This document shows, in pieces, positions 1-38,717 of a stretch of 38,717 bases of DNA. The translations under genes and the position numbers were made by a program. This stretch comes from a virus. The stretch spans positions 1-38,717 of IMG/VR virus record IMGVR_UViG_3300030098_001785. One strand, given 5' to 3'. Within the stretch, counting starts at the first letter, position 1. Every line of letters starts with the position of its first letter. The notes under the pieces are model-generated. The model was not told where the DNA came from, did no database searches, and saw only the letters and a program-made list of their open reading frames with translations.

Positions 1-79
1 CGGGCGTTCTCTCAGCAAGGCTTTGAGATTTCAGAGCCAGTACATTACAGGGCGAAATCTCGTGACAATGGGAAGATCA
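1..79. repeat. Left copy of the terminal overlap of the contig
   Basis: Bases 3-79 are identical to 38641-38717. Adding bases 1-2 gives a 79-base match with one mismatch (base 2 is G, base 38640 is A). The repeat lies inside one continuous reading frame, so it is most simply an assembly overlap that closes a circle. A true phage direct terminal repeat is usually longer and lies outside genes. If circular, the genome is about 38,638 bp. Confidence 0.9.
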
Positions 80-744
80 ACGATCTCCCAGAGTACGGTC
101 GGTTCCTCAGTATGTACGGCATCAGCCACCCCCAACTCGCTTCAATCTCAGGAGTGACGTGGGAGTGCGCATTCCTGAACTCCTACGATATGACTTCATC
201 GGCAAAGTCAGTCATGGCTCGGCGAGTTATGGTCTGCACCAACGGCTGCTTCTTCGGCTCCGGTGAGGAGACTGCCGGTTTCCGGCGGAAGCACACGAAG
301 GGTATCGACAAGGACCGAGAGGGTCACTTCCAGACCCTGAATGACTTGATCACTGAGTCTATTGGCGGACTCCTTCGTCAGGCCGAGGGCGAGGAGCAGC
401 GTATCCTCCGCTGGCAGAACATGGAGTGCTCCAATGATGACGCCCGGTACGTCGCTGTCGAGGCTGCCAAGCAGGGAGTCATCGGGGCTGCTGCTGTCCT
501 CCGGGTGCTGAAGCACTGGGAGACCCCGGAGCATCCCGAGTTCAGGGATCGAAACGTCTGGTCACTGGAGAACGCCTTCACTTCCAATGACCGGGGCCAG
601 AACCTGTACTCCCAAGGTGCTCGTATGTCGAGGCTCGATGGGATCATCAATGATCGATTCGGGTTCGCGACTACGGTCCCAGACAGTGTGGATCAGGACT
701 ACGTTTCAATCGGGGATTCCCCGAATCACGCCTCTGATTTCTGA
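1..744 (+). CDS. DUF932-type phage protein, C-terminal part (gene crosses the contig junction)
   Basis: The frame is open from base 1 and continues the gene that starts at 38486. The joined protein is about 298 aa. The part here has a TNGCFFG stretch followed by a basic segment and a helical C-terminal half, which fits the DUF932 family of phage and plasmid proteins. That family has no settled biochemical role. The gene is the last of the early module and lies before the integrase. Its final codons contain one copy of the phage palindrome (708-726), read as IGDSPN about 20 nt before the stop. The first codon differs between the two copies of the overlap (CGG here, CAG at 38639). The family call rests on recalled pattern, not a search. 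Confidence 0.7.
   Translation, partial: RAFSQQGFEISEPVHYRAKSRDNGKINDLPEYGRFLSMYGISHPQLASISGVTWECAFLNSYDMTSSAKSVMARRVMVCTNGCFFGSGEETAGFRRKHTKGIDKDREGHFQTLNDLITESIGGLLRQAEGEEQRILRWQNMECSNDDARYVAVEAAKQGVIGAAAVLRVLKHWETPEHPEFRDRNVWSLENAFTSNDRGQNLYSQGARMSRLDGIINDRFGFATTVPDSVDQDYVSIGDSPNHASDF
708..726 (+). repeat. Dispersed palindrome copy 1 (in DUF932 gene end)
   Basis: AATCGGGGATTCCCCGAAT, with core TCGGGGA-T-TCCCCGA. It lies inside the coding sequence, read as I-G-D-S-P-N, and is followed by a GAATC (GANTC) site. Confidence 0.9.
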
Positions 745-752
745 TGATGAAT

Positions 753-803
753 GGGTCCCCTCCCTCATATCCCCCTTGTTCAGGAGTGGGGGAGGGGAGA
801 CCC
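753..803 (+). other. Strong GC-rich hairpin between DUF932 gene and integrase
   Basis: GGGTCCCCTCCC (753-764) can pair with GGGGAGGGGAGACCC (789-803) with one or two bulged bases, around a loop of about 24 nt. No T-run follows, so it is not a canonical intrinsic terminator. It could be a transcript-processing site (RNase III type), a weak terminator of the early operon, or an attP-region structure next to int. Confidence 0.45.
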
Positions 804-833
804 TAAAACAGAGCCGAAGCACAGGAGGTAGAC

Positions 834-1895
834 ATGGCAATAAGTAAACGAGGTGATTCGTTTCAAGTTTCCGTTTCATACCGGGGGCGGAGGGTCCGAA
901 AGTCTTTCCGCGACAGGCAGGAAGCATTGAAATACGAGGCTGAGGTCACAGTCGATATGTTGACGGGCAGGGAGCCGCGTGGTCTGGATAAGAAGTCCAG
1001 CCGTAAAGGCGTCCCGCTTACTGTCGGGGGCATGGCTGATCACGTATACGAAATGGAGTGGAAGCACCAGAAGTCCGCTGATCACACCTACAACAGGGTG
1101 CAAAAGGTCGTCGGATACTTCGGCGAAGACACGCCTCTTGAGTCCATCACTGCGTATTCATTGGAGTCGTACGCCCTACACCTGAGAAACGTAGAGAAGA
1201 ACGGACCGGCGACGATCAACAGAAAGATGGCGGTCATCAGTAAGATCCTGTCGTACGCTCACAGGCATGAAGTAATCAAGTTCAAGCCCAAAGTGAGTAG
1301 TCAGCGAGAGCCTGATGGGAGGATGAAGTACTACACGAAGGAAGAGGAGAGGGCTATCTCAGGAAAGATGATGGAGTTGGCCTCCCCCACGAACAACTTC
1401 CGTTGCCTGTCCGACTTCTTTCGCATTCTCGTTGATACAGGCATGCGTAGGGGGGAGTGCCTCAGTCTAGAGTGGGAGGACGTTGACTTTGAGAAGAACC
1501 AAATCACCCTTCCAGACCCGGATCAGATCAAAGCAGCGTTGCCGAGGTCGATCCCGATGACTAATAGAGTTAGGTTGATATTTACTAGGAGGAGGGTGGA
1601 TAGGTACGCTTGCTCCAAGCCATTTCCGTTTACTTCCCATCAGTTGGACAAGGAGGTACGGAAGTTCAGAGGTGAGGTATATGGCTCCAATGAGCCTCAT
1701 ATGGATATCGAGGACATCCCGTTATTCCACACCTGTAGACATACGTTCATCTCCCGGCTCCTCCAGAAGGGGGTCCCGTTGACGACCGTACGTGAACTCG
1801 CAGGTCACCGAGATATCAGTACGACAATGAGATACGCCCACCTCTCCCCCAACAATCATATAGATGCGATATCATTATTGGAGCCCACTGAGTAA
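834..1895 (+). CDS. int: Tyrosine recombinase / integrase
   Basis: This 353-aa site-specific recombinase would join phage and host DNA at att sites. The N-terminal 60 residues look like the AP2-type arm-binding domain of phage integrases (SVSYRGRRVRKSF). A core-binding helical domain follows (about 65-160), then the catalytic domain. Visible catalytic residues are Arg205 in TGMRRGE, His299-x-x-Arg302 in HTCRHTF, His325 in ELAGH and the nucleophile Tyr334 in MRYAH, so the protein appears intact. The ATG has an excellent Shine-Dalgarno AGGAGGT (823-829). It lies just upstream of RNA polymerase, the same order as in P-SSP7-like cyanophages and some pelagiphages. No excisionase was recognised, and attP cannot be located without a host sequence. 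Confidence 0.95.
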   Translation: MAISKRGDSFQVSVSYRGRRVRKSFRDRQEALKYEAEVTVDMLTGREPRGLDKKSSRKGVPLTVGGMADHVYEMEWKHQKSADHTYNRVQKVVGYFGEDTPLESITAYSLESYALHLRNVEKNGPATINRKMAVISKILSYAHRHEVIKFKPKVSSQREPDGRMKYYTKEEERAISGKMMELASPTNNFRCLSDFFRILVDTGMRRGECLSLEWEDVDFEKNQITLPDPDQIKAALPRSIPMTNRVRLIFTRRRVDRYACSKPFPFTSHQLDKEVRKFRGEVYGSNEPHMDIEDIPLFHTCRHTFISRLLQKGVPLTTVRELAGHRDISTTMRYAHLSPNNHIDAISLLEPTE

Positions 1896-1944
1896 GCCCG
1901 CTAAATTACAGTTCACCAAGCCACAACGGAGTGTGTCTTAACCT

Positions 1945-4350
1945 GTGTCCGATAGAAAAAATTACCAATCTAAACTCGAAGAAGAGATGGTCTCTCTTGG
2001 GAGGGACCGTTACCACCACAAAGTTAAACGTGCGAAGGAGACTTCACTAGAGTCAACTACGGCTGTCGGTCAGCACCTACTCGCTGAGTCAATAGATTTG
2101 ATGAGTGAGGCGTTGAAGTCGTGGCTACGAACTGCGAAGACGGCTCCCGGTAGACGCCATCGTGCGTACCCGTTCCTGAAGGAGTTACCTCTCAAGGTCG
2201 TGTCCGGTCTGACTGCACGCTGCATACTTGACTGCATCAGTATTGAACGCAAGATTGCGAGCACTGCGATTACGATCGGTCGCCTACTTGAGGACGAGAT
2301 GAAGTTCCGTAAGATCAGGGAGGAAGAGCCTGCTCTTTGGAATCAAATCAACCGTGTTCTTGATCGATACAAATCTCAGAAGACTAAATCTAAGTTCATC
2401 AATAAGACGATCCGGTTCCATGAACTCGTAGTCCATGCATGGACGAGGGAGGAAGCAGCGTCCGTAGGGTTGACTTGCATTGAGTTGCTCCGACAGTCAA
2501 CCGGGATCATCGACATCCTCACGAGGAGAGATCCTCAGGGCCGATCGTACACTGTCGTCCGTCCTACGGATGAACTAATGGATTGGATCAAGAACGCGCA
2601 CGAGTACAGGGAGGCATTGAATCCAGTATGGCTTCCTACAGTGGAGACTCCGATCGACTGGAACAATCCATACATCGGTGGCTACCACTCTCTGACGTTC
2701 CGTCGCCGCCCTCTAGTGAAGACTCAGGACAAAGCATATCTGGAAGAACTAGCACTTACTGACATGCCTCAAGTGTACGAGGCGATTAACCACGTTCAGC
2801 GAGTCCGATACGCCATCGACAAGGACGCCCTTGTAGTACTGGAGCATTGTTGGGATAAGAACCACCCAGTGGATGGTATTCCATCTCTTGAAGACGAGCC
2901 GATTCCCAACAAGCCCGCAGATATCGCTACTAACAAGGAGTCCAGACGTGCTTGGAGGAAGCAGGCCGCAAGGACTCACTTCGATAACGAGAGGCAGAAG
3001 TCCAAACGATTGCAGGTGATGAGGGTGATCAACCTGTCGAAGAAGTTTATTAACGATGAGATCTCATTTGTACGGCAACTAGATTTCAGAGGTAGATGCT
3101 ACGCTGTTCCATATTTCCTACAGCACCAAGGCCCCTCCTATGTCCGAAGTCTCCTCAGGTTCTCTCGTGGGCTGCCGCTGACAGACTCCGGTGCGATGTG
3201 GCTGTATATCAATGCTGCATCTAAATGGGGACTCGATAAGACTCCGTACAGTGAGCGACTTCGTTGGACTGAAGATAATATTGAATTCATCAGGAGAATC
3301 GGGGAATCCCCGATTGAGAACAAGGAGTGGATGGACGCGGATGACCCATGGTTATTCAAGGCTGCGTGTTCAGAGATCTACAGGATGCACCGGGACGGCG
3401 TCGGGTTCCTATCGACACTGCCGATCAGTCTAGATGCAACCAATCAAGGTCTACAGATCTACACGATGATGCTGTTGGATGAGGTGGGGGCCGCGTCAGT
3501 CAATGTCCTGCCCGGAGACAGGCCGCAGAGTATCTATGAGAACGTCGCTAAGAACGTCATCAGGAGGCTTCAGAACGACGACAGTCCGTACGCCTCCCCT
3601 TGGCTGGAGTTTGGGATTACTAAGGCGGCGACCAAGAGGCCGTCAATGACGCTCGTATACGGCTCCACCTTCTTTTCATGTCGGGGGTATACCGCTGACT
3701 GGTTCTATGAGGAACTGAAATCCGGCAGGGAGAACCCGTTCGGAGATGAGACATATAAACCATGCAACTACTTGGCTCAAATCATCTGGGAGTCGATCGA
3801 TGAGGAGGTGCACTCGGCTAAAATTGGTATGGACTGGCTTAGATCGTGTGCCCAGTTATTCATTGAACACGGGGTCACGCCCCGATGGTCTACACCTCTC
3901 GGCTTTCCCGTCAAGATGTACTACGAGAACACGAACAAGTACGCAGTCAAGACGCTTGTTGGTGGAGTGCTCAGGCAGCACCGCCTTCGGCTCCCCAATG
4001 GCACTACTAATAAGAGGAAAACAGTCAACGCAATTTGTGCGAACAAGGTCCACTCAACTGATGGCATTGGCGGCTTACTCGGTCGCATCATCTGCCTCGC
4101 CAAAGAGCGTGGAGTAGATGATATCTCAGACATACATGACTCGATATCAGCACACGCTTGTAATATCGATACGATGCAATCCTGTATCCGAGAGGGCACT
4201 GTTCAAATATTTCAAGAAAACCAGTTGGAAATCCTAGCGGACCAACTTGAAAGACAACTCCCGCCCGGTGTAACATTGCCGTCTATACCGGAACGGGGAA
4301 ACCTGAATATCGAAGATGTGCTTCGATCTAAATACTACTTCAATGTGTAA
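1945..4350 (+). CDS. T7-like single-subunit DNA-dependent RNA polymerase
   Basis: This 801-aa enzyme (T7 gp1 is 883 aa) transcribes the middle and late phage genes. Motif A is LDATNQGLQ with catalytic Asp497. Motif B is KRPSMTLVYGS with Lys564 and Tyr572, equivalent to T7 K631 and Y639. Motif C is IHDS with His731 and Asp732, equivalent to T7 H811 and D812. The GTG start is chosen because the next residues (LEEEMVSLGRDRY) match the N-terminal region of T7-like polymerases; the ribosome site (CGGAG) is weak. The gene lies 49 nt after int and 16 nt before SSB. A reverse-oriented copy of the phage palindrome lies inside it (3297-3315), coding IGESPI around residue 453. The phage promoter it recognises was not identified with confidence. 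Confidence 0.97.
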   Translation: MSDRKNYQSKLEEEMVSLGRDRYHHKVKRAKETSLESTTAVGQHLLAESIDLMSEALKSWLRTAKTAPGRRHRAYPFLKELPLKVVSGLTARCILDCISIERKIASTAITIGRLLEDEMKFRKIREEEPALWNQINRVLDRYKSQKTKSKFINKTIRFHELVVHAWTREEAASVGLTCIELLRQSTGIIDILTRRDPQGRSYTVVRPTDELMDWIKNAHEYREALNPVWLPTVETPIDWNNPYIGGYHSLTFRRRPLVKTQDKAYLEELALTDMPQVYEAINHVQRVRYAIDKDALVVLEHCWDKNHPVDGIPSLEDEPIPNKPADIATNKESRRAWRKQAARTHFDNERQKSKRLQVMRVINLSKKFINDEISFVRQLDFRGRCYAVPYFLQHQGPSYVRSLLRFSRGLPLTDSGAMWLYINAASKWGLDKTPYSERLRWTEDNIEFIRRIGESPIENKEWMDADDPWLFKAACSEIYRMHRDGVGFLSTLPISLDATNQGLQIYTMMLLDEVGAASVNVLPGDRPQSIYENVAKNVIRRLQNDDSPYASPWLEFGITKAATKRPSMTLVYGSTFFSCRGYTADWFYEELKSGRENPFGDETYKPCNYLAQIIWESIDEEVHSAKIGMDWLRSCAQLFIEHGVTPRWSTPLGFPVKMYYENTNKYAVKTLVGGVLRQHRLRLPNGTTNKRKTVNAICANKVHSTDGIGGLLGRIICLAKERGVDDISDIHDSISAHACNIDTMQSCIREGTVQIFQENQLEILADQLERQLPPGVTLPSIPERGNLNIEDVLRSKYYFNV
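3297..3315 (-). repeat. Dispersed palindrome copy 2 (inside RNA polymerase gene, reverse orientation)
   Basis: AATCGGGGAATCCCCGATT is a perfect inverted repeat with 9-bp arms. It is the only copy with the central base reversed. It is read in frame as I-G-E-S-P-I and is flanked by a GAATC site. Confidence 0.9.
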
Positions 4351-4366
4351 GTAAGGAGGATTCACA

Positions 4367-4969
4367 ATGTCAACGAAACCGGAACGTATTATGTCCCCCA
4401 TCGGGGAGGCGGTGTGGCCCAAACTCAACAAGCCCGACACCAAGTTCGATAAGGATGGTGTCTACGAAGTCAAACTTCGTTTGGGGCAGGAGGATGCAGA
4501 GCCGTTCATCGATCAACTTAAGACGATCCTGAAGACCTTCATGGAAGGACTGGATAAGAAGAAGCCGAAGATGGCTCCCCTTCCATTCCGTGAGGTCGAG
4601 GATGATGACGGTAACCCCACCGGCCAGATTGACTTCAAGTTTAAGTTGAAGGCGATCGGCGGCCGAGGTGACAATCAGTTCACGCAGCGCCCCGCTTTGC
4701 TTGATTCGAAACGCCGACCGATGACGGAAGAGATCGGAGGAGGTTCCCGCATTCAGATTGGGGCTGAGGTCGTCACGTACGATGTCGCTTCGATTGGTGT
4801 GGGGATCTCTCTCCGACTCAAGGCCGTCATGGTTCACGAACTGAAGCAGTACAGCCGTGGGGCCGACAGTTGGGAGTTCTCCGAGGGCGGTAGTTTCGTG
4901 ACCGATGGTGCAGAGGCTGAACAGCCTCAAACTGAGAGAGCGACTACCTCTGATGAGTTCGACTTCTGA
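4367..4969 (+). CDS. T7 gp2.5-like single-stranded DNA-binding protein
   Basis: This 200-aa protein is in the position (after RNA polymerase) and size range of T7 gp2.5-like SSBs. It should coat single-stranded DNA and recruit polymerase and helicase-primase. Its C-terminus is acidic and ends in an aromatic residue (TSDEFDF), the hallmark tail by which gp2.5 contacts its replication partners. The body has the expected beta-rich character, with basic patches around residues 60-125. The start is supported by a strong AAGGAGG site 7 nt upstream; the leader AGGAGGATTCACAATG resembles the box found before several early genes. The next gene starts inside its last codons. Confidence 0.88.
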   Translation: MSTKPERIMSPIGEAVWPKLNKPDTKFDKDGVYEVKLRLGQEDAEPFIDQLKTILKTFMEGLDKKKPKMAPLPFREVEDDDGNPTGQIDFKFKLKAIGGRGDNQFTQRPALLDSKRRPMTEEIGGGSRIQIGAEVVTYDVASIGVGISLRLKAVMVHELKQYSRGADSWEFSEGGSFVTDGAEAEQPQTERATTSDEFDF

Positions 4970-5417
4970 TGTAACAATCAAGAAGCATCGGGGGCAACTC
5001 CGATGGTCGATCTTTATCCCTATAGATCCTGTCCCGGCTTCTCGGCCAAGGTTCGCGAGGTCGGGCAGGGTCTACTACGGGAAACGGTACACACAATTCC
5101 GTCGCCAAGCAGCAGCCCTGTTCGCGATGACGGAGTTCCCTGTAAAGTTTCCTTTATCTGGGAAGGTTGCTGTATCTACTAAGTTTGTAGTAGAGAGACC
5201 CAAGAGGACTAAACGCCACACGCCAAGAGGCGATGTCGATAACTACTTCAAAACACTGGACGTCCTCAACGAGGTTGTTTGGTGGGATGACGACCAACTT
5301 GTTTGGGCCAGTATGTCGAAAGAATACGGGGAGGCGAGTGGAATATATTTGGAGGTAATGGAAATTGACTTCGTTCCTGAGACACGAGCCTTGTCCCAAA
5401 TGTGGGTCAAGAGATAA
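4953..5417 (+). CDS. RusA-like Holliday-junction resolvase / endonuclease
   Basis: This 154-aa protein resembles RusA, a metal-dependent nuclease that resolves branched DNA. The N-terminal part has the family's proline and arginine pattern (PVPASRPRFARSGRVYY). The active-site segment is GDVDNYFKTLDVLNEVVW followed by DDDQLV, giving the expected aspartates and lysine. It occupies the place of T7 endonuclease I (gp3), so it is likely a non-homologous replacement that debranches replicating DNA before packaging. The ATG at 4953 overlaps the SSB gene by 17 nt; an in-frame ATG at 4905 would lengthen the overlap and has no better ribosome site. Its end overlaps the helicase start by 53 nt. Confidence 0.85.
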   Translation: MSSTSDVTIKKHRGQLRWSIFIPIDPVPASRPRFARSGRVYYGKRYTQFRRQAAALFAMTEFPVKFPLSGKVAVSTKFVVERPKRTKRHTPRGDVDNYFKTLDVLNEVVWWDDDQLVWASMSKEYGEASGIYLEVMEIDFVPETRALSQMWVKR

Positions 5418-6963
5418 TCTCGCTCGTTATTCGGACGGACATGCCTACTGCTTCGGCTGTGGGTATTACGAACACGCTGATGGCACTTCTACCTATAAGG
5501 AGACTCACAAAGTGTCTGGACTTATCGAACATGAAATCGTCCCGTTGGTAAAACGGGGCATCGAGATCGAGACTTGCCAGAAATGGAAGTACGGTGTCGG
5601 TGAATACAATGGCAAGCCTGTGCAGATCGCAAACTACTGCGACAAGCAGGGGCAGATCATCGCGCAGAAACTGCGCTTCGCTGATAAGAGTTTCAGGTGG
5701 CTTGGAGACACCTCCAAGGTCGGCCTCTACGGCTCCCACCTCTGCCGAGACGCAGGTAAGTGGGTAATCATCACCGAGGGGGAGACTGATGCTCTCTCCG
5801 TATCTCAGGCGTTCAACCTGAAGTGGGCTGTGGTCTCACTTCCTAATGGTGCGAAATCTGCACCGAAGGTCGTGGCCGAACACATTGACTGGTTGGAGAA
5901 CTTTGAATCCGTCGTATTGTGTTTCGATCAAGACGAACAGGGGCGCAAAGCAGCAGTCGAGGCCGCCCAGATGTTGAGTCCGGGCAAGGCTAAGATCGTT
6001 ACCAACCTCCCCCAGAAGGATGCGAACGACTGCCTGAAGAGCGGTCAAGTTAAGGAGTTACTTGAGGCTATATACGGAGCGCCCACTTTTAGGCCCGATG
6101 GCGTCATCCCCGGAGAGGAACTTTGGGAGTCCATCATCAAGGAAGATGACCGCCAGTCGATCCCCTACCCTTGGTCCGGCTTGAACAGTAAGTTGTTTGG
6201 CATGCGGGGTGGTGAACTCGTCACCCTGACTGCTGGTACTGGCATTGGTAAGAGCAGCGTCACTCGGGAACTCGCCTACTACCTGATCGAGATGGGTCAG
6301 AAGGTAGGGTATATCGCTCTAGAAGAGTCCTGTCGGCGTACTGCTGAACACATCATGGGACTCCATATGTACAACCCTCCGTTCCGTTGGGCTGAGACGG
6401 GCGTCACTGAGGAGCAGAAGAGAGAGGCGTTTGACGCGACTGTAGGGTCTGGGAAGATGGTTCTGTATGACCACTGGGGGTCCATCGATCCGACCAACCT
6501 ACTGAATAGAATTAGATACATGGCGAGAGCCATGGAATGCAAGTGCGTCTTTCTCGATCACCTTTCGATCGTCGTCAGTGCGCTTGAGTCCGGCGACGAG
6601 CGTCGGATGATTGACAACACGATGACTCGTTTGCGCAGCCTCGTAGAGGAAACGGGCGTCCACCTCGTGTTGGTGTCACATTTACGTCGCCCAGATGGGA
6701 GGTCACATGAAGAAGGTGGGAATACTAGCCTTGCTCAGTTGCGTGGTAGTCATGCTATTGCACAACTCTCGGACGCAGTCATCGGATGCGAACGAGATCA
6801 ACAGGACGAAAGCACATCCAACCGGCTTACGTTGCGAGTACTCAAAAACAGATACGCTGGGCTCACCGGAGTCGCACAGACCCTTGAATACGACGATAAG
6901 AATGGACGACTTACTGAGTGGATCGCCCCAGAAGTCATTGACGTACCCGGACTCGACACCTGA
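5365..6963 (+). CDS. T7 gp4-like primase-helicase
   Basis: This 532-aa bifunctional replication protein has an N-terminal zinc-binding domain with CPKC and CFGC Cys pairs (residues 10-33). A TOPRIM primase domain follows (ITEGETDALSV, and CFDQDEQGRKAA). The C-terminal RecA-like hexameric helicase has Walker A TAGTGIGKSS, Walker B VFLDHLSIV and motif H4 LRGSHAIAQLSD. The start is TTG at 5365, preceded by a perfect GGAGGT (5351-5356). Any later start would lose the first Cys pair, so the 53-nt overlap with the RusA gene looks real. Its last 257 nt also encode the leader and linker of the lysozyme gene in another frame, including across the conserved H4 motif. Confidence 0.96.
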   Translation: MTSFLRHEPCPKCGSRDNLARYSDGHAYCFGCGYYEHADGTSTYKETHKVSGLIEHEIVPLVKRGIEIETCQKWKYGVGEYNGKPVQIANYCDKQGQIIAQKLRFADKSFRWLGDTSKVGLYGSHLCRDAGKWVIITEGETDALSVSQAFNLKWAVVSLPNGAKSAPKVVAEHIDWLENFESVVLCFDQDEQGRKAAVEAAQMLSPGKAKIVTNLPQKDANDCLKSGQVKELLEAIYGAPTFRPDGVIPGEELWESIIKEDDRQSIPYPWSGLNSKLFGMRGGELVTLTAGTGIGKSSVTRELAYYLIEMGQKVGYIALEESCRRTAEHIMGLHMYNPPFRWAETGVTEEQKREAFDATVGSGKMVLYDHWGSIDPTNLLNRIRYMARAMECKCVFLDHLSIVVSALESGDERRMIDNTMTRLRSLVEETGVHLVLVSHLRRPDGRSHEEGGNTSLAQLRGSHAIAQLSDAVIGCERDQQDESTSNRLTLRVLKNRYAGLTGVAQTLEYDDKNGRLTEWIAPEVIDVPGLDT

Positions 6964-7309
6964 GGACTACAGGAAACTACTGGATGCGATACGGATCCAA
7001 GAGACTGGAGGCCACTCCTCACCGCAGGATGCAGTAGGTGATGGAGGAAGGTCTCTTGGGCCGTATCAAATATCAGAGGACTACTGGTTAGACGCCGTCG
7101 AGTATCGGCCCCGAATTGGAGGGACATATCAAGATGTCAAGAGAGAAGGATACGCAGAAGAAATCATCTGCGCCTACTGGGACCGATGGTGTAGAGGCGG
7201 CTCATGGGAAACAAGGGCACGCACGCATAACGGGGGACCGATGGGATCGCGGAAAACTGCTACAGAAAAATACTGGCAGGCCGTGTCCGATCGTCTTGGG
7301 GGTAGGTGA
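6707..7309 (+). CDS. Endolysin: i-type (destabilase-like) lysozyme with N-terminal signal or anchor
   Basis: This 200-aa protein would cut peptidoglycan at lysis. The catalytic domain (about 85-200) has the invertebrate-type lysozyme pattern: IQETGG with candidate catalytic Glu99, Asp112 before SLGPYQI, then YWLDA, AYWDRW, and ARTHNGGPMG followed by YW. Most cysteines of animal i-type lysozymes are missing. From ATG 6707 the N-terminus is KK followed by 16 hydrophobic residues (VGILALLSCVVVMLLH), suited to a Sec or signal-arrest-release leader. GGGAGGT lies just upstream (6697-6703). The leader and linker overlap the helicase gene out of frame, and the catalytic domain starts where the helicase ends. 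An alternative start at ATG 6902 would give a leaderless cytosolic enzyme but lacks a ribosome site. T7 has an amidase (gp3.5) instead. Confidence 0.8.
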   Translation: MKKVGILALLSCVVVMLLHNSRTQSSDANEINRTKAHPTGLRCEYSKTDTLGSPESHRPLNTTIRMDDLLSGSPQKSLTYPDSTPEDYRKLLDAIRIQETGGHSSPQDAVGDGGRSLGPYQISEDYWLDAVEYRPRIGGTYQDVKREGYAEEIICAYWDRWCRGGSWETRARTHNGGPMGSRKTATEKYWQAVSDRLGGR

Positions 7310-7517
7310 ACGGGCAACGTGGTTGCAAATTGCGGAATGGCTCTCTGAGGAGGAGGGGTGTGTGATTCCCCCTCAAACTATCCAGAGAGCATTCAACACC
7401 ACCCTGAAGAGGTTGGGGGTCACTCTACTAAAGGATCGCTTCATCCGAACGTGGCTCGAAGACAACGGCTTTGAACTTCCTGATGAGGAAGAGAAAGGAG
7501 ACTTATGTACACCCTAG
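7134..7517 (+). CDS. Hypothetical protein with HTH-like C-terminal half
   Basis: This 127-aa protein is not recognised. The C-terminal half (from ATWLQIAEWLSEEEG through TIQRAFNTTLKRLG) has the helix spacing of a small winged or helix-turn-helix DNA-binding domain, then an acidic tail. ATG 7134 has GGAGGG 10 nt upstream but overlaps the lysozyme gene by 176 nt. A later start near TTG 7296 would keep the HTH-like part and nearly remove the overlap, so the N-terminal 55 residues are uncertain. Its last 13 nt overlap the DNA polymerase start, suggesting translational coupling. Confidence 0.6.
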   Translation: MSREKDTQKKSSAPTGTDGVEAAHGKQGHARITGDRWDRGKLLQKNTGRPCPIVLGVGERATWLQIAEWLSEEEGCVIPPQTIQRAFNTTLKRLGVTLLKDRFIRTWLEDNGFELPDEEEKGDLCTP

Positions 7518-9319
7518 TGTTTGATATCGAAACGAATGCGATCAAAGACTTTAAGACTCTATGCGGCCTCCAGACCATTCACTGTATTGCGTTGGGGCGT
7601 CCCGGTGAGGACCCTCAGATCCTTGAGGTCGAGGATGCGTTGGCGGAACTCAGTAAGGCCGACGTCTTGGTGGGCCACAACATTATGAACTTCGACATCC
7701 CCGCCATCAAGCGGCTCTACCCCGACTGGGACACGAGCAGTTGCTGTATCAGGGACACGCTAGTTATGTCGAGGATGCTGTGGCCTGACATCCAGAATGA
7801 GGACTGGCAGATCCCAGAGTTCCCCCGGCAACTTATAGGTCGCCACTCATTGAAGGCGTGGGGCTACCGCATGGGTATCTTGAAGGATTCATTCGGGGAT
7901 TCCCCGATTTGGGATGAGTTCACTCCAGAGATGGCAGAGTATTGCATCCAAGATGTCCGAGTAACTCAGGCTCTCTGGGATCGCATCGAGAAGGAGAACC
8001 CTCCTGAAAACCCCACAGTGCTGGAACACGAATTCGCGGAAATCATCTCAGAACAAGAGAGAAACGGATTCGCTTTCGACGTAGACGCCGCTAGGAAACT
8101 GCACGTCGAACTTCTCAGTGAGAAGGACTCCCTCCGCCGGGAACTTCAGTCGTGCTTTCCAGCCCAAGTAATCAAGATGAAGACCCCGGCTTACTATGAG
8201 AACCCGATCACGGGCGAGAGGTTTACCCGTAAGAAGGACGCCCCCTCCAAGGAGCAGAAAGTCTTGATTAGGGGGGAACTCAGGACCAAGGAGATACCCT
8301 TCAACCCCGGCAGCCGAGATCAGATCGCTAAGGGACTGATCGACAAGTACGGGTGGAAGCCTGTGGACTTCACGGGTGAGGGGAAGCCGAAGGTGGATGA
8401 GTCCGTCCTTAATGGGTTGGAATATCCTGAAGCCAAACTGATGATGAAGTACCTGACCGTCTCGAAGAGGCTGGGTCAGATCAGTGACGGTCGTGAGTCG
8501 TGGATGAAGGCGGAGGAGAATGGAAGGATATATGGACGAGTCAATCCCTGCGGGGCTGTGACAACGAGATGCACCCACTCCCGCCCGAATATGGCTCAAG
8601 TACCGGGAGTCCACGCCCCTTGGGGCAAGGAGTGCCGTAGCCTGTTTACGGTCCCTGAGGGCTATGTCCTTCTGGGAGTGGACCTTAGTTCCTTGGAGTT
8701 GAGGTGTCTCGCTCACTACACCTACAAACTAGACGGAGGTCGGTACACGAACGAGGTTCTGTCAGGTGACATTCATACTGCCAACCAAGAGGCAGCAGGA
8801 TTAAAGCACCGAAATGACGCAAAAGTATTCATATACGCAGTGACCTATGGTGCAGGTGACGCCAAGATTGGATCGATTATTGGAGGCGGTCGCAATGAGG
8901 GACGCCGCCTGAAGGAGCAGTTCTTCCGAAAGATGCCTGCTCTCAAGAAGATCGTCGAGGCCATCAAGTACAGAGTGAAGACTCAGGGACATCTAATAAG
9001 TATCGACGGTCGGAGACTGAGGATCCGATCAGAACACTCCGCTCTTAATACTTTGTTACAATCAGCGGGGGCAATTGCGGTGAAGCAAGCGACTTGTAAT
9101 CTTCACCGTTCCCTACGGTCCCATGGATGGGGCAAAGAGGATGTCATGCAGGTGGCTCACATCCACGATGAGATCCAACTTCAAGTCCGCAAGGAGATCG
9201 CGGAAGATGTCGGGAACCTTTCGATACAAGCCATCCGCCAAGCCGGTGAGGACCTCGGGTTCCGCTGCCCGCTTGACGGAGAATTCAAAATCGGAAATAA
9301 CTGGGCAGAGACTCACTGA
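7505..9319 (+). CDS. Family A DNA polymerase (T7 gp5-like)
   Basis: This 604-aa replicative polymerase has a 3'-5' exonuclease domain. The exonuclease motifs are FDIET (Asp7, Glu9), VGHNIMNFDIPAI and YCIQDVRVT. The polymerase motifs are A VDLSSLELR (Asp393), B RNDAKVFIYAVTYGAG (Lys440, Tyr448) and C HIHDEIQL (Asp555), so both activities look intact. It is about 100 residues shorter than T7 gp5 and probably lacks the long thioredoxin-binding insertion. The ATG has AAAGGAG upstream and overlaps the preceding ORF by 13 nt. A copy of the phage palindrome lies in the exonuclease domain (7891-7909), coding FGDSPI. A homing endonuclease ORF starts right after the stop. Confidence 0.97.
   Translation: MYTLVFDIETNAIKDFKTLCGLQTIHCIALGRPGEDPQILEVEDALAELSKADVLVGHNIMNFDIPAIKRLYPDWDTSSCCIRDTLVMSRMLWPDIQNEDWQIPEFPRQLIGRHSLKAWGYRMGILKDSFGDSPIWDEFTPEMAEYCIQDVRVTQALWDRIEKENPPENPTVLEHEFAEIISEQERNGFAFDVDAARKLHVELLSEKDSLRRELQSCFPAQVIKMKTPAYYENPITGERFTRKKDAPSKEQKVLIRGELRTKEIPFNPGSRDQIAKGLIDKYGWKPVDFTGEGKPKVDESVLNGLEYPEAKLMMKYLTVSKRLGQISDGRESWMKAEENGRIYGRVNPCGAVTTRCTHSRPNMAQVPGVHAPWGKECRSLFTVPEGYVLLGVDLSSLELRCLAHYTYKLDGGRYTNEVLSGDIHTANQEAAGLKHRNDAKVFIYAVTYGAGDAKIGSIIGGGRNEGRRLKEQFFRKMPALKKIVEAIKYRVKTQGHLISIDGRRLRIRSEHSALNTLLQSAGAIAVKQATCNLHRSLRSHGWGKEDVMQVAHIHDEIQLQVRKEIAEDVGNLSIQAIRQAGEDLGFRCPLDGEFKIGNNWAETH
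7891..7909 (+). repeat. Dispersed palindrome copy 3 (inside DNA polymerase gene)
   Basis: ATTCGGGGATTCCCCGATT is read in frame as F-G-D-S-P-I. A second GATTC lies a few bases upstream. Confidence 0.9.
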
Positions 9320-9320
9320 G

Positions 9321-9665
9321 TTGTCTTGGGCTGCTGGCCTACTAGATGGGGAGGGGTGCTTCAGAGTAGGCACTTCTCCCGCTATTGGGGCGGATATGAC
9401 GTCTAAGTCAACCATCGAGAAACTCCACCAGATCCTTGGGGGGAACTGCGCGGCTATCAATAGAAAGACGAATAAGAACCGACAGGTCTTCCGATGGAGA
9501 GTGTCTGGATCTGAGGCGATTGAAATATGTAAACTACTCCTGCCCTTCCTCGTTGAGAAACAGAAGCAGGCAGAGTTAGTATCAATCTTCTATCGGTTTC
9601 CACCGAATTCAGCCATGCGGGAGTCAATCATTCACAGGCTCTCAGAACTTAAAAGGAGCGTGTAA
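9321..9665 (+). CDS. LAGLIDADG-type homing endonuclease, single motif
   Basis: The motif SWAAGLLDGEGCFRV is a clear LAGLIDADG signature (GLLDGEG), followed by a beta-rich segment and a helical end typical of small single-motif enzymes that act as homodimers. From TTG 9321 the protein is about 114 aa and begins immediately after the DNA polymerase stop (9317-9319), so stop-restart translation is likely. No good ribosome site is seen. The frame is also open upstream inside the polymerase gene (ATG at 9123 or 9141), so the start is uncertain. It is probably a free-standing mobile element targeting the polymerase 3' region. No intron or intein boundary was seen. Confidence 0.75.
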   Translation: MSWAAGLLDGEGCFRVGTSPAIGADMTSKSTIEKLHQILGGNCAAINRKTNKNRQVFRWRVSGSEAIEICKLLLPFLVEKQKQAELVSIFYRFPPNSAMRESIIHRLSELKRSV

Positions 9666-9880
9666 TGGACGGACTTGAATTCCACACGTCGGAAGACATG
9701 ATTAAGGAACTACAGAGTCGCTTTGATGAGATGGTATTTATCGGGGCGATGCAATCAACTAGCCAGACCGAAGATCTGACCGTGTCATTCTCAGGGTCGT
9801 ATCACTCGTGTGTCGGACTAATCGAGTTAGGACGTCTGGCTATCCAAGCAGGAGGCAGCACAGATGACGAAGAGTACTAA
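9665..9880 (+). CDS. Hypothetical acidic protein, 71 aa
   Basis: Not recognised. The start codon shares one base with the stop of the LAGLIDADG gene and has AAAAGGAG upstream; the end overlaps the exonuclease start by 17 nt. The ribosome site and tight packing support a real gene. The protein is acidic, without membrane segments or Cys clusters. Confidence 0.65.
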   Translation: MDGLEFHTSEDMIKELQSRFDEMVFIGAMQSTSQTEDLTVSFSGSYHSCVGLIELGRLAIQAGGSTDDEEY

Positions 9881-10619
9881 ACGGACTCTCCTGATTGACG
9901 GGGATATCGTCCTGTATGAAATCACCATCGCCAGCGAATACGCCGTGGATTGGGGGGATGATATGTGGACGCTACATTCCGACATGAAGGAAGCCAAGGA
10001 GCGGTTCGATTGTTGGATCGCTGATATTAAAGAGAAGGTGGAGGCGGATAAAGTCGTGATCGCCTTCACCGGTCCTTACAACTGGCGTAAGGATGTTCTT
10101 CCTACATATAAAGCCAACAGGAAGAAGAAGAGGAAGCCGTTTGTGTACGGTGAACTCAAGAAGTATGTCGAGTCAGTCTACAAGACGTACACCTTTGGGA
10201 ATCTTGAGGGGGACGACGTCTTGGGACTGCTGGCTGGCTCCCCCGGCCTCGGGAATATCAAATCTGAGAAAGTCATCGTGACGATCGATAAGGATTTGAT
10301 GACTATTCCGGGGCTCCATTACTACCCCAACCGTCCCGATGATGGGATCATTGAGGTGGATCAGGAGCAGGCCGATTTCAACCATCTACTTCAAACCCTG
10401 TCTGGAGACTCCGTGGATGGCTACAGTGGCTGCCCCGGTATAGGCCCAAAGCGGGCCGAAAGGATACTTGAAGACCCCTCGTGGGCGTCCGTAGTTAAAG
10501 CGTACGAGTCTGCGGGACTGGACGAGCAGGATGCTCTGGTTCAGGCTAGGGTTGCGAGGATCCTTAGGTGGGGGGAATACAACGTCAAACAAGAGGAAGT
10601 AAAACTATGGCTACCATGA
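9864..10619 (+). CDS. 5'-3' exonuclease (T7 gp6 / flap nuclease family)
   Basis: This 251-aa nuclease should remove RNA primers and degrade host DNA. Family motifs seen are LLIDGDIVLYE at the N-terminus, FTGPYNWRKDVLPTYKANR (the helical arch Lys/Arg and PTYK-x-NR), NLEGDDVLGLLA, VTIDKDL, and the helix-hairpin-helix segment GDSVDGYSGCPGIGPKRAERIL. The metal-binding aspartates all look present. The ATG has AGGAGG 9 nt upstream, and the gene overlaps both neighbours slightly. In T7 the exonuclease likewise follows DNA polymerase with small genes between. Confidence 0.93.
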   Translation: MTKSTKRTLLIDGDIVLYEITIASEYAVDWGDDMWTLHSDMKEAKERFDCWIADIKEKVEADKVVIAFTGPYNWRKDVLPTYKANRKKKRKPFVYGELKKYVESVYKTYTFGNLEGDDVLGLLAGSPGLGNIKSEKVIVTIDKDLMTIPGLHYYPNRPDDGIIEVDQEQADFNHLLQTLSGDSVDGYSGCPGIGPKRAERILEDPSWASVVKAYESAGLDEQDALVQARVARILRWGEYNVKQEEVKLWLP

Positions 10620-10948
10620 ACCGAAAAGAACTACTGGACCTACATGAGCATCTCTGCCAAGCAGCCGTCAACCTGATGCGGGTCAAGAACCACGATTACA
10701 GCGGAGGGAGGGACGACAGTGATCCCTTCCTGAATTTCACGAGAGTTGAGAGGCTGGGAATAACCGACACGAAGACGGGATTCATGGTTCGGATGACTGA
10801 CAAAATCTCCCGCCTGATTACTTTCATCCATAACGGGTCTTTCAAGACTAAGGATGAGGCCCTGAAGGATACAATTTTGGACCTAATTAACTACAGTATC
10901 TTACTTTACGCATATTCCACTACCGAAAAGGATGACTATACGGAATGA
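10607..10948 (+). CDS. DUF1599-like / nucleotide-modification-associated protein
   Basis: This 113-aa protein has the pattern KNHDYSGG, then DPFLNFTRVERLGI, MVRMTDKISRL and ILDLINYSILL. I associate this with DUF1599, a MazG-like all-alpha family (also called nucleotide-modification-associated domain 1). A role in handling nucleotides or modified bases is inferred from family membership only. ATG 10607 is chosen because AGAGGAAGT lies upstream; it overlaps the exonuclease stop by 13 nt. The end overlaps the next ORF by 4 nt (ATGA). Confidence 0.75.
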   Translation: MATMNRKELLDLHEHLCQAAVNLMRVKNHDYSGGRDDSDPFLNFTRVERLGITDTKTGFMVRMTDKISRLITFIHNGSFKTKDEALKDTILDLINYSILLYAYSTTEKDDYTE

Positions 10949-11142
10949 ATACCGAACAAACAGGATTCCCAGTGCTGTCAGAGGCCCTGTTAAAGGAGTT
11001 GAACTCTCGATTCCCTGAGCAGTGCCCGGATTTAAGTTGGGACATGAAAACGGTCTGGTACGCGAGCGGCCAGCGATCTGTAATTAGACTCCTGAACACG
11101 ATTTATCAGGAACAACAAGAAACCCTATTGGGAGGAAAGTAA
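10945..11142 (+). CDS. Hypothetical protein, 65 aa
   Basis: A conserved-looking small protein of unknown function, with segments ELNSRFPEQCPDLSW and ASGQRSVIRLLNTIYQ. Similar small ORFs are common just before the portal region in T7-like phages (recalled pattern, not a search). It overlaps the previous gene by ATGA and abuts the next. Confidence 0.7.
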   Translation: MNTEQTGFPVLSEALLKELNSRFPEQCPDLSWDMKTVWYASGQRSVIRLLNTIYQEQQETLLGGK

Positions 11143-11421
11143 ATGTGTGACTTTATTGGAGACCTCTTCGGAGGAGGGGGAGGTTCTGCGGGGCCGCCAC
11201 CGCCACCCCCTCCAGCGCCAGTCCCTCCGCCCGCTCCCCCCGCCCCCGTAGCCGCCATTGCTCCTCCCCCAATTTTCCAGCCGATTGCACCTGAAAGAAA
11301 CACCCAAAAAAGGGCTAAGAGTAAGGCTTCACGGAGACGGTCGCGGAATCCGTATATGGTTGGAAAGCGACGTCTGATTATCCCCCTGAATGTGGGGCAG
11401 TCGGGCTCTGTTAATCCCTAA
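11143..11421 (+). CDS. Proline-rich small protein upstream of portal
   Basis: This 92-aa protein has three parts: a short N-terminus (MCDFIGDLFGGGGG), a very proline/alanine-rich stretch (about 17-50), and a basic end with RNPYMVGKRRLIIPLN. The layout and position just before the portal match small uncharacterised proteins of marine T7-like phages. It is probably virion-associated, but this is inference. Its ATG follows the previous stop directly, with GGGAGG just upstream. A GGGGG tract codes the glycine run. Confidence 0.7.
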   Translation: MCDFIGDLFGGGGGSAGPPPPPPPAPVPPPAPPAPVAAIAPPPIFQPIAPERNTQKRAKSKASRRRSRNPYMVGKRRLIIPLNVGQSGSVNP

Positions 11422-11438
11422 ACGACAAAGGTGACATA

Positions 11439-12971
11439 ATGCTTGATCAAGGTTCTATCGCGTCAACATACGCGAAATGCGAGGCCCAGAGATCTCCTTA
11501 TCTGGAGCGGGGCCGCGATGCGAGCCGCCTTACGGTTCCTACCATCCTCCCTGATGCAGGGAAGAACGGGGCCACTCGCTATGCCACCCCATACCAATCC
11601 ACCGGCGCTAGAGGAGTCAACAACCTCAGTTCAGCCCTCCTCCTTTCTTTGCTTCCCCCCAATTCACCATTCTTCCGTCTCGTCCTCGATAAGAGGGAGA
11701 AGGATAAACTCGCTGCAATCGACCCTAAGATTCAAACTGAAGTAGAGACCTCCCTCTCTGAGATTGAACGGGCGGTTGCTCGCGAAATTGAAGTCAATAA
11801 CATCCGTGTGGGGACCTTCGAGGCCCTACGGCATCTCGTCGTCACAGGAAATGTACTCCTATACCTGCCTGAGGAAGGCCCCATGCGGGTGATCCACCTT
11901 GATCGATATATCGTCAAGAGGGATCCAATGGGCCACCCCATGTGCATCATTATGAAAGAGTCGGTGGCTCCTGCCGTCCTCCCACAGGAGATCCGCCAGC
12001 ACGTCGAATCTGGACTGGCTGACTATGAAGACTACTGCGACATCTACACCAAGCAGGAAGTCATGGAAGATGGGCGGATCGAAGTAGTCCAAGAGGTCAA
12101 AGGGAAGATCATCGAGGAGACTCGGCGGGTATTTAAGAAGGATAGATCCCCCTTCATCGCTCTTCGCATGGTTCGAGTAGACGGCGAAGACTACGGCCGT
12201 GGCTGGGTGGAACAGTATTACGGCGACCTAAATTCACTGGAGGGCCTGACCAAGGCACTTGTCGAAGGATCGGCAGCGTCTTCTAAGGTCCTCTTCCTCG
12301 TCAACCCCAATGGAACTACCCGTGCAAGGACCCTCGCTGAGAGTCCTAACGGTGCGATTCGGGAAGGAAATGCTGCTGATGTCAGTGTATTGCAAACTAA
12401 CAAGTCGAATGACTTCTCAGTATCTCTCGCGGCGATGCAACAAATTAATGATCGTCTCTCGTATGCTTTCCTTCTCACCGAGTCAACTATTCGTAATGCG
12501 GATCGTGTTACAGCAGAAGAAGTGAGGCTCGTCACTCAGTCCATCGAACGGCAGTTGGGTGGTATTTACTCGGTACTGAGTCAGGAGTTCCAACTCCCCC
12601 TCGTCAACCGAATTATGGATCGGATGGAGAAGTCTAAGAAACTTCCCAAGATCCCTAGGGACAAAATTACTCCCGCCATCGTTACTGGAATTGAGGCTCT
12701 AGGTAGGGGCAATGATCTCAACCGACTTGATATCTATCTGTCTGGCATCGCTCAGGTTCTGGGACCGGAGGCGCTGGGTCAGTACATCAATATTAGAGAA
12801 TACATGAACCGTCGTGCATCTGCATTAGGCATCGATACGGACGGTCTCGTAAGAACTGAAGAGGAAATTGCTGGTATGATGCAGCAGCAACAACAGCAGG
12901 CTATGGCCCAGCAGGTTGGACCTAATGTCGTCAACGCAGTTTCCAAACGAATGGAGAATATGAATGGCTGA
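11439..12971 (+). CDS. Portal / head-tail connector protein (T7 gp8-like)
   Basis: This 510-aa protein (T7 gp8 is 536 aa) would form the dodecameric portal at the packaging vertex. Evidence is the order (portal, scaffold, capsid), the N-terminal stretch that fits gp8 (TPYQSTGARGVNNLSSALL, LFPP-type LLPPNSPFFRL) and the C-terminal half with TESTIRNADRVTAEEVR, a hallmark of podoviral head-tail connectors. The C-terminus is glutamine-rich (MMQQQQQQAMAQQ). The start has AAAGGTGA upstream. The scaffold gene starts inside the last codons. Confidence 0.95.
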   Translation: MLDQGSIASTYAKCEAQRSPYLERGRDASRLTVPTILPDAGKNGATRYATPYQSTGARGVNNLSSALLLSLLPPNSPFFRLVLDKREKDKLAAIDPKIQTEVETSLSEIERAVAREIEVNNIRVGTFEALRHLVVTGNVLLYLPEEGPMRVIHLDRYIVKRDPMGHPMCIIMKESVAPAVLPQEIRQHVESGLADYEDYCDIYTKQEVMEDGRIEVVQEVKGKIIEETRRVFKKDRSPFIALRMVRVDGEDYGRGWVEQYYGDLNSLEGLTKALVEGSAASSKVLFLVNPNGTTRARTLAESPNGAIREGNAADVSVLQTNKSNDFSVSLAAMQQINDRLSYAFLLTESTIRNADRVTAEEVRLVTQSIERQLGGIYSVLSQEFQLPLVNRIMDRMEKSKKLPKIPRDKITPAIVTGIEALGRGNDLNRLDIYLSGIAQVLGPEALGQYINIREYMNRRASALGIDTDGLVRTEEEIAGMMQQQQQQAMAQQVGPNVVNAVSKRMENMNG

Positions 12972-13740
12972 GTTTGAGCGTGTTGAAATCCCAACGCCAG
13001 AGGATGGACCCCTTTCAGAGCAGGATATAGAGAATCTTGAGCAGGAAGAACAGGCGGAAATCCAAGAAGAACAATTTGATGAGGAACGACCCGAGTGGCT
13101 TCCTGAGAAGTTCCAAACGCCGCAAGACATGGCGAAAGCCTACGAGGCGTTGCAAAGCGAGTTCACTCAGAAGCGACAGAATAAGACGAAGACATCGAAG
13201 GGCACTAAAGAGATTGATGGAGATACTTCGGAACTCTCTGTAGAGTCTTTCCGTCAATTCTCAAATGAGTTTGCTGAAACCGGCGATGTCTCTGAAGAGT
13301 CGCGAAATATGATTGTAGAGAACATGGGCCTGCCACGGGAAATGGTAGACGCCTATGTTGCGGGCCAGAAGGCTGTCCTCGACGCGCAATTCAATCAAGT
13401 CTACAGTGAGGTCGGTGGGGAAGAGAGTTATGACTCCATGGTTGAATGGGCCGCTGAGCACCTTTCCGAGGGAGATCAGAACGCATTCAACGAGGCAGTC
13501 ACTACAGGAACCCAAGATCAAATGATGTTTGCCATCAGGAACCTTGCGGCCCGATGGCAACTCGAAGGCGGGCAGAAGCCTGCTCCCCTGATCCAAGGAA
13601 GTACCAGTGCAACCGGAGCGTCCGGGGCTTTCAGGTCTCTCGCAGAATTAACGGCTGCCATGAAGGATCCTCGTTACACTAAAGACGCTGCGTATCGCAA
13701 GGACGTTGAAGTCCGCCTTTCTAACTCGAACATTCTTTGA
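12964..13740 (+). CDS. Scaffolding / capsid assembly protein (T7 gp9-like)
   Basis: This 258-aa, strongly acidic protein has a glutamate-rich N-terminal third (EQDIENLEQEEQAEIQEEQ), then PEWLPEKFQTPQDMAKAYEA, a motif typical of T7-like scaffolds. The C-terminus is basic and ends RLSNSNIL, the region expected to contact the capsid shell. It would direct procapsid assembly and leave before maturation. It overlaps the portal gene by 8 nt. Confidence 0.93.
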   Translation: MAEFERVEIPTPEDGPLSEQDIENLEQEEQAEIQEEQFDEERPEWLPEKFQTPQDMAKAYEALQSEFTQKRQNKTKTSKGTKEIDGDTSELSVESFRQFSNEFAETGDVSEESRNMIVENMGLPREMVDAYVAGQKAVLDAQFNQVYSEVGGEESYDSMVEWAAEHLSEGDQNAFNEAVTTGTQDQMMFAIRNLAARWQLEGGQKPAPLIQGSTSATGASGAFRSLAELTAAMKDPRYTKDAAYRKDVEVRLSNSNIL

Positions 13741-13750
13741 GGTAACAATA

Positions 13751-13945
13751 ATGAAGCCCGGATATAAAACTACTGAATTCTGGATGAGCATGATCGCCGT
13801 TGTAATCGGCGCAGTTATGGCATCTGGTGCGTTTGATCTCGGCGGGACCTCGGCTCAGGTCGTGGGACTCGTTGAGGCCGCTCTTGTCGCTCTTGGGTAC
13901 ACCGGCGCACGCCTAACCCTTAAGAAGGGCGAAGGACAGGGGTGA
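13751..13945 (+). CDS. Holin-like small membrane protein
   Basis: This 64-aa protein has two hydrophobic segments (about 11-27, MSMIAVVIGAVMASGAF; and 34-52, AQVVGLVEAALVALGYTGA) and a basic tail. The pattern PGYKTTEFW...GYTGARLTLK is common in small phage membrane proteins often labelled holin-like. The ATG has GAGGTAA upstream, overlapping the scaffold stop. It begins a small group with an overlapping ORF and a lipoprotein, which resembles a lysis cassette placed unusually between scaffold and capsid. The function is inferred. Confidence 0.7.
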   Translation: MKPGYKTTEFWMSMIAVVIGAVMASGAFDLGGTSAQVVGLVEAALVALGYTGARLTLKKGEGQG

Positions 13946-14115
13946 TGTGGAATGCAGTACTACAGGCACTTTCTGCGATCTTTACGCCGATCTTTCGTGA
14001 GATTCTCTTACGAGGTGTGTCGGCTACTAAAGCCGTGGACGCTCCCTTCAATCGCGATCTGCATCGCCGTTGGACTGAGCGGGTGCGAAAGTTCACGCGT
14101 AGTATTCGTTCCTGA
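13945..14115 (+). CDS. Small ORF fully overlapping the lipoprotein gene; candidate lysis partner
   Basis: This 56-aa ORF starts at an ATG sharing its A with the TGA of the holin-like gene. The sequence begins MWNAVLQALSAIFTPIFREI and ends in a basic Arg-rich helix. It resembles small amphipathic proteins found beside holins in phages, but I do not recognise the family. It lies in a different frame from the lipoprotein ORF over its whole length. This layout recalls nested Rz/Rz1 spanin genes, but no clear transmembrane anchor is seen. Confidence 0.5.
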   Translation: MWNAVLQALSAIFTPIFREILLRGVSATKAVDAPFNRDLHRRWTERVRKFTRSIRS

Positions 14116-14293
14116 ATCGGATGGACTAATCAGGCTTGGCCCCGGAATACGGGGTCACGTCTATTTCTGGAATGGCGACTCTTGGGAGTTGTCTTCCAAC
14201 AAGATTCTGCTGCCGGAAGGCTGGTACGCAGGAAGCATTGATGGCGATGTCGAGGAATCTAATAACTCCCGGCCCGCTGCGGTGGATAACTGA
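13952..14293 (+). CDS. Phage lipoprotein, possible outer-membrane spanin-like protein
   Basis: From ATG 13952 this is 113 aa. A hydrophobic segment ends in a lipobox (AVGLSGC), predicting signal peptidase II cleavage and lipidation. The mature part includes RLGPGIRGHVYFWNG and LLPEGWYAGS, a pattern I associate with small phage lipoproteins near lysis genes. The stretch before the lipobox is long from this ATG; a GTG at 14015 would give a compact leader of about 23 residues, so the true start may be there. A lipoprotein implies a Gram-negative host envelope. The spanin role is inference. Confidence 0.72.
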   Translation: MQYYRHFLRSLRRSFVRFSYEVCRLLKPWTLPSIAICIAVGLSGCESSRVVFVPESDGLIRLGPGIRGHVYFWNGDSWELSSNKILLPEGWYAGSIDGDVEESNNSRPAAVDN

Positions 14294-14335
14294 GACTTTC
14301 TTGGTTACCGAGATTTCCCATCAATATCTCTCGGA

Positions 14336-14354
14336 ATTCGGGGATTCCCCGAAT
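14336..14354 (+). repeat. Dispersed palindrome copy 4 (upstream of major capsid gene)
   Basis: ATTCGGGGATTCCCCGAAT is a perfect inverted repeat with 9-bp arms. It is intergenic, ending 32 nt before the capsid ATG, and is the only copy in the late-gene leaders. Confidence 0.92.
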
Positions 14355-14386
14355 GAAATTTAAACCCTTTAACCAAGGATATAACA

Positions 14387-15514
14387 ATGCCTATTAACTA
14401 CGACGGCGTTCAGCCGTCACGTCTGGGTGCTGTAAATGCAGCCGGTGGTGACGAGAACGCTCTTTTTCTGAAGGTCTTCGCTGGGGAAGTCCTCACCACG
14501 TTTGAAGCAAATAACGCTATGATGCCGCTTCACCGTGTCCGAACGATCACTAGTGGTAAAAGTGCGCAATTTCCCGTCACTGGCGTCGCTGCCGCTGCAT
14601 ACCACACTCCCGGTGAGTCGCTGTTCACTCAGAACTTCGATGACGCTTCTGACACGACTGGTGAGAATAAGTACCTCTCGCAGGTGAAGCACAACGAGCG
14701 AGTCATTTCCATTGACGGCGTTCTGACTGCTTCGGCATTCCTCGCGGATATCGATGAGGCAAAGAACCATTACGAAGTCCGCTCGATTTATTCGACGGAA
14801 ATCGGCCGCCAACTCGCTTACACTGCGGATAAGAACCTTATTCGTACGGTCATCGCAGGCGCACGTGAAGGTACTAACCGTTTCAATGAGGGTTCTCAGG
14901 ACGGCACTGGTGCTTACAGCGGTGCAGTCATCAACATGGGAACTACCGATGGTGGTGGAACCGAAGTTATGACTGAGACTAAGGTCGCCGACGGCGCTGC
15001 TGCTACCGGAGCCACCCTCATCTCTGGCCTCTTCTTGGCAGCAGAACTGATGGACTCCAAAAACGTGCCCGATTTCGGCCGCTACTGTATCCTGCCGCCA
15101 GAAGAATATTACAAGTTGGTGAACGAGAACAAGGATGCGATCAATCGTGATTACAATCCTGAGGGTAACGGTTCTGTTGCCGCAGGTGAGATCATGTCGG
15201 TCGCAGGTATCCGAATTCTCAAGAGCAACCACATCCCGAGTGGCGCGGCTGACGCCAACGAGATTCATGCTTCCGGCAGCGTGAACAACGATGTGTTCGG
15301 CGGCTCCGGCGTTGGTTACGGCAACACTTCGTTCGCCGAGACCAAGGGCATCATCTTCCAGCAGGAAGGTGTCGGCACGGTTAAGTTGATGGACCTCGCC
15401 ATGGAGTCTGAGTACTTCATGGAGCGGCTCGGAACCCTGCTCATGGCTCGGTATGCTATGGGTCACGGCGTCCTCCGCGAAGAGGCATGCATGGAACTGA
15501 TCGTTACTGCCTGA
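14387..15514 (+). CDS. Major capsid protein (T7 gp10-like)
   Basis: This 375-aa HK97-fold shell protein is recognised by its order after portal and scaffold and by T7-like capsid segments such as NALFLKVFAGEVLTTFE near the N-terminus and IRTVIAGAR, with ILPPEEYYKLV and a C-terminal MARYAMGHGVLREE. The start has AAGGA upstream. The leader carries a palindrome copy (14336-14354), and a strong intrinsic terminator follows (15555-15596), as T-phi follows gene 10 in T7. No frameshifted extension is evident. Confidence 0.95.
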   Translation: MPINYDGVQPSRLGAVNAAGGDENALFLKVFAGEVLTTFEANNAMMPLHRVRTITSGKSAQFPVTGVAAAAYHTPGESLFTQNFDDASDTTGENKYLSQVKHNERVISIDGVLTASAFLADIDEAKNHYEVRSIYSTEIGRQLAYTADKNLIRTVIAGAREGTNRFNEGSQDGTGAYSGAVINMGTTDGGGTEVMTETKVADGAAATGATLISGLFLAAELMDSKNVPDFGRYCILPPEEYYKLVNENKDAINRDYNPEGNGSVAAGEIMSVAGIRILKSNHIPSGAADANEIHASGSVNNDVFGGSGVGYGNTSFAETKGIIFQQEGVGTVKLMDLAMESEYFMERLGTLLMARYAMGHGVLREEACMELIVTA

Positions 15515-15536
15515 TCAATTCTGGTATACTCAATAG

Positions 15537-15551
15537 TGTGAGTCTCCTAGA
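15537..15551 (-). promoter_or_regulatory. Reverse-strand copy of the early start-associated box
   Basis: TGTGAGTCTCCTAGA is the exact reverse complement of TCTAGGAGACTCACA, the 15-base leader immediately before the ATG at 35793. No ATG or plausible gene follows it on the minus strand. It lies between the capsid stop and the terminator stem. Confidence 0.6.
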
Positions 15552-15554
15552 CAC

Positions 15555-15596
15555 GGGGGTGGTCTCTCTACGAGGGGCCACCTCCTTTTCTTATTT
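15555..15596 (+). terminator. Intrinsic terminator after major capsid gene
   Basis: GGGGGTGGTCTCTC pairs with GAGGGGCCACCTCC (14 bp including G-U pairs) around a TAC loop, followed by TTTTCTTATTT. The position equals T7 T-phi and would lower expression of downstream tail genes relative to capsid. Confidence 0.9.
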
Positions 15597-15611
15597 AATA
15601 ACGGAGTGTGT

Positions 15612-16229
15612 ATGATGTCTACTTCTCGAACCTCAGAACTTGAGGCCGTCAACACCATTCTCTCTGCTGTCGGCGAGCCGCCGATTAACTCTCTCGACGA
15701 GCAGAAGAACGCTGACGCTGCTATCGCTCGTAACATTCTCAACGAGGTTAGCCGAGAGGTCCAGACCCACGGGTGGCATTTCAACACTCAACAGAAAGTC
15801 AAACTGTCGCCCAGTACCGACTCCCATATCGTTCTCGACGATAGCGTGGTCAGGGTGGACATTGAGAACATCGCCGGTGGAACCTATAACTCCACCGACA
15901 TTACTCAGCGTGGTAATAAACTATTCAACCGAACAGACAACACTTACGTATTCTCAAATGACGTAGAAGCCACTGTGATTTATCTCCTAGGTTGGGGGGA
16001 ACTCCCAGAGCCTGCTCGCCGTTTTGTTACGGTTCGTGCTGCTCGTATCTTCCAAGATCGTATGGTCGGCTCTCAGGCCCACCACGCATTCTCCCGCGAA
16101 GATGAGTCTAGGGCGAGGGCGCTGCTTAAGGAGTTTGAGGGGGAGACAGCGGACCATTCCATCTTTGATAACTACGATGTCTACCGCATCGTCAATCGTC
16201 CTGACGTTACTCGGGGAAGGAATTCTTAA
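15612..16229 (+). CDS. Tail tubular protein A / adaptor (T7 gp11-like)
   Basis: This protein of about 205 aa should form the gatekeeper ring below the portal. The N-terminal pattern ELEAVNTILSAVGEPPINSL, then ILNEVSREVQTHGWHFN, is typical of gp11. The following segment AARIFQDRMVGS is also family-like. ATG 15612 or 15615 follows ACGGAG at good spacing; a GTG at 15606 overlaps that site and is less likely. It precedes tail tube B, as in T7. Confidence 0.93.
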   Translation: MMSTSRTSELEAVNTILSAVGEPPINSLDEQKNADAAIARNILNEVSREVQTHGWHFNTQQKVKLSPSTDSHIVLDDSVVRVDIENIAGGTYNSTDITQRGNKLFNRTDNTYVFSNDVEATVIYLLGWGELPEPARRFVTVRAARIFQDRMVGSQAHHAFSREDESRARALLKEFEGETADHSIFDNYDVYRIVNRPDVTRGRNS

Positions 16230-18718
16230 TGCCTCTGATTTCAACCAGCATCCCCAACCTCAACGGGGGCGTCTCTCAGCAGCCTTCAGCACAGCGTCTT
16301 ACCAACCAGTGCGAGGCCCAAGAGAATGCCATTCCGATGGTGGTGGGCGGACTGATTAAAAGACCTCCTTCCAACCACGTATCCGAACTCAAGACCTATG
16401 GGACCGATGGGACTGACGGGGCCTCCTTAGATCTCAGCAACGCTTTCGTTCACACTGTGCAGAGAGACGCTTCTGAGAAATTTTTTATTACTCTCAAAGG
16501 TGACGACAACGTCTACATCAATGGGATCGACGGGTCGCCTAAAGAAGTTCATAAGAATTTCACCACTGTCGGATGCTTTAACTCATCGAACCCGAAGAAA
16601 GATTTCAGAGCAGTAACGGTTGGCGATACCACGTTTGTTTTGAATACAAGCCTTACGGTCTCGACAACTGGGACCACACCATCCTCAACCGCAACTTACG
16701 AGGCTTTGGTGTGGGTGCGATCAACTGGCGTTAAGTTCTCCATAACAGTAACTGCGGCTGGGAACGTGGGGGACTATGGTCCTCCGAGCGACACCAACCC
16801 TCCCTCAACATCAGATATTGCCGCCCATCTTGAATCAGACCTCGACGGTGGGAACACCGACGGACTCGGGGCGCTTACCGCCGAATCGAAAGGTAGCGTT
16901 CTATACATCACTAGGGCCGTAGACTTTGAGGTGACTGCTGAAGACTCTCTTGGGCAGAACGGCCACAAAGTAATCAAAGGCAAAGTGAATAAATTCTCCG
17001 ATCTCCCACCGATCGCTAAACACGGCATGATTGTAAAGGTAGAGGGGGACCCAGAAGAAGAGGTAGATGATTACTACGTCCAGTTTGAAGTAAATGACAG
17101 TGGGGCGAGTTCTGGGGATATGGGAACTGGCATCTGGGTGGAAGCCGCGAAACCCGGAATCGTTAAATCCTTCAACCATAACTCCATGCCTCACATTATC
17201 GTCCGCCAAGCCGATGGTAGTTATGTAGTAAAACCGGCTGACGGGCAGGATCCATCTACCGGGAATTACACTGGGACTGGGGCGGTGGATTGGTCGATAT
17301 ATAAATGGAGCGACCGGGAAGCAGGGAGCGACCTTACGAACCCCCTACCCTCATTCGTCGATCAAAAGATTACTGGGATGTCGTTCTTTAAAAATCGCCT
17401 CGCTTTTATTAGCGGCGAGAACTGCATTCTAAGCGAGACTGGATTTGTATTTAATTTCTTTAGGACCACCTCCACTTTTCTATTAGACACTGAAGTAATC
17501 GATGTCGGGGTGGGTGGTACGGAAGTCAATCTTCTAGGAACACTGGCCCCCTTTAGTGACAGGCTGATCCTATTCTCAGAAAGCACTCAGTTTGCTCTGC
17601 AAGGGGATGGGATCCTTTCCCCCAACACCGCGTCAATTACCGCTGTGACGAACTACGACGTACTCACAGACGTCACTCCGAAGCCTGCGGGCAGTGCGCT
17701 CTTCTTTGGATTCAACAGAGGATCCTTTAGCGGAGTCCGTGAATACTTCAAGACTAACGAGACTGATATCAACTTCGATGCTGTGGAGGTAACCTCTCAG
17801 GCTCCTAAATACATCGAAGGAGATATCAGGAAAATGGTGGTGTCTACCTCTGAGGATCTTGTAGTCGTCTTATCGCAGACCAAGGCGGGGGCTTCGTACA
17901 ACGCCACTAACAACCTGTTCGTCTATAAGTACTTCAACGGATCTGAAGGTCGAATCCAATCTGCTTGGTTTAAATTTACTTTCGACAACCTATCGATCTT
18001 AGACGTCGAGTTCATCGATCAGTCTCTATATATGATCGTCAAGAGAGGTTCTAAGACCTTCCTTGAACGTGTCGATATTCAAACAGGACTCGTGGACGAG
18101 GGAGCGGACTACACGACCCTCCTCGATCGCCGAGTAAAGATCACAGGGGATGGGGCGGAGTCTCCAGCCGCTGGATATACAATCACTCTTCCGTACGATA
18201 TTGTGGATGGAGACACGGTGCAGGTATGTGACTCTACGGGTGAGGTCAGAACCATCGCCTCCCAGACTGCAAATACGATCACTCTTGAAGAGGAATTCTC
18301 GGCTACTGAGGTGTTCTATGTCGGAACGTCATACACGATGAGGTATGAGTTGACCCCACCTGTCCTCAAGAGGCCCAAGCCCGGAGGAGGCACGGAGATG
18401 ATCGCTGTTGGGCGTCACCAACTTCGCTACATGACTGTTGTATTTGACGACACTGCATTCTTTAAGGTCCGCTTCAGTACTAAGGCTGGGGGCGGACAAT
18501 ACACAGACCCGGTTGAGTACCCATTTAGTGGGCGATACCTGTCTTCTGGAGGATTCCTCGGGGCTGTGCCCTCAGAAACTGGGGACTTCAGGTTCCCGAT
18601 GTTCTCTGAATCAGACACCGTAAAGATCGAGATCTTGAACGACTCTCCCCTGCCTAGTAACATCCAGTCACTGGAGTTTGAGGCGTTTTATACTTCCCGG
18701 TCACAGAGAGCCCAATGA
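16229..18718 (+). CDS. Tail tubular protein B / nozzle (T7 gp12-like)
   Basis: This 829-aa protein (T7 gp12 is 794 aa) would form the tail nozzle. The N-terminus (STSIPNLNGGVSQQPSAQRL, followed by NQCEAQENA) is the classic gp12 beginning. MSFFKNRLAFISGENCILSE and LILFSESTQFALQG are also conserved landmarks. The start overlaps the previous stop by one base, and the end overlaps gp13 by ATGA. Codon use and GC match the neighbouring genes. Confidence 0.95.
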   Translation: MPLISTSIPNLNGGVSQQPSAQRLTNQCEAQENAIPMVVGGLIKRPPSNHVSELKTYGTDGTDGASLDLSNAFVHTVQRDASEKFFITLKGDDNVYINGIDGSPKEVHKNFTTVGCFNSSNPKKDFRAVTVGDTTFVLNTSLTVSTTGTTPSSTATYEALVWVRSTGVKFSITVTAAGNVGDYGPPSDTNPPSTSDIAAHLESDLDGGNTDGLGALTAESKGSVLYITRAVDFEVTAEDSLGQNGHKVIKGKVNKFSDLPPIAKHGMIVKVEGDPEEEVDDYYVQFEVNDSGASSGDMGTGIWVEAAKPGIVKSFNHNSMPHIIVRQADGSYVVKPADGQDPSTGNYTGTGAVDWSIYKWSDREAGSDLTNPLPSFVDQKITGMSFFKNRLAFISGENCILSETGFVFNFFRTTSTFLLDTEVIDVGVGGTEVNLLGTLAPFSDRLILFSESTQFALQGDGILSPNTASITAVTNYDVLTDVTPKPAGSALFFGFNRGSFSGVREYFKTNETDINFDAVEVTSQAPKYIEGDIRKMVVSTSEDLVVVLSQTKAGASYNATNNLFVYKYFNGSEGRIQSAWFKFTFDNLSILDVEFIDQSLYMIVKRGSKTFLERVDIQTGLVDEGADYTTLLDRRVKITGDGAESPAAGYTITLPYDIVDGDTVQVCDSTGEVRTIASQTANTITLEEEFSATEVFYVGTSYTMRYELTPPVLKRPKPGGGTEMIAVGRHQLRYMTVVFDDTAFFKVRFSTKAGGGQYTDPVEYPFSGRYLSSGGFLGAVPSETGDFRFPMFSESDTVKIEILNDSPLPSNIQSLEFEAFYTSRSQRAQ

Positions 18719-19197
18719 CTTATATTAGGATATCTAAAGAGACTGACGTTGATTTCGTAGCCCCACGGCTGCGGGACGCAGATCGGAGAGAAGTAGAGGC
18801 GGCTGCAATTAGAACCCCACATGAAGCACTTATAAATGGTTTTAAATTGTCCAAGCCTCACTGCTACTCCGTCATTAATGATTTGGATCCTGAGGACCCC
18901 TACCCGATCGCTATGTTCGGGATCGTCCCGTTTAATATGGAGGGGGCGGTGGGGAGTGTCTGGCTCTTAGGAACCGACGACATCACTGATGTAGTCCCTA
19001 TAGGATTCTGCAAGGTAATTAAACGCTTCTTTAAGGAAGCGGTTAGACCGTACAGCATGGTCTGCAACGCGGTCGATAAAAGGAACGAAGTCCACATCAA
19101 GTGGATTAAATGGCTCGGATTTACATTTATTAGGGAGGTAAACCGAGGACCTGACAACATGCCGTTTTATGAATTTGCGAGGTTAAATCATGTGTGA
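18715..19197 (+). CDS. Internal virion protein A (T7 gp13-like, GNAT-like fold)
   Basis: This 160-aa protein lies in the gp13 position. Segments such as VAPRLRDADRREVEA, PIAMFGIVP and VHIKWIKWLGFTFI match the acetyltransferase-like small virion proteins of T7-like phages. An enzymatic role is not implied. It overlaps gp12 by 4 nt and gp14 by 8 nt. Confidence 0.85.
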   Translation: MTYIRISKETDVDFVAPRLRDADRREVEAAAIRTPHEALINGFKLSKPHCYSVINDLDPEDPYPIAMFGIVPFNMEGAVGSVWLLGTDDITDVVPIGFCKVIKRFFKEAVRPYSMVCNAVDKRNEVHIKWIKWLGFTFIREVNRGPDNMPFYEFARLNHV

Positions 19198-19969
19198 TCC
19201 AATATCAGCCACCCTTGGTGTAGTGACGGGGGGATTAGGAATTGCTCAGGCTGCCCAAGGATACGACGCTGCCGAGGATGCCGCCTACGCACAGCAGCGA
19301 GCCAACAGACGCCTTGCGATTTACAATAACGAACGGTATTTGAGAGCGGTCGATTACCAGCAGCGTCTCGGTGAATTCCAGAGCGATAACTACTACAAGA
19401 ACGCTGCGTCAATCAAAGAGGATTACAATCTAAAGATTGAGGCTCTCGCGGAGCAGACCGAGCAGATCCGAGTAAGGACTCTGAACGAGATTAGTAAGGC
19501 TTCTGAGTCGGCCGCTAGAGGGTCGTCTATGAGTCTTGCTAGGTCTTCTGAAACGGGCACTACCGGAAACTCGATGATGCTCCAGAGGCAGCAGTATGAT
19601 AGGGCGGAGGCGGAGTTCGCGAATATCTCTTTCAACAACCTCCAGAATATTTACAAGCAGAAGCAACGTGAAGCCATGTCGATTAGGGCGGCCAGTCAGA
19701 ACATGCTGAACAGGGCGATGCCTGCTCCTATGGCTCCTATTGATCCCCCGGCCCCCGTTCAGAACATCCCGCAGCCGTCAGCCGCTCCGTTCGTTCTTCA
19801 GGGTATTAGTGGAATACTCGGAGGCATCGGCGCTGGATTTAACTTGAATTCTATGATGGGCGCAAATCTGCCGGGAACAGGGGTTGGCGGAGGTAGTGGC
19901 GGGTCTTTCCCATTCTCTCCGTCCTACGGTAGTGATCCTAACTTTGTAGGGCCTCTCCCTGAAGATTGA
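19190..19969 (+). CDS. Internal virion protein B (T7 gp14-like)
   Basis: This 259-aa protein has an N-terminus (MCDPISATLGVVTGGLGIAQ) that is hydrophobic, followed by a long alanine/glutamine-rich helical, probably coiled-coil, region (about 25-160) and a Pro/Gly-rich end. Both the order and the architecture fit gp14, an ejected protein that inserts in the outer membrane during infection. Confidence 0.88.
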   Translation: MCDPISATLGVVTGGLGIAQAAQGYDAAEDAAYAQQRANRRLAIYNNERYLRAVDYQQRLGEFQSDNYYKNAASIKEDYNLKIEALAEQTEQIRVRTLNEISKASESAARGSSMSLARSSETGTTGNSMMLQRQQYDRAEAEFANISFNNLQNIYKQKQREAMSIRAASQNMLNRAMPAPMAPIDPPAPVQNIPQPSAAPFVLQGISGILGGIGAGFNLNSMMGANLPGTGVGGGSGGSFPFSPSYGSDPNFVGPLPED

Positions 19970-20008
19970 CTTCCGTCAGTAACCACAATTAAACAAGAGG
20001 ATTAATAA

Positions 20009-22687
20009 ATGGATCGATCAAACAGAGTACCGAGGGCTACCCCCGGAGTAACGGCTTCGCCTGTAGATACTGCCGTATTTGCGGGTCAAGAAGGCGCACC
20101 GGCCCAGCCCAATCCTCTTGCTAAACCTCAGTTTCAACCTAATATGTTTGACGCTGAAGAAGCGATGCGGATGCAGCGTGCTTTGGGGCAACTTTCAGAA
20201 AGTCTGGGAGGCGCTACATTCGCAATCGCCCGCAATGAGCAGATTATCGGTGGGCAATACGAGGAGTATGGGGAGCAGATGGGGGCGATCGCCGCCTACA
20301 TGAATAGTGAAGGAAGGGTGTTTACAGAGGCCCTTAGTCAAGAACAGATTGAAGCCCTCGACCACCCCCGCGCCCAACTCGGTATGGCTAGAGGCTCTGC
20401 GGGAGTCGCCGCAAGGGGCATGTACAAAGACCTCGAAGCAAATTTGGCGGGAATGCGTGTAGGAGATCACGCCAAAGACATCGGCCATTACGCCGCCGCA
20501 TTTGATGAGGCCCTTAATAAGATGGCGTATGACTATAGCGGTCCCCGGCCGGATCTCTTTAGGCAAGAACTGCTCACGGCTTCCCTCCCCCTTCGCGACC
20601 GTTGGGTGTCAGAGAACAGGGCTTGGATTAACACCCAACTTATTAAAGACTCCGAGAGTAATCTGGTCGCGGCCACCAACGATATTATGGAGGCTACATT
20701 CGGCAGTCGTAGAGACGTCACTGTTGAATCATCACTACACGACCCTAATAGCCTGAATCCGAACGAGGCGATTTTGGGCCGGATGGGACTCGCTAAAACC
20801 CAGAGGATCGTCGGGGTTTCTGACAAGGAACACTTCAATAGACGTGTAGAGGATGCCGCTGCTTCTCTTACGAAGATGATTGACTCCGAGCAGGGGGGAC
20901 TGATCTCTAGTTCTAATTTGAACGAGATTGTGGCGATGCAACTCATCGACCTTGCAAAGAGCAGTAGCGAACTTTCGGCTTTCGCAGAAGCAGTCCTATT
21001 GAAAACCGAGACTGGGCCTGAGGACTCACGAGCGAGCATACTTACGGGGCGCGCGAAAGATGAGTACCTTAAGAGTAAGGACACTATTAAATCCCGTCAG
21101 GTAACTGCAAATAAAGCATCCGCTAACAAACAGTTCAAAGAAATGATGGAGCAACAAAAGACGCACCTTGTTAACACCATGATCGGTCAGATGGAAAAAG
21201 ACCCCTCCATCGTCGGCACTGCTTTGTCCCGAAATATTCAGAGCGTACTACTCGGGGATAGGCAATCCACCACTCTTGAAAACGGTATTAGAGTGAAACT
21301 TCATGGAAGCGACACGCTTATATTCACTCCTCCTGAAGGAGGCGTAGCCGATGCTGAGGTCCATCTAAATCTCAGTAAGATGGCTGAGACGGCGAAAACT
21401 ATGACCCACGCTCGGGCGACTGAGCGGGCCATGCGTGCTAACCCCGCGGTGAGTAGGCTACAGGCGGAGGCGATTGCAACCGCCGAGACTGGGATCTCCA
21501 GTCCTCAAGTAAAAGACACTCTTCAGCGAGTCATTAATGTAACGAACCAATACAGGATGATGAGCCAGAACGACTCTAATTTCAATCCAATCAACGACGA
21601 GCAGTTCGAGGGGATCCGTCAGGCGGCAAGAGAATCCTATACCGCTTTTCTGACCCTCAGGGAAGCCGGAAGACTAGACACCCTTTCGCAGGATCAGGTT
21701 GAATTCTTCGACCTGTTCGATCTTCTAATGACAGACCCGAATCTCTCGCAATTTGGGGGAAATGTCGATAAGACCCTTGACCAGTTATCTAGGGTGAACA
21801 CGGCCGCCAGTAATTCATGGGATAATGAAGCGGCCAAGGCGCGAATTGGGTCTCACCCCTTTTCCCAAGATCCCGGCACGAACAATTTTGCCATGAATTA
21901 TGTCGAGCGGCTCGCGAAGGGCCTCCTCAATGTGGGGGCGGTGAACAGTACGGAAGAAGCGGTTGAAATTGCGATAGATTCTTGGAGTAAAAAGACCGTT
22001 GAAATGTCCAATGGAATTCGGGTCCTTGAGGAAGACGTTAAATTAAAGACCGAAAGGCCGGTGGTGCGGGAATATAACGAGGGGGACTGGGAACTTCTCT
22101 ACTTCGATGGGGTAAGAGGGCCAGTCGAGACCGCCGAGCAATTCATTAAGGCCGCCCCGGAACTCGCCGGTATCCTCTGGGACACATTAATGTCAAGACT
22201 CCCCGGCGGCGGCGACGTTGACGTCGATCCGACAGAGTTCGGAAGGAGACTTAAAGACACTGTGGTCGGCATCCAAACAAATTTACACCCCAGATTTGAA
22301 GAATTAAGCGATAGTCAAATTATGGACGGAGCGTTGGAAGTCCTGAAAACCGCCCCTCCTAGATGGTTTGCAGATAGCATCACTGTTGGGGAATACAAAT
22401 TTGAAGAATACTATTGGGTTCCTGTACGCGGAAGCCAAGGAAACTTCTTCCAACTCATGGGGAGGACCTCGATAGGCTCGACCGTTCCGATTCTAAACGA
22501 TAAAAATAAAGAGACTAAAGGGTACTCTCAGATGTGGAGCATCCTAGATATAACCACTTTATTCGCCGAGGGGAACGGATTTGAGTTGGTCGATGGCGAG
22601 TACCTTGAAGACACTTCACCTAAGCCTAAAACCCCCCACTGGGCGGACGACCTTGGTCCGGGTCCTATGGGCTCACTTGGTTACTGA
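20009..22687 (+). CDS. Internal virion protein C (T7 gp15-like)
   Basis: This 892-aa, largely helical protein (T7 gp15 is 747 aa) lies between gp14 and gp16. The mostly polar, alanine-rich sequence without membrane segments suits the ejectosome core protein that forms the periplasmic tunnel. RVPRATPGVTASPVDT near the start resembles gp15 openings in related phages. Assignment rests mainly on order, size and composition. GAGGA precedes the ATG. Confidence 0.85.
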   Translation: MDRSNRVPRATPGVTASPVDTAVFAGQEGAPAQPNPLAKPQFQPNMFDAEEAMRMQRALGQLSESLGGATFAIARNEQIIGGQYEEYGEQMGAIAAYMNSEGRVFTEALSQEQIEALDHPRAQLGMARGSAGVAARGMYKDLEANLAGMRVGDHAKDIGHYAAAFDEALNKMAYDYSGPRPDLFRQELLTASLPLRDRWVSENRAWINTQLIKDSESNLVAATNDIMEATFGSRRDVTVESSLHDPNSLNPNEAILGRMGLAKTQRIVGVSDKEHFNRRVEDAAASLTKMIDSEQGGLISSSNLNEIVAMQLIDLAKSSSELSAFAEAVLLKTETGPEDSRASILTGRAKDEYLKSKDTIKSRQVTANKASANKQFKEMMEQQKTHLVNTMIGQMEKDPSIVGTALSRNIQSVLLGDRQSTTLENGIRVKLHGSDTLIFTPPEGGVADAEVHLNLSKMAETAKTMTHARATERAMRANPAVSRLQAEAIATAETGISSPQVKDTLQRVINVTNQYRMMSQNDSNFNPINDEQFEGIRQAARESYTAFLTLREAGRLDTLSQDQVEFFDLFDLLMTDPNLSQFGGNVDKTLDQLSRVNTAASNSWDNEAAKARIGSHPFSQDPGTNNFAMNYVERLAKGLLNVGAVNSTEEAVEIAIDSWSKKTVEMSNGIRVLEEDVKLKTERPVVREYNEGDWELLYFDGVRGPVETAEQFIKAAPELAGILWDTLMSRLPGGGDVDVDPTEFGRRLKDTVVGIQTNLHPRFEELSDSQIMDGALEVLKTAPPRWFADSITVGEYKFEEYYWVPVRGSQGNFFQLMGRTSIGSTVPILNDKNKETKGYSQMWSILDITTLFAEGNGFELVDGEYLEDTSPKPKTPHWADDLGPGPMGSLGY

Positions 22688-22703
22688 TTGAGGAGTAATA
22701 CAT

Positions 22704-25700
22704 ATGACAAATAACGTCTTCGATATTACTTCTCCAGAATATGTGGAGCCCACCCCCTCAACCCTGTTCCATACCGTTGAGACCCCACGGGATCGCTCAA
22801 TGAGAGAACTCTCTCTTGAGTATGCGTTTCGACCGAATATGGACATCGGCTTTGGAGGCAAGATATATAACGCCTTCGCGAATGAAACTGTTATCGGAGA
22901 GGTGCTTAGGGAACTCTCTGCCCCCAACTACAGAGACACCGGGTACGTCGTCACAAAGGAAGATATTGAGAAATACGCTGGAGATATCGATCCGGCAGCA
23001 GCGGCCCGCGCAGCAGCATCTTCAAATTCCTTTGGGGAGTTCCTATACGAAACCGATGAGATCCGTCTGACGGAGAAAAGGCGAAAGGAATTATATTCCG
23101 GTGGAGCACTCGGGTTTACTACGGGCCTCGGACTGACCGTACTCGCCGCAGGTGGAGAGGCTGTTGCTCTGTCTATTCTTGCAGGAGCAGTCGGAGGACC
23201 GGCAGGGGCGGCGGCTGGAGCGGGGAATGCTATTAACAGGATGACCCGTATTAAGGGGATGCTGAAAGGTATGGGCCTTGCGGCCGCCATCGATGTACCT
23301 CTTGAGACAACCAGATACGCCCTCGATAAGACTCTTCGCCCCACGGATCTGATGATTGCTCTTGGAGCATCCGCCGGTATAACTGGCGCGATCGGAGCCT
23401 ATAAGCCCCACCTCTTCCTCCCAGAACTCCAGAAGGCTTCAGATGTCGCTACTAAACGAGCGGCTGCTAGTGCCCTCAGGGAAGCAGGGGATGAGGAAGC
23501 AGCGGAGGCGATCGAGAAGACGATCTCAATGTCTGTCCGAGTAGTAGATCCTGAGGACGGCCTTGAAGACCTTATTGATCTAAAAGGAGCCGAACTCTTC
23601 GCAGAAGCGAGGCGTCTTGGGGTACAGACTCATCGCGTAAACGATAAAGGCCGCAAAGTATTTCGGACCCAAGACGATATCCGTAAGGATATCCTCGTCG
23701 CAAGGGCTCCAGAGAGCGAAGTTCCAATCGTATCTGAGAAGAAAGCCCTGTTCGCGATGGCGAAAGAAAAGGGCGTTGAAACTACGCGAGTCACAGAGTC
23801 CGGCCGAAAGGTCCCGAGGAAGGCTCAGGATGTCAGGGACGACCTGATCAAGATCGCTAGGAAAGAGAAGAAGACTGCGACCCCCGAACAGGTGAGGAAG
23901 CAGGCTCTTCGGGATACTGAAGGACTGGGACGTAAAGCCCTCGTACGAATGGCGAAGAAGATTGGAGCAAGGTCTACTGGATCTGCTGAAACAATCCGAG
24001 CATCAATCGTGGCGACCCGTGTCAACATCGCGAAGACGGGCAAGAAGACGAGCCTAGACGTCCCGAAGAAACTACCAAAAGGTCTCAAGAAGACTGTATC
24101 CCACAAGGGGGGAAAGATTCAACTCAAGGGGAGTTTCGAGAAATTACTCTGGAAACTGGGAACAACAAAAGATAAAGGATCCGACGTCGCGTCTGAAATC
24201 CGAAGGATCCTTAAAGAACGCGGATTTGAAGATCCTGACGCCATCGCTAAGGACTTCGTAAAGAAGGCTCGGGCCGCAAAGAAGACCGAAGGTAAAGTCT
24301 TCGTCGCTGATGCGGAGAAGATGGATCTGCCCGGTGCGAGACTGGAACTTGAGGACGGCACGGTCGTGACCGGGTTTACTCGACAGACGGAGATGGAGAC
24401 CAAGGTTGACTCTGACATTCTCGGAGAGGACGCAGATCGGGTAATCACTTTGAACGGCAAACCGATTGCCGAGGGACCTGCTGAGTACGTCGATGAAGTC
24501 GCTTATATGGAAACACAGGACCCCGGCTTTATGACCATCACGGGGCATAATCAGGGGACACGAGAAACGATCGCGAGAATAATTGAGACGTTCCCGGCAG
24601 ACGTTGCGGGACTTAAATGGCTTTACAACATCTTTGCCCCCGTTACTGTGAGGTTCCTCAGAAGTAAGAGTTCGGACGTACGAAAGTTTGCCCAAGAGTT
24701 CTTGGAGAACCCTCGATCAGCGACATCCAACGTGACTACGCGTGCCCGGATCGCTTATGAGAATCATTACGGAACTCTTAGACAGTCAATAAACGCAGCC
24801 CGAAAAGAAGCCCACGAAGCCGGTTCAAAACTAACGGACCTTGAGATCCTAAGAGCAGTCCGGTCGGGGGAGGAATTTGATGGCCCTCTCGGAACCGCCG
24901 TCAATGCTGTACGGAAATATCACAGAGACGTCAAGGCGTATGGAGCAAAACGAGGACTCGCCCTCGACTCCATCCCAGATGATGGAAGGTACGTTACTCG
25001 TTCCTACAACCACTCCGCCTTTACTAAGATCATCAATGATCTAGGCGAGAATGGACGGGAAGAAGTTGAAGAGGTATTTACTCAGGCCATCCTAAAGCAT
25101 TCAGATGCGGAGGAGATGGGAGTAACGGAAGCGAAGGCGAGGGCCGCCGCGAAGCGTATTGTTGATTGGGGATCTAACCCGAGACAAGTACTCGACGTAA
25201 AAGAGACGCGTACCCGACTTGACGTCATCCGAAAAGAACTTATTGACGACGGCATTCCGGAGGAGGAAGTCGATTCCTTTATGGAATTGATCGTTCCAAA
25301 GTTGGATACGGAGCCGCATCTCTCAGTCGCTAAACGTCGTATTGCTCTGGATGAAAACTTCTCAGTAACAGTCAACGGCAAGACACTCCACATTGATGAG
25401 TTCTTCAATAACAATCTGCTGGAACTGACGGGTCGGTACGGTCAGCGAGTCATTGGCGGGGCTGAAATTCGAGTAGGACTTCAAAACGCTTACGGCAACC
25501 CCGACATGACGCGAGCCGACCTGCTATCTCGACTCACTAGGTCTGAGGGCGTGGACGCAGGGGAAGCGAAGTTTGTTGAAAGGGCTGTCGACCACGCGTA
25601 CAAGGGACTCGCTGGGATGCCTCTCTACGGAAATAGGGAGGGAATGAAGTGGATCATGGGCGCTCAAGCATTCGGTCAGGCCACTATTGGAATGACCCTC

Positions 25701-26990
25701 GGGTTTGCTCAGATCCCTGAGATTGCTGCGATCGTTATGCGGACGGGGGTTCGAGCCTCCTTCCAGCAGTTGCCTTCCCTTAAAGAGATCGGGAACATCT
25801 TCACGATGGGCATCCGAGATATCGCTACAGGTCGGCAGGGACTTGGCCTTGAGGCCCTCAGAAAAATGAAAGATGATCTTTCCTCTGTCCTTGAGACGTG
25901 GACTGGTGTCGGCGGTGACTACGCGAGAGGCGATCACTTCATGCGACGCTTGGATGACATGGGATTTGATTCCGAGTACCTGTCCAAGGGAGCGATGCGA
26001 TATCTCGAATACGGCCGCCAAGTCTCCCTACTGAACCCCCTCGGAATTATGCCGATGGATACGTTCCTGAGGAGGTGGGCGGTTCGCTCTTCCTTCCAGC
26101 ACTTCGTAAACCAAGCATACGAGGTCGGGGCAGACGGCGTTGTCACTCTTAATAAAGGCTACTGGAAGAACTCCGAGACTCACTTCAAGCAACTTGGGAT
26201 GAGTGCGGAGGATATTGCGAGGCTCTCTAAAGCGATTAAAGACCCCGGCGTGATCACTACTCGTCCGGGCATGTTCGGTAAATACACCGTTAAAGATATG
26301 GATCTGACGAAAGTTAAAGATAAGGAGATCTTTGATAAATTCGCGATCGCGTTGCGTCGTCACTCGGACGGTATGGTTCAACGCCAATCCTTTGGCGAGA
26401 CCCCGATGTGGATGAGCACGCCCCTCGGTAAACTCCTCGGACAATATCGAGTCTTTATGATGGCTTCTAAATCGAAGCAGTTGGCGGCTGGCATCGCAAG
26501 AGGAGACGCCCACGAGGCCGCGAACGTCGTAGGTGCTATCGGACTTGGATCTCTCGCTTACTACATGCAGACTTATTACAGGTCGGCATCGATGGAGTCT
26601 GGGGATCGACAGGCTTACTTAGAGAAACGACTGTCTTCTGACTACATTCTTAGGGCGGGAATTATGAAGAGTTCATACTCGACCATCTTCCCGATGTTGA
26701 TTGACTCGGCTTCGTACACACTTGGAGGAGAGCCTATATTTGATCCATCTATGAGAACTACTGGACTGGGCATTGACCCGCTTCGGGGATCAGTCCCATA
26801 CAGTATTCTTTACAATAGACTCCTCCCAGCGGGTCGCGAACTAACTGGAGCCGCCTTTAGGGGCGACGAGTTATCGAAACAAGATTTCAGGAATGCACAG
26901 GGACTCCTATGGTTCGCAAAGATGCCGGGAGTGGATCAGATGATAAACAGGCTGTTTATCAATCAACTTAACGTACCAGAGAAGGACTAA
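22704..26990 (+). CDS. Internal virion protein D (T7 gp16-like) with SAP-like repeats
   Basis: This 1428-aa DNA-ejection protein is the largest gene. Hydrophobic stretches lie at about 133-174 (ALGFTTGLGLTVLAAGG, AGAVGGPAGAAAGAG) and 212-235, suited to membrane passage. The N-terminus shows no transglycosylase motif like that of T7 gp16. Residues about 289-437 hold three imperfect repeats (ELFAEARRLGVQTHRV, ALFAMAKEKGVETTRV, ALVRMAKKIGARSTG), each followed by a basic segment and DDIRKDI, DVRDDL or TIRASI. This is the layout of SAP-type DNA-binding helices. The C-terminal part (GKLLGQYRVFMMASKSKQ) resembles gp16 ends. GAGGAG precedes the ATG. Confidence 0.9.
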   Translation: MTNNVFDITSPEYVEPTPSTLFHTVETPRDRSMRELSLEYAFRPNMDIGFGGKIYNAFANETVIGEVLRELSAPNYRDTGYVVTKEDIEKYAGDIDPAAAARAAASSNSFGEFLYETDEIRLTEKRRKELYSGGALGFTTGLGLTVLAAGGEAVALSILAGAVGGPAGAAAGAGNAINRMTRIKGMLKGMGLAAAIDVPLETTRYALDKTLRPTDLMIALGASAGITGAIGAYKPHLFLPELQKASDVATKRAAASALREAGDEEAAEAIEKTISMSVRVVDPEDGLEDLIDLKGAELFAEARRLGVQTHRVNDKGRKVFRTQDDIRKDILVARAPESEVPIVSEKKALFAMAKEKGVETTRVTESGRKVPRKAQDVRDDLIKIARKEKKTATPEQVRKQALRDTEGLGRKALVRMAKKIGARSTGSAETIRASIVATRVNIAKTGKKTSLDVPKKLPKGLKKTVSHKGGKIQLKGSFEKLLWKLGTTKDKGSDVASEIRRILKERGFEDPDAIAKDFVKKARAAKKTEGKVFVADAEKMDLPGARLELEDGTVVTGFTRQTEMETKVDSDILGEDADRVITLNGKPIAEGPAEYVDEVAYMETQDPGFMTITGHNQGTRETIARIIETFPADVAGLKWLYNIFAPVTVRFLRSKSSDVRKFAQEFLENPRSATSNVTTRARIAYENHYGTLRQSINAARKEAHEAGSKLTDLEILRAVRSGEEFDGPLGTAVNAVRKYHRDVKAYGAKRGLALDSIPDDGRYVTRSYNHSAFTKIINDLGENGREEVEEVFTQAILKHSDAEEMGVTEAKARAAAKRIVDWGSNPRQVLDVKETRTRLDVIRKELIDDGIPEEEVDSFMELIVPKLDTEPHLSVAKRRIALDENFSVTVNGKTLHIDEFFNNNLLELTGRYGQRVIGGAEIRVGLQNAYGNPDMTRADLLSRLTRSEGVDAGEAKFVERAVDHAYKGLAGMPLYGNREGMKWIMGAQAFGQATIGMTLGFAQIPEIAAIVMRTGVRASFQQLPSLKEIGNIFTMGIRDIATGRQGLGLEALRKMKDDLSSVLETWTGVGGDYARGDHFMRRLDDMGFDSEYLSKGAMRYLEYGRQVSLLNPLGIMPMDTFLRRWAVRSSFQHFVNQAYEVGADGVVTLNKGYWKNSETHFKQLGMSAEDIARLSKAIKDPGVITTRPGMFGKYTVKDMDLTKVKDKEIFDKFAIALRRHSDGMVQRQSFGETPMWMSTPLGKLLGQYRVFMMASKSKQLAAGIARGDAHEAANVVGAIGLGSLAYYMQTYYRSASMESGDRQAYLEKRLSSDYILRAGIMKSSYSTIFPMLIDSASYTLGGEPIFDPSMRTTGLGIDPLRGSVPYSILYNRLLPAGRELTGAAFRGDELSKQDFRNAQGLLWFAKMPGVDQMINRLFINQLNVPEKD

Positions 26991-26993
26991 AAA

Positions 26994-28922
26994 ATGTCAT
27001 ACAGTTTCATTGACTACGGCCTCGGGGATGGGGTAGACCTCACATCCGATCAACAAGCCGGTAATTTCAACAACATCACGTTGGGATACCTCAACACGTC
27101 AGATATCTACATCATTCGTACGACATCTCAAGGCGTGAAGACGACTCTCAATTCAAACCAATACACGATTACGGTTGAGGGGTCGGTCACGAACGTCAAG
27201 ATCCACACGCCCACAAACGGACTCGATAATCCGATTACGATTGATGAGACAGACCTTATCCGTATTGGCCGCACCACTGACGTGACTGATCTGACTCGGA
27301 CGTTTACGGATGGCTCGGTCCTTAAGGCTGACGACCTAAACGCTGGAAATTATCAACTTCTGTATGCCCTTCAAGAAGACATAGATGTGGGCTTGGGCGC
27401 TCTCCCGATTGATACCGATGGTAAATACAACGCAGGCGGCCGTGTAATTAAGAACCTTGGTGAGGGCTCTAACGCGAGCGACAATGTGACTAGGTCTTAC
27501 GTGGACGACCTGACTCTTTACGGAGCCGCGGTAGCCACACCTCAGTCTTGGACCTTTGCGACGAATTCGTCAGATGTAGACGGGGATGACCGAAAGTTCA
27601 CTCTAGAAGAACCGGCTTCAACGCACACCACCGAGGAACTTTACATTGTCGAACTTGACGGAGTCATTCAGGTTCCCAGTACGTACACGGTGACGGAATT
27701 TGATGGAACATACACCCTGACTTTAACGGGGGCAGCCACAGTACCGAATGGATTGGCTCTGTCCGTAAGGAACATTGGGGTTGGACGTCATCATATCCAC
27801 CAGCCTTTTAAGGCCGAGACCGGATCTGACGACTCCGTAAAGATCCAAAGGGTTGGAGGTCAGACCGGAAACTTACTCCACGCATACGATGAGCATGCCC
27901 CAGCGAACACCCTCGCTAAGATTGATGCGGATGGTGACGCGACCTTTACCGACGTGAACGCGACTGGAAACGCTTCAGTGTCTGGGAATGCTTCAGTGGG
28001 TGGAACAGCAGGCATCACCGGCGACTTTGCAATCAACACCAATAAGGTCACTGTGGAGGCTTCCACCGGCAACACGGAGATTGCTGGAACTCTGAACATT
28101 GCAGGGGCGACCACGATGGCTGGAGGGCTCTCCGGCAACTTGAATCTACTTGACGGCGTTCTACAGTTGGCCGGTGGTCCGATTAAAACGATCCGCCAGA
28201 TTACCACGACACAGTTCGACGACACCGCGGATGATTCAGGAGCCACCATGCACTATTCCGACTCTCTGGCGGACGCCCAACGTGTTTATGGGATGTATAC
28301 GGAAATTACCCCACAACTTTCAAGTTCTACAATCATTCTGCTTGCCACACCTAGAGTCGTCCTCGCGGCTGATGAAGATCTCGACGGCAGCGGGAAGGGC
28401 GTGGATGACATTCATGCTCAATTCCGACTCTGTCTAAACAACACAGCGAGGGCTGGTGAAGCGGTCGATGTCGGCATGCTCGGCGGGTCACTCTACCAAG
28501 TGAGGCATTCTCAAACAAATAAGGTGGTCGGAGACTCATTCACCTTTACTGAAGGGTCTCATCTGAGTGGAACAGGAGATACTGCAACATCCGTAAACGC
28601 GACCAAGAAAGTCACGGATTCTGAATACGACTTGCAGCACTCTTTTGCGTACGGTGTTGCGGTAGCGCCGACAGATGTTGGCGGTTCGGGCAGCAACTTC
28701 GATGCAGAGTACTCAAGAATCATCGAGGGCCACTTCCACGAACTTGACGGGCCGGAGGGTGTCTTGAGGTGGTATGGCCGCCTAACAATGTTGTACGTTT
28801 ATAACAACTCAGACTCATCGACCAAACGATTCGACGTCGTGAGTCAGGTTAGAGAAAATAGTCAGGTAACGCCCCACTTGACTGATGGTTATTCTCAATT
28901 TATTGCGATTGAGATTGGGTGA
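26994..28922 (+). CDS. Tail fibre protein (T7 gp17-like N-terminus)
   Basis: This 642-aa protein has residues 1-140 that match the T7 gp17 tail-attachment domain (ITLGYLNTSDIYII, DLTRTFTDGSVLKADDLN, YALQE). A repetitive region follows (about 315-385; ATGNASVSGNASVGGTA, GNTEIAGTLNIAG), likely a beta-helix shaft. A variable C-terminal domain then contains several His and Gly-rich loops and probably binds the host receptor. It starts 4 nt after gp16. Host range cannot be read from the sequence. Confidence 0.92.
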   Translation: MSYSFIDYGLGDGVDLTSDQQAGNFNNITLGYLNTSDIYIIRTTSQGVKTTLNSNQYTITVEGSVTNVKIHTPTNGLDNPITIDETDLIRIGRTTDVTDLTRTFTDGSVLKADDLNAGNYQLLYALQEDIDVGLGALPIDTDGKYNAGGRVIKNLGEGSNASDNVTRSYVDDLTLYGAAVATPQSWTFATNSSDVDGDDRKFTLEEPASTHTTEELYIVELDGVIQVPSTYTVTEFDGTYTLTLTGAATVPNGLALSVRNIGVGRHHIHQPFKAETGSDDSVKIQRVGGQTGNLLHAYDEHAPANTLAKIDADGDATFTDVNATGNASVSGNASVGGTAGITGDFAINTNKVTVEASTGNTEIAGTLNIAGATTMAGGLSGNLNLLDGVLQLAGGPIKTIRQITTTQFDDTADDSGATMHYSDSLADAQRVYGMYTEITPQLSSSTIILLATPRVVLAADEDLDGSGKGVDDIHAQFRLCLNNTARAGEAVDVGMLGGSLYQVRHSQTNKVVGDSFTFTEGSHLSGTGDTATSVNATKKVTDSEYDLQHSFAYGVAVAPTDVGGSGSNFDAEYSRIIEGHFHELDGPEGVLRWYGRLTMLYVYNNSDSSTKRFDVVSQVRENSQVTPHLTDGYSQFIAIEIG

Positions 28923-28952
28923 CACAAATCTCCACACATAAGGATTAGACTC

Positions 28953-29591
28953 ATGCCAACCAAAGTTGGTTCAGATATGACTACGGGTCTTGTATCAGGC
29001 AGTAAAGCCTCTACAACCCCCTCGACTACGTCATCGGGCGATGCAAATAAAATCGTGGCTCTAAACGCCTCAGGACAGGTCCCAGACCACTACGTCAAGA
29101 TGGACATCAAAGCCCACCAATGGAGATACACCGGAGACTTTGCGGTCGGCACAGGTGAGGTCGTTGTAGACACTGGGGACGGATGGGAGGAAGTCGACAC
29201 GGCTCCTCAGGACGTCAACGGGACGTCTATGACTGTGAATGAGGGAGTCTTTTCGTTTCCTGAGACAGGCTTGTGGCTAGTTACACTGAACGCTCTGTTT
29301 GCCCGCAACTCCGGCGATGTGACTCTGGTGGTCGCGGATCTGTTTGCGACAACGGGCAGTGGAGGCACTACTGAAGTCCGAGTGGGCCAAGGATGTGGCA
29401 GCGTCCACACCGACAACCTACAATCTACAGTCGTCGTAAGTTCACTTGTAAATGTTGATAACGTCTCTAACGTCAAAGTAAAAACTAAAGTCAGTGCCTC
29501 ATCGTCGGGCGCAGACTTTAAAGGCAACTCGACATTTAACCGTTCTTACTTTACATTTCTTAGAGTCAGTCCACTTATTGCCGGTGATTGA
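28953..29591 (+). CDS. C1q/TNF-like jelly-roll virion protein, likely fibre accessory
   Basis: This 212-aa protein has a low-complexity Ser/Thr-rich N-terminus with ALNASGQVPDHYV, a typical fibre linker. A domain from about residue 85 has the C1q-like pattern (NEGVFSFPETGLWLVTLNALF, then a C-terminal SYFTFLRVSPLI). Such domains trimerise at fibre or head-decoration tips. Its place directly after the tail fibre favours a second fibre or receptor-binding role. Confidence 0.75.
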   Translation: MPTKVGSDMTTGLVSGSKASTTPSTTSSGDANKIVALNASGQVPDHYVKMDIKAHQWRYTGDFAVGTGEVVVDTGDGWEEVDTAPQDVNGTSMTVNEGVFSFPETGLWLVTLNALFARNSGDVTLVVADLFATTGSGGTTEVRVGQGCGSVHTDNLQSTVVVSSLVNVDNVSNVKVKTKVSASSSGADFKGNSTFNRSYFTFLRVSPLIAGD

Positions 29592-29610
29592 TTAGAACGG
29601 GGGCTCTTTA

Positions 29611-29823
29611 ATGGATAATGAAATATTGATCGCGTTAGGCCGCCTTGAAGGAAAGGTGGACGCCCTCATCGCTCGCCAAGCAATCCATGATGAGGAACTT
29701 GATCGCCACGATAAGAGGCTTCGAGATCTTGAACAGTCAAAAGCGTGGGTTCTTGGGGCGGCCGCAGTCATCGGGGCTGCCGCTGCGTTAATTATGAATA
29801 TGATTGGAGGCGACAGTGGCTGA
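29611..29823 (+). CDS. Holin-accessory-like protein (coiled coil plus C-terminal membrane segment)
   Basis: This 70-aa protein has an N-terminal charged coiled coil (about 8-43; LGRLEGKVDALIARQAIHDE) and a C-terminal hydrophobic segment (about 46-64; VLGAAAVIGAAAALIMNMI). This matches the XhlA-type layout. T7 gp17.5 holin is in the same place between tail fibre and small terminase, so a lysis role is likely. A second holin-like gene is at 13751. The small terminase starts within its last codons. Confidence 0.75.
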   Translation: MDNEILIALGRLEGKVDALIARQAIHDEELDRHDKRLRDLEQSKAWVLGAAAVIGAAAALIMNMIGGDSG

Positions 29824-30028
29824 CAAAGATAAGGTACTCAGCGATCTTCACGAAGCGGTCGCAGCAGAACTCCTTAGGCGGGTCCTGTCAGGGGAGGCTA
29901 ATGCGGCCGACCTCAACGTCGCTCGTGGATTCCTGAAAGACAACGGCATTGACGCCAATGCGGATCAAAGTGAGCCGCTCTCAAATCTCGCCAAATCTCT
30001 ACCATTTAACATTGAGGATGTAGCATGA
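29816..30028 (+). CDS. Small terminase subunit (T7 gp18-like)
   Basis: This 70-aa protein is read from GTG 29816, which has GGAGG 5 nt upstream and sits inside the previous gene's end. The sequence DLHEAVAAELLRRVLSGEA and ADLNVARGFLKDNGID is characteristic of small terminases in T7-like marine phages. It is shorter than T7 gp18 (89 aa). It would recognise concatemer DNA and hand it to the large subunit encoded after one intervening ORF. Confidence 0.85.
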   Translation: MADKDKVLSDLHEAVAAELLRRVLSGEANAADLNVARGFLKDNGIDANADQSEPLSNLAKSLPFNIEDVA

Positions 30029-30303
30029 AAGAACGTAAGAAAGCATCACTTGAAATTACGCCGAGGTGCGCTAAAGGTTACTCCCCGAAAAAACTAAACG
30101 GCCGGTGGGCTTGTGTTCGGGATGAAGAAACGGGTCCGCTTACCGAGGCTAATTGGTTCCACGCCGATAACACCGACGACGACGATGCTGACGGCAGTGG
30201 GGACAATGGAAGCAATAACGGCGGAGGAAGTTGGGACACTAACACGGCTGGTGGTTCTAACACTTCTCAGAATCAGACAAAGAGAGTAATCTCAAAAGAG
30301 TGA
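30025..30303 (+). CDS. Hypothetical protein between terminase genes, 92 aa
   Basis: Not recognised. The basic N-terminal half has ITPRCAKGYSPKKLNGRWACV, two cysteines framing a short conserved-looking segment. The C-terminal half is low-complexity Asp/Asn/Gly/Ser. It overlaps the small terminase by 4 nt (ATGA). Confidence 0.65.
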   Translation: MKERKKASLEITPRCAKGYSPKKLNGRWACVRDEETGPLTEANWFHADNTDDDDADGSGDNGSNNGGGSWDTNTAGGSNTSQNQTKRVISKE

Positions 30304-30324
30304 GAAAGAAGTGAATAGAACTAA

Positions 30325-32001
30325 ATGGTAGACACGACCATATTTGATCAGATCAAGGACTTCAGGAACTTCCTCTACCTAGCGTGGGATCACCTGAACC
30401 TCCCCGATCCTACGCCTGTCCAGTACGACATCGCGGAGTACATCCAGAATGGCCCCAAGAGACGGGTCGTTCAGGCGTTCCGGGGAGTCGGTAAGTCTTG
30501 GGTGACCTCCGCGTACGTCTGTCACCAACTCCTGTTGGACCCGACAAAGAACATTCTCGTCGTATCTGCTTCCAAACAACGAGCAGACGACTTTAGTACG
30601 TTCACGCTGCGTCTAATCACGGAAATGTCGATTCTGAAGCACCTAAAACCGACGGAATCTCAGAGAAATTCCAAAGTCGCCTTTGATGTCGGTCCAGCAC
30701 CGGCCTCCCATGCTCCCTCGGTCGTATCGAAAGGTATTACCAGTCAAATCACGGGAGCGAGAGCGGATCTGATCATCGCTGATGACGTCGAATCGCTTAG
30801 TAACAGCCAGACCCAGATGATGAGGGACAAACTCAGCGAGGCAATCAAGGAGTTCGACGCAGTCCTGAAGCCTGATGGCAACATTCTGTTCCTTGGAACC
30901 CCCCAGACAGAGTCCTCCATCTACTCCACCCTACAGGAGAGGGGCTTTAAGACGAGAATCTGGCCTGCTAGGTATCCCAAAGAGACTCAAATCAAACGAT
31001 ATGGGGACACTCTAGCACCCTTCATCCTGAAGAACATGGAAGAGGACGAAGAGAGCATCGGGCAGCCAACAGATCCCAAGAGGTTCGACTCTGAGGACCT
31101 AATGGAGCGAGAGGCTTCCTACGGCAGGACCGGATTTGCCCTCCAATTCATGCTGGATCCTAGCCTCAGTGACGGCGACAGGTATCCATTGAAACTCAGT
31201 GACCTCGTAGTGATGTCCCTGAACCCCCGTGAGGGGCCGGAGAAGCCCATCTGGGCCGCTTCCGCAGAGAATATGATCGCGGACCTACCGAATGTCGGAA
31301 TGCCGGGAGATCGCTTCTACGGGCCTGTGACGCTAGGTGACGGTTCTTGGGCCTCCTACACAGGTTCAGTGATGGCTGTGGACCCTTCGGGACGAGGTGC
31401 GGACGAAACAAGTTTCGCCGTCATCAAGATGCTGAATGGATTCTTATTTGTGACAGATGCGGGAGGTCTTCCCGGGGGGTATTCCGAGGACACGTTGAAA
31501 CGGCTGGCGATGATCGCGAAGGAGCAGGAAGTCAACCTGATCAGGATCGAGTCCAACTTCGGGGATGGGATGTTCACGCAACTCCTGAAGCCGGTGCTGT
31601 CCAAGATCTACAGGGTGACGTGTGAAGAGGTCAAACACAGCGTCCAGAAGGAGCGTCGGATCTGCGACACGCTGGAACCAGTGATGAACAGCCACAGACT
31701 CGTGATCGACCGGAAGGTCATCGAGAATGACTTCGACAGCACGAGACACCTCCCCCCGGAGAAGGCTCTCAGATACCAGTTGATGTACCAGATGAGCCGA
31801 GTCACGAGGCAAAAAGGAGCCTTGGCACACGACGACAGGCTGGACGTTCTAGCGATGGCGGTGTCCTACTGGACCGAGCAGATGTCCCAAGACGCAGATG
31901 ACCAGATTCAGGCCCGTAAGGACCGATTACTACAGCGAGACTTGGAGAAATTCATGGATGCGGCGGTGGGCCGTAAACCCCGTGGCAACACGTGGATATG
32001 A
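30325..32001 (+). CDS. Large terminase subunit (T7 gp19-like)
   Basis: This 558-aa packaging motor has an N-terminal ATPase with Walker A FRGVGKSW (Lys57), Walker B LIIADDVE (Asp153-Asp154) and coupling motif LFLGTPQT. The C-terminal nuclease has AVDPSGRGADETSFAV (Asp353), GDGMFT and AHDDRLDVLAMAV. It translocates DNA into procapsids and cuts concatemers. As in T7 it is the last large gene, so the physical genome ends are likely in the 32.0-33.3 kb region. The ribosome site is weak. Confidence 0.97.
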   Translation: MVDTTIFDQIKDFRNFLYLAWDHLNLPDPTPVQYDIAEYIQNGPKRRVVQAFRGVGKSWVTSAYVCHQLLLDPTKNILVVSASKQRADDFSTFTLRLITEMSILKHLKPTESQRNSKVAFDVGPAPASHAPSVVSKGITSQITGARADLIIADDVESLSNSQTQMMRDKLSEAIKEFDAVLKPDGNILFLGTPQTESSIYSTLQERGFKTRIWPARYPKETQIKRYGDTLAPFILKNMEEDEESIGQPTDPKRFDSEDLMEREASYGRTGFALQFMLDPSLSDGDRYPLKLSDLVVMSLNPREGPEKPIWAASAENMIADLPNVGMPGDRFYGPVTLGDGSWASYTGSVMAVDPSGRGADETSFAVIKMLNGFLFVTDAGGLPGGYSEDTLKRLAMIAKEQEVNLIRIESNFGDGMFTQLLKPVLSKIYRVTCEEVKHSVQKERRICDTLEPVMNSHRLVIDRKVIENDFDSTRHLPPEKALRYQLMYQMSRVTRQKGALAHDDRLDVLAMAVSYWTEQMSQDADDQIQARKDRLLQRDLEKFMDAAVGRKPRGNTWI

Positions 32002-32086
32002 CGAGTCTCCCGAATAGGGTGACTGTATGGATACAGAACGTATCTGGGGCCGACAGGACTCAAGTGAAATATGCTTGATCCAGAGT

Positions 32087-32119
32087 CCTCCCTTTCCTCC
32101 TTATGGGGGGTAAGGGGGG
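32087..32119 (+). other. G/C-tract hairpin after terminase
   Basis: CCTCCC (32087-32092) can pair with GGGGGG (32114-32119), and CCTCC (32096-32100) with GGGGGG (32105-32110), giving a stacked hairpin with an internal T/A pair or mismatch. No T-run follows, so efficient termination is doubtful. Two imperfect repeats of a GGAnnnnAAGTGAA type flank it (about 32056 and 32126). Confidence 0.45.
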
Positions 32120-32145
32120 CCTCTAGGATCTAAGTGAAGCATAGA

Positions 32146-32178
32146 TATAGGATTACTATAGGTTTACTATAGGTACAC
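32146..32178 (+). repeat. Three tandem 11-bp repeats, TATAGGNTTAC
   Basis: TATAGGATTAC, TATAGGTTTAC and TATAGGTACAC follow each other without spacing (period 11, about one helical turn), between the terminase and a small Cys-rich gene. ACTATAGG resembles the initiation part of the T7 promoter (CACTATAGGG). It may therefore mark phage RNA-polymerase starts or a protein-binding array. Confidence 0.7.
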
Positions 32179-32212
32179 CTCCCCCCCACAGAACCACTGA
32201 GAAGGACTAGCC

Positions 32213-32374
32213 ATGGAATTTAAGTTGTGTGAAGAGTGTCTGAAGAAGTATGCGGAGCATGTCGCTCAGATGCATCCCCCCGTCGTCCAAATGGGGGAAA
32301 TCTCAGACTGCTGTGGCGATCCCGATGACTGTGTGTATGCGGAGAATGGGGAGTGTCAGGAAGTAGAGGACTGA
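32213..32374 (+). CDS. Small Cys-rich acidic protein, 53 aa
   Basis: MEFKLCEECLKKYAEHV begins the protein. Six cysteines in all (C-x2-C near the start, then CCGDPDDC and a final C) suggest a small zinc-binding fold. AGAAGGA precedes the ATG. It ends one base before the HNH-like gene. The function is unknown. Confidence 0.6.
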   Translation: MEFKLCEECLKKYAEHVAQMHPPVVQMGEISDCCGDPDDCVYAENGECQEVED

Positions 32375-32375
32375 C

Positions 32376-32600
32376 ATGACCGCTAGAGACTACAAGAAAG
32401 AATATCGAGACTACCACGGTAAACCGGGGCCTAGAAAAAGACGGGCTGCGGTCAACCGTGCGAGACGTAAGGTCGGCCTGAAGCCGGGAGACCCCCGAGA
32501 GGTTGACCATAAGACTTCCCTCAGAAATGGGGGTACTAACACGAGAAAGAACTTGAGAATCGTCTCAAGAAATACTAATAGAACCAAAGGAAAGGATTGA
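32376..32600 (+). CDS. HNH-like small nuclease
   Basis: This 74-aa, very basic protein has a C-terminal half (EVDHKTSLRNGGTNTRKNL, then VSRNTNRTKGK) that follows the HNH layout: Asp-His, GG-x-N, NL and a terminal NR-KG. Only the core of the beta-beta-alpha-metal fold is present. Near terminase genes such HNH proteins can assist packaging in some phages. Here it may instead be a mobile remnant. Confidence 0.75.
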   Translation: MTARDYKKEYRDYHGKPGPRKRRAAVNRARRKVGLKPGDPREVDHKTSLRNGGTNTRKNLRIVSRNTNRTKGKD

Positions 32601-32603
32601 GAT

Positions 32604-32774
32604 ATGCCAGCAGCACGAAGAGGTGGAGGATCCGCTCCCGGTGGGGCGACAGAAAGTAAATCGGCTTTTTCAGAGCGTGGGTCACGCCGTAAGAGGAAAT
32701 CCGGCAGGCGACGTCGCAAGTCACTGGCGATTACAAAGAAGAACGCTCTTGAAGAACTGAAGCGCAGTTATTGA
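32604..32774 (+). CDS. Small Arg/Lys-rich protein, 56 aa
   Basis: About a third of the residues are Arg or Lys (RGSRRKRKSGRRRRKS in the middle), with a Gly/Ala-rich start and a helical end (ALEELKRSY). It is likely nucleic-acid binding and possibly packaged with DNA. GGATTGAGAT precedes the ATG. The family is not recognised. Confidence 0.6.
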   Translation: MPAARRGGGSAPGGATESKSAFSERGSRRKRKSGRRRRKSLAITKKNALEELKRSY

Positions 32775-32792
32775 TATTTAAGGAGGGCTACT

Positions 32793-33059
32793 ATGGATTT
32801 CTCCAAGTCGCCAGTGTTAATCACTTGGAATGACATCACGTCCTGTGATGCCGCTTGGATGAGCCTTGAAGAAGCCATGGAATACAAGCCCTCCCCTATT
32901 CAAACTTTGGGGTGGATCATTGAAGACAACGAGGATTACATCGTCGTCATCGGGTCCGTCTCTACAGAGGAAAATGACAAGGTCTGTGGGAGTGTCTGCG
33001 CGATCCCACAGGCCGTGGTTGTCTCGGTTGAACTATTGGACAACCAGAATGTTTGCTGA
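32793..33059 (+). CDS. Hypothetical protein, 88 aa (phage Xis/DUF-like small protein)
   Basis: The layout is a strand (SPVLITWNDITS), a WMSLEEAMEYKPSP segment, then IQTLGWIIEDNEDYIVVIGS. I have seen this W-x-D...P...G-W-x-x-E-D-x-x-Y-I-V pattern in many small phage proteins of unknown role. AAGGAGG precedes the ATG. It is the last gene before the early promoter region. Confidence 0.7.
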   Translation: MDFSKSPVLITWNDITSCDAAWMSLEEAMEYKPSPIQTLGWIIEDNEDYIVVIGSVSTEENDKVCGSVCAIPQAVVVSVELLDNQNVC

Positions 33060-33118
33060 AAAAATCTGACAGCCTAACACAAGGGGGACAGCGTCGCGAT
33101 TCCCCCCGTGCCCCCCCG

Positions 33119-33136
33119 TTGACAATGGGATGTCAA
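33119..33136 (+). promoter_or_regulatory. Inverted repeat TTGACA-N6-TGTCAA, possible operator
   Basis: TTGACAATGGGATGTCAA has perfect 6-bp arms. The left arm is also a consensus -35 hexamer, but no -10 at proper spacing follows. A protein-binding site is plausible. A TGCTAGGGT extended -10-like element lies about 50 nt downstream (33187-33195). Confidence 0.4.
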
Positions 33137-33236
33137 TAGGCCGTCCGGTCACGGCTCCGGGCACGTCCCGCGGTCCGCTGCTGCCGTGCTAGGGTGGCCG
33201 GGGGATACCGGATCCCTCCAAGGGGCCTACGTCGCG

Positions 33237-33255
33237 ATTCGGGGATTCCCCGATT
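33237..33255 (+). repeat. Dispersed palindrome copy 5 (upstream of early terminator)
   Basis: ATTCGGGGATTCCCCGATT is intergenic in a 346-nt gap (33060-33405), 13 nt before the intrinsic terminator. A GATTC overlaps its left side. Confidence 0.92.
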
Positions 33256-33265
33256 GAATGGTCAA

Positions 33266-33292
33266 CGCACCCCTGTCGATCGGGGTGTTTTT
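33266..33292 (+). terminator. Intrinsic terminator separating late and early modules
   Basis: CACCCC (33268-33273) pairs with GGGGTG (33282-33287) around an 8-nt loop, followed directly by TTTTT. It would stop late transcripts just before the early promoter at 33307. Confidence 0.85.
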
Positions 33293-33306
33293 GTGCATGG
33301 AGGGGC

Positions 33307-33334
33307 TTGACAATGCCGACATATCTGGTAGCCT
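33307..33334 (+). promoter_or_regulatory. Sigma70-type early promoter
   Basis: TTGACA (33307-33312), a 16-bp spacer and TAGCCT (33329-33334) with an extended TG (TGGTAGCCT). It lies between the terminator and the first early gene at 33406. Confidence 0.6.
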
Positions 33335-33405
33335 TATGGTGACGGTAGAGGAGCCGCCCGGCTCCGCCGATCACCAGAAGCCAACGAAGTCTAGGAGACT
33401 CAACA

Positions 33406-34194
33406 ATGGCTACCAAGAAACGCACCAAGTCACACAAGGATGCCGCCGACATCGCGGCCAAGGCCGAGCAGGTCCGGATCGAGATGGAGCACGACGCCCA
33501 CAACGCGTATCAGACGCTTCAGACCGATGCGGTCTCGTTCCTGAACGCCGACACCGTCGCCCAGCAGGAGGGAGTTGCGTTCGGATTCAACCTGAACGTC
33601 TTCATGGCCGACCACGCCGACGTCCTCGGCTTGACCCTCGAAGACATCGCGGCCACCCTCGGGACGTCTGCCGACCGGCTCCGATCCTGTCGTCTGGCTG
33701 CCGGCCTCCGGCCGTTCCTCGGGCGTCTCGATCTTGACGACGTCGACTCGTACTCTTGGGCCCGGATCATCGTGTCGGGCTTGAAGGAGCAGAATGAGAA
33801 GGGGGACAGCCGGAACGTCACCCCGGACATGTTCCACGCGGCCGATCTGGAGCACATCGAACGGGATTTCCCGAACACGTGCCGCCGGCTGGGCTTGTTC
33901 GGCGAGGCCATGACTCGCGGCCATCTGCCGGTCAAGGCTGCGAGGATCGCGAGGGACGCCGATCGGGCGGACTTCGACACCGTCGCCGACATGGTGGAGG
34001 CCAAGGCTGAGGCCAGGGCTGACGCCGCGGAAGCCAGCACAGCGAAGACCGACTTCGACCGGGCCTTGGAGGCCATCGCGAAGGCGTCGAAGATCATCGC
34101 TGGTCTGGAGGGCGAGGAGCGCGACGCCGCGATCAAGGCGGCCAAGGCGGCGTTCACTGTGAAGGCGATCAAGGCTGCGGCCGAGTCCGCCTGA
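33406..34194 (+). CDS. GC-rich early protein with HTH-like segment, 262 aa
   Basis: The family is not recognised. The mostly helical, alanine-rich protein has a segment at about 77-100 (LTLEDIAATLGTSADRLRSC) with the spacing of a helix-turn-helix. A long charged helical region follows (about 190-240; EAKAEARADAAEASTAKT). The leader has TCTAGGAGACTCAACAATG, the early box. It is the first gene after the early promoter, so a host-takeover or regulatory role is plausible. GC is clearly higher than elsewhere (about 67% in a counted 60-base line at 33601), suggesting recent acquisition. Confidence 0.8.
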   Translation: MATKKRTKSHKDAADIAAKAEQVRIEMEHDAHNAYQTLQTDAVSFLNADTVAQQEGVAFGFNLNVFMADHADVLGLTLEDIAATLGTSADRLRSCRLAAGLRPFLGRLDLDDVDSYSWARIIVSGLKEQNEKGDSRNVTPDMFHAADLEHIERDFPNTCRRLGLFGEAMTRGHLPVKAARIARDADRADFDTVADMVEAKAEARADAAEASTAKTDFDRALEAIAKASKIIAGLEGEERDAAIKAAKAAFTVKAIKAAAESA

Positions 34195-34214
34195 TTCGTT
34201 CACACTGTCCACGG

Positions 34215-34240
34215 GGGGGCCGGCCTACGGGTCGGTCCCC
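34215..34240 (+). terminator. Hairpin terminator-like structure after the GC-rich gene
   Basis: GGGGGCCGGCC (34215-34225) pairs with GGTCGGTCCCC (34230-34240) over 11 bp around TACG, followed by TCTTCCC rather than a clean T-run. It is likely a partial terminator. Confidence 0.6.
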
Positions 34241-34261
34241 TCTTCCCATGGAGGTACTACC

Positions 34262-34369
34262 ATGATCCGCTTCATCATCGATCTGATCCGCACACTGGCC
34301 GAGGGGCTCACGCAGTCCGGCTACCTTCCCTCCCCGGTTGACCGCGACGACGATACCGCGGTTGAATGA
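34262..34369 (+). CDS. Micro-ORF, 35 aa, amphipathic
   Basis: MIRFIIDLIRTLAEGLTQSG is followed by an acidic tail (DRDDDTAVE). GGAGGT lies 6 nt before the ATG, which is the main support. The N-terminal helix is hydrophobic. The function is unknown. Confidence 0.5.
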   Translation: MIRFIIDLIRTLAEGLTQSGYLPSPVDRDDDTAVE

Positions 34370-34412
34370 ATGACTGCTCCCGGTCTCGCCTTAGGGCGGG
34401 CCGGGGGCGGCC

Positions 34413-34546
34413 GTGATAGCGAGGCGTAGCCGAGCGTCGTGATAGCGGTGGGTCGATCGCCATGGCGGTGGACCGTGATAGCGGGCATCCGTCGATTCAG
34501 TGCGGGGACGTATTCGGGGATTCCCCGATTGATGAACCTGATAGCG
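34413..34546 (+). repeat. Direct repeats GTGATAGCG (x3) and TGATAGCG (x1) in early intergenic region
   Basis: GTGATAGCG occurs at 34413, 34439 and 34475, and TGATAGCG at 34539. A second repeat, TTCAGTGCGGGG, occurs at 34496 and 34554. The 333-nt gap 34370-34702 holds no convincing gene. It also carries a GC-rich hairpin (about 34379-34406), two palindromes and a strong promoter, so it looks like a control region. Confidence 0.75.
34512..34530 (+). repeat. Dispersed palindrome copy 6 (early control region)
   Basis: ATTCGGGGATTCCCCGATT lies between the GTGATAGCG repeats and the sigma70 promoter at 34593. Confidence 0.92.
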
Positions 34547-34592
34547 AAGTCAGTTCAGTGCGGGGTGGTTCAAAGAAAGTTCCCAGACCCCC

Positions 34593-34621
34593 TTGACAAA
34601 CGATTCATATTCGGATACAAT
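34593..34621 (+). promoter_or_regulatory. Strong sigma70 promoter
   Basis: TTGACA (34593-34598), an exact 17-bp spacer and TACAAT (34616-34621) form a near-consensus promoter. It should drive the early operon from 34703 onward. Confidence 0.85.
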
Positions 34622-34666
34622 ACGTACGTCACATGGAGGTAGGCGTCAGCCCTACCAGTCACATCC

Positions 34667-34685
34667 ATTCGGGGATTCCCCGATT
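34667..34685 (+). repeat. Dispersed palindrome copy 7 (leader of ORF 34703)
   Basis: ATTCGGGGATTCCCCGATT lies downstream of the strong promoter, so it would be in the transcript leader. Its core ends 19 nt before the ATG at 34703. A second GATTC follows. Confidence 0.92.
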
Positions 34686-34702
34686 CATCTTAGGAGAATC
34701 AA

Positions 34703-35029
34703 ATGAGCAGCAGATTGCCATCAATCGCTCACTCCACTATTCAGACGGTCAGTGACGCTGTAGCGTATATGACTCTGATGTTTCAGGAGTACGGCGAGGA
34801 CGTCTTTGACGCGACGTGTCCACGAGCGTATGACAACCGAGATACGACCGATATGTACAACTCTGACGGATCGGTGGCTATTGACTACTGGTTCCTGCCG
34901 TCAATCTTCAGCCCCAGCGAGTGTACGGTCGTCGATCAGCGTCTCCATGAGATGTACGCCCTTGAGGATTCTGAGGGCTGGTCGCTGGAGGATGCGTGGA
35001 TGTCGGTCATCGGTGATACACCATTTTGA
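34703..35029 (+). CDS. Hypothetical acidic early protein, 108 aa
   Basis: Not recognised. It is acidic and aromatic-rich, with TLMFQEYGEDVFDATC and a C-terminal MYALEDSEGWSLEDAWMSV. The leader TTAGGAGAATCAAATG matches the early box, and it is the first ORF after the strong promoter. It probably acts early on a host target, by position only. Confidence 0.75.
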   Translation: MSSRLPSIAHSTIQTVSDAVAYMTLMFQEYGEDVFDATCPRAYDNRDTTDMYNSDGSVAIDYWFLPSIFSPSECTVVDQRLHEMYALEDSEGWSLEDAWMSVIGDTPF

Positions 35030-35047
35030 TTCGGGGATTCCCCGATT
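35029..35047 (+). repeat. Dispersed palindrome copy 8 (leader of ORF 35070)
   Basis: ATTCGGGGATTCCCCGATT begins right at the stop of the preceding gene. Its core ends 24 nt before the next ATG. Three GATTC sites lie within 21 bases. Confidence 0.93.
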
Positions 35048-35069
35048 CATTCTTTCTAGGAGACCCAAC

Positions 35070-35282
35070 ATGACTTGGGCAGAGTTTCGCAAACTTGTTG
35101 ATCGCCACGTCAAGAAGATGACTGGCGGCCTTGGCCTTCACGATCTCGCAGACGTCCTCATCGACGACTTCTATCCGGGGCAGGATGGCGAGGACTACCA
35201 CTGGGACGCACTGGCTTCCGATGCCGCGTACTACGTCCTTGAGGAGAACGGCTTCCCGATGGACGAGGAGGTGTCCGCATGA
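35070..35282 (+). CDS. Hypothetical early protein, 70 aa
   Basis: Not recognised. MTWAEFRKLVDRHVKKMTGG is followed by an acidic region (ADVLIDDFYPGQDGEDYHWD) and YYVLEENGFPMDEE. The leader is TCTAGGAGACCCAACATG. Its end overlaps the next ORF by ATGA. Confidence 0.75.
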   Translation: MTWAEFRKLVDRHVKKMTGGLGLHDLADVLIDDFYPGQDGEDYHWDALASDAAYYVLEENGFPMDEEVSA

Positions 35283-35452
35283 TTCACGAGATCTTCCAGC
35301 GTATCTTCTCGGCGGTTGAGGTCGGGGCCGTCAACGTGGACTCCGATCGTGAACTGGAGACGTACATCAAGGGCGTCTTCAATCTGGACGACGTGAACGC
35401 TACCATGTACGTTGAGGCGTGGCGGCTGTATGACGAGGAGCACGCAGCATGA
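35279..35452 (+). CDS. Hypothetical early protein, 57 aa
   Basis: A short acidic helical protein (MIHEIFQRIFSAVEVGAVNV, later YVEAWRLYDEEHAA). It is linked to both neighbours by ATGA overlaps, which is the main evidence for a real, translationally coupled gene. The family is unknown. Confidence 0.65.
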   Translation: MIHEIFQRIFSAVEVGAVNVDSDRELETYIKGVFNLDDVNATMYVEAWRLYDEEHAA

Positions 35453-35676
35453 GTGGTCCCATCGCTATTATCGTCCTCGACGACGGGGAGACTTGGGGAG
35501 GCGTCGATGGTGCATCCATCTGCTTTCTCAGTAAGGAGCAGCACGAGTCCCTCTGTTCTGGGGAAGTCAGCATCGCTCATGTGGAGCCTTTCTACGAGTT
35601 GGGCTTGACGGACATTACCCCTACTCCAATCGAGACCATCTACCGGGTGACTGACGAGGAGGAGTCCAGCAGTTGA
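35449..35676 (+). CDS. Hypothetical early protein, 75 aa
   Basis: Not recognised. It begins MSGPIAIIVLDDGETWGGVD, has alternating strand-like segments and an acidic end. It starts by ATGA overlap with the upstream ORF. Similar phage proteins with an I-x-V-L-D-D-G-E-T-W start exist in my recollection but have no known role. Confidence 0.7.
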   Translation: MSGPIAIIVLDDGETWGGVDGASICFLSKEQHESLCSGEVSIAHVEPFYELGLTDITPTPIETIYRVTDEEESSS

Positions 35677-35682
35677 TCCATT

Positions 35683-35743
35683 AGCAGGGCCGGGTGCTGC
35701 CCACGGTCACGCCTACTGTGGGGACTCCACGCCCGGTCCTGCT
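35683..35743 (+). other. Long stem-loop RNA structure between early genes
   Basis: AGCAGGGCCGGG (35683-35694) pairs with CCCGGTCCTGCT (35732-35743) over 12 bp with one G-U pair. The 37-nt interior can form a second stem (CCCAC with GTGGG). It lies just before a palindrome copy. It could be a terminator (weak ATTTCC tail), a processing site or a small structured RNA. Confidence 0.55.
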
Positions 35744-35749
35744 ATTTCC

Positions 35750-35768
35750 GTTCGGGGATTCCCCGATT
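35750..35768 (+). repeat. Dispersed palindrome copy 9 (leader of ORF 35793)
   Basis: GTTCGGGGATTCCCCGATT has its core ending 26 nt before the ATG at 35793. A GATTC follows. Confidence 0.92.
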
Positions 35769-35792
35769 CATTCTCTTTCTAGGAGACTCACA

Positions 35793-36116
35793 ATGAAACT
35801 CAGTGAATACAGGAAGATGATCGAGAACAGCGAGGCCCCCCTCCGTCGTCACATCGACAGCATGGATAACAGGCTTCGCAAGGCGGCGGCCCGCAGGGAT
35901 CGCCAGTGTTCGAGGAAGCGGGAGATCACCCGCGCCTTCGCGTACGCCATTCGCGACATGCTCTCGGAGATCTTTGGGTATCAGCCTACCCGTTTCACGT
36001 ACCGCCTCGGCCGTAGGGTCCATCGTTACGGTGCGTGGGAGGTGGACGGGGATTTCTTCCCCATCAACTACGAGACCTACACGTGGTGCAAGCGTGAACT
36101 GGGAGGTGGAGCGTGA
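35793..36116 (+). CDS. Hypothetical basic early protein, 107 aa
   Basis: Not recognised. The N-terminal half is a strongly basic, probably coiled helix (MDNRLRKAAARRDRQCSRKR). The C-terminal half is aromatic-rich (FTYRLGRRVHRYGAWEVDGD). Its leader TCTAGGAGACTCACAATG is the type example of the early box. Nucleic-acid binding is possible. It overlaps the next ORF by GTGA. Confidence 0.75.
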   Translation: MKLSEYRKMIENSEAPLRRHIDSMDNRLRKAAARRDRQCSRKREITRAFAYAIRDMLSEIFGYQPTRFTYRLGRRVHRYGAWEVDGDFFPINYETYTWCKRELGGGA

Positions 36117-36328
36117 ATAAGTACGACCCCGGCATCAACATGCAGGCTGTCATCCAATACGTCGACGACTGCATGAACCGCCCCAAGTTCGGTCTTCCAG
36201 TTTCCAGTGGGCACGTCTACGCGCACCTGTTGGAGACCATCGAGCGTGCTGCGGTTCACTTCGGCGTGTCGAAGGCTACCATCGGCCCCGCCATCTTCCG
36301 GTGGTTCAACGGAGGAGATTCACAATGA
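36113..36328 (+). CDS. Hypothetical early protein, 71 aa
   Basis: Not recognised. It is read from GTG 36113, coupled by GTGA to the previous stop, with GGAGGTGGA upstream. Segments are MQAVIQYVDDCMNRPKFGLP and HFGVSKATIGPAIFRW. The latter could be a short helix-turn-helix. Confidence 0.68.
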   Translation: MNKYDPGINMQAVIQYVDDCMNRPKFGLPVSSGHVYAHLLETIERAAVHFGVSKATIGPAIFRWFNGGDSQ

Positions 36329-36594
36329 GAAACTACAGAGCAATCCTTGAGTTGCTAATCCTCAAAATCGGGGGTCGGTACTCGTACACGGTGTTCACTC
36401 ATGGGGACTCCCCAGTCGAGCGATTTGAGTTCACGCTGCCCTTCAATGACCGTGAGTATTTCGCTCACACGGCGGAGCAGGCGTTGGACATACTGATCGA
36501 TGCTTTGTTGATGCATGATTTCGACTACGGGAGACTCCTCTGGGATCTCTTCCGGCCAATCGGGGATTCCCCGAATGAGGGAGGTGACGCATGA
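36325..36594 (+). CDS. Hypothetical early protein carrying two palindrome-encoded motifs, 89 aa
   Basis: Not recognised. ATG 36325 follows GGAGGAGATTCACA, a variant of the early box. The protein contains HGDSPV from a degenerate palindrome (36402-36414) and IGDSPN near its end from an exact copy (36558-36576), in the same frame. The middle is acidic and helical (AHTAEQALDILIDALLMHDF). It overlaps the next ORF by ATGA. Confidence 0.72.
   Translation: MRNYRAILELLILKIGGRYSYTVFTHGDSPVERFEFTLPFNDREYFAHTAEQALDILIDALLMHDFDYGRLLWDLFRPIGDSPNEGGDA
36402..36414 (+). repeat. Degenerate palindrome copy 10 (variant)
   Basis: TGGGGACTCCCCA keeps the GGGGA/TCCCC arms but has a changed centre and outer bases. 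It codes G-D-S-P in the same frame as the exact copies. Confidence 0.55.
36558..36576 (+). repeat. Dispersed palindrome copy 11 (end of ORF 36325)
   Basis: AATCGGGGATTCCCCGAAT is coding (I-G-D-S-P-N), and its core ends 16 nt before the ATG of the membrane microprotein. Confidence 0.92.
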
Positions 36595-36683
36595 ACATCC
36601 CCGGCCTTATCTTCACTGTCGTCGGCATCATCGTACTGATCATCTTCTACAAGTGGGCCGACAAGCGGCTGGGGGGTGAGTGA
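36591..36683 (+). CDS. Single-pass membrane microprotein, 30 aa
   Basis: One hydrophobic segment (LIFTVVGIIVLIIFY, about 6-20) is followed by a short basic cytoplasmic-type tail (KWADKRLGGE). It is coupled to both neighbours (ATGA upstream, TGATG downstream) and has GGGAGGTGACGC before the ATG. It might act on the host membrane early in infection. Too short for family assignment. Confidence 0.65.
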   Translation: MNIPGLIFTVVGIIVLIIFYKWADKRLGGE

Positions 36684-36865
36684 TGACTGAGCCACCCCAA
36701 GAGTCCGTCTTCGAGTTTCTCGACGCCCTCTATAATCAGGGCTGGGACATGCACAATGCTGGCCCCTGTCTGGAGATCAGGTTTGGTGTCGGCAGATACG
36801 AGGCCAACCGTATGTTGATGTCGTATTTCAATCACTGTGAAATCAATCAGGAGGTATCGGAATGA
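36683..36865 (+). CDS. Hypothetical early protein, 60 aa
   Basis: Not recognised. It is acidic, with VFEFLDALYNQGWDMHN and FGVGRYEANRMLMSYF. The ATG overlaps the previous TGA and is preceded by a GGGGGG/GGTGAG stretch; the end overlaps the next gene by ATGA. Confidence 0.68.
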   Translation: MTEPPQESVFEFLDALYNQGWDMHNAGPCLEIRFGVGRYEANRMLMSYFNHCEINQEVSE

Positions 36866-37140
36866 AGATTTACATTTGGCAGCACAGTTGGTCCGGGGAT
36901 CCCCTCGACGGTACTCCCGTGTATGAGTGGTCTTCGAACAAGGATGACATTCCGTATGTCCACGCTGGTGATATTGAGTTGAGGCCTACCGAGACCCAAA
37001 TCGATTCCGTCGTGTTCGTTCAGGAGCATATCGTTTGGGATATTCACAAGTCTACGTATGACAACTTCCAGACCAACACCGAAGTCGCTCTCGCCGTCAC
37101 TGATTACGCTCGGGCACATGGCTTCTACAAGTACGGCTAA
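36862..37140 (+). CDS. Hypothetical early protein, 92 aa
   Basis: Not recognised. It begins MKIYIWQHSWSGDPLDGTPV and ends YARAHGFYKYG; it is acidic, aromatic-rich and looks like a small beta-rich fold. It has AGGAGG upstream. A palindrome copy starts exactly at its stop codon. Confidence 0.7.
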   Translation: MKIYIWQHSWSGDPLDGTPVYEWSSNKDDIPYVHAGDIELRPTETQIDSVVFVQEHIVWDIHKSTYDNFQTNTEVALAVTDYARAHGFYKYG

Positions 37141-37157
37141 TCGGGGATTCCCCGAAT
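37139..37157 (+). repeat. Dispersed palindrome copy 12 (leader of GP88-like gene)
   Basis: AATCGGGGATTCCCCGAAT overlaps the TAA of the preceding gene. Its core ends 20 nt before the ATG at 37176, with GAATC and the box TCTAGGAGAGTCACC between. Confidence 0.93.
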
Positions 37158-37175
37158 CAATCTAGGAGAGTCACC

Positions 37176-37910
37176 ATGAAACTACTAGGAACGAATAACA
37201 AACTAGACAAACAGTCCTCCCGAGGAGAGCCGTTCGTTCTCCGGGGTTTGTCCCTCGCTCCTGCTGATCTCAGTGGGTATGAGACGTGTCCGATGCGTAC
37301 TCCTGACTGCACGAAGGCGTGCATCGGGGTCAAGTCAGGGCACAACCGATTCAACCCTGCGAAGGAGGCGAAGATCAGGAAGACGAAGTTGTTCTTCGAG
37401 GACAACGAGACGTTTATGACTCAGTTATTCCGTGAGATCAACAACCTGCGGAAGTACTGTGATCGTCTCGGCAAGAGTCCTGTGGTCCGCCTCAACACGT
37501 ACTCGGATATCGTCTGGGAGAAGAAGCACCCTGAGATCTTCCGTGAGTTCTCTGATGTGCAGTTCTACGACTACACGAAGATCCACCAGAGGTGGGATCT
37601 ACCGGACAACTACCACCTGACTCTCTCGTACACTGGGTACAACTGGGAGCAGTGCGAGTCGTGGCTGACTACTCACCGCAATGTCGCAGTCGTATTCAAG
37701 GACTGCTGGGACAACCCCCTGCCCGACACGTGGCGTGGCTTCACTGTCGTGGATGCCGATAAGGACGACTGTCGGTGGCTGGAGGCTCCCGGTACAATCT
37801 CTGGGCTTCGCACGAAGGGGTCCGTCAAACACGCTGGGCCTTTCTTCGCGGACGCCACAGAACTCACCATTGGTAGACGCAAGATCGTCACGGAGGAGGT
37901 ATGCGTATAA
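37176..37910 (+). CDS. GP88-like phage protein with Cys cluster, 244 aa
   Basis: The N-terminal part has GLSLAPADLSGYETCP followed by PDCTKACIGVKSGHN, then a helical segment with AKIRKTKLFFEDNETF. This Cys-Pro...Cys...Cys layout followed by A-x-x-R-K-T-x-x-F resembles the GP88 family of phage proteins of unknown function. The middle (RLNTYSDIVWEK, YDYTKIHQRW) could be a barrel-like core. A metal or iron-sulphur site is possible but unproven. The leader TCTAGGAGAGTCACCATG and a palindrome precede it. It overlaps the next ORF by 10 nt. Confidence 0.7.
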   Translation: MKLLGTNNKLDKQSSRGEPFVLRGLSLAPADLSGYETCPMRTPDCTKACIGVKSGHNRFNPAKEAKIRKTKLFFEDNETFMTQLFREINNLRKYCDRLGKSPVVRLNTYSDIVWEKKHPEIFREFSDVQFYDYTKIHQRWDLPDNYHLTLSYTGYNWEQCESWLTTHRNVAVVFKDCWDNPLPDTWRGFTVVDADKDDCRWLEAPGTISGLRTKGSVKHAGPFFADATELTIGRRKIVTEEVCV

Positions 37911-38092
37911 AGTGGAGCAACAGAGTTCGTATTGTTGAGAGTTTCCTGAAGACGGGCCGACTGAAACCTGCTCAGGACATGGCTCGGGAACTACTCAAAG
38001 AAGATGACAGCAGTGAAATGTTGATGCCTCAGGAGCAGTATTTCCTGAAGGCCGTAATCAAAGCAAAACGATTGGATGATGTAGACATCTGA
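37901..38092 (+). CDS. Hypothetical early protein, 63 aa
   Basis: Not recognised. A basic N-terminus (MRIKWSNRVRIVESFLKTGR) is followed by a helical, acidic end. GGAGG lies 5 nt before the ATG, inside the previous gene. No membrane or Cys features. Confidence 0.68.
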   Translation: MRIKWSNRVRIVESFLKTGRLKPAQDMARELLKEDDSSEMLMPQEQYFLKAVIKAKRLDDVDI

Positions 38093-38114
38093 TCCATTTA
38101 TGGAGACTCACAGA

Positions 38115-38417
38115 ATGGACAACAAGACAAACTACGCAAGCGTCACGAAGGCTGGCCTTCCAGATATCGCGCCCCGTAACCAAGCCAATAACGGGTTCAC
38201 TGAGCGTGGGCAGCAGGCAGCCGCAAACCTTCTGAAGATGGGCCGTGGTCACCACACGATCGGCCGGTTCGAGTACAATAGGAACGCCCAAGGTTCCTTC
38301 AGGCTCGGGGTCCAGAAGGTGGACCTTTACAGGGAACTTACCGTCATCCAGCGTAAGGATGGCAACTTCGTCAATATGTACGTCATGTACAAGGATGATG
38401 TCCTTAGCAGTACCTGA
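38115..38417 (+). CDS. Hypothetical early protein, 100 aa
   Basis: Not recognised. Segments are LPDIAPRNQANNGFTERGQQ and YRELTVIQRKDGNFVNMYVM. The first half is polar and probably flexible, the second beta-rich. The leader TATGGAGACTCACAGAATG fits the early box, supporting ATG 38115 over an in-frame ATG at 38100 that overlaps that box. Confidence 0.72.
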   Translation: MDNKTNYASVTKAGLPDIAPRNQANNGFTERGQQAAANLLKMGRGHHTIGRFEYNRNAQGSFRLGVQKVDLYRELTVIQRKDGNFVNMYVMYKDDVLSST

Positions 38418-38485
38418 CCTCCTAGATGGGGTGGGCTGCGCATACCTCAGTGACTAATAACGCAGGTTTATTTAGGAGATATAAC

Positions 38486-38717
38486 ATGAGCACAGAACTC
38501 ATCGCTCCCACGCCGTACAACCCCAAGGCTTGGGGTGAGCGTGTGGATATCGGAACCATTCGTCGTACCCGTGTCCCTGTAAGAGGCCCGGAGTCGTGGC
38601 GTCCCCTGCCCCATGACACGTTCATCACGATGATCGAGCAGGCGTTCTCTCAGCAAGGCTTTGAGATTTCAGAGCCAGTACATTACAGGGCGAAATCTCG
38701 TGACAATGGGAAGATCA
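38486..38717 (+). CDS. DUF932-type phage protein, N-terminal part (continues at base 1)
   Basis: The start has the leader TTTAGGAGATATAACATG. The open frame reaches the window end and continues in frame at base 1. The N-terminus (YNPKAWGERVDIGTIRRTRV) is followed by WRPLPHDTFITMIEQAFSQQ. Joined length is about 298 aa. The 68-nt gap before it (38418-38485) shows no promoter that I can support. Confidence 0.75.
   Translation, partial: MSTELIAPTPYNPKAWGERVDIGTIRRTRVPVRGPESWRPLPHDTFITMIEQAFSQQGFEISEPVHYRAKSRDNGKI
38639..38717. repeat. Right copy of the terminal overlap of the contig
   Basis: Matches bases 1-79 with one mismatch (38640 A versus base 2 G), changing Gln to Arg in the DUF932 protein. 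Confidence 0.9.

Follow-up and report, generated by a model that had tools for sequence, protein, structure and literature searches.

The 38.7-kb genome of a marine T7-like virus carrying an integrase contains a family of short palindromes that are probably the dispersed operator sites of one phage-encoded dimeric DNA-binding regulator. From the sequence, they are best read as "stoperator"-like operators of a fast-evolving phage regulator, which is predicted to bind them. T7-like phages are textbook lytic phages, but some bear an integrase, and a MarR switch is one proposal for how these would silence themselves. A genome-wide operator set, extending over the clade and spelled in genome-specific words, would constitute a concrete and testable control system, and its words would predict immunity groups among uncultured phages. 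Throughout, the window denotes the whole stretch of DNA analysed (38,717 nt).

The palindrome family in the window and in related genomes

The palindrome TCGGGGANTCCCCGA is present in 11 exact copies in the window (Table 1), beside which a shorter variant, GGGGACTCCCC, has been found at 36403. With one mismatch permitted, GGGGANTCCCC gives 13 matches versus 2.2 expected, a number reached by none of 100 shuffles; in 100 second-order Markov simulations odd palindromes with 7-bp arms occurred in at most one copy each, compared with the 11 copies of a single one in the window. The majority of the copies are intergenic. The sites flank an early host-type promoter, precede early genes and mark the end of the DUF932 gene (PF06067, E=2.9e-6), which occupies the place immediately ahead of the integrase, where no MarR-like gene stands. 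In 10 of the window's 11 sites the coding strand has T as the centre base, a bias for which a site free of orientation has no need and which counts against the operator model.

Table 1 Palindromic sites and associated features of the window
Feature	Position	Strand	Description
Site 1	710..724		DUF932 gene, C-terminal codons (SIGDSPN), upstream of integrase; exact word
Tyrosine integrase	834..1895	+	Pfam Phage_integrase E=6e-24
Single-subunit (T7-like) RNA polymerase (RNAP)	1945..4350	+	33-35% identical to autographivirus RNA polymerases across 99% of its length
Site 2	3299..3313		Within RNAP gene, codon 452, IGESP
DNA polymerase, T7-like (DNAP)	7505..9319	+	IMG/VR homologues at 33-83% identity, and gene-order position
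Site 3	7893..7907		Within DNAP gene, codon 130, FGDSPI
Site 4	14338..14352		Upstream of major capsid gene (start 14387)
Site 5	33239..33253		Precedes terminator, then gene X
Intrinsic terminator-like hairpin	33267..33288	+	Between site 5 and gene X
Gene X	33406..34194	+	262 aa; candidate regulator binding the operators; segment resembling a helix-turn-helix, judged by eye only
Site 6	34514..34528		Upstream of early sigma-70 promoter; paired with site 7
Early sigma-70-type promoter	34593..34621	+	TTGACA-17-TACAAT, 11/12 consensus bases; between sites 6 and 7
Site 7	34669..34683		Downstream of early promoter, ahead of ribosome-binding site of first early gene
Site 8	35031..35045		Leader of gene with start 35070
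Site 9	35752..35766		Leader of gene with start 35793
Variant GGGGACTCCCC	36403..36413		In ORF with start 36325 (HGDSPV)
Site 10	36560..36574		3' end of 36325 ORF (IGDSPN), immediately ahead of next gene
Site 11	37141..37155		Leader of GP88 gene (start 37176)

Cultured phages gave no near-identical match to the window's first 25 kb, and the GTDB genomes scanned with the DNAP yielded distant relatives only (<=47%). Related genomes use one palindromic word each at nearly all of their sites, and the words of different genomes differ by mirror-symmetric changes. At least eight distinct words have been recognized, namely TCGGGGA (window, G002, L067, L005), TCGGAGA (G003, G031), CCGGGGA (G025, G048), GTTGGGA (G034, G027, G028), TCGCACA (G026), GTAGCAA (G044), CCGAAC (L340, L347) and words of GTCTAG type (G032, G036, G050, L309, L321, L322, L349). 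Well-covered relatives contain about 5-12 sites per genome, and Markov simulations of the first 16 scanned sequences produced no comparable palindrome family. All genes run in one direction, yet the cores occur both ways round: TATCCC and GGGATA in G029, GGT five times and ACC twice in G050, and 6 and 6 in G025 and G031. Asymmetric cores in both orientations point to recognition of duplex DNA.

Conserved sites, amino-acid replacement and reading frame

The palindrome stands at matching positions in relatives, i.e. at RNAP codon 452, at DNAP codon 130, at the DUF932 C-terminus and upstream of the capsid gene, the polymerase-gene and capsid-upstream sites being found in several members of the clade and not in all. 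A site at the DUF932 C-terminus is present in G002, G003, G025, G031, G034, G028, G026, G029, L067 and G044, spelled in the word of the respective genome. The RNAP site occupies the same codons in G002, G003, G025, G031 and G034/G027/G028, with four different words and no indel. At the DNAP site G031 and G026 have their own words, and G002 and G003 depart by one mismatch; here G026 reads TCGCACA versus TCGGAGA in its close relative G031, and at its RNAP position G026 retains a decayed TCGGAGA-like copy. Upstream of the capsid gene L005 repeats the window's word and G025 has its own, and G003 and G031 lack the site. The GP88-leader site has a counterpart at the same place in G003, in that genome's own word, and the pair around the early promoter is shared by the window, G034, G025 and G031.

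Alignment of both polymerases with their relatives, which the original prediction had proposed, revealed substitution and no insertion (in the RNAP and in the window's DNAP), with the palindrome kept and the word and amino acids not. GDSP conserved through unrelated codons, which was to speak for constraint on the protein, was not seen; relatives hold the palindrome but spell it differently, and the peptide changes accordingly, GESP becoming VGNPN in the RNAP and FGESPN becoming FAQCAD in the DNAP. The amino acids at one and the same polymerase position would then clearly be dictated by regulatory DNA, according to the operator word. Relatives lacking the site have IGxDP in the RNAP and F-A/G-E-x-x in the DNAP, with indels mostly absent. 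Since the word is uniform within a genome, changes symmetrically between genomes and carries the peptide with it, the constraint acts on DNA and would be set by a trans-acting dimeric protein.

Two explanations centred on the coding copies are scarcely credible in the light of these alignments. In-frame palindromic insertion elements spreading through coding sequence would account for palindromes dispersed in genes and read in one frame throughout the window, a likeness shared with the elements of Rickettsia. Rickettsia palindromic elements are inserted and are much longer; the sites described here measure merely 15-19 bp, replaced existing codons, and the word changes in concert at the same positions. 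Such concerted rewriting, together with codon replacement, fits protein-binding sites, and mobile elements would not be expected to show it. The alignments indicate that the RNAP and DNAP copies arose via substitution, not insertion, which refutes an insertion element for these copies. The earlier suggestion of insertion, or else of selection sparing protein function, has therefore been retained in its second part, as selection at the DNA level at sites tolerating several residues, and abandoned, with the Rickettsia analogy, in its first. A selected protein motif, a GDSP/GESP loop with the DNA word as its by-product, deserves just as little credence. The five coding copies do share one peptide, and the RNAP loop of relatives keeps its Gly and usually its Pro, but most copies are intergenic, and the motif is refuted by the changes GESP to VGNPN and FGESPN to FAQCAD, in which the palindrome is kept.

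The proposal that palindromes inside genes are always read in one frame, giving G-D/E-S-P, is borne out for all five coding copies of the window (IGDSPN in DUF932, IGESPI in the RNAP, FGDSPI in the DNAP, HGDSPV and IGDSPN in the ORF 36301/36325), each centred on the third position of a codon, and its chance figure is correct, 3 x (1/3)^5 being 1/81. A homologue search with the 36325 ORF gave none, so three of the five copies lie in homologue-supported genes. Across relatives, words of the form GGRGANTCYCC use this frame at 14 of 17 distinct coding positions (P = 1.4e-4, any common frame) and, in homologue-supported ORFs alone, at 9 of 12 (about 0.012, hand calculation); the off-frame positions are G002:4993 (SGNPR), G031:13224 (RRLSD) and G031:6539 (SETLR). 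Relatives with the GTTGGGANTCCCAAC word use a different frame, reading VGNPN, in which the second position of a codon forms the centre. The frame preference is thus genuine, not absolute, and word-dependent. Because the frame changes with the word, the shared frame is a consequence (the peptide is tolerated) and not the essence of the sites, and G-D/E-S-P would be the frame in which the window's word is acceptable to the proteins. A palindrome centred on a third codon position has wobble positions (-6, -3, 0, +3, +6) that mirror each other, so that replacing, for example, TCGGGGA by TCGGAGA leaves the amino acids of both arms unchanged.

The operator model and its alternatives

In the operator model a dimer, most likely of the gene X product, would occupy the flanking pair to repress the early promoter and, at the remaining sites, would block the elongating polymerase in the fashion of stoperators, with the outcome that lytic genes are kept silent or early genes are switched off. 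Sites are also present in genomes without an adjacent integrase (L067, G048, G005, G032, G050); a strict link with the integrase has accordingly been dropped, and these genomes count against a purely lysogenic role.

Promoters for the phage's own T7-like RNA polymerase would suit the several sites found just upstream of genes, the capsid gene included, and have a precedent in cyanophage Syn5, whose RNA polymerase promoter ATTGGGCACCCGTAA is short and partly symmetric and has one copy inside the RNA polymerase gene (PMC3950665). That copy, however, is at codon 270 and is not the counterpart of the codon 452 site. The specificity loop K-x-x-x-KTLV-x-G-x-LRQHRLRIPNG is nearly constant despite quite different words, the loops of G031 and G026 being 87% shared with the words TCGGAGA versus TCGCACA, and sites whose words are independent of the loop are not expected to be promoters of this enzyme. 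The cores are dyad-symmetric and lie in both orientations among genes that all run one way, many sites belong to the early region transcribed by the host, where they flank a sigma-70 promoter, and G003 and G031 have no capsid-upstream site, all of which makes this explanation very doubtful. It is improbable, too, that the sites act as mRNA hairpins, stabilising leaders, marking processing points or being recognised by an RNA-binding regulator, even though every one can be folded into a 6-8-bp RNA hairpin and many are directly ahead of ribosome-binding sites. Folding is only modestly better than in shuffles (z -0.8 to -1.7), an Rfam search gave no match, and sites in the middle of the RNAP and DNAP genes are implausible as leader elements. 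Moreover, the word does not vary inside a genome, although a processing hairpin would be free to do so from copy to copy, and TATCCC and GGGATA would form different RNA loops, yet make one duplex site.

The palindromes might also serve a partition or silencing protein of ParB/KorB type, as centromeres or silencers, and not a classical repressor, a reading which we consider unlikely. The word of L321, GTCTAGCSGCTAGAC, resembles the KorB operator, and the X protein of G031 gave a weak ParB-like PHROG match (E=0.0024). That match, however, lies in a low-complexity helical tail, Pfam found no ParB/KorB domain in ten X proteins and that of the window, and a casual look noticed no ParA-like gene. 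A precedent for dispersed operators is KorB of plasmid RK2, a single regulator that silences genes, also at a distance, through short OB sites (PMC11790492). Unlike the KorB-OB system, the palindromes reside in a phage genome in which no KorB/ParB domain has been detected, their words differ between relatives, and some lie inside polymerase genes.

Known dispersed operators and the candidate regulator

A close parallel to the proposed operators is offered by the Cluster A mycobacteriophages (L5, Bxb1, Trixie; repressor Rep), in which many short stoperators are scattered genome-wide, some of them at the early promoter and the majority elsewhere, with a genome-specific consensus that changes with the repressor; one site adjoins the gene of the repressor (PMC6550527). 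Both systems have many near-identical short sites per genome and a genome-specific consensus diverging between relatives. In the window a pair of sites brackets the early promoter and a site lies near gene X, a candidate for the repressor gene. Cluster A stoperators are 13-bp, asymmetric, oriented with transcription and number up to about 30 per genome, whereas the palindromes are dyad-symmetric, lie in both orientations and number about 5-12 in well-covered members; the phages carrying them are T7-like, unrelated to Cluster A phages, and no Rep relative was recognised. A MarR-based switch has been proposed for temperate T7-like phages on the example of LUZ100, from which stable lysogens were not obtained and in which the proposed repressor acts at phage promoters (PMC10134795). 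The window resembles LUZ100-type phages in being T7-like with an integrase just upstream of the RNA polymerase, and differs from the MarR-switch phages in the neighbour of the integrase, which is DUF932 and not a MarR-like gene. A MarR gene is annotated also in HTVC019P and CRP-171. The dispersed palindrome family was absent from the first 25-42 kb of LUZ100, CRP-171, HTVC168P and HTVC019P.

In 14 genomes the first site is followed by a gene for about 205-310 aa; this place was the criterion by which gene X was picked, and its location therefore adds no independent evidence. Homology among X proteins is found within a six-member set, whose genomes share GTCTAG-like words, and within the pairs G025/G044 and L340/L347, the window's copy remaining outside. 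In the window, G031 and G048 the X protein has no detectable similarity to other X proteins and no family match, its helix-turn-helix being seen by eye only; X proteins from the window, L322 and G044 have no match among cultured phages, and a PDB search with an X profile gave a single weak match of no use. It is about evenly balanced whether a large, mostly uncultured T7-like group possesses an undescribed immunity-like system, in which a rapidly diverging repressor family (gene X) has its own word some 5-12 times per genome, in some members also within the RNAP and DNAP genes, and in which all sites are rewritten when specificity changes, the coding copies standing in frames that make symmetric rewriting cheap.

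Two other candidate binders have been set aside. A ribbon-helix-helix-like protein upstream of DUF932 has profile matches in six genomes and none in the window, G003 or G025. Nothing in the small ORF at 37901-38092 suggests DNA binding; it is present in eight word-bearing genomes.

A repeated palindrome with its own word in each genome

The 38.7-kb record has 77 bases repeated at its ends, which the DUF932 gene spans; it probably represents a circularly permuted genome or a circular assembly. Its genes, called from open reading frames (ORFs) and homology rather than with a trained caller, follow a T7-like order: DUF932, tyrosine integrase, RNA polymerase, single-stranded DNA-binding protein, endonuclease, primase, DNA polymerase, exonuclease, portal, scaffold, capsid, tail, terminase and early region. 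In the window TCGGGGANTCCCCGA occurs 11 times without a mismatch and once as a shorter variant; simulated sequence yielded no repeated palindrome of this kind.

Megablast of the first 25 kb of the window gave no match among cultured phages, and IMG/VR contains many relatives, many of them fragments. Each was scanned for any repeated palindrome, its sequence being left free. Most close relatives with the early region covered have one repeated palindrome with a word of their own (named by one arm), and further words were found beyond those tabulated. For the first 16 sequences scanned, Markov simulation produced no repeated-palindrome family; distant contigs are often without one. Sites are single except in L322, a relative in which three overlap in 7-bp steps (TCTAGAG repeated).

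Words of the repeated palindrome (G and L handles denote related virus sequences)
Word	Genomes
TCGGGGA-N-TCCCCGA	window, G002, L067, L005
TCGGAGA	G003, G031
CCGGGGA	G025, G048
GTTGGGA	G034, G027, G028
TCGCACA	G026
GTAGCAA	G044
GTCTAG types	G032, G036, G050, L309, L321, L322, L349
CCGAAC	L340, L347

The sites are DNA-level, genome-specific, symmetric features at conserved places. In the RNA polymerase gene (window codon 452) a site occupies identical codons in the window, G002, G003, G025, G031, G034, G027 and G028, in four words; in the DNA polymerase gene (codon 130) one place is shared by the window, G002, G003, G031 and G026, in three words, the G002 and G003 sites being counted with one mismatch. 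The DUF932 C-terminus carries a site in nearly all genomes, and the window, L005 and G025 also have one 5′ of the capsid gene. Comparison of the polymerases with their relatives revealed that the DNA palindrome is kept with other words and the amino acids change along: GESP (GGG GAA TCC CCG or GGA GAG TCT CCG) against VGNPN (GTT GGG AAT CCC AAC) in RNA polymerase, and FGESPN (TTC GGA GAG TCT CCG AAT) against FAQCAD (TTC GCA CAG TGT GCG GAT) in DNA polymerase. The idea of an insertion had to be abandoned for the RNA polymerase site, which is a substitution, since site-less genomes align there without a gap, as GG[TCG]-xxx-GA[TC]-CC. The G026 word, present at its DNA polymerase and DUF932 sites, is two symmetric changes from that of its relative G031, and decayed TCGGAGA-like copies stand at its RNA polymerase position (3 mismatches) and at position 7103 (2 mismatches), the mismatch scan alone having an expected background of 0.65. 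This single case looks like a specificity switch caught mid-way.

Reading frame of the coding copies

All five coding copies in the window read G-D/E-S-P, as originally noted. The common frame proposed from them holds as a preference of GGRGANTCYCC words, whose centre is at codon position 3 in 14 of 17 distinct coding positions (P ~1e-4, any common frame), or 9 of 12 in homologue-supported ORFs only (P ~0.01, hand calculation); the exceptions are G002:4993, G031:13224 and G031:6539. It is not a property of an element, as the frame varies by word: GTTGGGA takes a different frame, giving VGNPN at three positions, and TCGCACA gives FAQCAD at 2/2 coding positions. The frame is therefore the reading that each word can afford. 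When the centre falls on the third codon base, the wobble positions of one arm mirror those of the other. A change from TCGGGGA to TCGGAGA then leaves the amino acids of both arms as they were (GGG to GGA, TCC to TCT). This frame is therefore the cheap one for symmetric drift, which may explain the preference.

Duplex sites and their possible role

All genes run in one direction, yet asymmetric cores point with transcription in some copies and against it in others (TATCCC 2 and GGGATA 1 in G029; GGT 5 and ACC 2 in G050; 6 and 6 in G025 and G031; both in L309), and the window shows a bias at the centre base (T 10, A 1). Reverse-complement cores form one duplex site but unlike RNA loops, which favours recognition as DNA over a role in RNA. 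A pair of sites brackets the early sigma-70 promoter in the window, G034, G025 and G031, the second directly preceding the first ribosome-binding site. Phage promoters are a very unlikely explanation of the palindromes, because the RNA polymerase specificity loop is near-constant across genomes whose words differ, palindromes flank a sigma-70 promoter on both sides, and none lies upstream of the capsid gene in G003 and G031; the promoter inside the Syn5 RNA polymerase gene, at codon 270, is not in a homologous place. By analogy with the stoperators of Cluster A mycobacteriophages (PMC6550527), the sites would repress the early promoter and act as roadblocks elsewhere. RNA polymerase-internal sites were found in 6 of 9 lineages with an integrase and in none of the 4 lineages lacking one (hypergeometric ~0.05, by hand), a weak fit to prophage silencing of lytic genes. 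Early shut-off is an alternative role, because early-region sites are also used by genomes without an adjacent integrase.

The small hairpin between early promoter and site 7 has similar counterparts of other sequence in G034 and G025. The G/CTGATAGC octamers lie in a GC-rich stretch 5′ of the promoter, with two more ahead of that of G031; might they be an origin or packaging signal?

Candidate regulators and other features

Gene X (~205-310 aa) comes after the first site in 14 genomes; as it was picked by position, its role as a regulator is put forward as a hypothesis. Its products are homologous among L322, L349, G050, L309, L321 and L346 (blastp down to 2e-33), a set with only GTCTAG- or TTCTAG-like words, between G025 (four residues masked) and G044 (4e-6), and between L340 and L347. 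For the window, G031 and G048 proteins there is no detectable similarity to any other X. No convincing match of X proteins to known families was obtained, nor any in cultured phages for the three searched. Fast divergence would be expected of a regulator with changing specificity. The ribbon-helix-helix-like protein, whose gene has a palindrome in its leader in some genomes, is possibly a second regulator.

Coordinates of the features
Feature	Position	Strand
DUF932 gene	window 38487-38717 and 1-744	
Gene X	window 33406-34194	+
Early sigma-70 promoter	window 34593-34621	+
Site 6	window 34514-34528	
Site 7	window 34669-34683	
Hairpin GGTAGGCGTCAGCCCTACC	window 34632-34656	
Four G/CTGATAGC octamers	window 34413, 34439, 34475, 34538	one only
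204-aa ORF	window 6695-7309	
ORF at DNA polymerase 3′ end	window 9123-9665	
63-aa ORF	window 37901-38092	
Small ribbon-helix-helix-like gene, 5′ of DUF932	L067:2342-2644 (oriented), G031:7790, G026:1466, G028:2431, G034:3291, G029:543	
Triple site	L322:5056-5082	
GGTAGCGGAGGAGGGATTTGAACTCC piece of G003	L030:6380-6430	

Directly 3′ of the G003 integrase gene, GGTAGCGGAGGAGGGATTTGAACTCC is similar to a reverse-complemented tRNA 3′ end and might be an attP core for tRNA-gene integration; no tRNA-end-like piece was seen 3′ of the window's integrase. The 63-aa ORF has homologues in eight word-bearing genomes and was not found in the searched genomes G004 and G005. The 204-aa ORF shares ~270 bases with the 3′ end of the primase gene, read in a different frame, has homologues in G002 and G003 (69-74%) and G025 (53%), and appears lysozyme-like by eye in its second half. 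The ORF that runs over the 3′ end of the DNA polymerase gene contains a LAGLIDADG-like segment, AAGLLDGEG, and is kept in relatives.

Follow-up and report, generated by a model that had tools for sequence, protein, structure and literature searches.

Overprinting of a predicted lysozyme leader on the primase-helicase gene in a clade of T7-like phages

Introduction

Can the last codons of a phage replication gene also encode the targeting leader of a cell-wall enzyme? The question is raised by a locus in the IMG/VR record IMGVR_UViG_3300030098_001785, whose analysed stretch of 38,717 bases (hereinafter the window) has the gene order of a T7-like podophage. A first-pass annotation had proposed that an endolysin gene starts inside the helicase gene, with its leader written over a core helicase motif in an alternative frame. 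Here we describe the locus and its relatives, ask whether the second frame is selected or fortuitous, and weigh the possible starts and fates of the leader.

Organization of the locus

The genes of the window encode, in this order, a phage RNA polymerase, a gp2.5-like SSB, RusA, the primase-helicase, the leader-lysozyme ORF and DNA polymerase A, followed by an exonuclease, portal-type connector, scaffold, capsid, tail proteins, internal virion proteins, tail fibre and terminases. The features of the helicase-lysozyme region are as follows; the start codon of the primase-helicase is uncertain and is given as listed (TTG 5365).

5365..6963, + strand: T7-type primase-helicase gene, frame 0 (PHROG 239 DNA primase/helicase, E=1.7e-177; Pfam DnaB_C, Toprim, Helic-prim_T7_N)
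6697..6703, + strand: Shine-Dalgarno GGGAGGT of the leader start, itself coding for helicase Gly-Arg
6707..7309, + strand: leader-lysozyme ORF of 200 aa, shifted by +1 against the helicase frame; open in all 24 non-redundant loci that carry the lysozyme
6707..6963, + strand: dual-coding region, 257 nt, helicase C-terminus and lysozyme leader plus linker
6716..6781, + strand: predicted hydrophobic signal/anchor helix, leader residues 4-25, VGILALLSCVVVMLLHNSRTQS (hydropathy; AlphaFold2 helix 5-25, pLDDT about 53)
6742..6774, + strand: helicase motif RGSHAIAQLSD (helicase alignment), under leader residues 12-23
6782..6958, + strand: polar linker, predicted disordered, residues 26-84 (pLDDT about 30-46), over A/C-rich helicase wobble positions
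6959..7306, + strand: predicted i-type lysozyme (destabilase-fold) catalytic domain, residues 85-200 (profile and structure-model matches to destabilase)
7116..7517, + strand: downstream small ORF, start uncertain, overlapping the lysozyme 3' end

Both the ATG at 6707 and the upstream GGGAGGT named in the first-pass annotation are present, the latter at 6697-6703, and the proposed leader does lie over the helicase motif RGSHAIAQLSD. Reading from this ATG gives MKKVGILALLSCVVVMLLHNSRTQSSDANEIN, then a polar stretch and then the lysozyme domain. The claim of a KK-plus-hydrophobic leader followed by a linker was likewise confirmed: KK precedes the hydrophobic segment, whose Kyte-Doolittle peak is 3.02 over 15 aa, and the layout of the 200-aa product is KK, hydrophobic stretch, polar linker of ~60 residues and i-type (destabilase-fold) lysozyme domain. 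A ribosome starting at the internal ATG 6707 would read the +1 frame into the 200-residue lysozyme, and frame 0 gives the last 85 residues of the helicase, which make up its share of the 257-nt overlap and end at the stop codon 6961-6963. Lysozyme residues 1-84 would then exist solely through the overlap.

The small ORF at 7116-7517 lies between the lysozyme and the DNA polymerase, in a frame other than that of the lysozyme; in phage CRP-403, the gene at this position is annotated as helix-turn-helix.

Conservation of the start site and the open frame

Searches of viral contigs with both proteins, lysozyme and helicase, as queries yielded, in non-redundant counts, 24 overlap loci (window included), 7 adjacent loci and 58 helicases without a lysozyme (T7 included). 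The window lysozyme is 53-74% identical to its nearest relatives over the full length. All relatives are uncultured contigs, and tblastn of the cultured phages in the collection with two lysozyme queries found no lysozyme homologue.

All 24 overlap loci have an ATG in the +1 frame at the same helicase codons, which read HEEG, HEDG or, in L005/L007, YEDG, and in all of them the frame stays open through the helicase stop into the lysozyme. Frame breaks in relatives, sought as evidence against the overlap, were absent from these 24 non-redundant lysozyme-bearing loci; only the fragment L010 deviates. There (707-2737), a small indel relative to L006 merges the helicase and lysozyme frames and alters both genes; because it breaks both frames at once, L010 may be an assembly error or a dead copy.

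An open +1 frame could in principle be a by-product of conserved helicase sequence and codon usage, with the true lysozyme start near the helicase stop. The HEEG codons readily yield ATG-AAG-AAG in the +1 frame, which in T7 (gene 4.2) and L090 is open although no lysozyme is present. In roughly half of the overlap loci, a further ATG lies at most ~37 nt before the helicase stop, in some cases with a good Shine-Dalgarno. Chance was assessed by a randomisation in which the helicase protein was held fixed, synonymous codons were redrawn from the gene's own usage and the +1 frame was read. With the protein fixed in this way, only 0.46 of the 24 overlap loci would be expected to have an open frame, against 24 observed; the ATG at the start site was found in 24/24 loci (10.5 expected) and the hydrophobic peak was 2.18 (0.58 expected). 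For the window alone, 41% of the shuffles had the ATG and 0.55% an open frame, and 0/2000 reached the hydrophobic peak of the natural sequence. Among the lysozyme-less loci, the same test found an open frame in 2/57 (T7 gene 4.2 and L090) against 2.8 expected; with T7 left out, the frame is closed in 56/57 of these helicases. The adjacent loci have neither the ATG (0/7) nor an open frame, and the control frame +2 is open in 0/24 overlap loci. The late ATGs that might have served as the true start number 13 against 11.7 expected and are absent from the window and from L001-L004, and the wobble bias described below tracks the needs of the leader in the overlap group only. The by-product explanation is thus largely refuted already, and we consider it very improbable.

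The Shine-Dalgarno sequences of the overlap loci are stronger (mean -7.85 kcal/mol) than expected from synonymous shuffles (-5.83 kcal/mol), whereas they are close to expectation in lysozyme-less loci and do not exceed it in the rest.

In the adjacent class (L136, L139, L144, L164, L165, L166 and L168), which forms a separate helicase clade, the lysozyme is found at the helicase stop with a short N-terminus (e.g. MNMITRFLKLITILPKPRHS) and no overlap. The leader is therefore not indispensable to every helicase-linked lysozyme.

Selection on silent sites of the helicase

In the overlap, each wobble base of the helicase serves as the middle base of a leader codon, so selection on the leader acts through 'silent' helicase sites. 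Comparison of synonymous sites across the overlap, the check suggested by the first-pass annotation, showed raised conservation in lysozyme-bearing loci only. For overlap loci at 45-70% protein identity, synonymous identity is about 0.43 in the overlap vs 0.33-0.38 upstream, whereas lysozyme-less loci show no rise (0.35 in the overlap region vs 0.34-0.38 upstream). The window and L001/L002 differ by 0.14-0.18 synonymous changes per codon within the leader and by 0.40-0.45 upstream of it. The pair L035/L106 shows the opposite trend, perhaps due to recombination.

The bases at these sites would be expected to be T where the leader must be hydrophobic and A or C where it must be polar. Over the hydrophobic stretch, T occupies 0.415 of helicase wobble positions in overlap loci vs 0.28 in lysozyme-less helicases, and over the linker A+C occupy 0.65 vs 0.49; the bias matches the needs of the leader in the overlap group only. 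As T at codon position 2 specifies hydrophobic residues and A or C specify polar or small ones, the silent sites of the helicase are written for a second protein.

Both frames are under selection: the helicase is conserved, and the +1 frame is open in 24/24 loci vs 0.46 expected, with raised synonymous conservation and a wobble switch. These results support the apparent overprinting noted in the first-pass annotation, and the overlap is selected rather than a product of chance. Dual coding, the conserved start and second-frame selection are results of computation, as is the lysozyme fold described below.

Choice of the start codon

The +1 frame of the window is open from a further ATG upstream, at 6695, to the TGA at 7307-7309. 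The ATG 6695 has no Shine-Dalgarno in the window, is missing from several relatives and was rejected as a start. The possibility that translation begins only at 6902 or later was also checked and found no support: the Met codon at 6902 lacks a Shine-Dalgarno (+0.3 kcal/mol) and is not conserved, being replaced by Gln in L002 and Leu in L003. By contrast, every locus retains ATG 6707 together with its Shine-Dalgarno. Late starts generally are neither conserved nor enriched.

Some phages might use two starts, making a long membrane-anchored form and a short, leaderless cytoplasmic form from a start near the helicase stop. Such a late start, an ATG at -31 (in some also at -25) from the helicase stop with a strong Shine-Dalgarno, is found in L006, L008, L035, L099, L104 and L106, and nine loci have a late start of this kind vs 5.8 expected. 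This nominal excess, however, is small; the ATG in question is absent from the window and L001-L004, and L003 has a GTG with a closely spaced Shine-Dalgarno. We regard dual starts in some phages as improbable, and as a general rule they find no support in the late-start counts.

The lysozyme domain

In an AlphaFold2 model built with 24 sequences, residues 5-25 form a helix of low confidence, the region from about 26 to 84 is disordered, and residues 85-199 make up a domain whose pLDDT is mostly >90. Residue 85 is encoded from nt 6959 and the helicase stop codon is 6961-6963; the domain therefore starts at the helicase stop, just as the first-pass annotation had it. Two positions of the predicted active site are added to the features.

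7001..7003, + strand: Glu99, aligned with the catalytic Glu of i-type lysozymes, invariant in 24/24 loci
7040..7042, + strand: Asp112, at or one residue off the catalytic Asp position, present in 19/24 loci

A profile built from 14 relatives matched leech destabilase (8bbu, E=4.4e-20) and further i-type lysozymes. The modelled domain superimposes on destabilase 8bbw with a VIA-align Z of 15.7 and an rmsd of 2.3 A over 109 residues, and Foldseek matched it to destabilase with E=1.2e-5. The single window protein scored 21.1 bits against Pfam Destabilase (PF05497), below the gathering cut-off of 26.2, and a PHROGs search gave no family for the lysozyme domain itself. Since the profile and structure searches go far beyond the Pfam result, we use the term 'destabilase-fold' rather than calling the protein a Pfam member. 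The catalytic dyad of destabilase is Glu34/Asp46 (PMC10126035); Glu34 corresponds to Glu99 of the window, and the Asp, in the HMM alignment, is one residue off. By sequence and model, the enzyme domain is an i-type (destabilase-fold) lysozyme with predicted activity.

The fold, the catalytic Glu and an HNGGP motif are common to this enzyme and the i-type lysozymes of the destabilase family (PF05497). Animal i-type lysozymes are secreted, disulphide-rich proteins; the phage enzymes described here differ from them in having few or no Cys and an overprinted leader. The BFVD database already holds destabilase-like proteins of uncultured phages. The tree of the lysozyme domain was too poorly resolved to place the origin of the domain. 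Lysozymes of this fold are also widespread in planctomycete genome contigs (L171-L243), mostly with signal peptides or anchors.

Predicted role and fate of the leader

In homologues of the enzyme that are not linked to a helicase, from other viruses and from contigs that are mainly planctomycete, the domain is mostly preceded at once by a signal peptide or anchor; export is thus the usual state for this enzyme family. Within the overlap clade, the overprinted segment is the only hydrophobic segment able to serve export. Judged from hydropathy, the job of the leader is likely export or anchoring, and functional overprinting of an export leader on the helicase, whatever the later fate of that leader, is very probable. 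We infer that the ORF is translated in vivo and that its product undergoes membrane export, is active and takes part in host lysis.

The most likely fate is that of an uncleaved anchor with a long tether. The KK and the hydrophobic segment should be handled by the Sec pathway as an uncleaved signal anchor of N-in, C-out topology, and the flexible polar tether of ~60 residues would let the i-type lysozyme reach the peptidoglycan. The leaders vary, some being rich in weakly hydrophobic residues and others, including that of the window, strongly hydrophobic.

A second possibility, within the same export reading, is that the leader works by signal arrest and release, keeping the lysozyme membrane-bound and inactive until the membrane is depolarised by a pinholin. 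The N-terminal hydrophobic Sec-type segment expected of such endolysins is present (peak 3.02 over 15 aa, preceded by KK), Gly, Ala, Ser and Thr occur in several leaders, reaching 50% in L004, L006, L035 and L051, and the window encodes small hydrophobic holin-like candidates:

13751..13945, + strand: candidate holin, small hydrophobic protein (weak PHROG holin matches, E=0.015-0.018; hydropathy)
29611..29823, + strand: candidate holin-like protein with a C-terminal hydrophobic segment (weak Pfam XhlA match, E=0.056, below cut-off)

The second of these directly precedes the gene for the terminase small subunit, presumably the position of T7 17.5, and both are candidate partners of the lysozyme, with weak database matches. 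Many leaders, however, are strongly hydrophobic (weak residues make up 17% in the window), unlike the easily released type; 50-70 linker residues separate the segment from the enzyme, and no inactivation device was identified. Signal arrest and release is accordingly possible but not the fate we would expect.

Cleavage of the leader as a signal peptide, leaving the lysozyme free in the periplasm, is suggested by the classical-looking signal peptides of unlinked homologues (e.g. MKLITLLLAMPFVAHA), but an alignment of the 24 leaders inspected by eye has no position-conserved cleavage motif, and we consider this fate unlikely.

The leader-lysozyme may not be the sole wall-cutting enzyme of the phage, as a virion protein encoded at 22704-26990 has a further match, to a PHROG whose name refers to an endolysin domain. 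In L134 (2963-3836), other genes separate the helicase from a related lysozyme, whose frame extends over a different upstream ORF, again with a hydrophobic stretch (NLSVCVLTLTLLSC); this is a single case.

Gain and loss of the overlap

When the helicase tree is built from sequence outside the overlap region, the 24 overlap loci all belong to one clade of 36 rows, which also includes 12 lysozyme-less members; in several of the latter, DNA polymerase or a small downstream gene directly follows the helicase. The +1 frame is closed in 12/12 of these members and the ATG is kept in only 4; outside the clade, with T7 excluded, it is closed in 44/45 lysozyme-less helicases. The z-score of +1-frame hydropathy is 2.72 where the overlap is present and 0.14 outside the clade; the 12 members that lost the gene lie in between, at 1.15, a relic as expected of a decaying leader. 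Records that lost the helicase-linked lysozyme were searched for a copy elsewhere: most had none, and a distant copy was found in the L030 record.

The overlap state changes at least four times on well-supported branches. Independent pairs on the tree agree in direction (4/4; sign test p=0.125); with only four well-supported pairs, and related sequences sharing history, this test alone cannot pass 0.05. Most simply, the overlap would have arisen once, in the ancestor of one phage clade, and been lost several times later; after loss of the lysozyme the leader frame would decay while the helicase is kept.

Comparison with known systems

The mechanism of overprinting has already been described for the phiX174 genes D and E, where T-rich third positions of the older frame are second positions of the new one and give a Leu-rich hydrophobic sequence (PMC8227390). 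The two cases are alike in that the membrane segment of a lysis protein is overprinted on an older gene via T-rich third positions. However, E is a whole de novo protein nested in D and blocks wall synthesis, whereas in the window the overprinted part is limited to an enzyme's leader and linker, the older gene is the helicase of a dsDNA phage, and the enzyme domain lies beyond it. Signal-arrest-release endolysins such as Lys of phage HP1 (PMC7312051) likewise have an N-terminal hydrophobic segment on a phage wall-cutting enzyme; the leaders described here differ in their long tether, their dual coding and a segment that is often strongly hydrophobic. Our literature search found no paper on an endolysin leader overlapping a helicase and no published description of the helicase-lysozyme arrangement.

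Clade-wide in these mostly uncultured T7-like phages, the silent positions of an essential replication gene carry the predicted targeting leader of a cell-wall enzyme. Several natural losses of the overlap serve as controls, and the gain, keeping and loss of overprinted segments become directly testable. Exchanging synonymous codons in a phage helicase can disrupt a second protein. Gene-calling programs that disallow long overlaps may assign the lysozyme a later start and thereby lose the leader.

T7 gene 4.2 and the HEEG start site

These data also give a first lead on the site of T7 gene 4.2 (2289-2627 in L015, T7 V01146), an annotated overlapping gene assigned to PHROG 5140, function unknown. 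It starts at the same HEEG helicase codons and in the same +1 frame as the lysozyme leader and has an initial hydrophobic stretch, but it encodes 112 aa without a lysozyme and ends 61 nt past the helicase stop; T7 gp4 has RGSGALRQLSD at the place of the window motif RGSHAIAQLSD. The window leader matched PHROG 5140 from the first residue below threshold (E=0.16), a similarity that may stem from the shared helicase frame alone. No paper on the function of gene 4.2 was found in the literature, only a deletion reaching its C-terminus in heat-adapted T7. In the set L248-L251, the gene 4.2 frame is open past the helicase stop, unannotated, in the T3-like LL2, phiYe-F10, E-2 and Klebsiella phage KP3-1; it is closed in the T7 relative NC-A.

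Tentatively, and with the odds rather against it, the HEEG codons can be viewed as a standing, reusable start site (ATG-AAG-AAG with a preceding Shine-Dalgarno) at which membrane proteins were repeatedly overprinted in T7-like phages, namely gene 4.2 in the T7/T3 group, the short hydrophobic frames of P-RSP2 and L090 and, through fusion with an i-type lysozyme lying downstream, the anchored lysozyme.

At this site, L090 has an open hydrophobic +1 frame of 85 aa without a lysozyme, which ends 4 nt past the helicase stop at 1629 and is open in 0.05% of synonymous shuffles. Prochlorococcus phage P-RSP2 (L245) has a hydrophobic frame of 59 aa that starts from the same helicase codons (YEDG) and ends before the helicase stop.

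Follow-up and report, generated by a model that had tools for sequence, protein, structure and literature searches.

The question raised by this locus is why one short palindrome, TCGGGGATTCCCCGA, recurs eleven times in exact form in the DNA of a single virus. The window, meaning the whole stretch of 38,717 nt that was analysed, encodes a T7-type RNA polymerase, a tyrosine integrase, and T7-type head and tail genes, the gene content by which a temperate T7-like phage is recognized. An exact word search recovered all 11 copies at the positions given in a preliminary description of this DNA (Table 1). When any exact palindrome with 6-bp arms and a gap of 0-9 was counted in the window and in dinucleotide shuffles, the commonest one in the window had 11 copies, while none was found more than twice in any of 20 shuffles, which bears out the claim that the word recurs beyond chance. 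With up to three mismatches to the word allowed there were 23 matches, compared with a shuffle mean of 2.1, and none of 100 shuffles reached 23.

The full element is 19 bp long, A-W-TCGGGGA-W-TCCCCGA-W-T. In the window copies, position -2 was A in 10 of 11, position +2 was T in all 11, and positions -1 and +1 were always A or T. Seven copies lie within 33239-37155, confirming the described cluster in 4 kb of early genes; in five of them the core stops 16-26 nt short of a start codon, and the distance of about 34 nt reported for the capsid-leader copy was measured as 34 nt. Three copies are intragenic, and most copies share one orientation. The variant placed at 36402 is present at 36403 as GGGGACTCCCC, but it fits the element only over its inner 11 bp and departs from it in the flanks, which makes it doubtful as a site.

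Table 1. Palindromic sites and neighbouring features in the window
Feature	Positions	Strand	Core start	Context
Sequence containing the window phage's own word				AATTCGGGGATTCCCCGATTA
Site 1	708..726	+	710	Exact word; 3'-terminal part of DUF932 (codon ~200 of 210); integrase follows after 110 nt
Site 2	3297..3315	-	3299	Exact word, centre reversed; inside the RNA polymerase gene, codon 452
Site 3	7891..7909	+	7893	Exact word; inside the DNA polymerase gene, codon 130
Site 4	14336..14354	+	14338	Exact word; capsid gene leader, end 34 nt before the ATG at 14387
Site 5	33237..33255	+	33239	Exact word; late/early boundary, upstream of the terminator and first early gene
Intrinsic-terminator-like hairpin with T tail	33267..33288	+		Just past site 5; consensus match only
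Candidate regulator, first early gene, 262 aa	33406..34194	+		Slot singled out by the swap between G015 and G016
Site 6	34512..34530	+	34514	Exact word; early promoter-like sequence follows after ~65 nt
Sigma-70-like promoter TTGACA-17-TACAAT (11 of 12)	34593..34621	+		Between sites 6 and 7; suggestive, as such matches in the region are no commoner than in shuffles
Site 7	34667..34685	+	34669	Exact word; leader of gene 34703, end 19 nt before ATG
Site 8	35029..35047	+	35031	Exact word; leader of next early gene, end 24 nt before ATG
Site 9	35750..35768	+	35752	Exact word; early gene leader, end 26 nt before ATG; -2 is G
Doubtful variant GGGGACTCCCC	36403..36413	+		Outer bases misfit
Site 10	36558..36576	+	36560	Exact word; shares bases with the tail of one early gene; next ATG follows after 16 nt
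Site 11	37139..37157	+	37141	Exact word; GP88 gene leader, end 20 nt before ATG

Relatives from the same T7-like lineage contained other palindromes, with 3-19 copies each. These included TCGGAGA-S-TCTCCGA, CCGGGGA-S-TCCCCGG, TCTGGGACGTCCCAGA, TCTGTAG(TG/CA)CTACAGA, and GTTTAC-N4-GTAAAC, among others. Their positions matched across relatives: early-gene leaders, the 3' end of the DUF932 gene, RNA polymerase codon 452, DNA polymerase codon 130, and the capsid leader. The preliminary description had proposed that its reading would be refuted by relatives that have these genes and lack the word at the corresponding positions; the outcome was subtler, in that relatives have a different word there. 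The place of site 1 was matched in seven relatives (G002, G003, G005, G007, G009, G010, and G011), each with its own word, and G014-G016 had theirs at the end of the DUF932 gene or just past it. Site 2 was found at the same codon in G002, G003, G005, and G011, and site 3 in G011 (with a 6-nt insertion) and in G005 and G002 (one mismatch); in G007 the DNA polymerase site had been rewritten as an unrelated palindrome, CGCACAGTGTGCG. The place of site 4 was matched in G003, G004, and G014, and G002 and G003 had their own words at the place of site 11. A first site 183-275 nt past the w32793 gene was also seen in G003, G014, G015, and G016. Comparison of RNA polymerase codons 452-456 in the window and G005 (IGESPI versus IGDSPN) showed that the centre and flank differ non-synonymously while the word is retained.

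A terminase search of bacterial genomes returned only distant relatives, nearly all without words (one of 80 such relatives in bacterial genome contigs had one), and an RNA polymerase search of bacterial genomes found no prophage of the close lineage. A megablast search of phage records with the early region gave no match.

A candidate for the gene that goes with the word was located by comparing two close relatives, G015 and G016, which are 93.7% identical in RNA polymerase, 95.8% in DNA polymerase, 92.5% in terminase, and 90.7% in DUF932. The core was changed at seven of seven syntenic sites, with the flanks kept. In the DNA available for both, every complete G015 gene had a homolog in G016 except the first early gene, and the G016 gene in that slot was unrelated to that of G015. 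Site word and putative regulator gene change together in this pair, as is characteristic of dispersed operators of a master regulator. Since each word is paired with its own version of the neighbouring small gene, the product of that gene most likely docks at the copies and is probably an on/off switch made by the phage. Among the contigs compared, there was no pair of independent phages with a common word and a homologous first gene.

In the window the equivalent slot is 33406-34194, the HTH-like gene that the preliminary description had named. Its predicted product has Lys/Ala-rich helical ends and an HTH-like centre (LTLEDIAATLGTSADRLRSCRLAAGL), the latter recognized by eye and in a low-confidence structure model. 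This model (mean pLDDT 49.8, or 50 when rounded) and that of the G022 counterpart (pLDDT 45) were too poor for a fold search. Searches with the product gave no match in Pfam, NCBIfam, or PDB sequences and no PHROG hit at E < 0.01, and no relatives were found by tblastn against phage records or in an IMG/VR scan. Searches of Pfam, PHROGs, NCBIfam, and PDB sequences with its counterparts from relatives returned nothing credible.

Other candidates for the specificity determinant were rejected. The DUF932 proteins of G007 and G011 are 72% identical although their words differ, and those of G002 and G011, which share a word, are 58% identical. Small ribbon-helix-helix-like proteins are encoded upstream of DUF932 in G007, G009-G011, G015, and G016, but they are absent from the window and are homologous in G015 and G016 despite the change of word. 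MarR, ParB, and resolvase proteins were absent or uninformative.

The form of the sites indicates what kind of molecule is read. The centre base is only A/T in the window, G004, and G005 and only C/G in G002, G003, G010, and G011, and across relatives either orientation is seen (C 18, G 16). At -1 and +1, all 98 bases were A/T, yet only 20 of 49 sites had a complementary pair there. Because the centre is found either way round and the A/T flanks are mostly non-complementary, double-stranded DNA rather than an RNA hairpin appears to be recognized. At the level of sequence, the comparisons establish each site as a symmetric word in double-stranded DNA, specific to its phage and kept at a fixed position, in some cases within coding sequence. 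The same observations disfavour the transcript-processing hairpins suggested in the preliminary description, and a role as RNA hairpins in leaders, in processing, stability, or translational control, is quite improbable even with a 6-bp stem and 3-nt loop, T-rich tails after three copies (called terminator-like), and the closeness of most copies to start codons, including a G022 palindrome that contains the Shine-Dalgarno sequence AGGAG. Within each phage the stem sequence is invariant beyond mere complementarity, and some sites lie deep in the RNA and DNA polymerase genes.

Among the rival explanations at the DNA level, it is conceivable, though unlikely, that the same sites and regulator serve lytic growth, shutting off or timing the early genes and the phage RNA polymerase without lysogeny. 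In G014, G015, G016, and G022 sites directly precede the start of the RNA polymerase gene, and no tyrosine integrase or serine recombinase was found in the word-bearing G012, G015, G016, and G022, some contigs being incomplete. This indicates that the words are not tied to integration, and these phages may be plasmid-like or may have a regulator active in lytic growth. However, a purely internal timer gives no obvious reason for joint replacement of word and regulator, and most relatives, like the window, encode an integrase. A role as partition sites, parS-like or KorB-like, in a plasmid-like prophage seems highly unlikely. The odd palindrome with a central base, in about a dozen dispersed copies, does resemble the KorB operators of RK2, and the lack of an integrase in some members would fit, but the ParB_N domain (PF02195) was absent from 12 word-bearing or related contigs, and the sites occupy gene leaders and the interior of key lytic genes.

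Least probable are promoters of the phage T7-type RNA polymerase and sites of a host-encoded regulator borrowed by the phages, neither of which we would expect to hold. Promoters would account for dispersed sites before the capsid and early genes, mostly in one orientation in the window, yet the putative specificity loop is near-identical in the window, G002, G003, G007, and G011, which have different words, and in the word-less G001; moreover the sites are symmetric, their orientation flips, and there is no TATA-like start region. CtrA is reported to be a host regulator borrowed by alphaproteobacterial phages (PMC9437464), and different hosts could explain different words. However, between two phages whose polymerases are 94-96% identical, the words change along with a single phage gene, and the unrelated viral contigs with the window word are few, with one copy each.

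The explanation we favour, with a probability of roughly two in three, is that the 11 palindromes are dispersed operators or stoperators of a phage-made, sequence-specific dimeric regulator, most likely the product of 33406-34194. This fast-switching regulator would probably be an immunity repressor. A regulator dimer would bind each 19-bp site; sites 5-7, when bound, would flank early promoters, and bound sites in early-gene leaders and in or beside the RNA polymerase, DNA polymerase, and capsid genes would act as roadblocks that keep stray transcription from starting the T7-type lytic programme. Lysogens would then have a silent prophage and homotypic superinfection immunity, and the joint replacement of words and regulator would be explained by selection to evade resident repressors. 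Two roles offered in the preliminary description, repressor or stoperator sites of a temperate T7-like phage and sites for a regulator such as the 33406 product, merge here; the swap, which singled out the gene slot, supports both, with the site role itself still putative and the temperate part weakened by the several word-bearing relatives without an integrase.

One of the closest parallels is with the stoperators of cluster A mycobacteriophages such as L5 and Bxb1, many phage-specific repressor sites spread genome-wide, some at promoters and most elsewhere, where they block elongation (PMC6550527, PMC9283540). Site motif and repressor diverge jointly and set immunity groups, and the sites are 13 bp, asymmetric, mostly in one orientation, and bound by a monomeric repressor (PMC6550527, PMC9283540). 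The window likewise has 11 copies of one short phage-specific site, mostly away from promoters in leaders and gene interiors. In contrast, its sites are symmetric palindromes, with the centre in both orientations among relatives; the phage is T7-like with its own RNA polymerase and has sites inside conserved replication genes as well; and the candidate regulator is an orphan with no homologous repressor match, replaced outright between close relatives. The Bacillus phage SP-beta has a 15-bp element, SPBRE, at about ten prophage places in promoter regions, under one master repressor, MrpR, which has a tyrosine-recombinase fold (PMC10516654). The window element is also a repeated 15-bp sequence but uses leaders and gene interiors, and its candidate regulator has no detectable relation to known families. 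The start-associated sequences of cluster K mycobacteriophages are repeats just upstream of many non-structural start codons, non-palindromic and 3-7 bp from the start (PMC3203893); the window palindromes also precede starts but lie 16-34 nt upstream, the ribosome-binding site being separate, although the G022 palindrome includes its own. LUZ100 and HTVC019P are temperate T7-like phages with an integrase and a MarR-like regulator (PMC10134795). The window shares with them a T7-like genome and an integrase adjoining the RNA polymerase, which is ~33-35% identical to theirs, but it has dispersed palindromes instead, with no MarR_2 (PF12802) match and DUF932 as the gene upstream of the integrase. 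KorB of plasmid RK2 regulates globally, with palindromic sites and silencing over a distance (PMC11790492), whereas the window sites, also palindromic, come with no ParB-like domain.

More tentatively, this may be a previously undescribed T7-like immunity system, in which phage-specific palindromes in early leaders and polymerase coding sequence are read by dimeric regulators of an orphan family with rapid replacement, and genomes switch word in concert with the regulator gene, giving open-ended immunity types, with some members apparently not integrating. Textbooks present T7-like phages as strictly lytic viruses, and to our knowledge little is known about silencing in their temperate relatives. 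Here the control sites can be read straight from the sequence and the regulator slot was mapped by a natural swap. The presence of sites in conserved polymerase genes would mean that DNA regulation constrains protein sequence. Joint change of an operator set and its repressor becomes directly testable in this lineage, and its approximately ten words with their partner genes are a possible set of orthogonal DNA-binding regulators.

The window is a T7-like phage genome that encodes SSB, RusA, primase/helicase, DNA polymerase, portal, scaffold, capsid, tail, internal virion proteins and terminase in addition to the genes in the table. Its RNA polymerase shared 33-35% identity with the pelagiphage, roseophage and LUZ100 enzymes. 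The early region ran from approximately 33.2 kb, across the joined contig ends, to a DUF932 (Pfam) gene standing before the integrase. The same 77 bases stand at both ends of the contig (3-79 and 38641-38717). As they fall inside the DUF932 reading frame, they appear to be an overlap left by the assembly of a circularly joined genome, not a natural terminal repeat.

All eleven copies of TCGGGGATTCCCCGA listed in the preliminary description were found in the window where it had placed them, and their number exceeded chance: the best exact palindrome (6-bp arms, gap 0-9) had 11 copies, and in 20 dinucleotide shuffles no such palindrome had more than 2. With up to three mismatches there were 23 matches on both strands, compared to 2.1 in shuffles. 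Aligned flanks gave a 19-bp element, A-W-TCGGGGA-W-TCCCCGA-W-T. A lineage of relatives emerged when IMG/VR was scanned with alignments of polymerase, portal and terminase; all were metagenome contigs, some incomplete. The preliminary description had suggested looking for the same word in these phages: it was present in G004 and G005, while other relatives had different words at matching positions. The outer bases AWTC...GAWT were common to many words, which differed from one another on the inside alone.

Genes, IMG/VR relatives (G numbers) and palindromic words
Entry	IMG/VR identifier	Coordinates	Word
Window			TCGGGGA-W-TCCCCGA
Window, tyrosine integrase		834-1895	
Window, T7-type RNA polymerase		1945-4350	
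Window, first early gene		33406-34194	
Window, GP88 family		37176-37910	
Window, small gene upstream of DUF932		38100-38417	
G001	3300030099_002455		
G002	3300030098_000913		TCGGAGA-S-TCTCCGA
G003	3300030060_002320		CCGGGGA-S-TCCCCGG
G004	3300030372_002137		TCGGGGA-W-TCCCCGA
G005	3300030376_004054		TCGGGGA-W-TCCCCGA
G007	3300010155_001168		CGCACANTGTGCG
G009	3300025277_001710		TCTGGG-N4-CCCAGA
G010	3300037574_000199		TCGGGGA-S-TCCCCGA
G011	3300032134_000008		TCGGAGA-S-TCTCCGA
G012	3300030380_000805		CGGGGGATTCCCCG
G014	3300030117_000581		TTGTCG-N5-CGACAA
G015	3300030101_000233		TCTGTAG(TG/CA)CTACAGA
G016	3300030376_000954		TCTGGGACGTCCCAGA
G016, ORFs extra to G015		28113-28400, 35078-35551	
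G022	3300042383_000213		GTTTAC-N4-GTAAAC
G034	3300044225_004666		CTTGTCATGACAAG

Sites recurred near the DUF932 3' end (eleven genomes), at RNA polymerase codon 452 (five), at DNA polymerase codon 129-130 (five, of which one was an unrelated palindrome and two had one mismatch), 183-275 nt past w32793, a conserved small gene, where the early region begins (five), just 5' of the RNA polymerase start (four), and in the capsid (four) and GP88 (three) leaders. Between the window and G005 the RNA polymerase site kept the word though its centre and flank codons changed non-synonymously, and most phages without the word had other residues there. The codon-452 sequences of G007 (L058) and G001, TTGGAGACTCTGCGG and TCGGTCGATCTCCTC, may be decayed remnants of a former word. 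GP88 homologs were 84-89% identical among the window, G002 and G003, where the polymerase was 65-71% identical; in G007, G010, G011 and G014-G016 its place was taken by a Cys-rich gene of about that size, apparently unrelated.

The base flanking the 15-mer was A or T at 98 of 98 positions (49 sites, seven genomes), yet the flanking pair was complementary at only 20 of the 49 sites. One group of genomes had A or T at the centre and the second C or G; either orientation occurred, with C counted 18 times and G 16. Because the flanks are A/T but mostly non-complementary and the centre occurs either way, these patterns point to DNA rather than RNA recognition; a symmetric DNA-binding dimer would account for them and an RNA hairpin would not, which disfavours the transcript-processing hairpins proposed earlier. 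The 10:1 centre bias within the window probably reflects descent.

G015 and G016 were closely similar (RNA polymerase 93.7%, DNA polymerase 95.8%, primase/helicase 96.4%, terminase 92.5%, DUF932 90.7% identity). At seven of seven syntenic sites one had the core TGTAG(CA/TG/TA)CTACA and the other TGGGACGTCCCA, in surroundings that were still alignable. Homologs in G016 were found for 31 of the 33 G015 ORFs; the two without one were a contig-edge ORF and the first early gene. In G016 an unrelated gene occupied the slot of the latter; G016 also had two extra ORFs and a segment absent from the G015 contig. The symmetric, phage-specific words, conserved in position, had changed in concert, and this slot held the partner gene. 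Its window equivalent is the first early gene, a candidate regulator, in which a putative HTH was seen by inspection and in a poor model. Counterparts in G003, G011, G014, G022 and the distant L240 were Lys/Ala-rich proteins of 180-260 aa with helical C-terminal patterns that looked alike by eye; those tested had no family match. G001, although a close relative, had neither words nor such a gene.

Several early regions had features of their own. In the early leaders of G001 (L048/L049, oriented 16064-17534), CACACTTCCC was directly repeated 20-30 nt ahead of start codons; it may be a control element serving as a replacement. Just 5' of the first early gene of G003 (L053, oriented 730-815) was a promoter-like TTGATG-17-TATGAT followed at once by a perfect palindrome, CTAGGGAAGTTCCCTAG. 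The nine sites of G022 (L167/L168, oriented 1422-4725) were GTTTACAGGAGTAAAC, most directly 5' of ATG, and the operator would therefore include the ribosome-binding site, resembling the start-associated sequences of cluster K. In L240, a Neomarinimicrobiota MAG contig and distant relative (terminase 45%), TGTCCCGAGGGGACA occurred six times in the early region (11241-12466), the first copy just 5' of a Lys-rich first early gene; this is the same arrangement, beyond the close lineage. Directly upstream of DUF932, G007, G009-G011, G015 and G016 encoded small proteins resembling ribbon-helix-helix DNA binders, and the window and G003 a different small gene.

A role as phage promoters is very unlikely, as the presumed polymerase specificity loop was nearly unchanged among phages with different words and G001. 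Partition sites are also unlikely, ParB_N not being found in 12 word-bearing or related contigs. MarR control is known from LUZ100 (PMC10134795); MarR_2 had no match in the window. The window and most relatives encoded an integrase, which was not found in G012, G015, G016 and G022; the link between words and integration is therefore not strict. A lytic-phase regulator or a plasmid-like prophage is a possible, though less probable, explanation.

On the most probable reading, the regulator encoded by the early gene would bind its palindromes near early promoters and along the early, polymerase and capsid genes. The phiC31 repressor, with its conserved inverted repeats, is a related system. Once bound, the regulator would block transcription, as the stoperators of cluster A mycobacteriophages do (PMC6550527), although here we infer binding, repression and immunity alike. 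Selection for new immunity types would yield joint replacement of the regulator and all of its sites.
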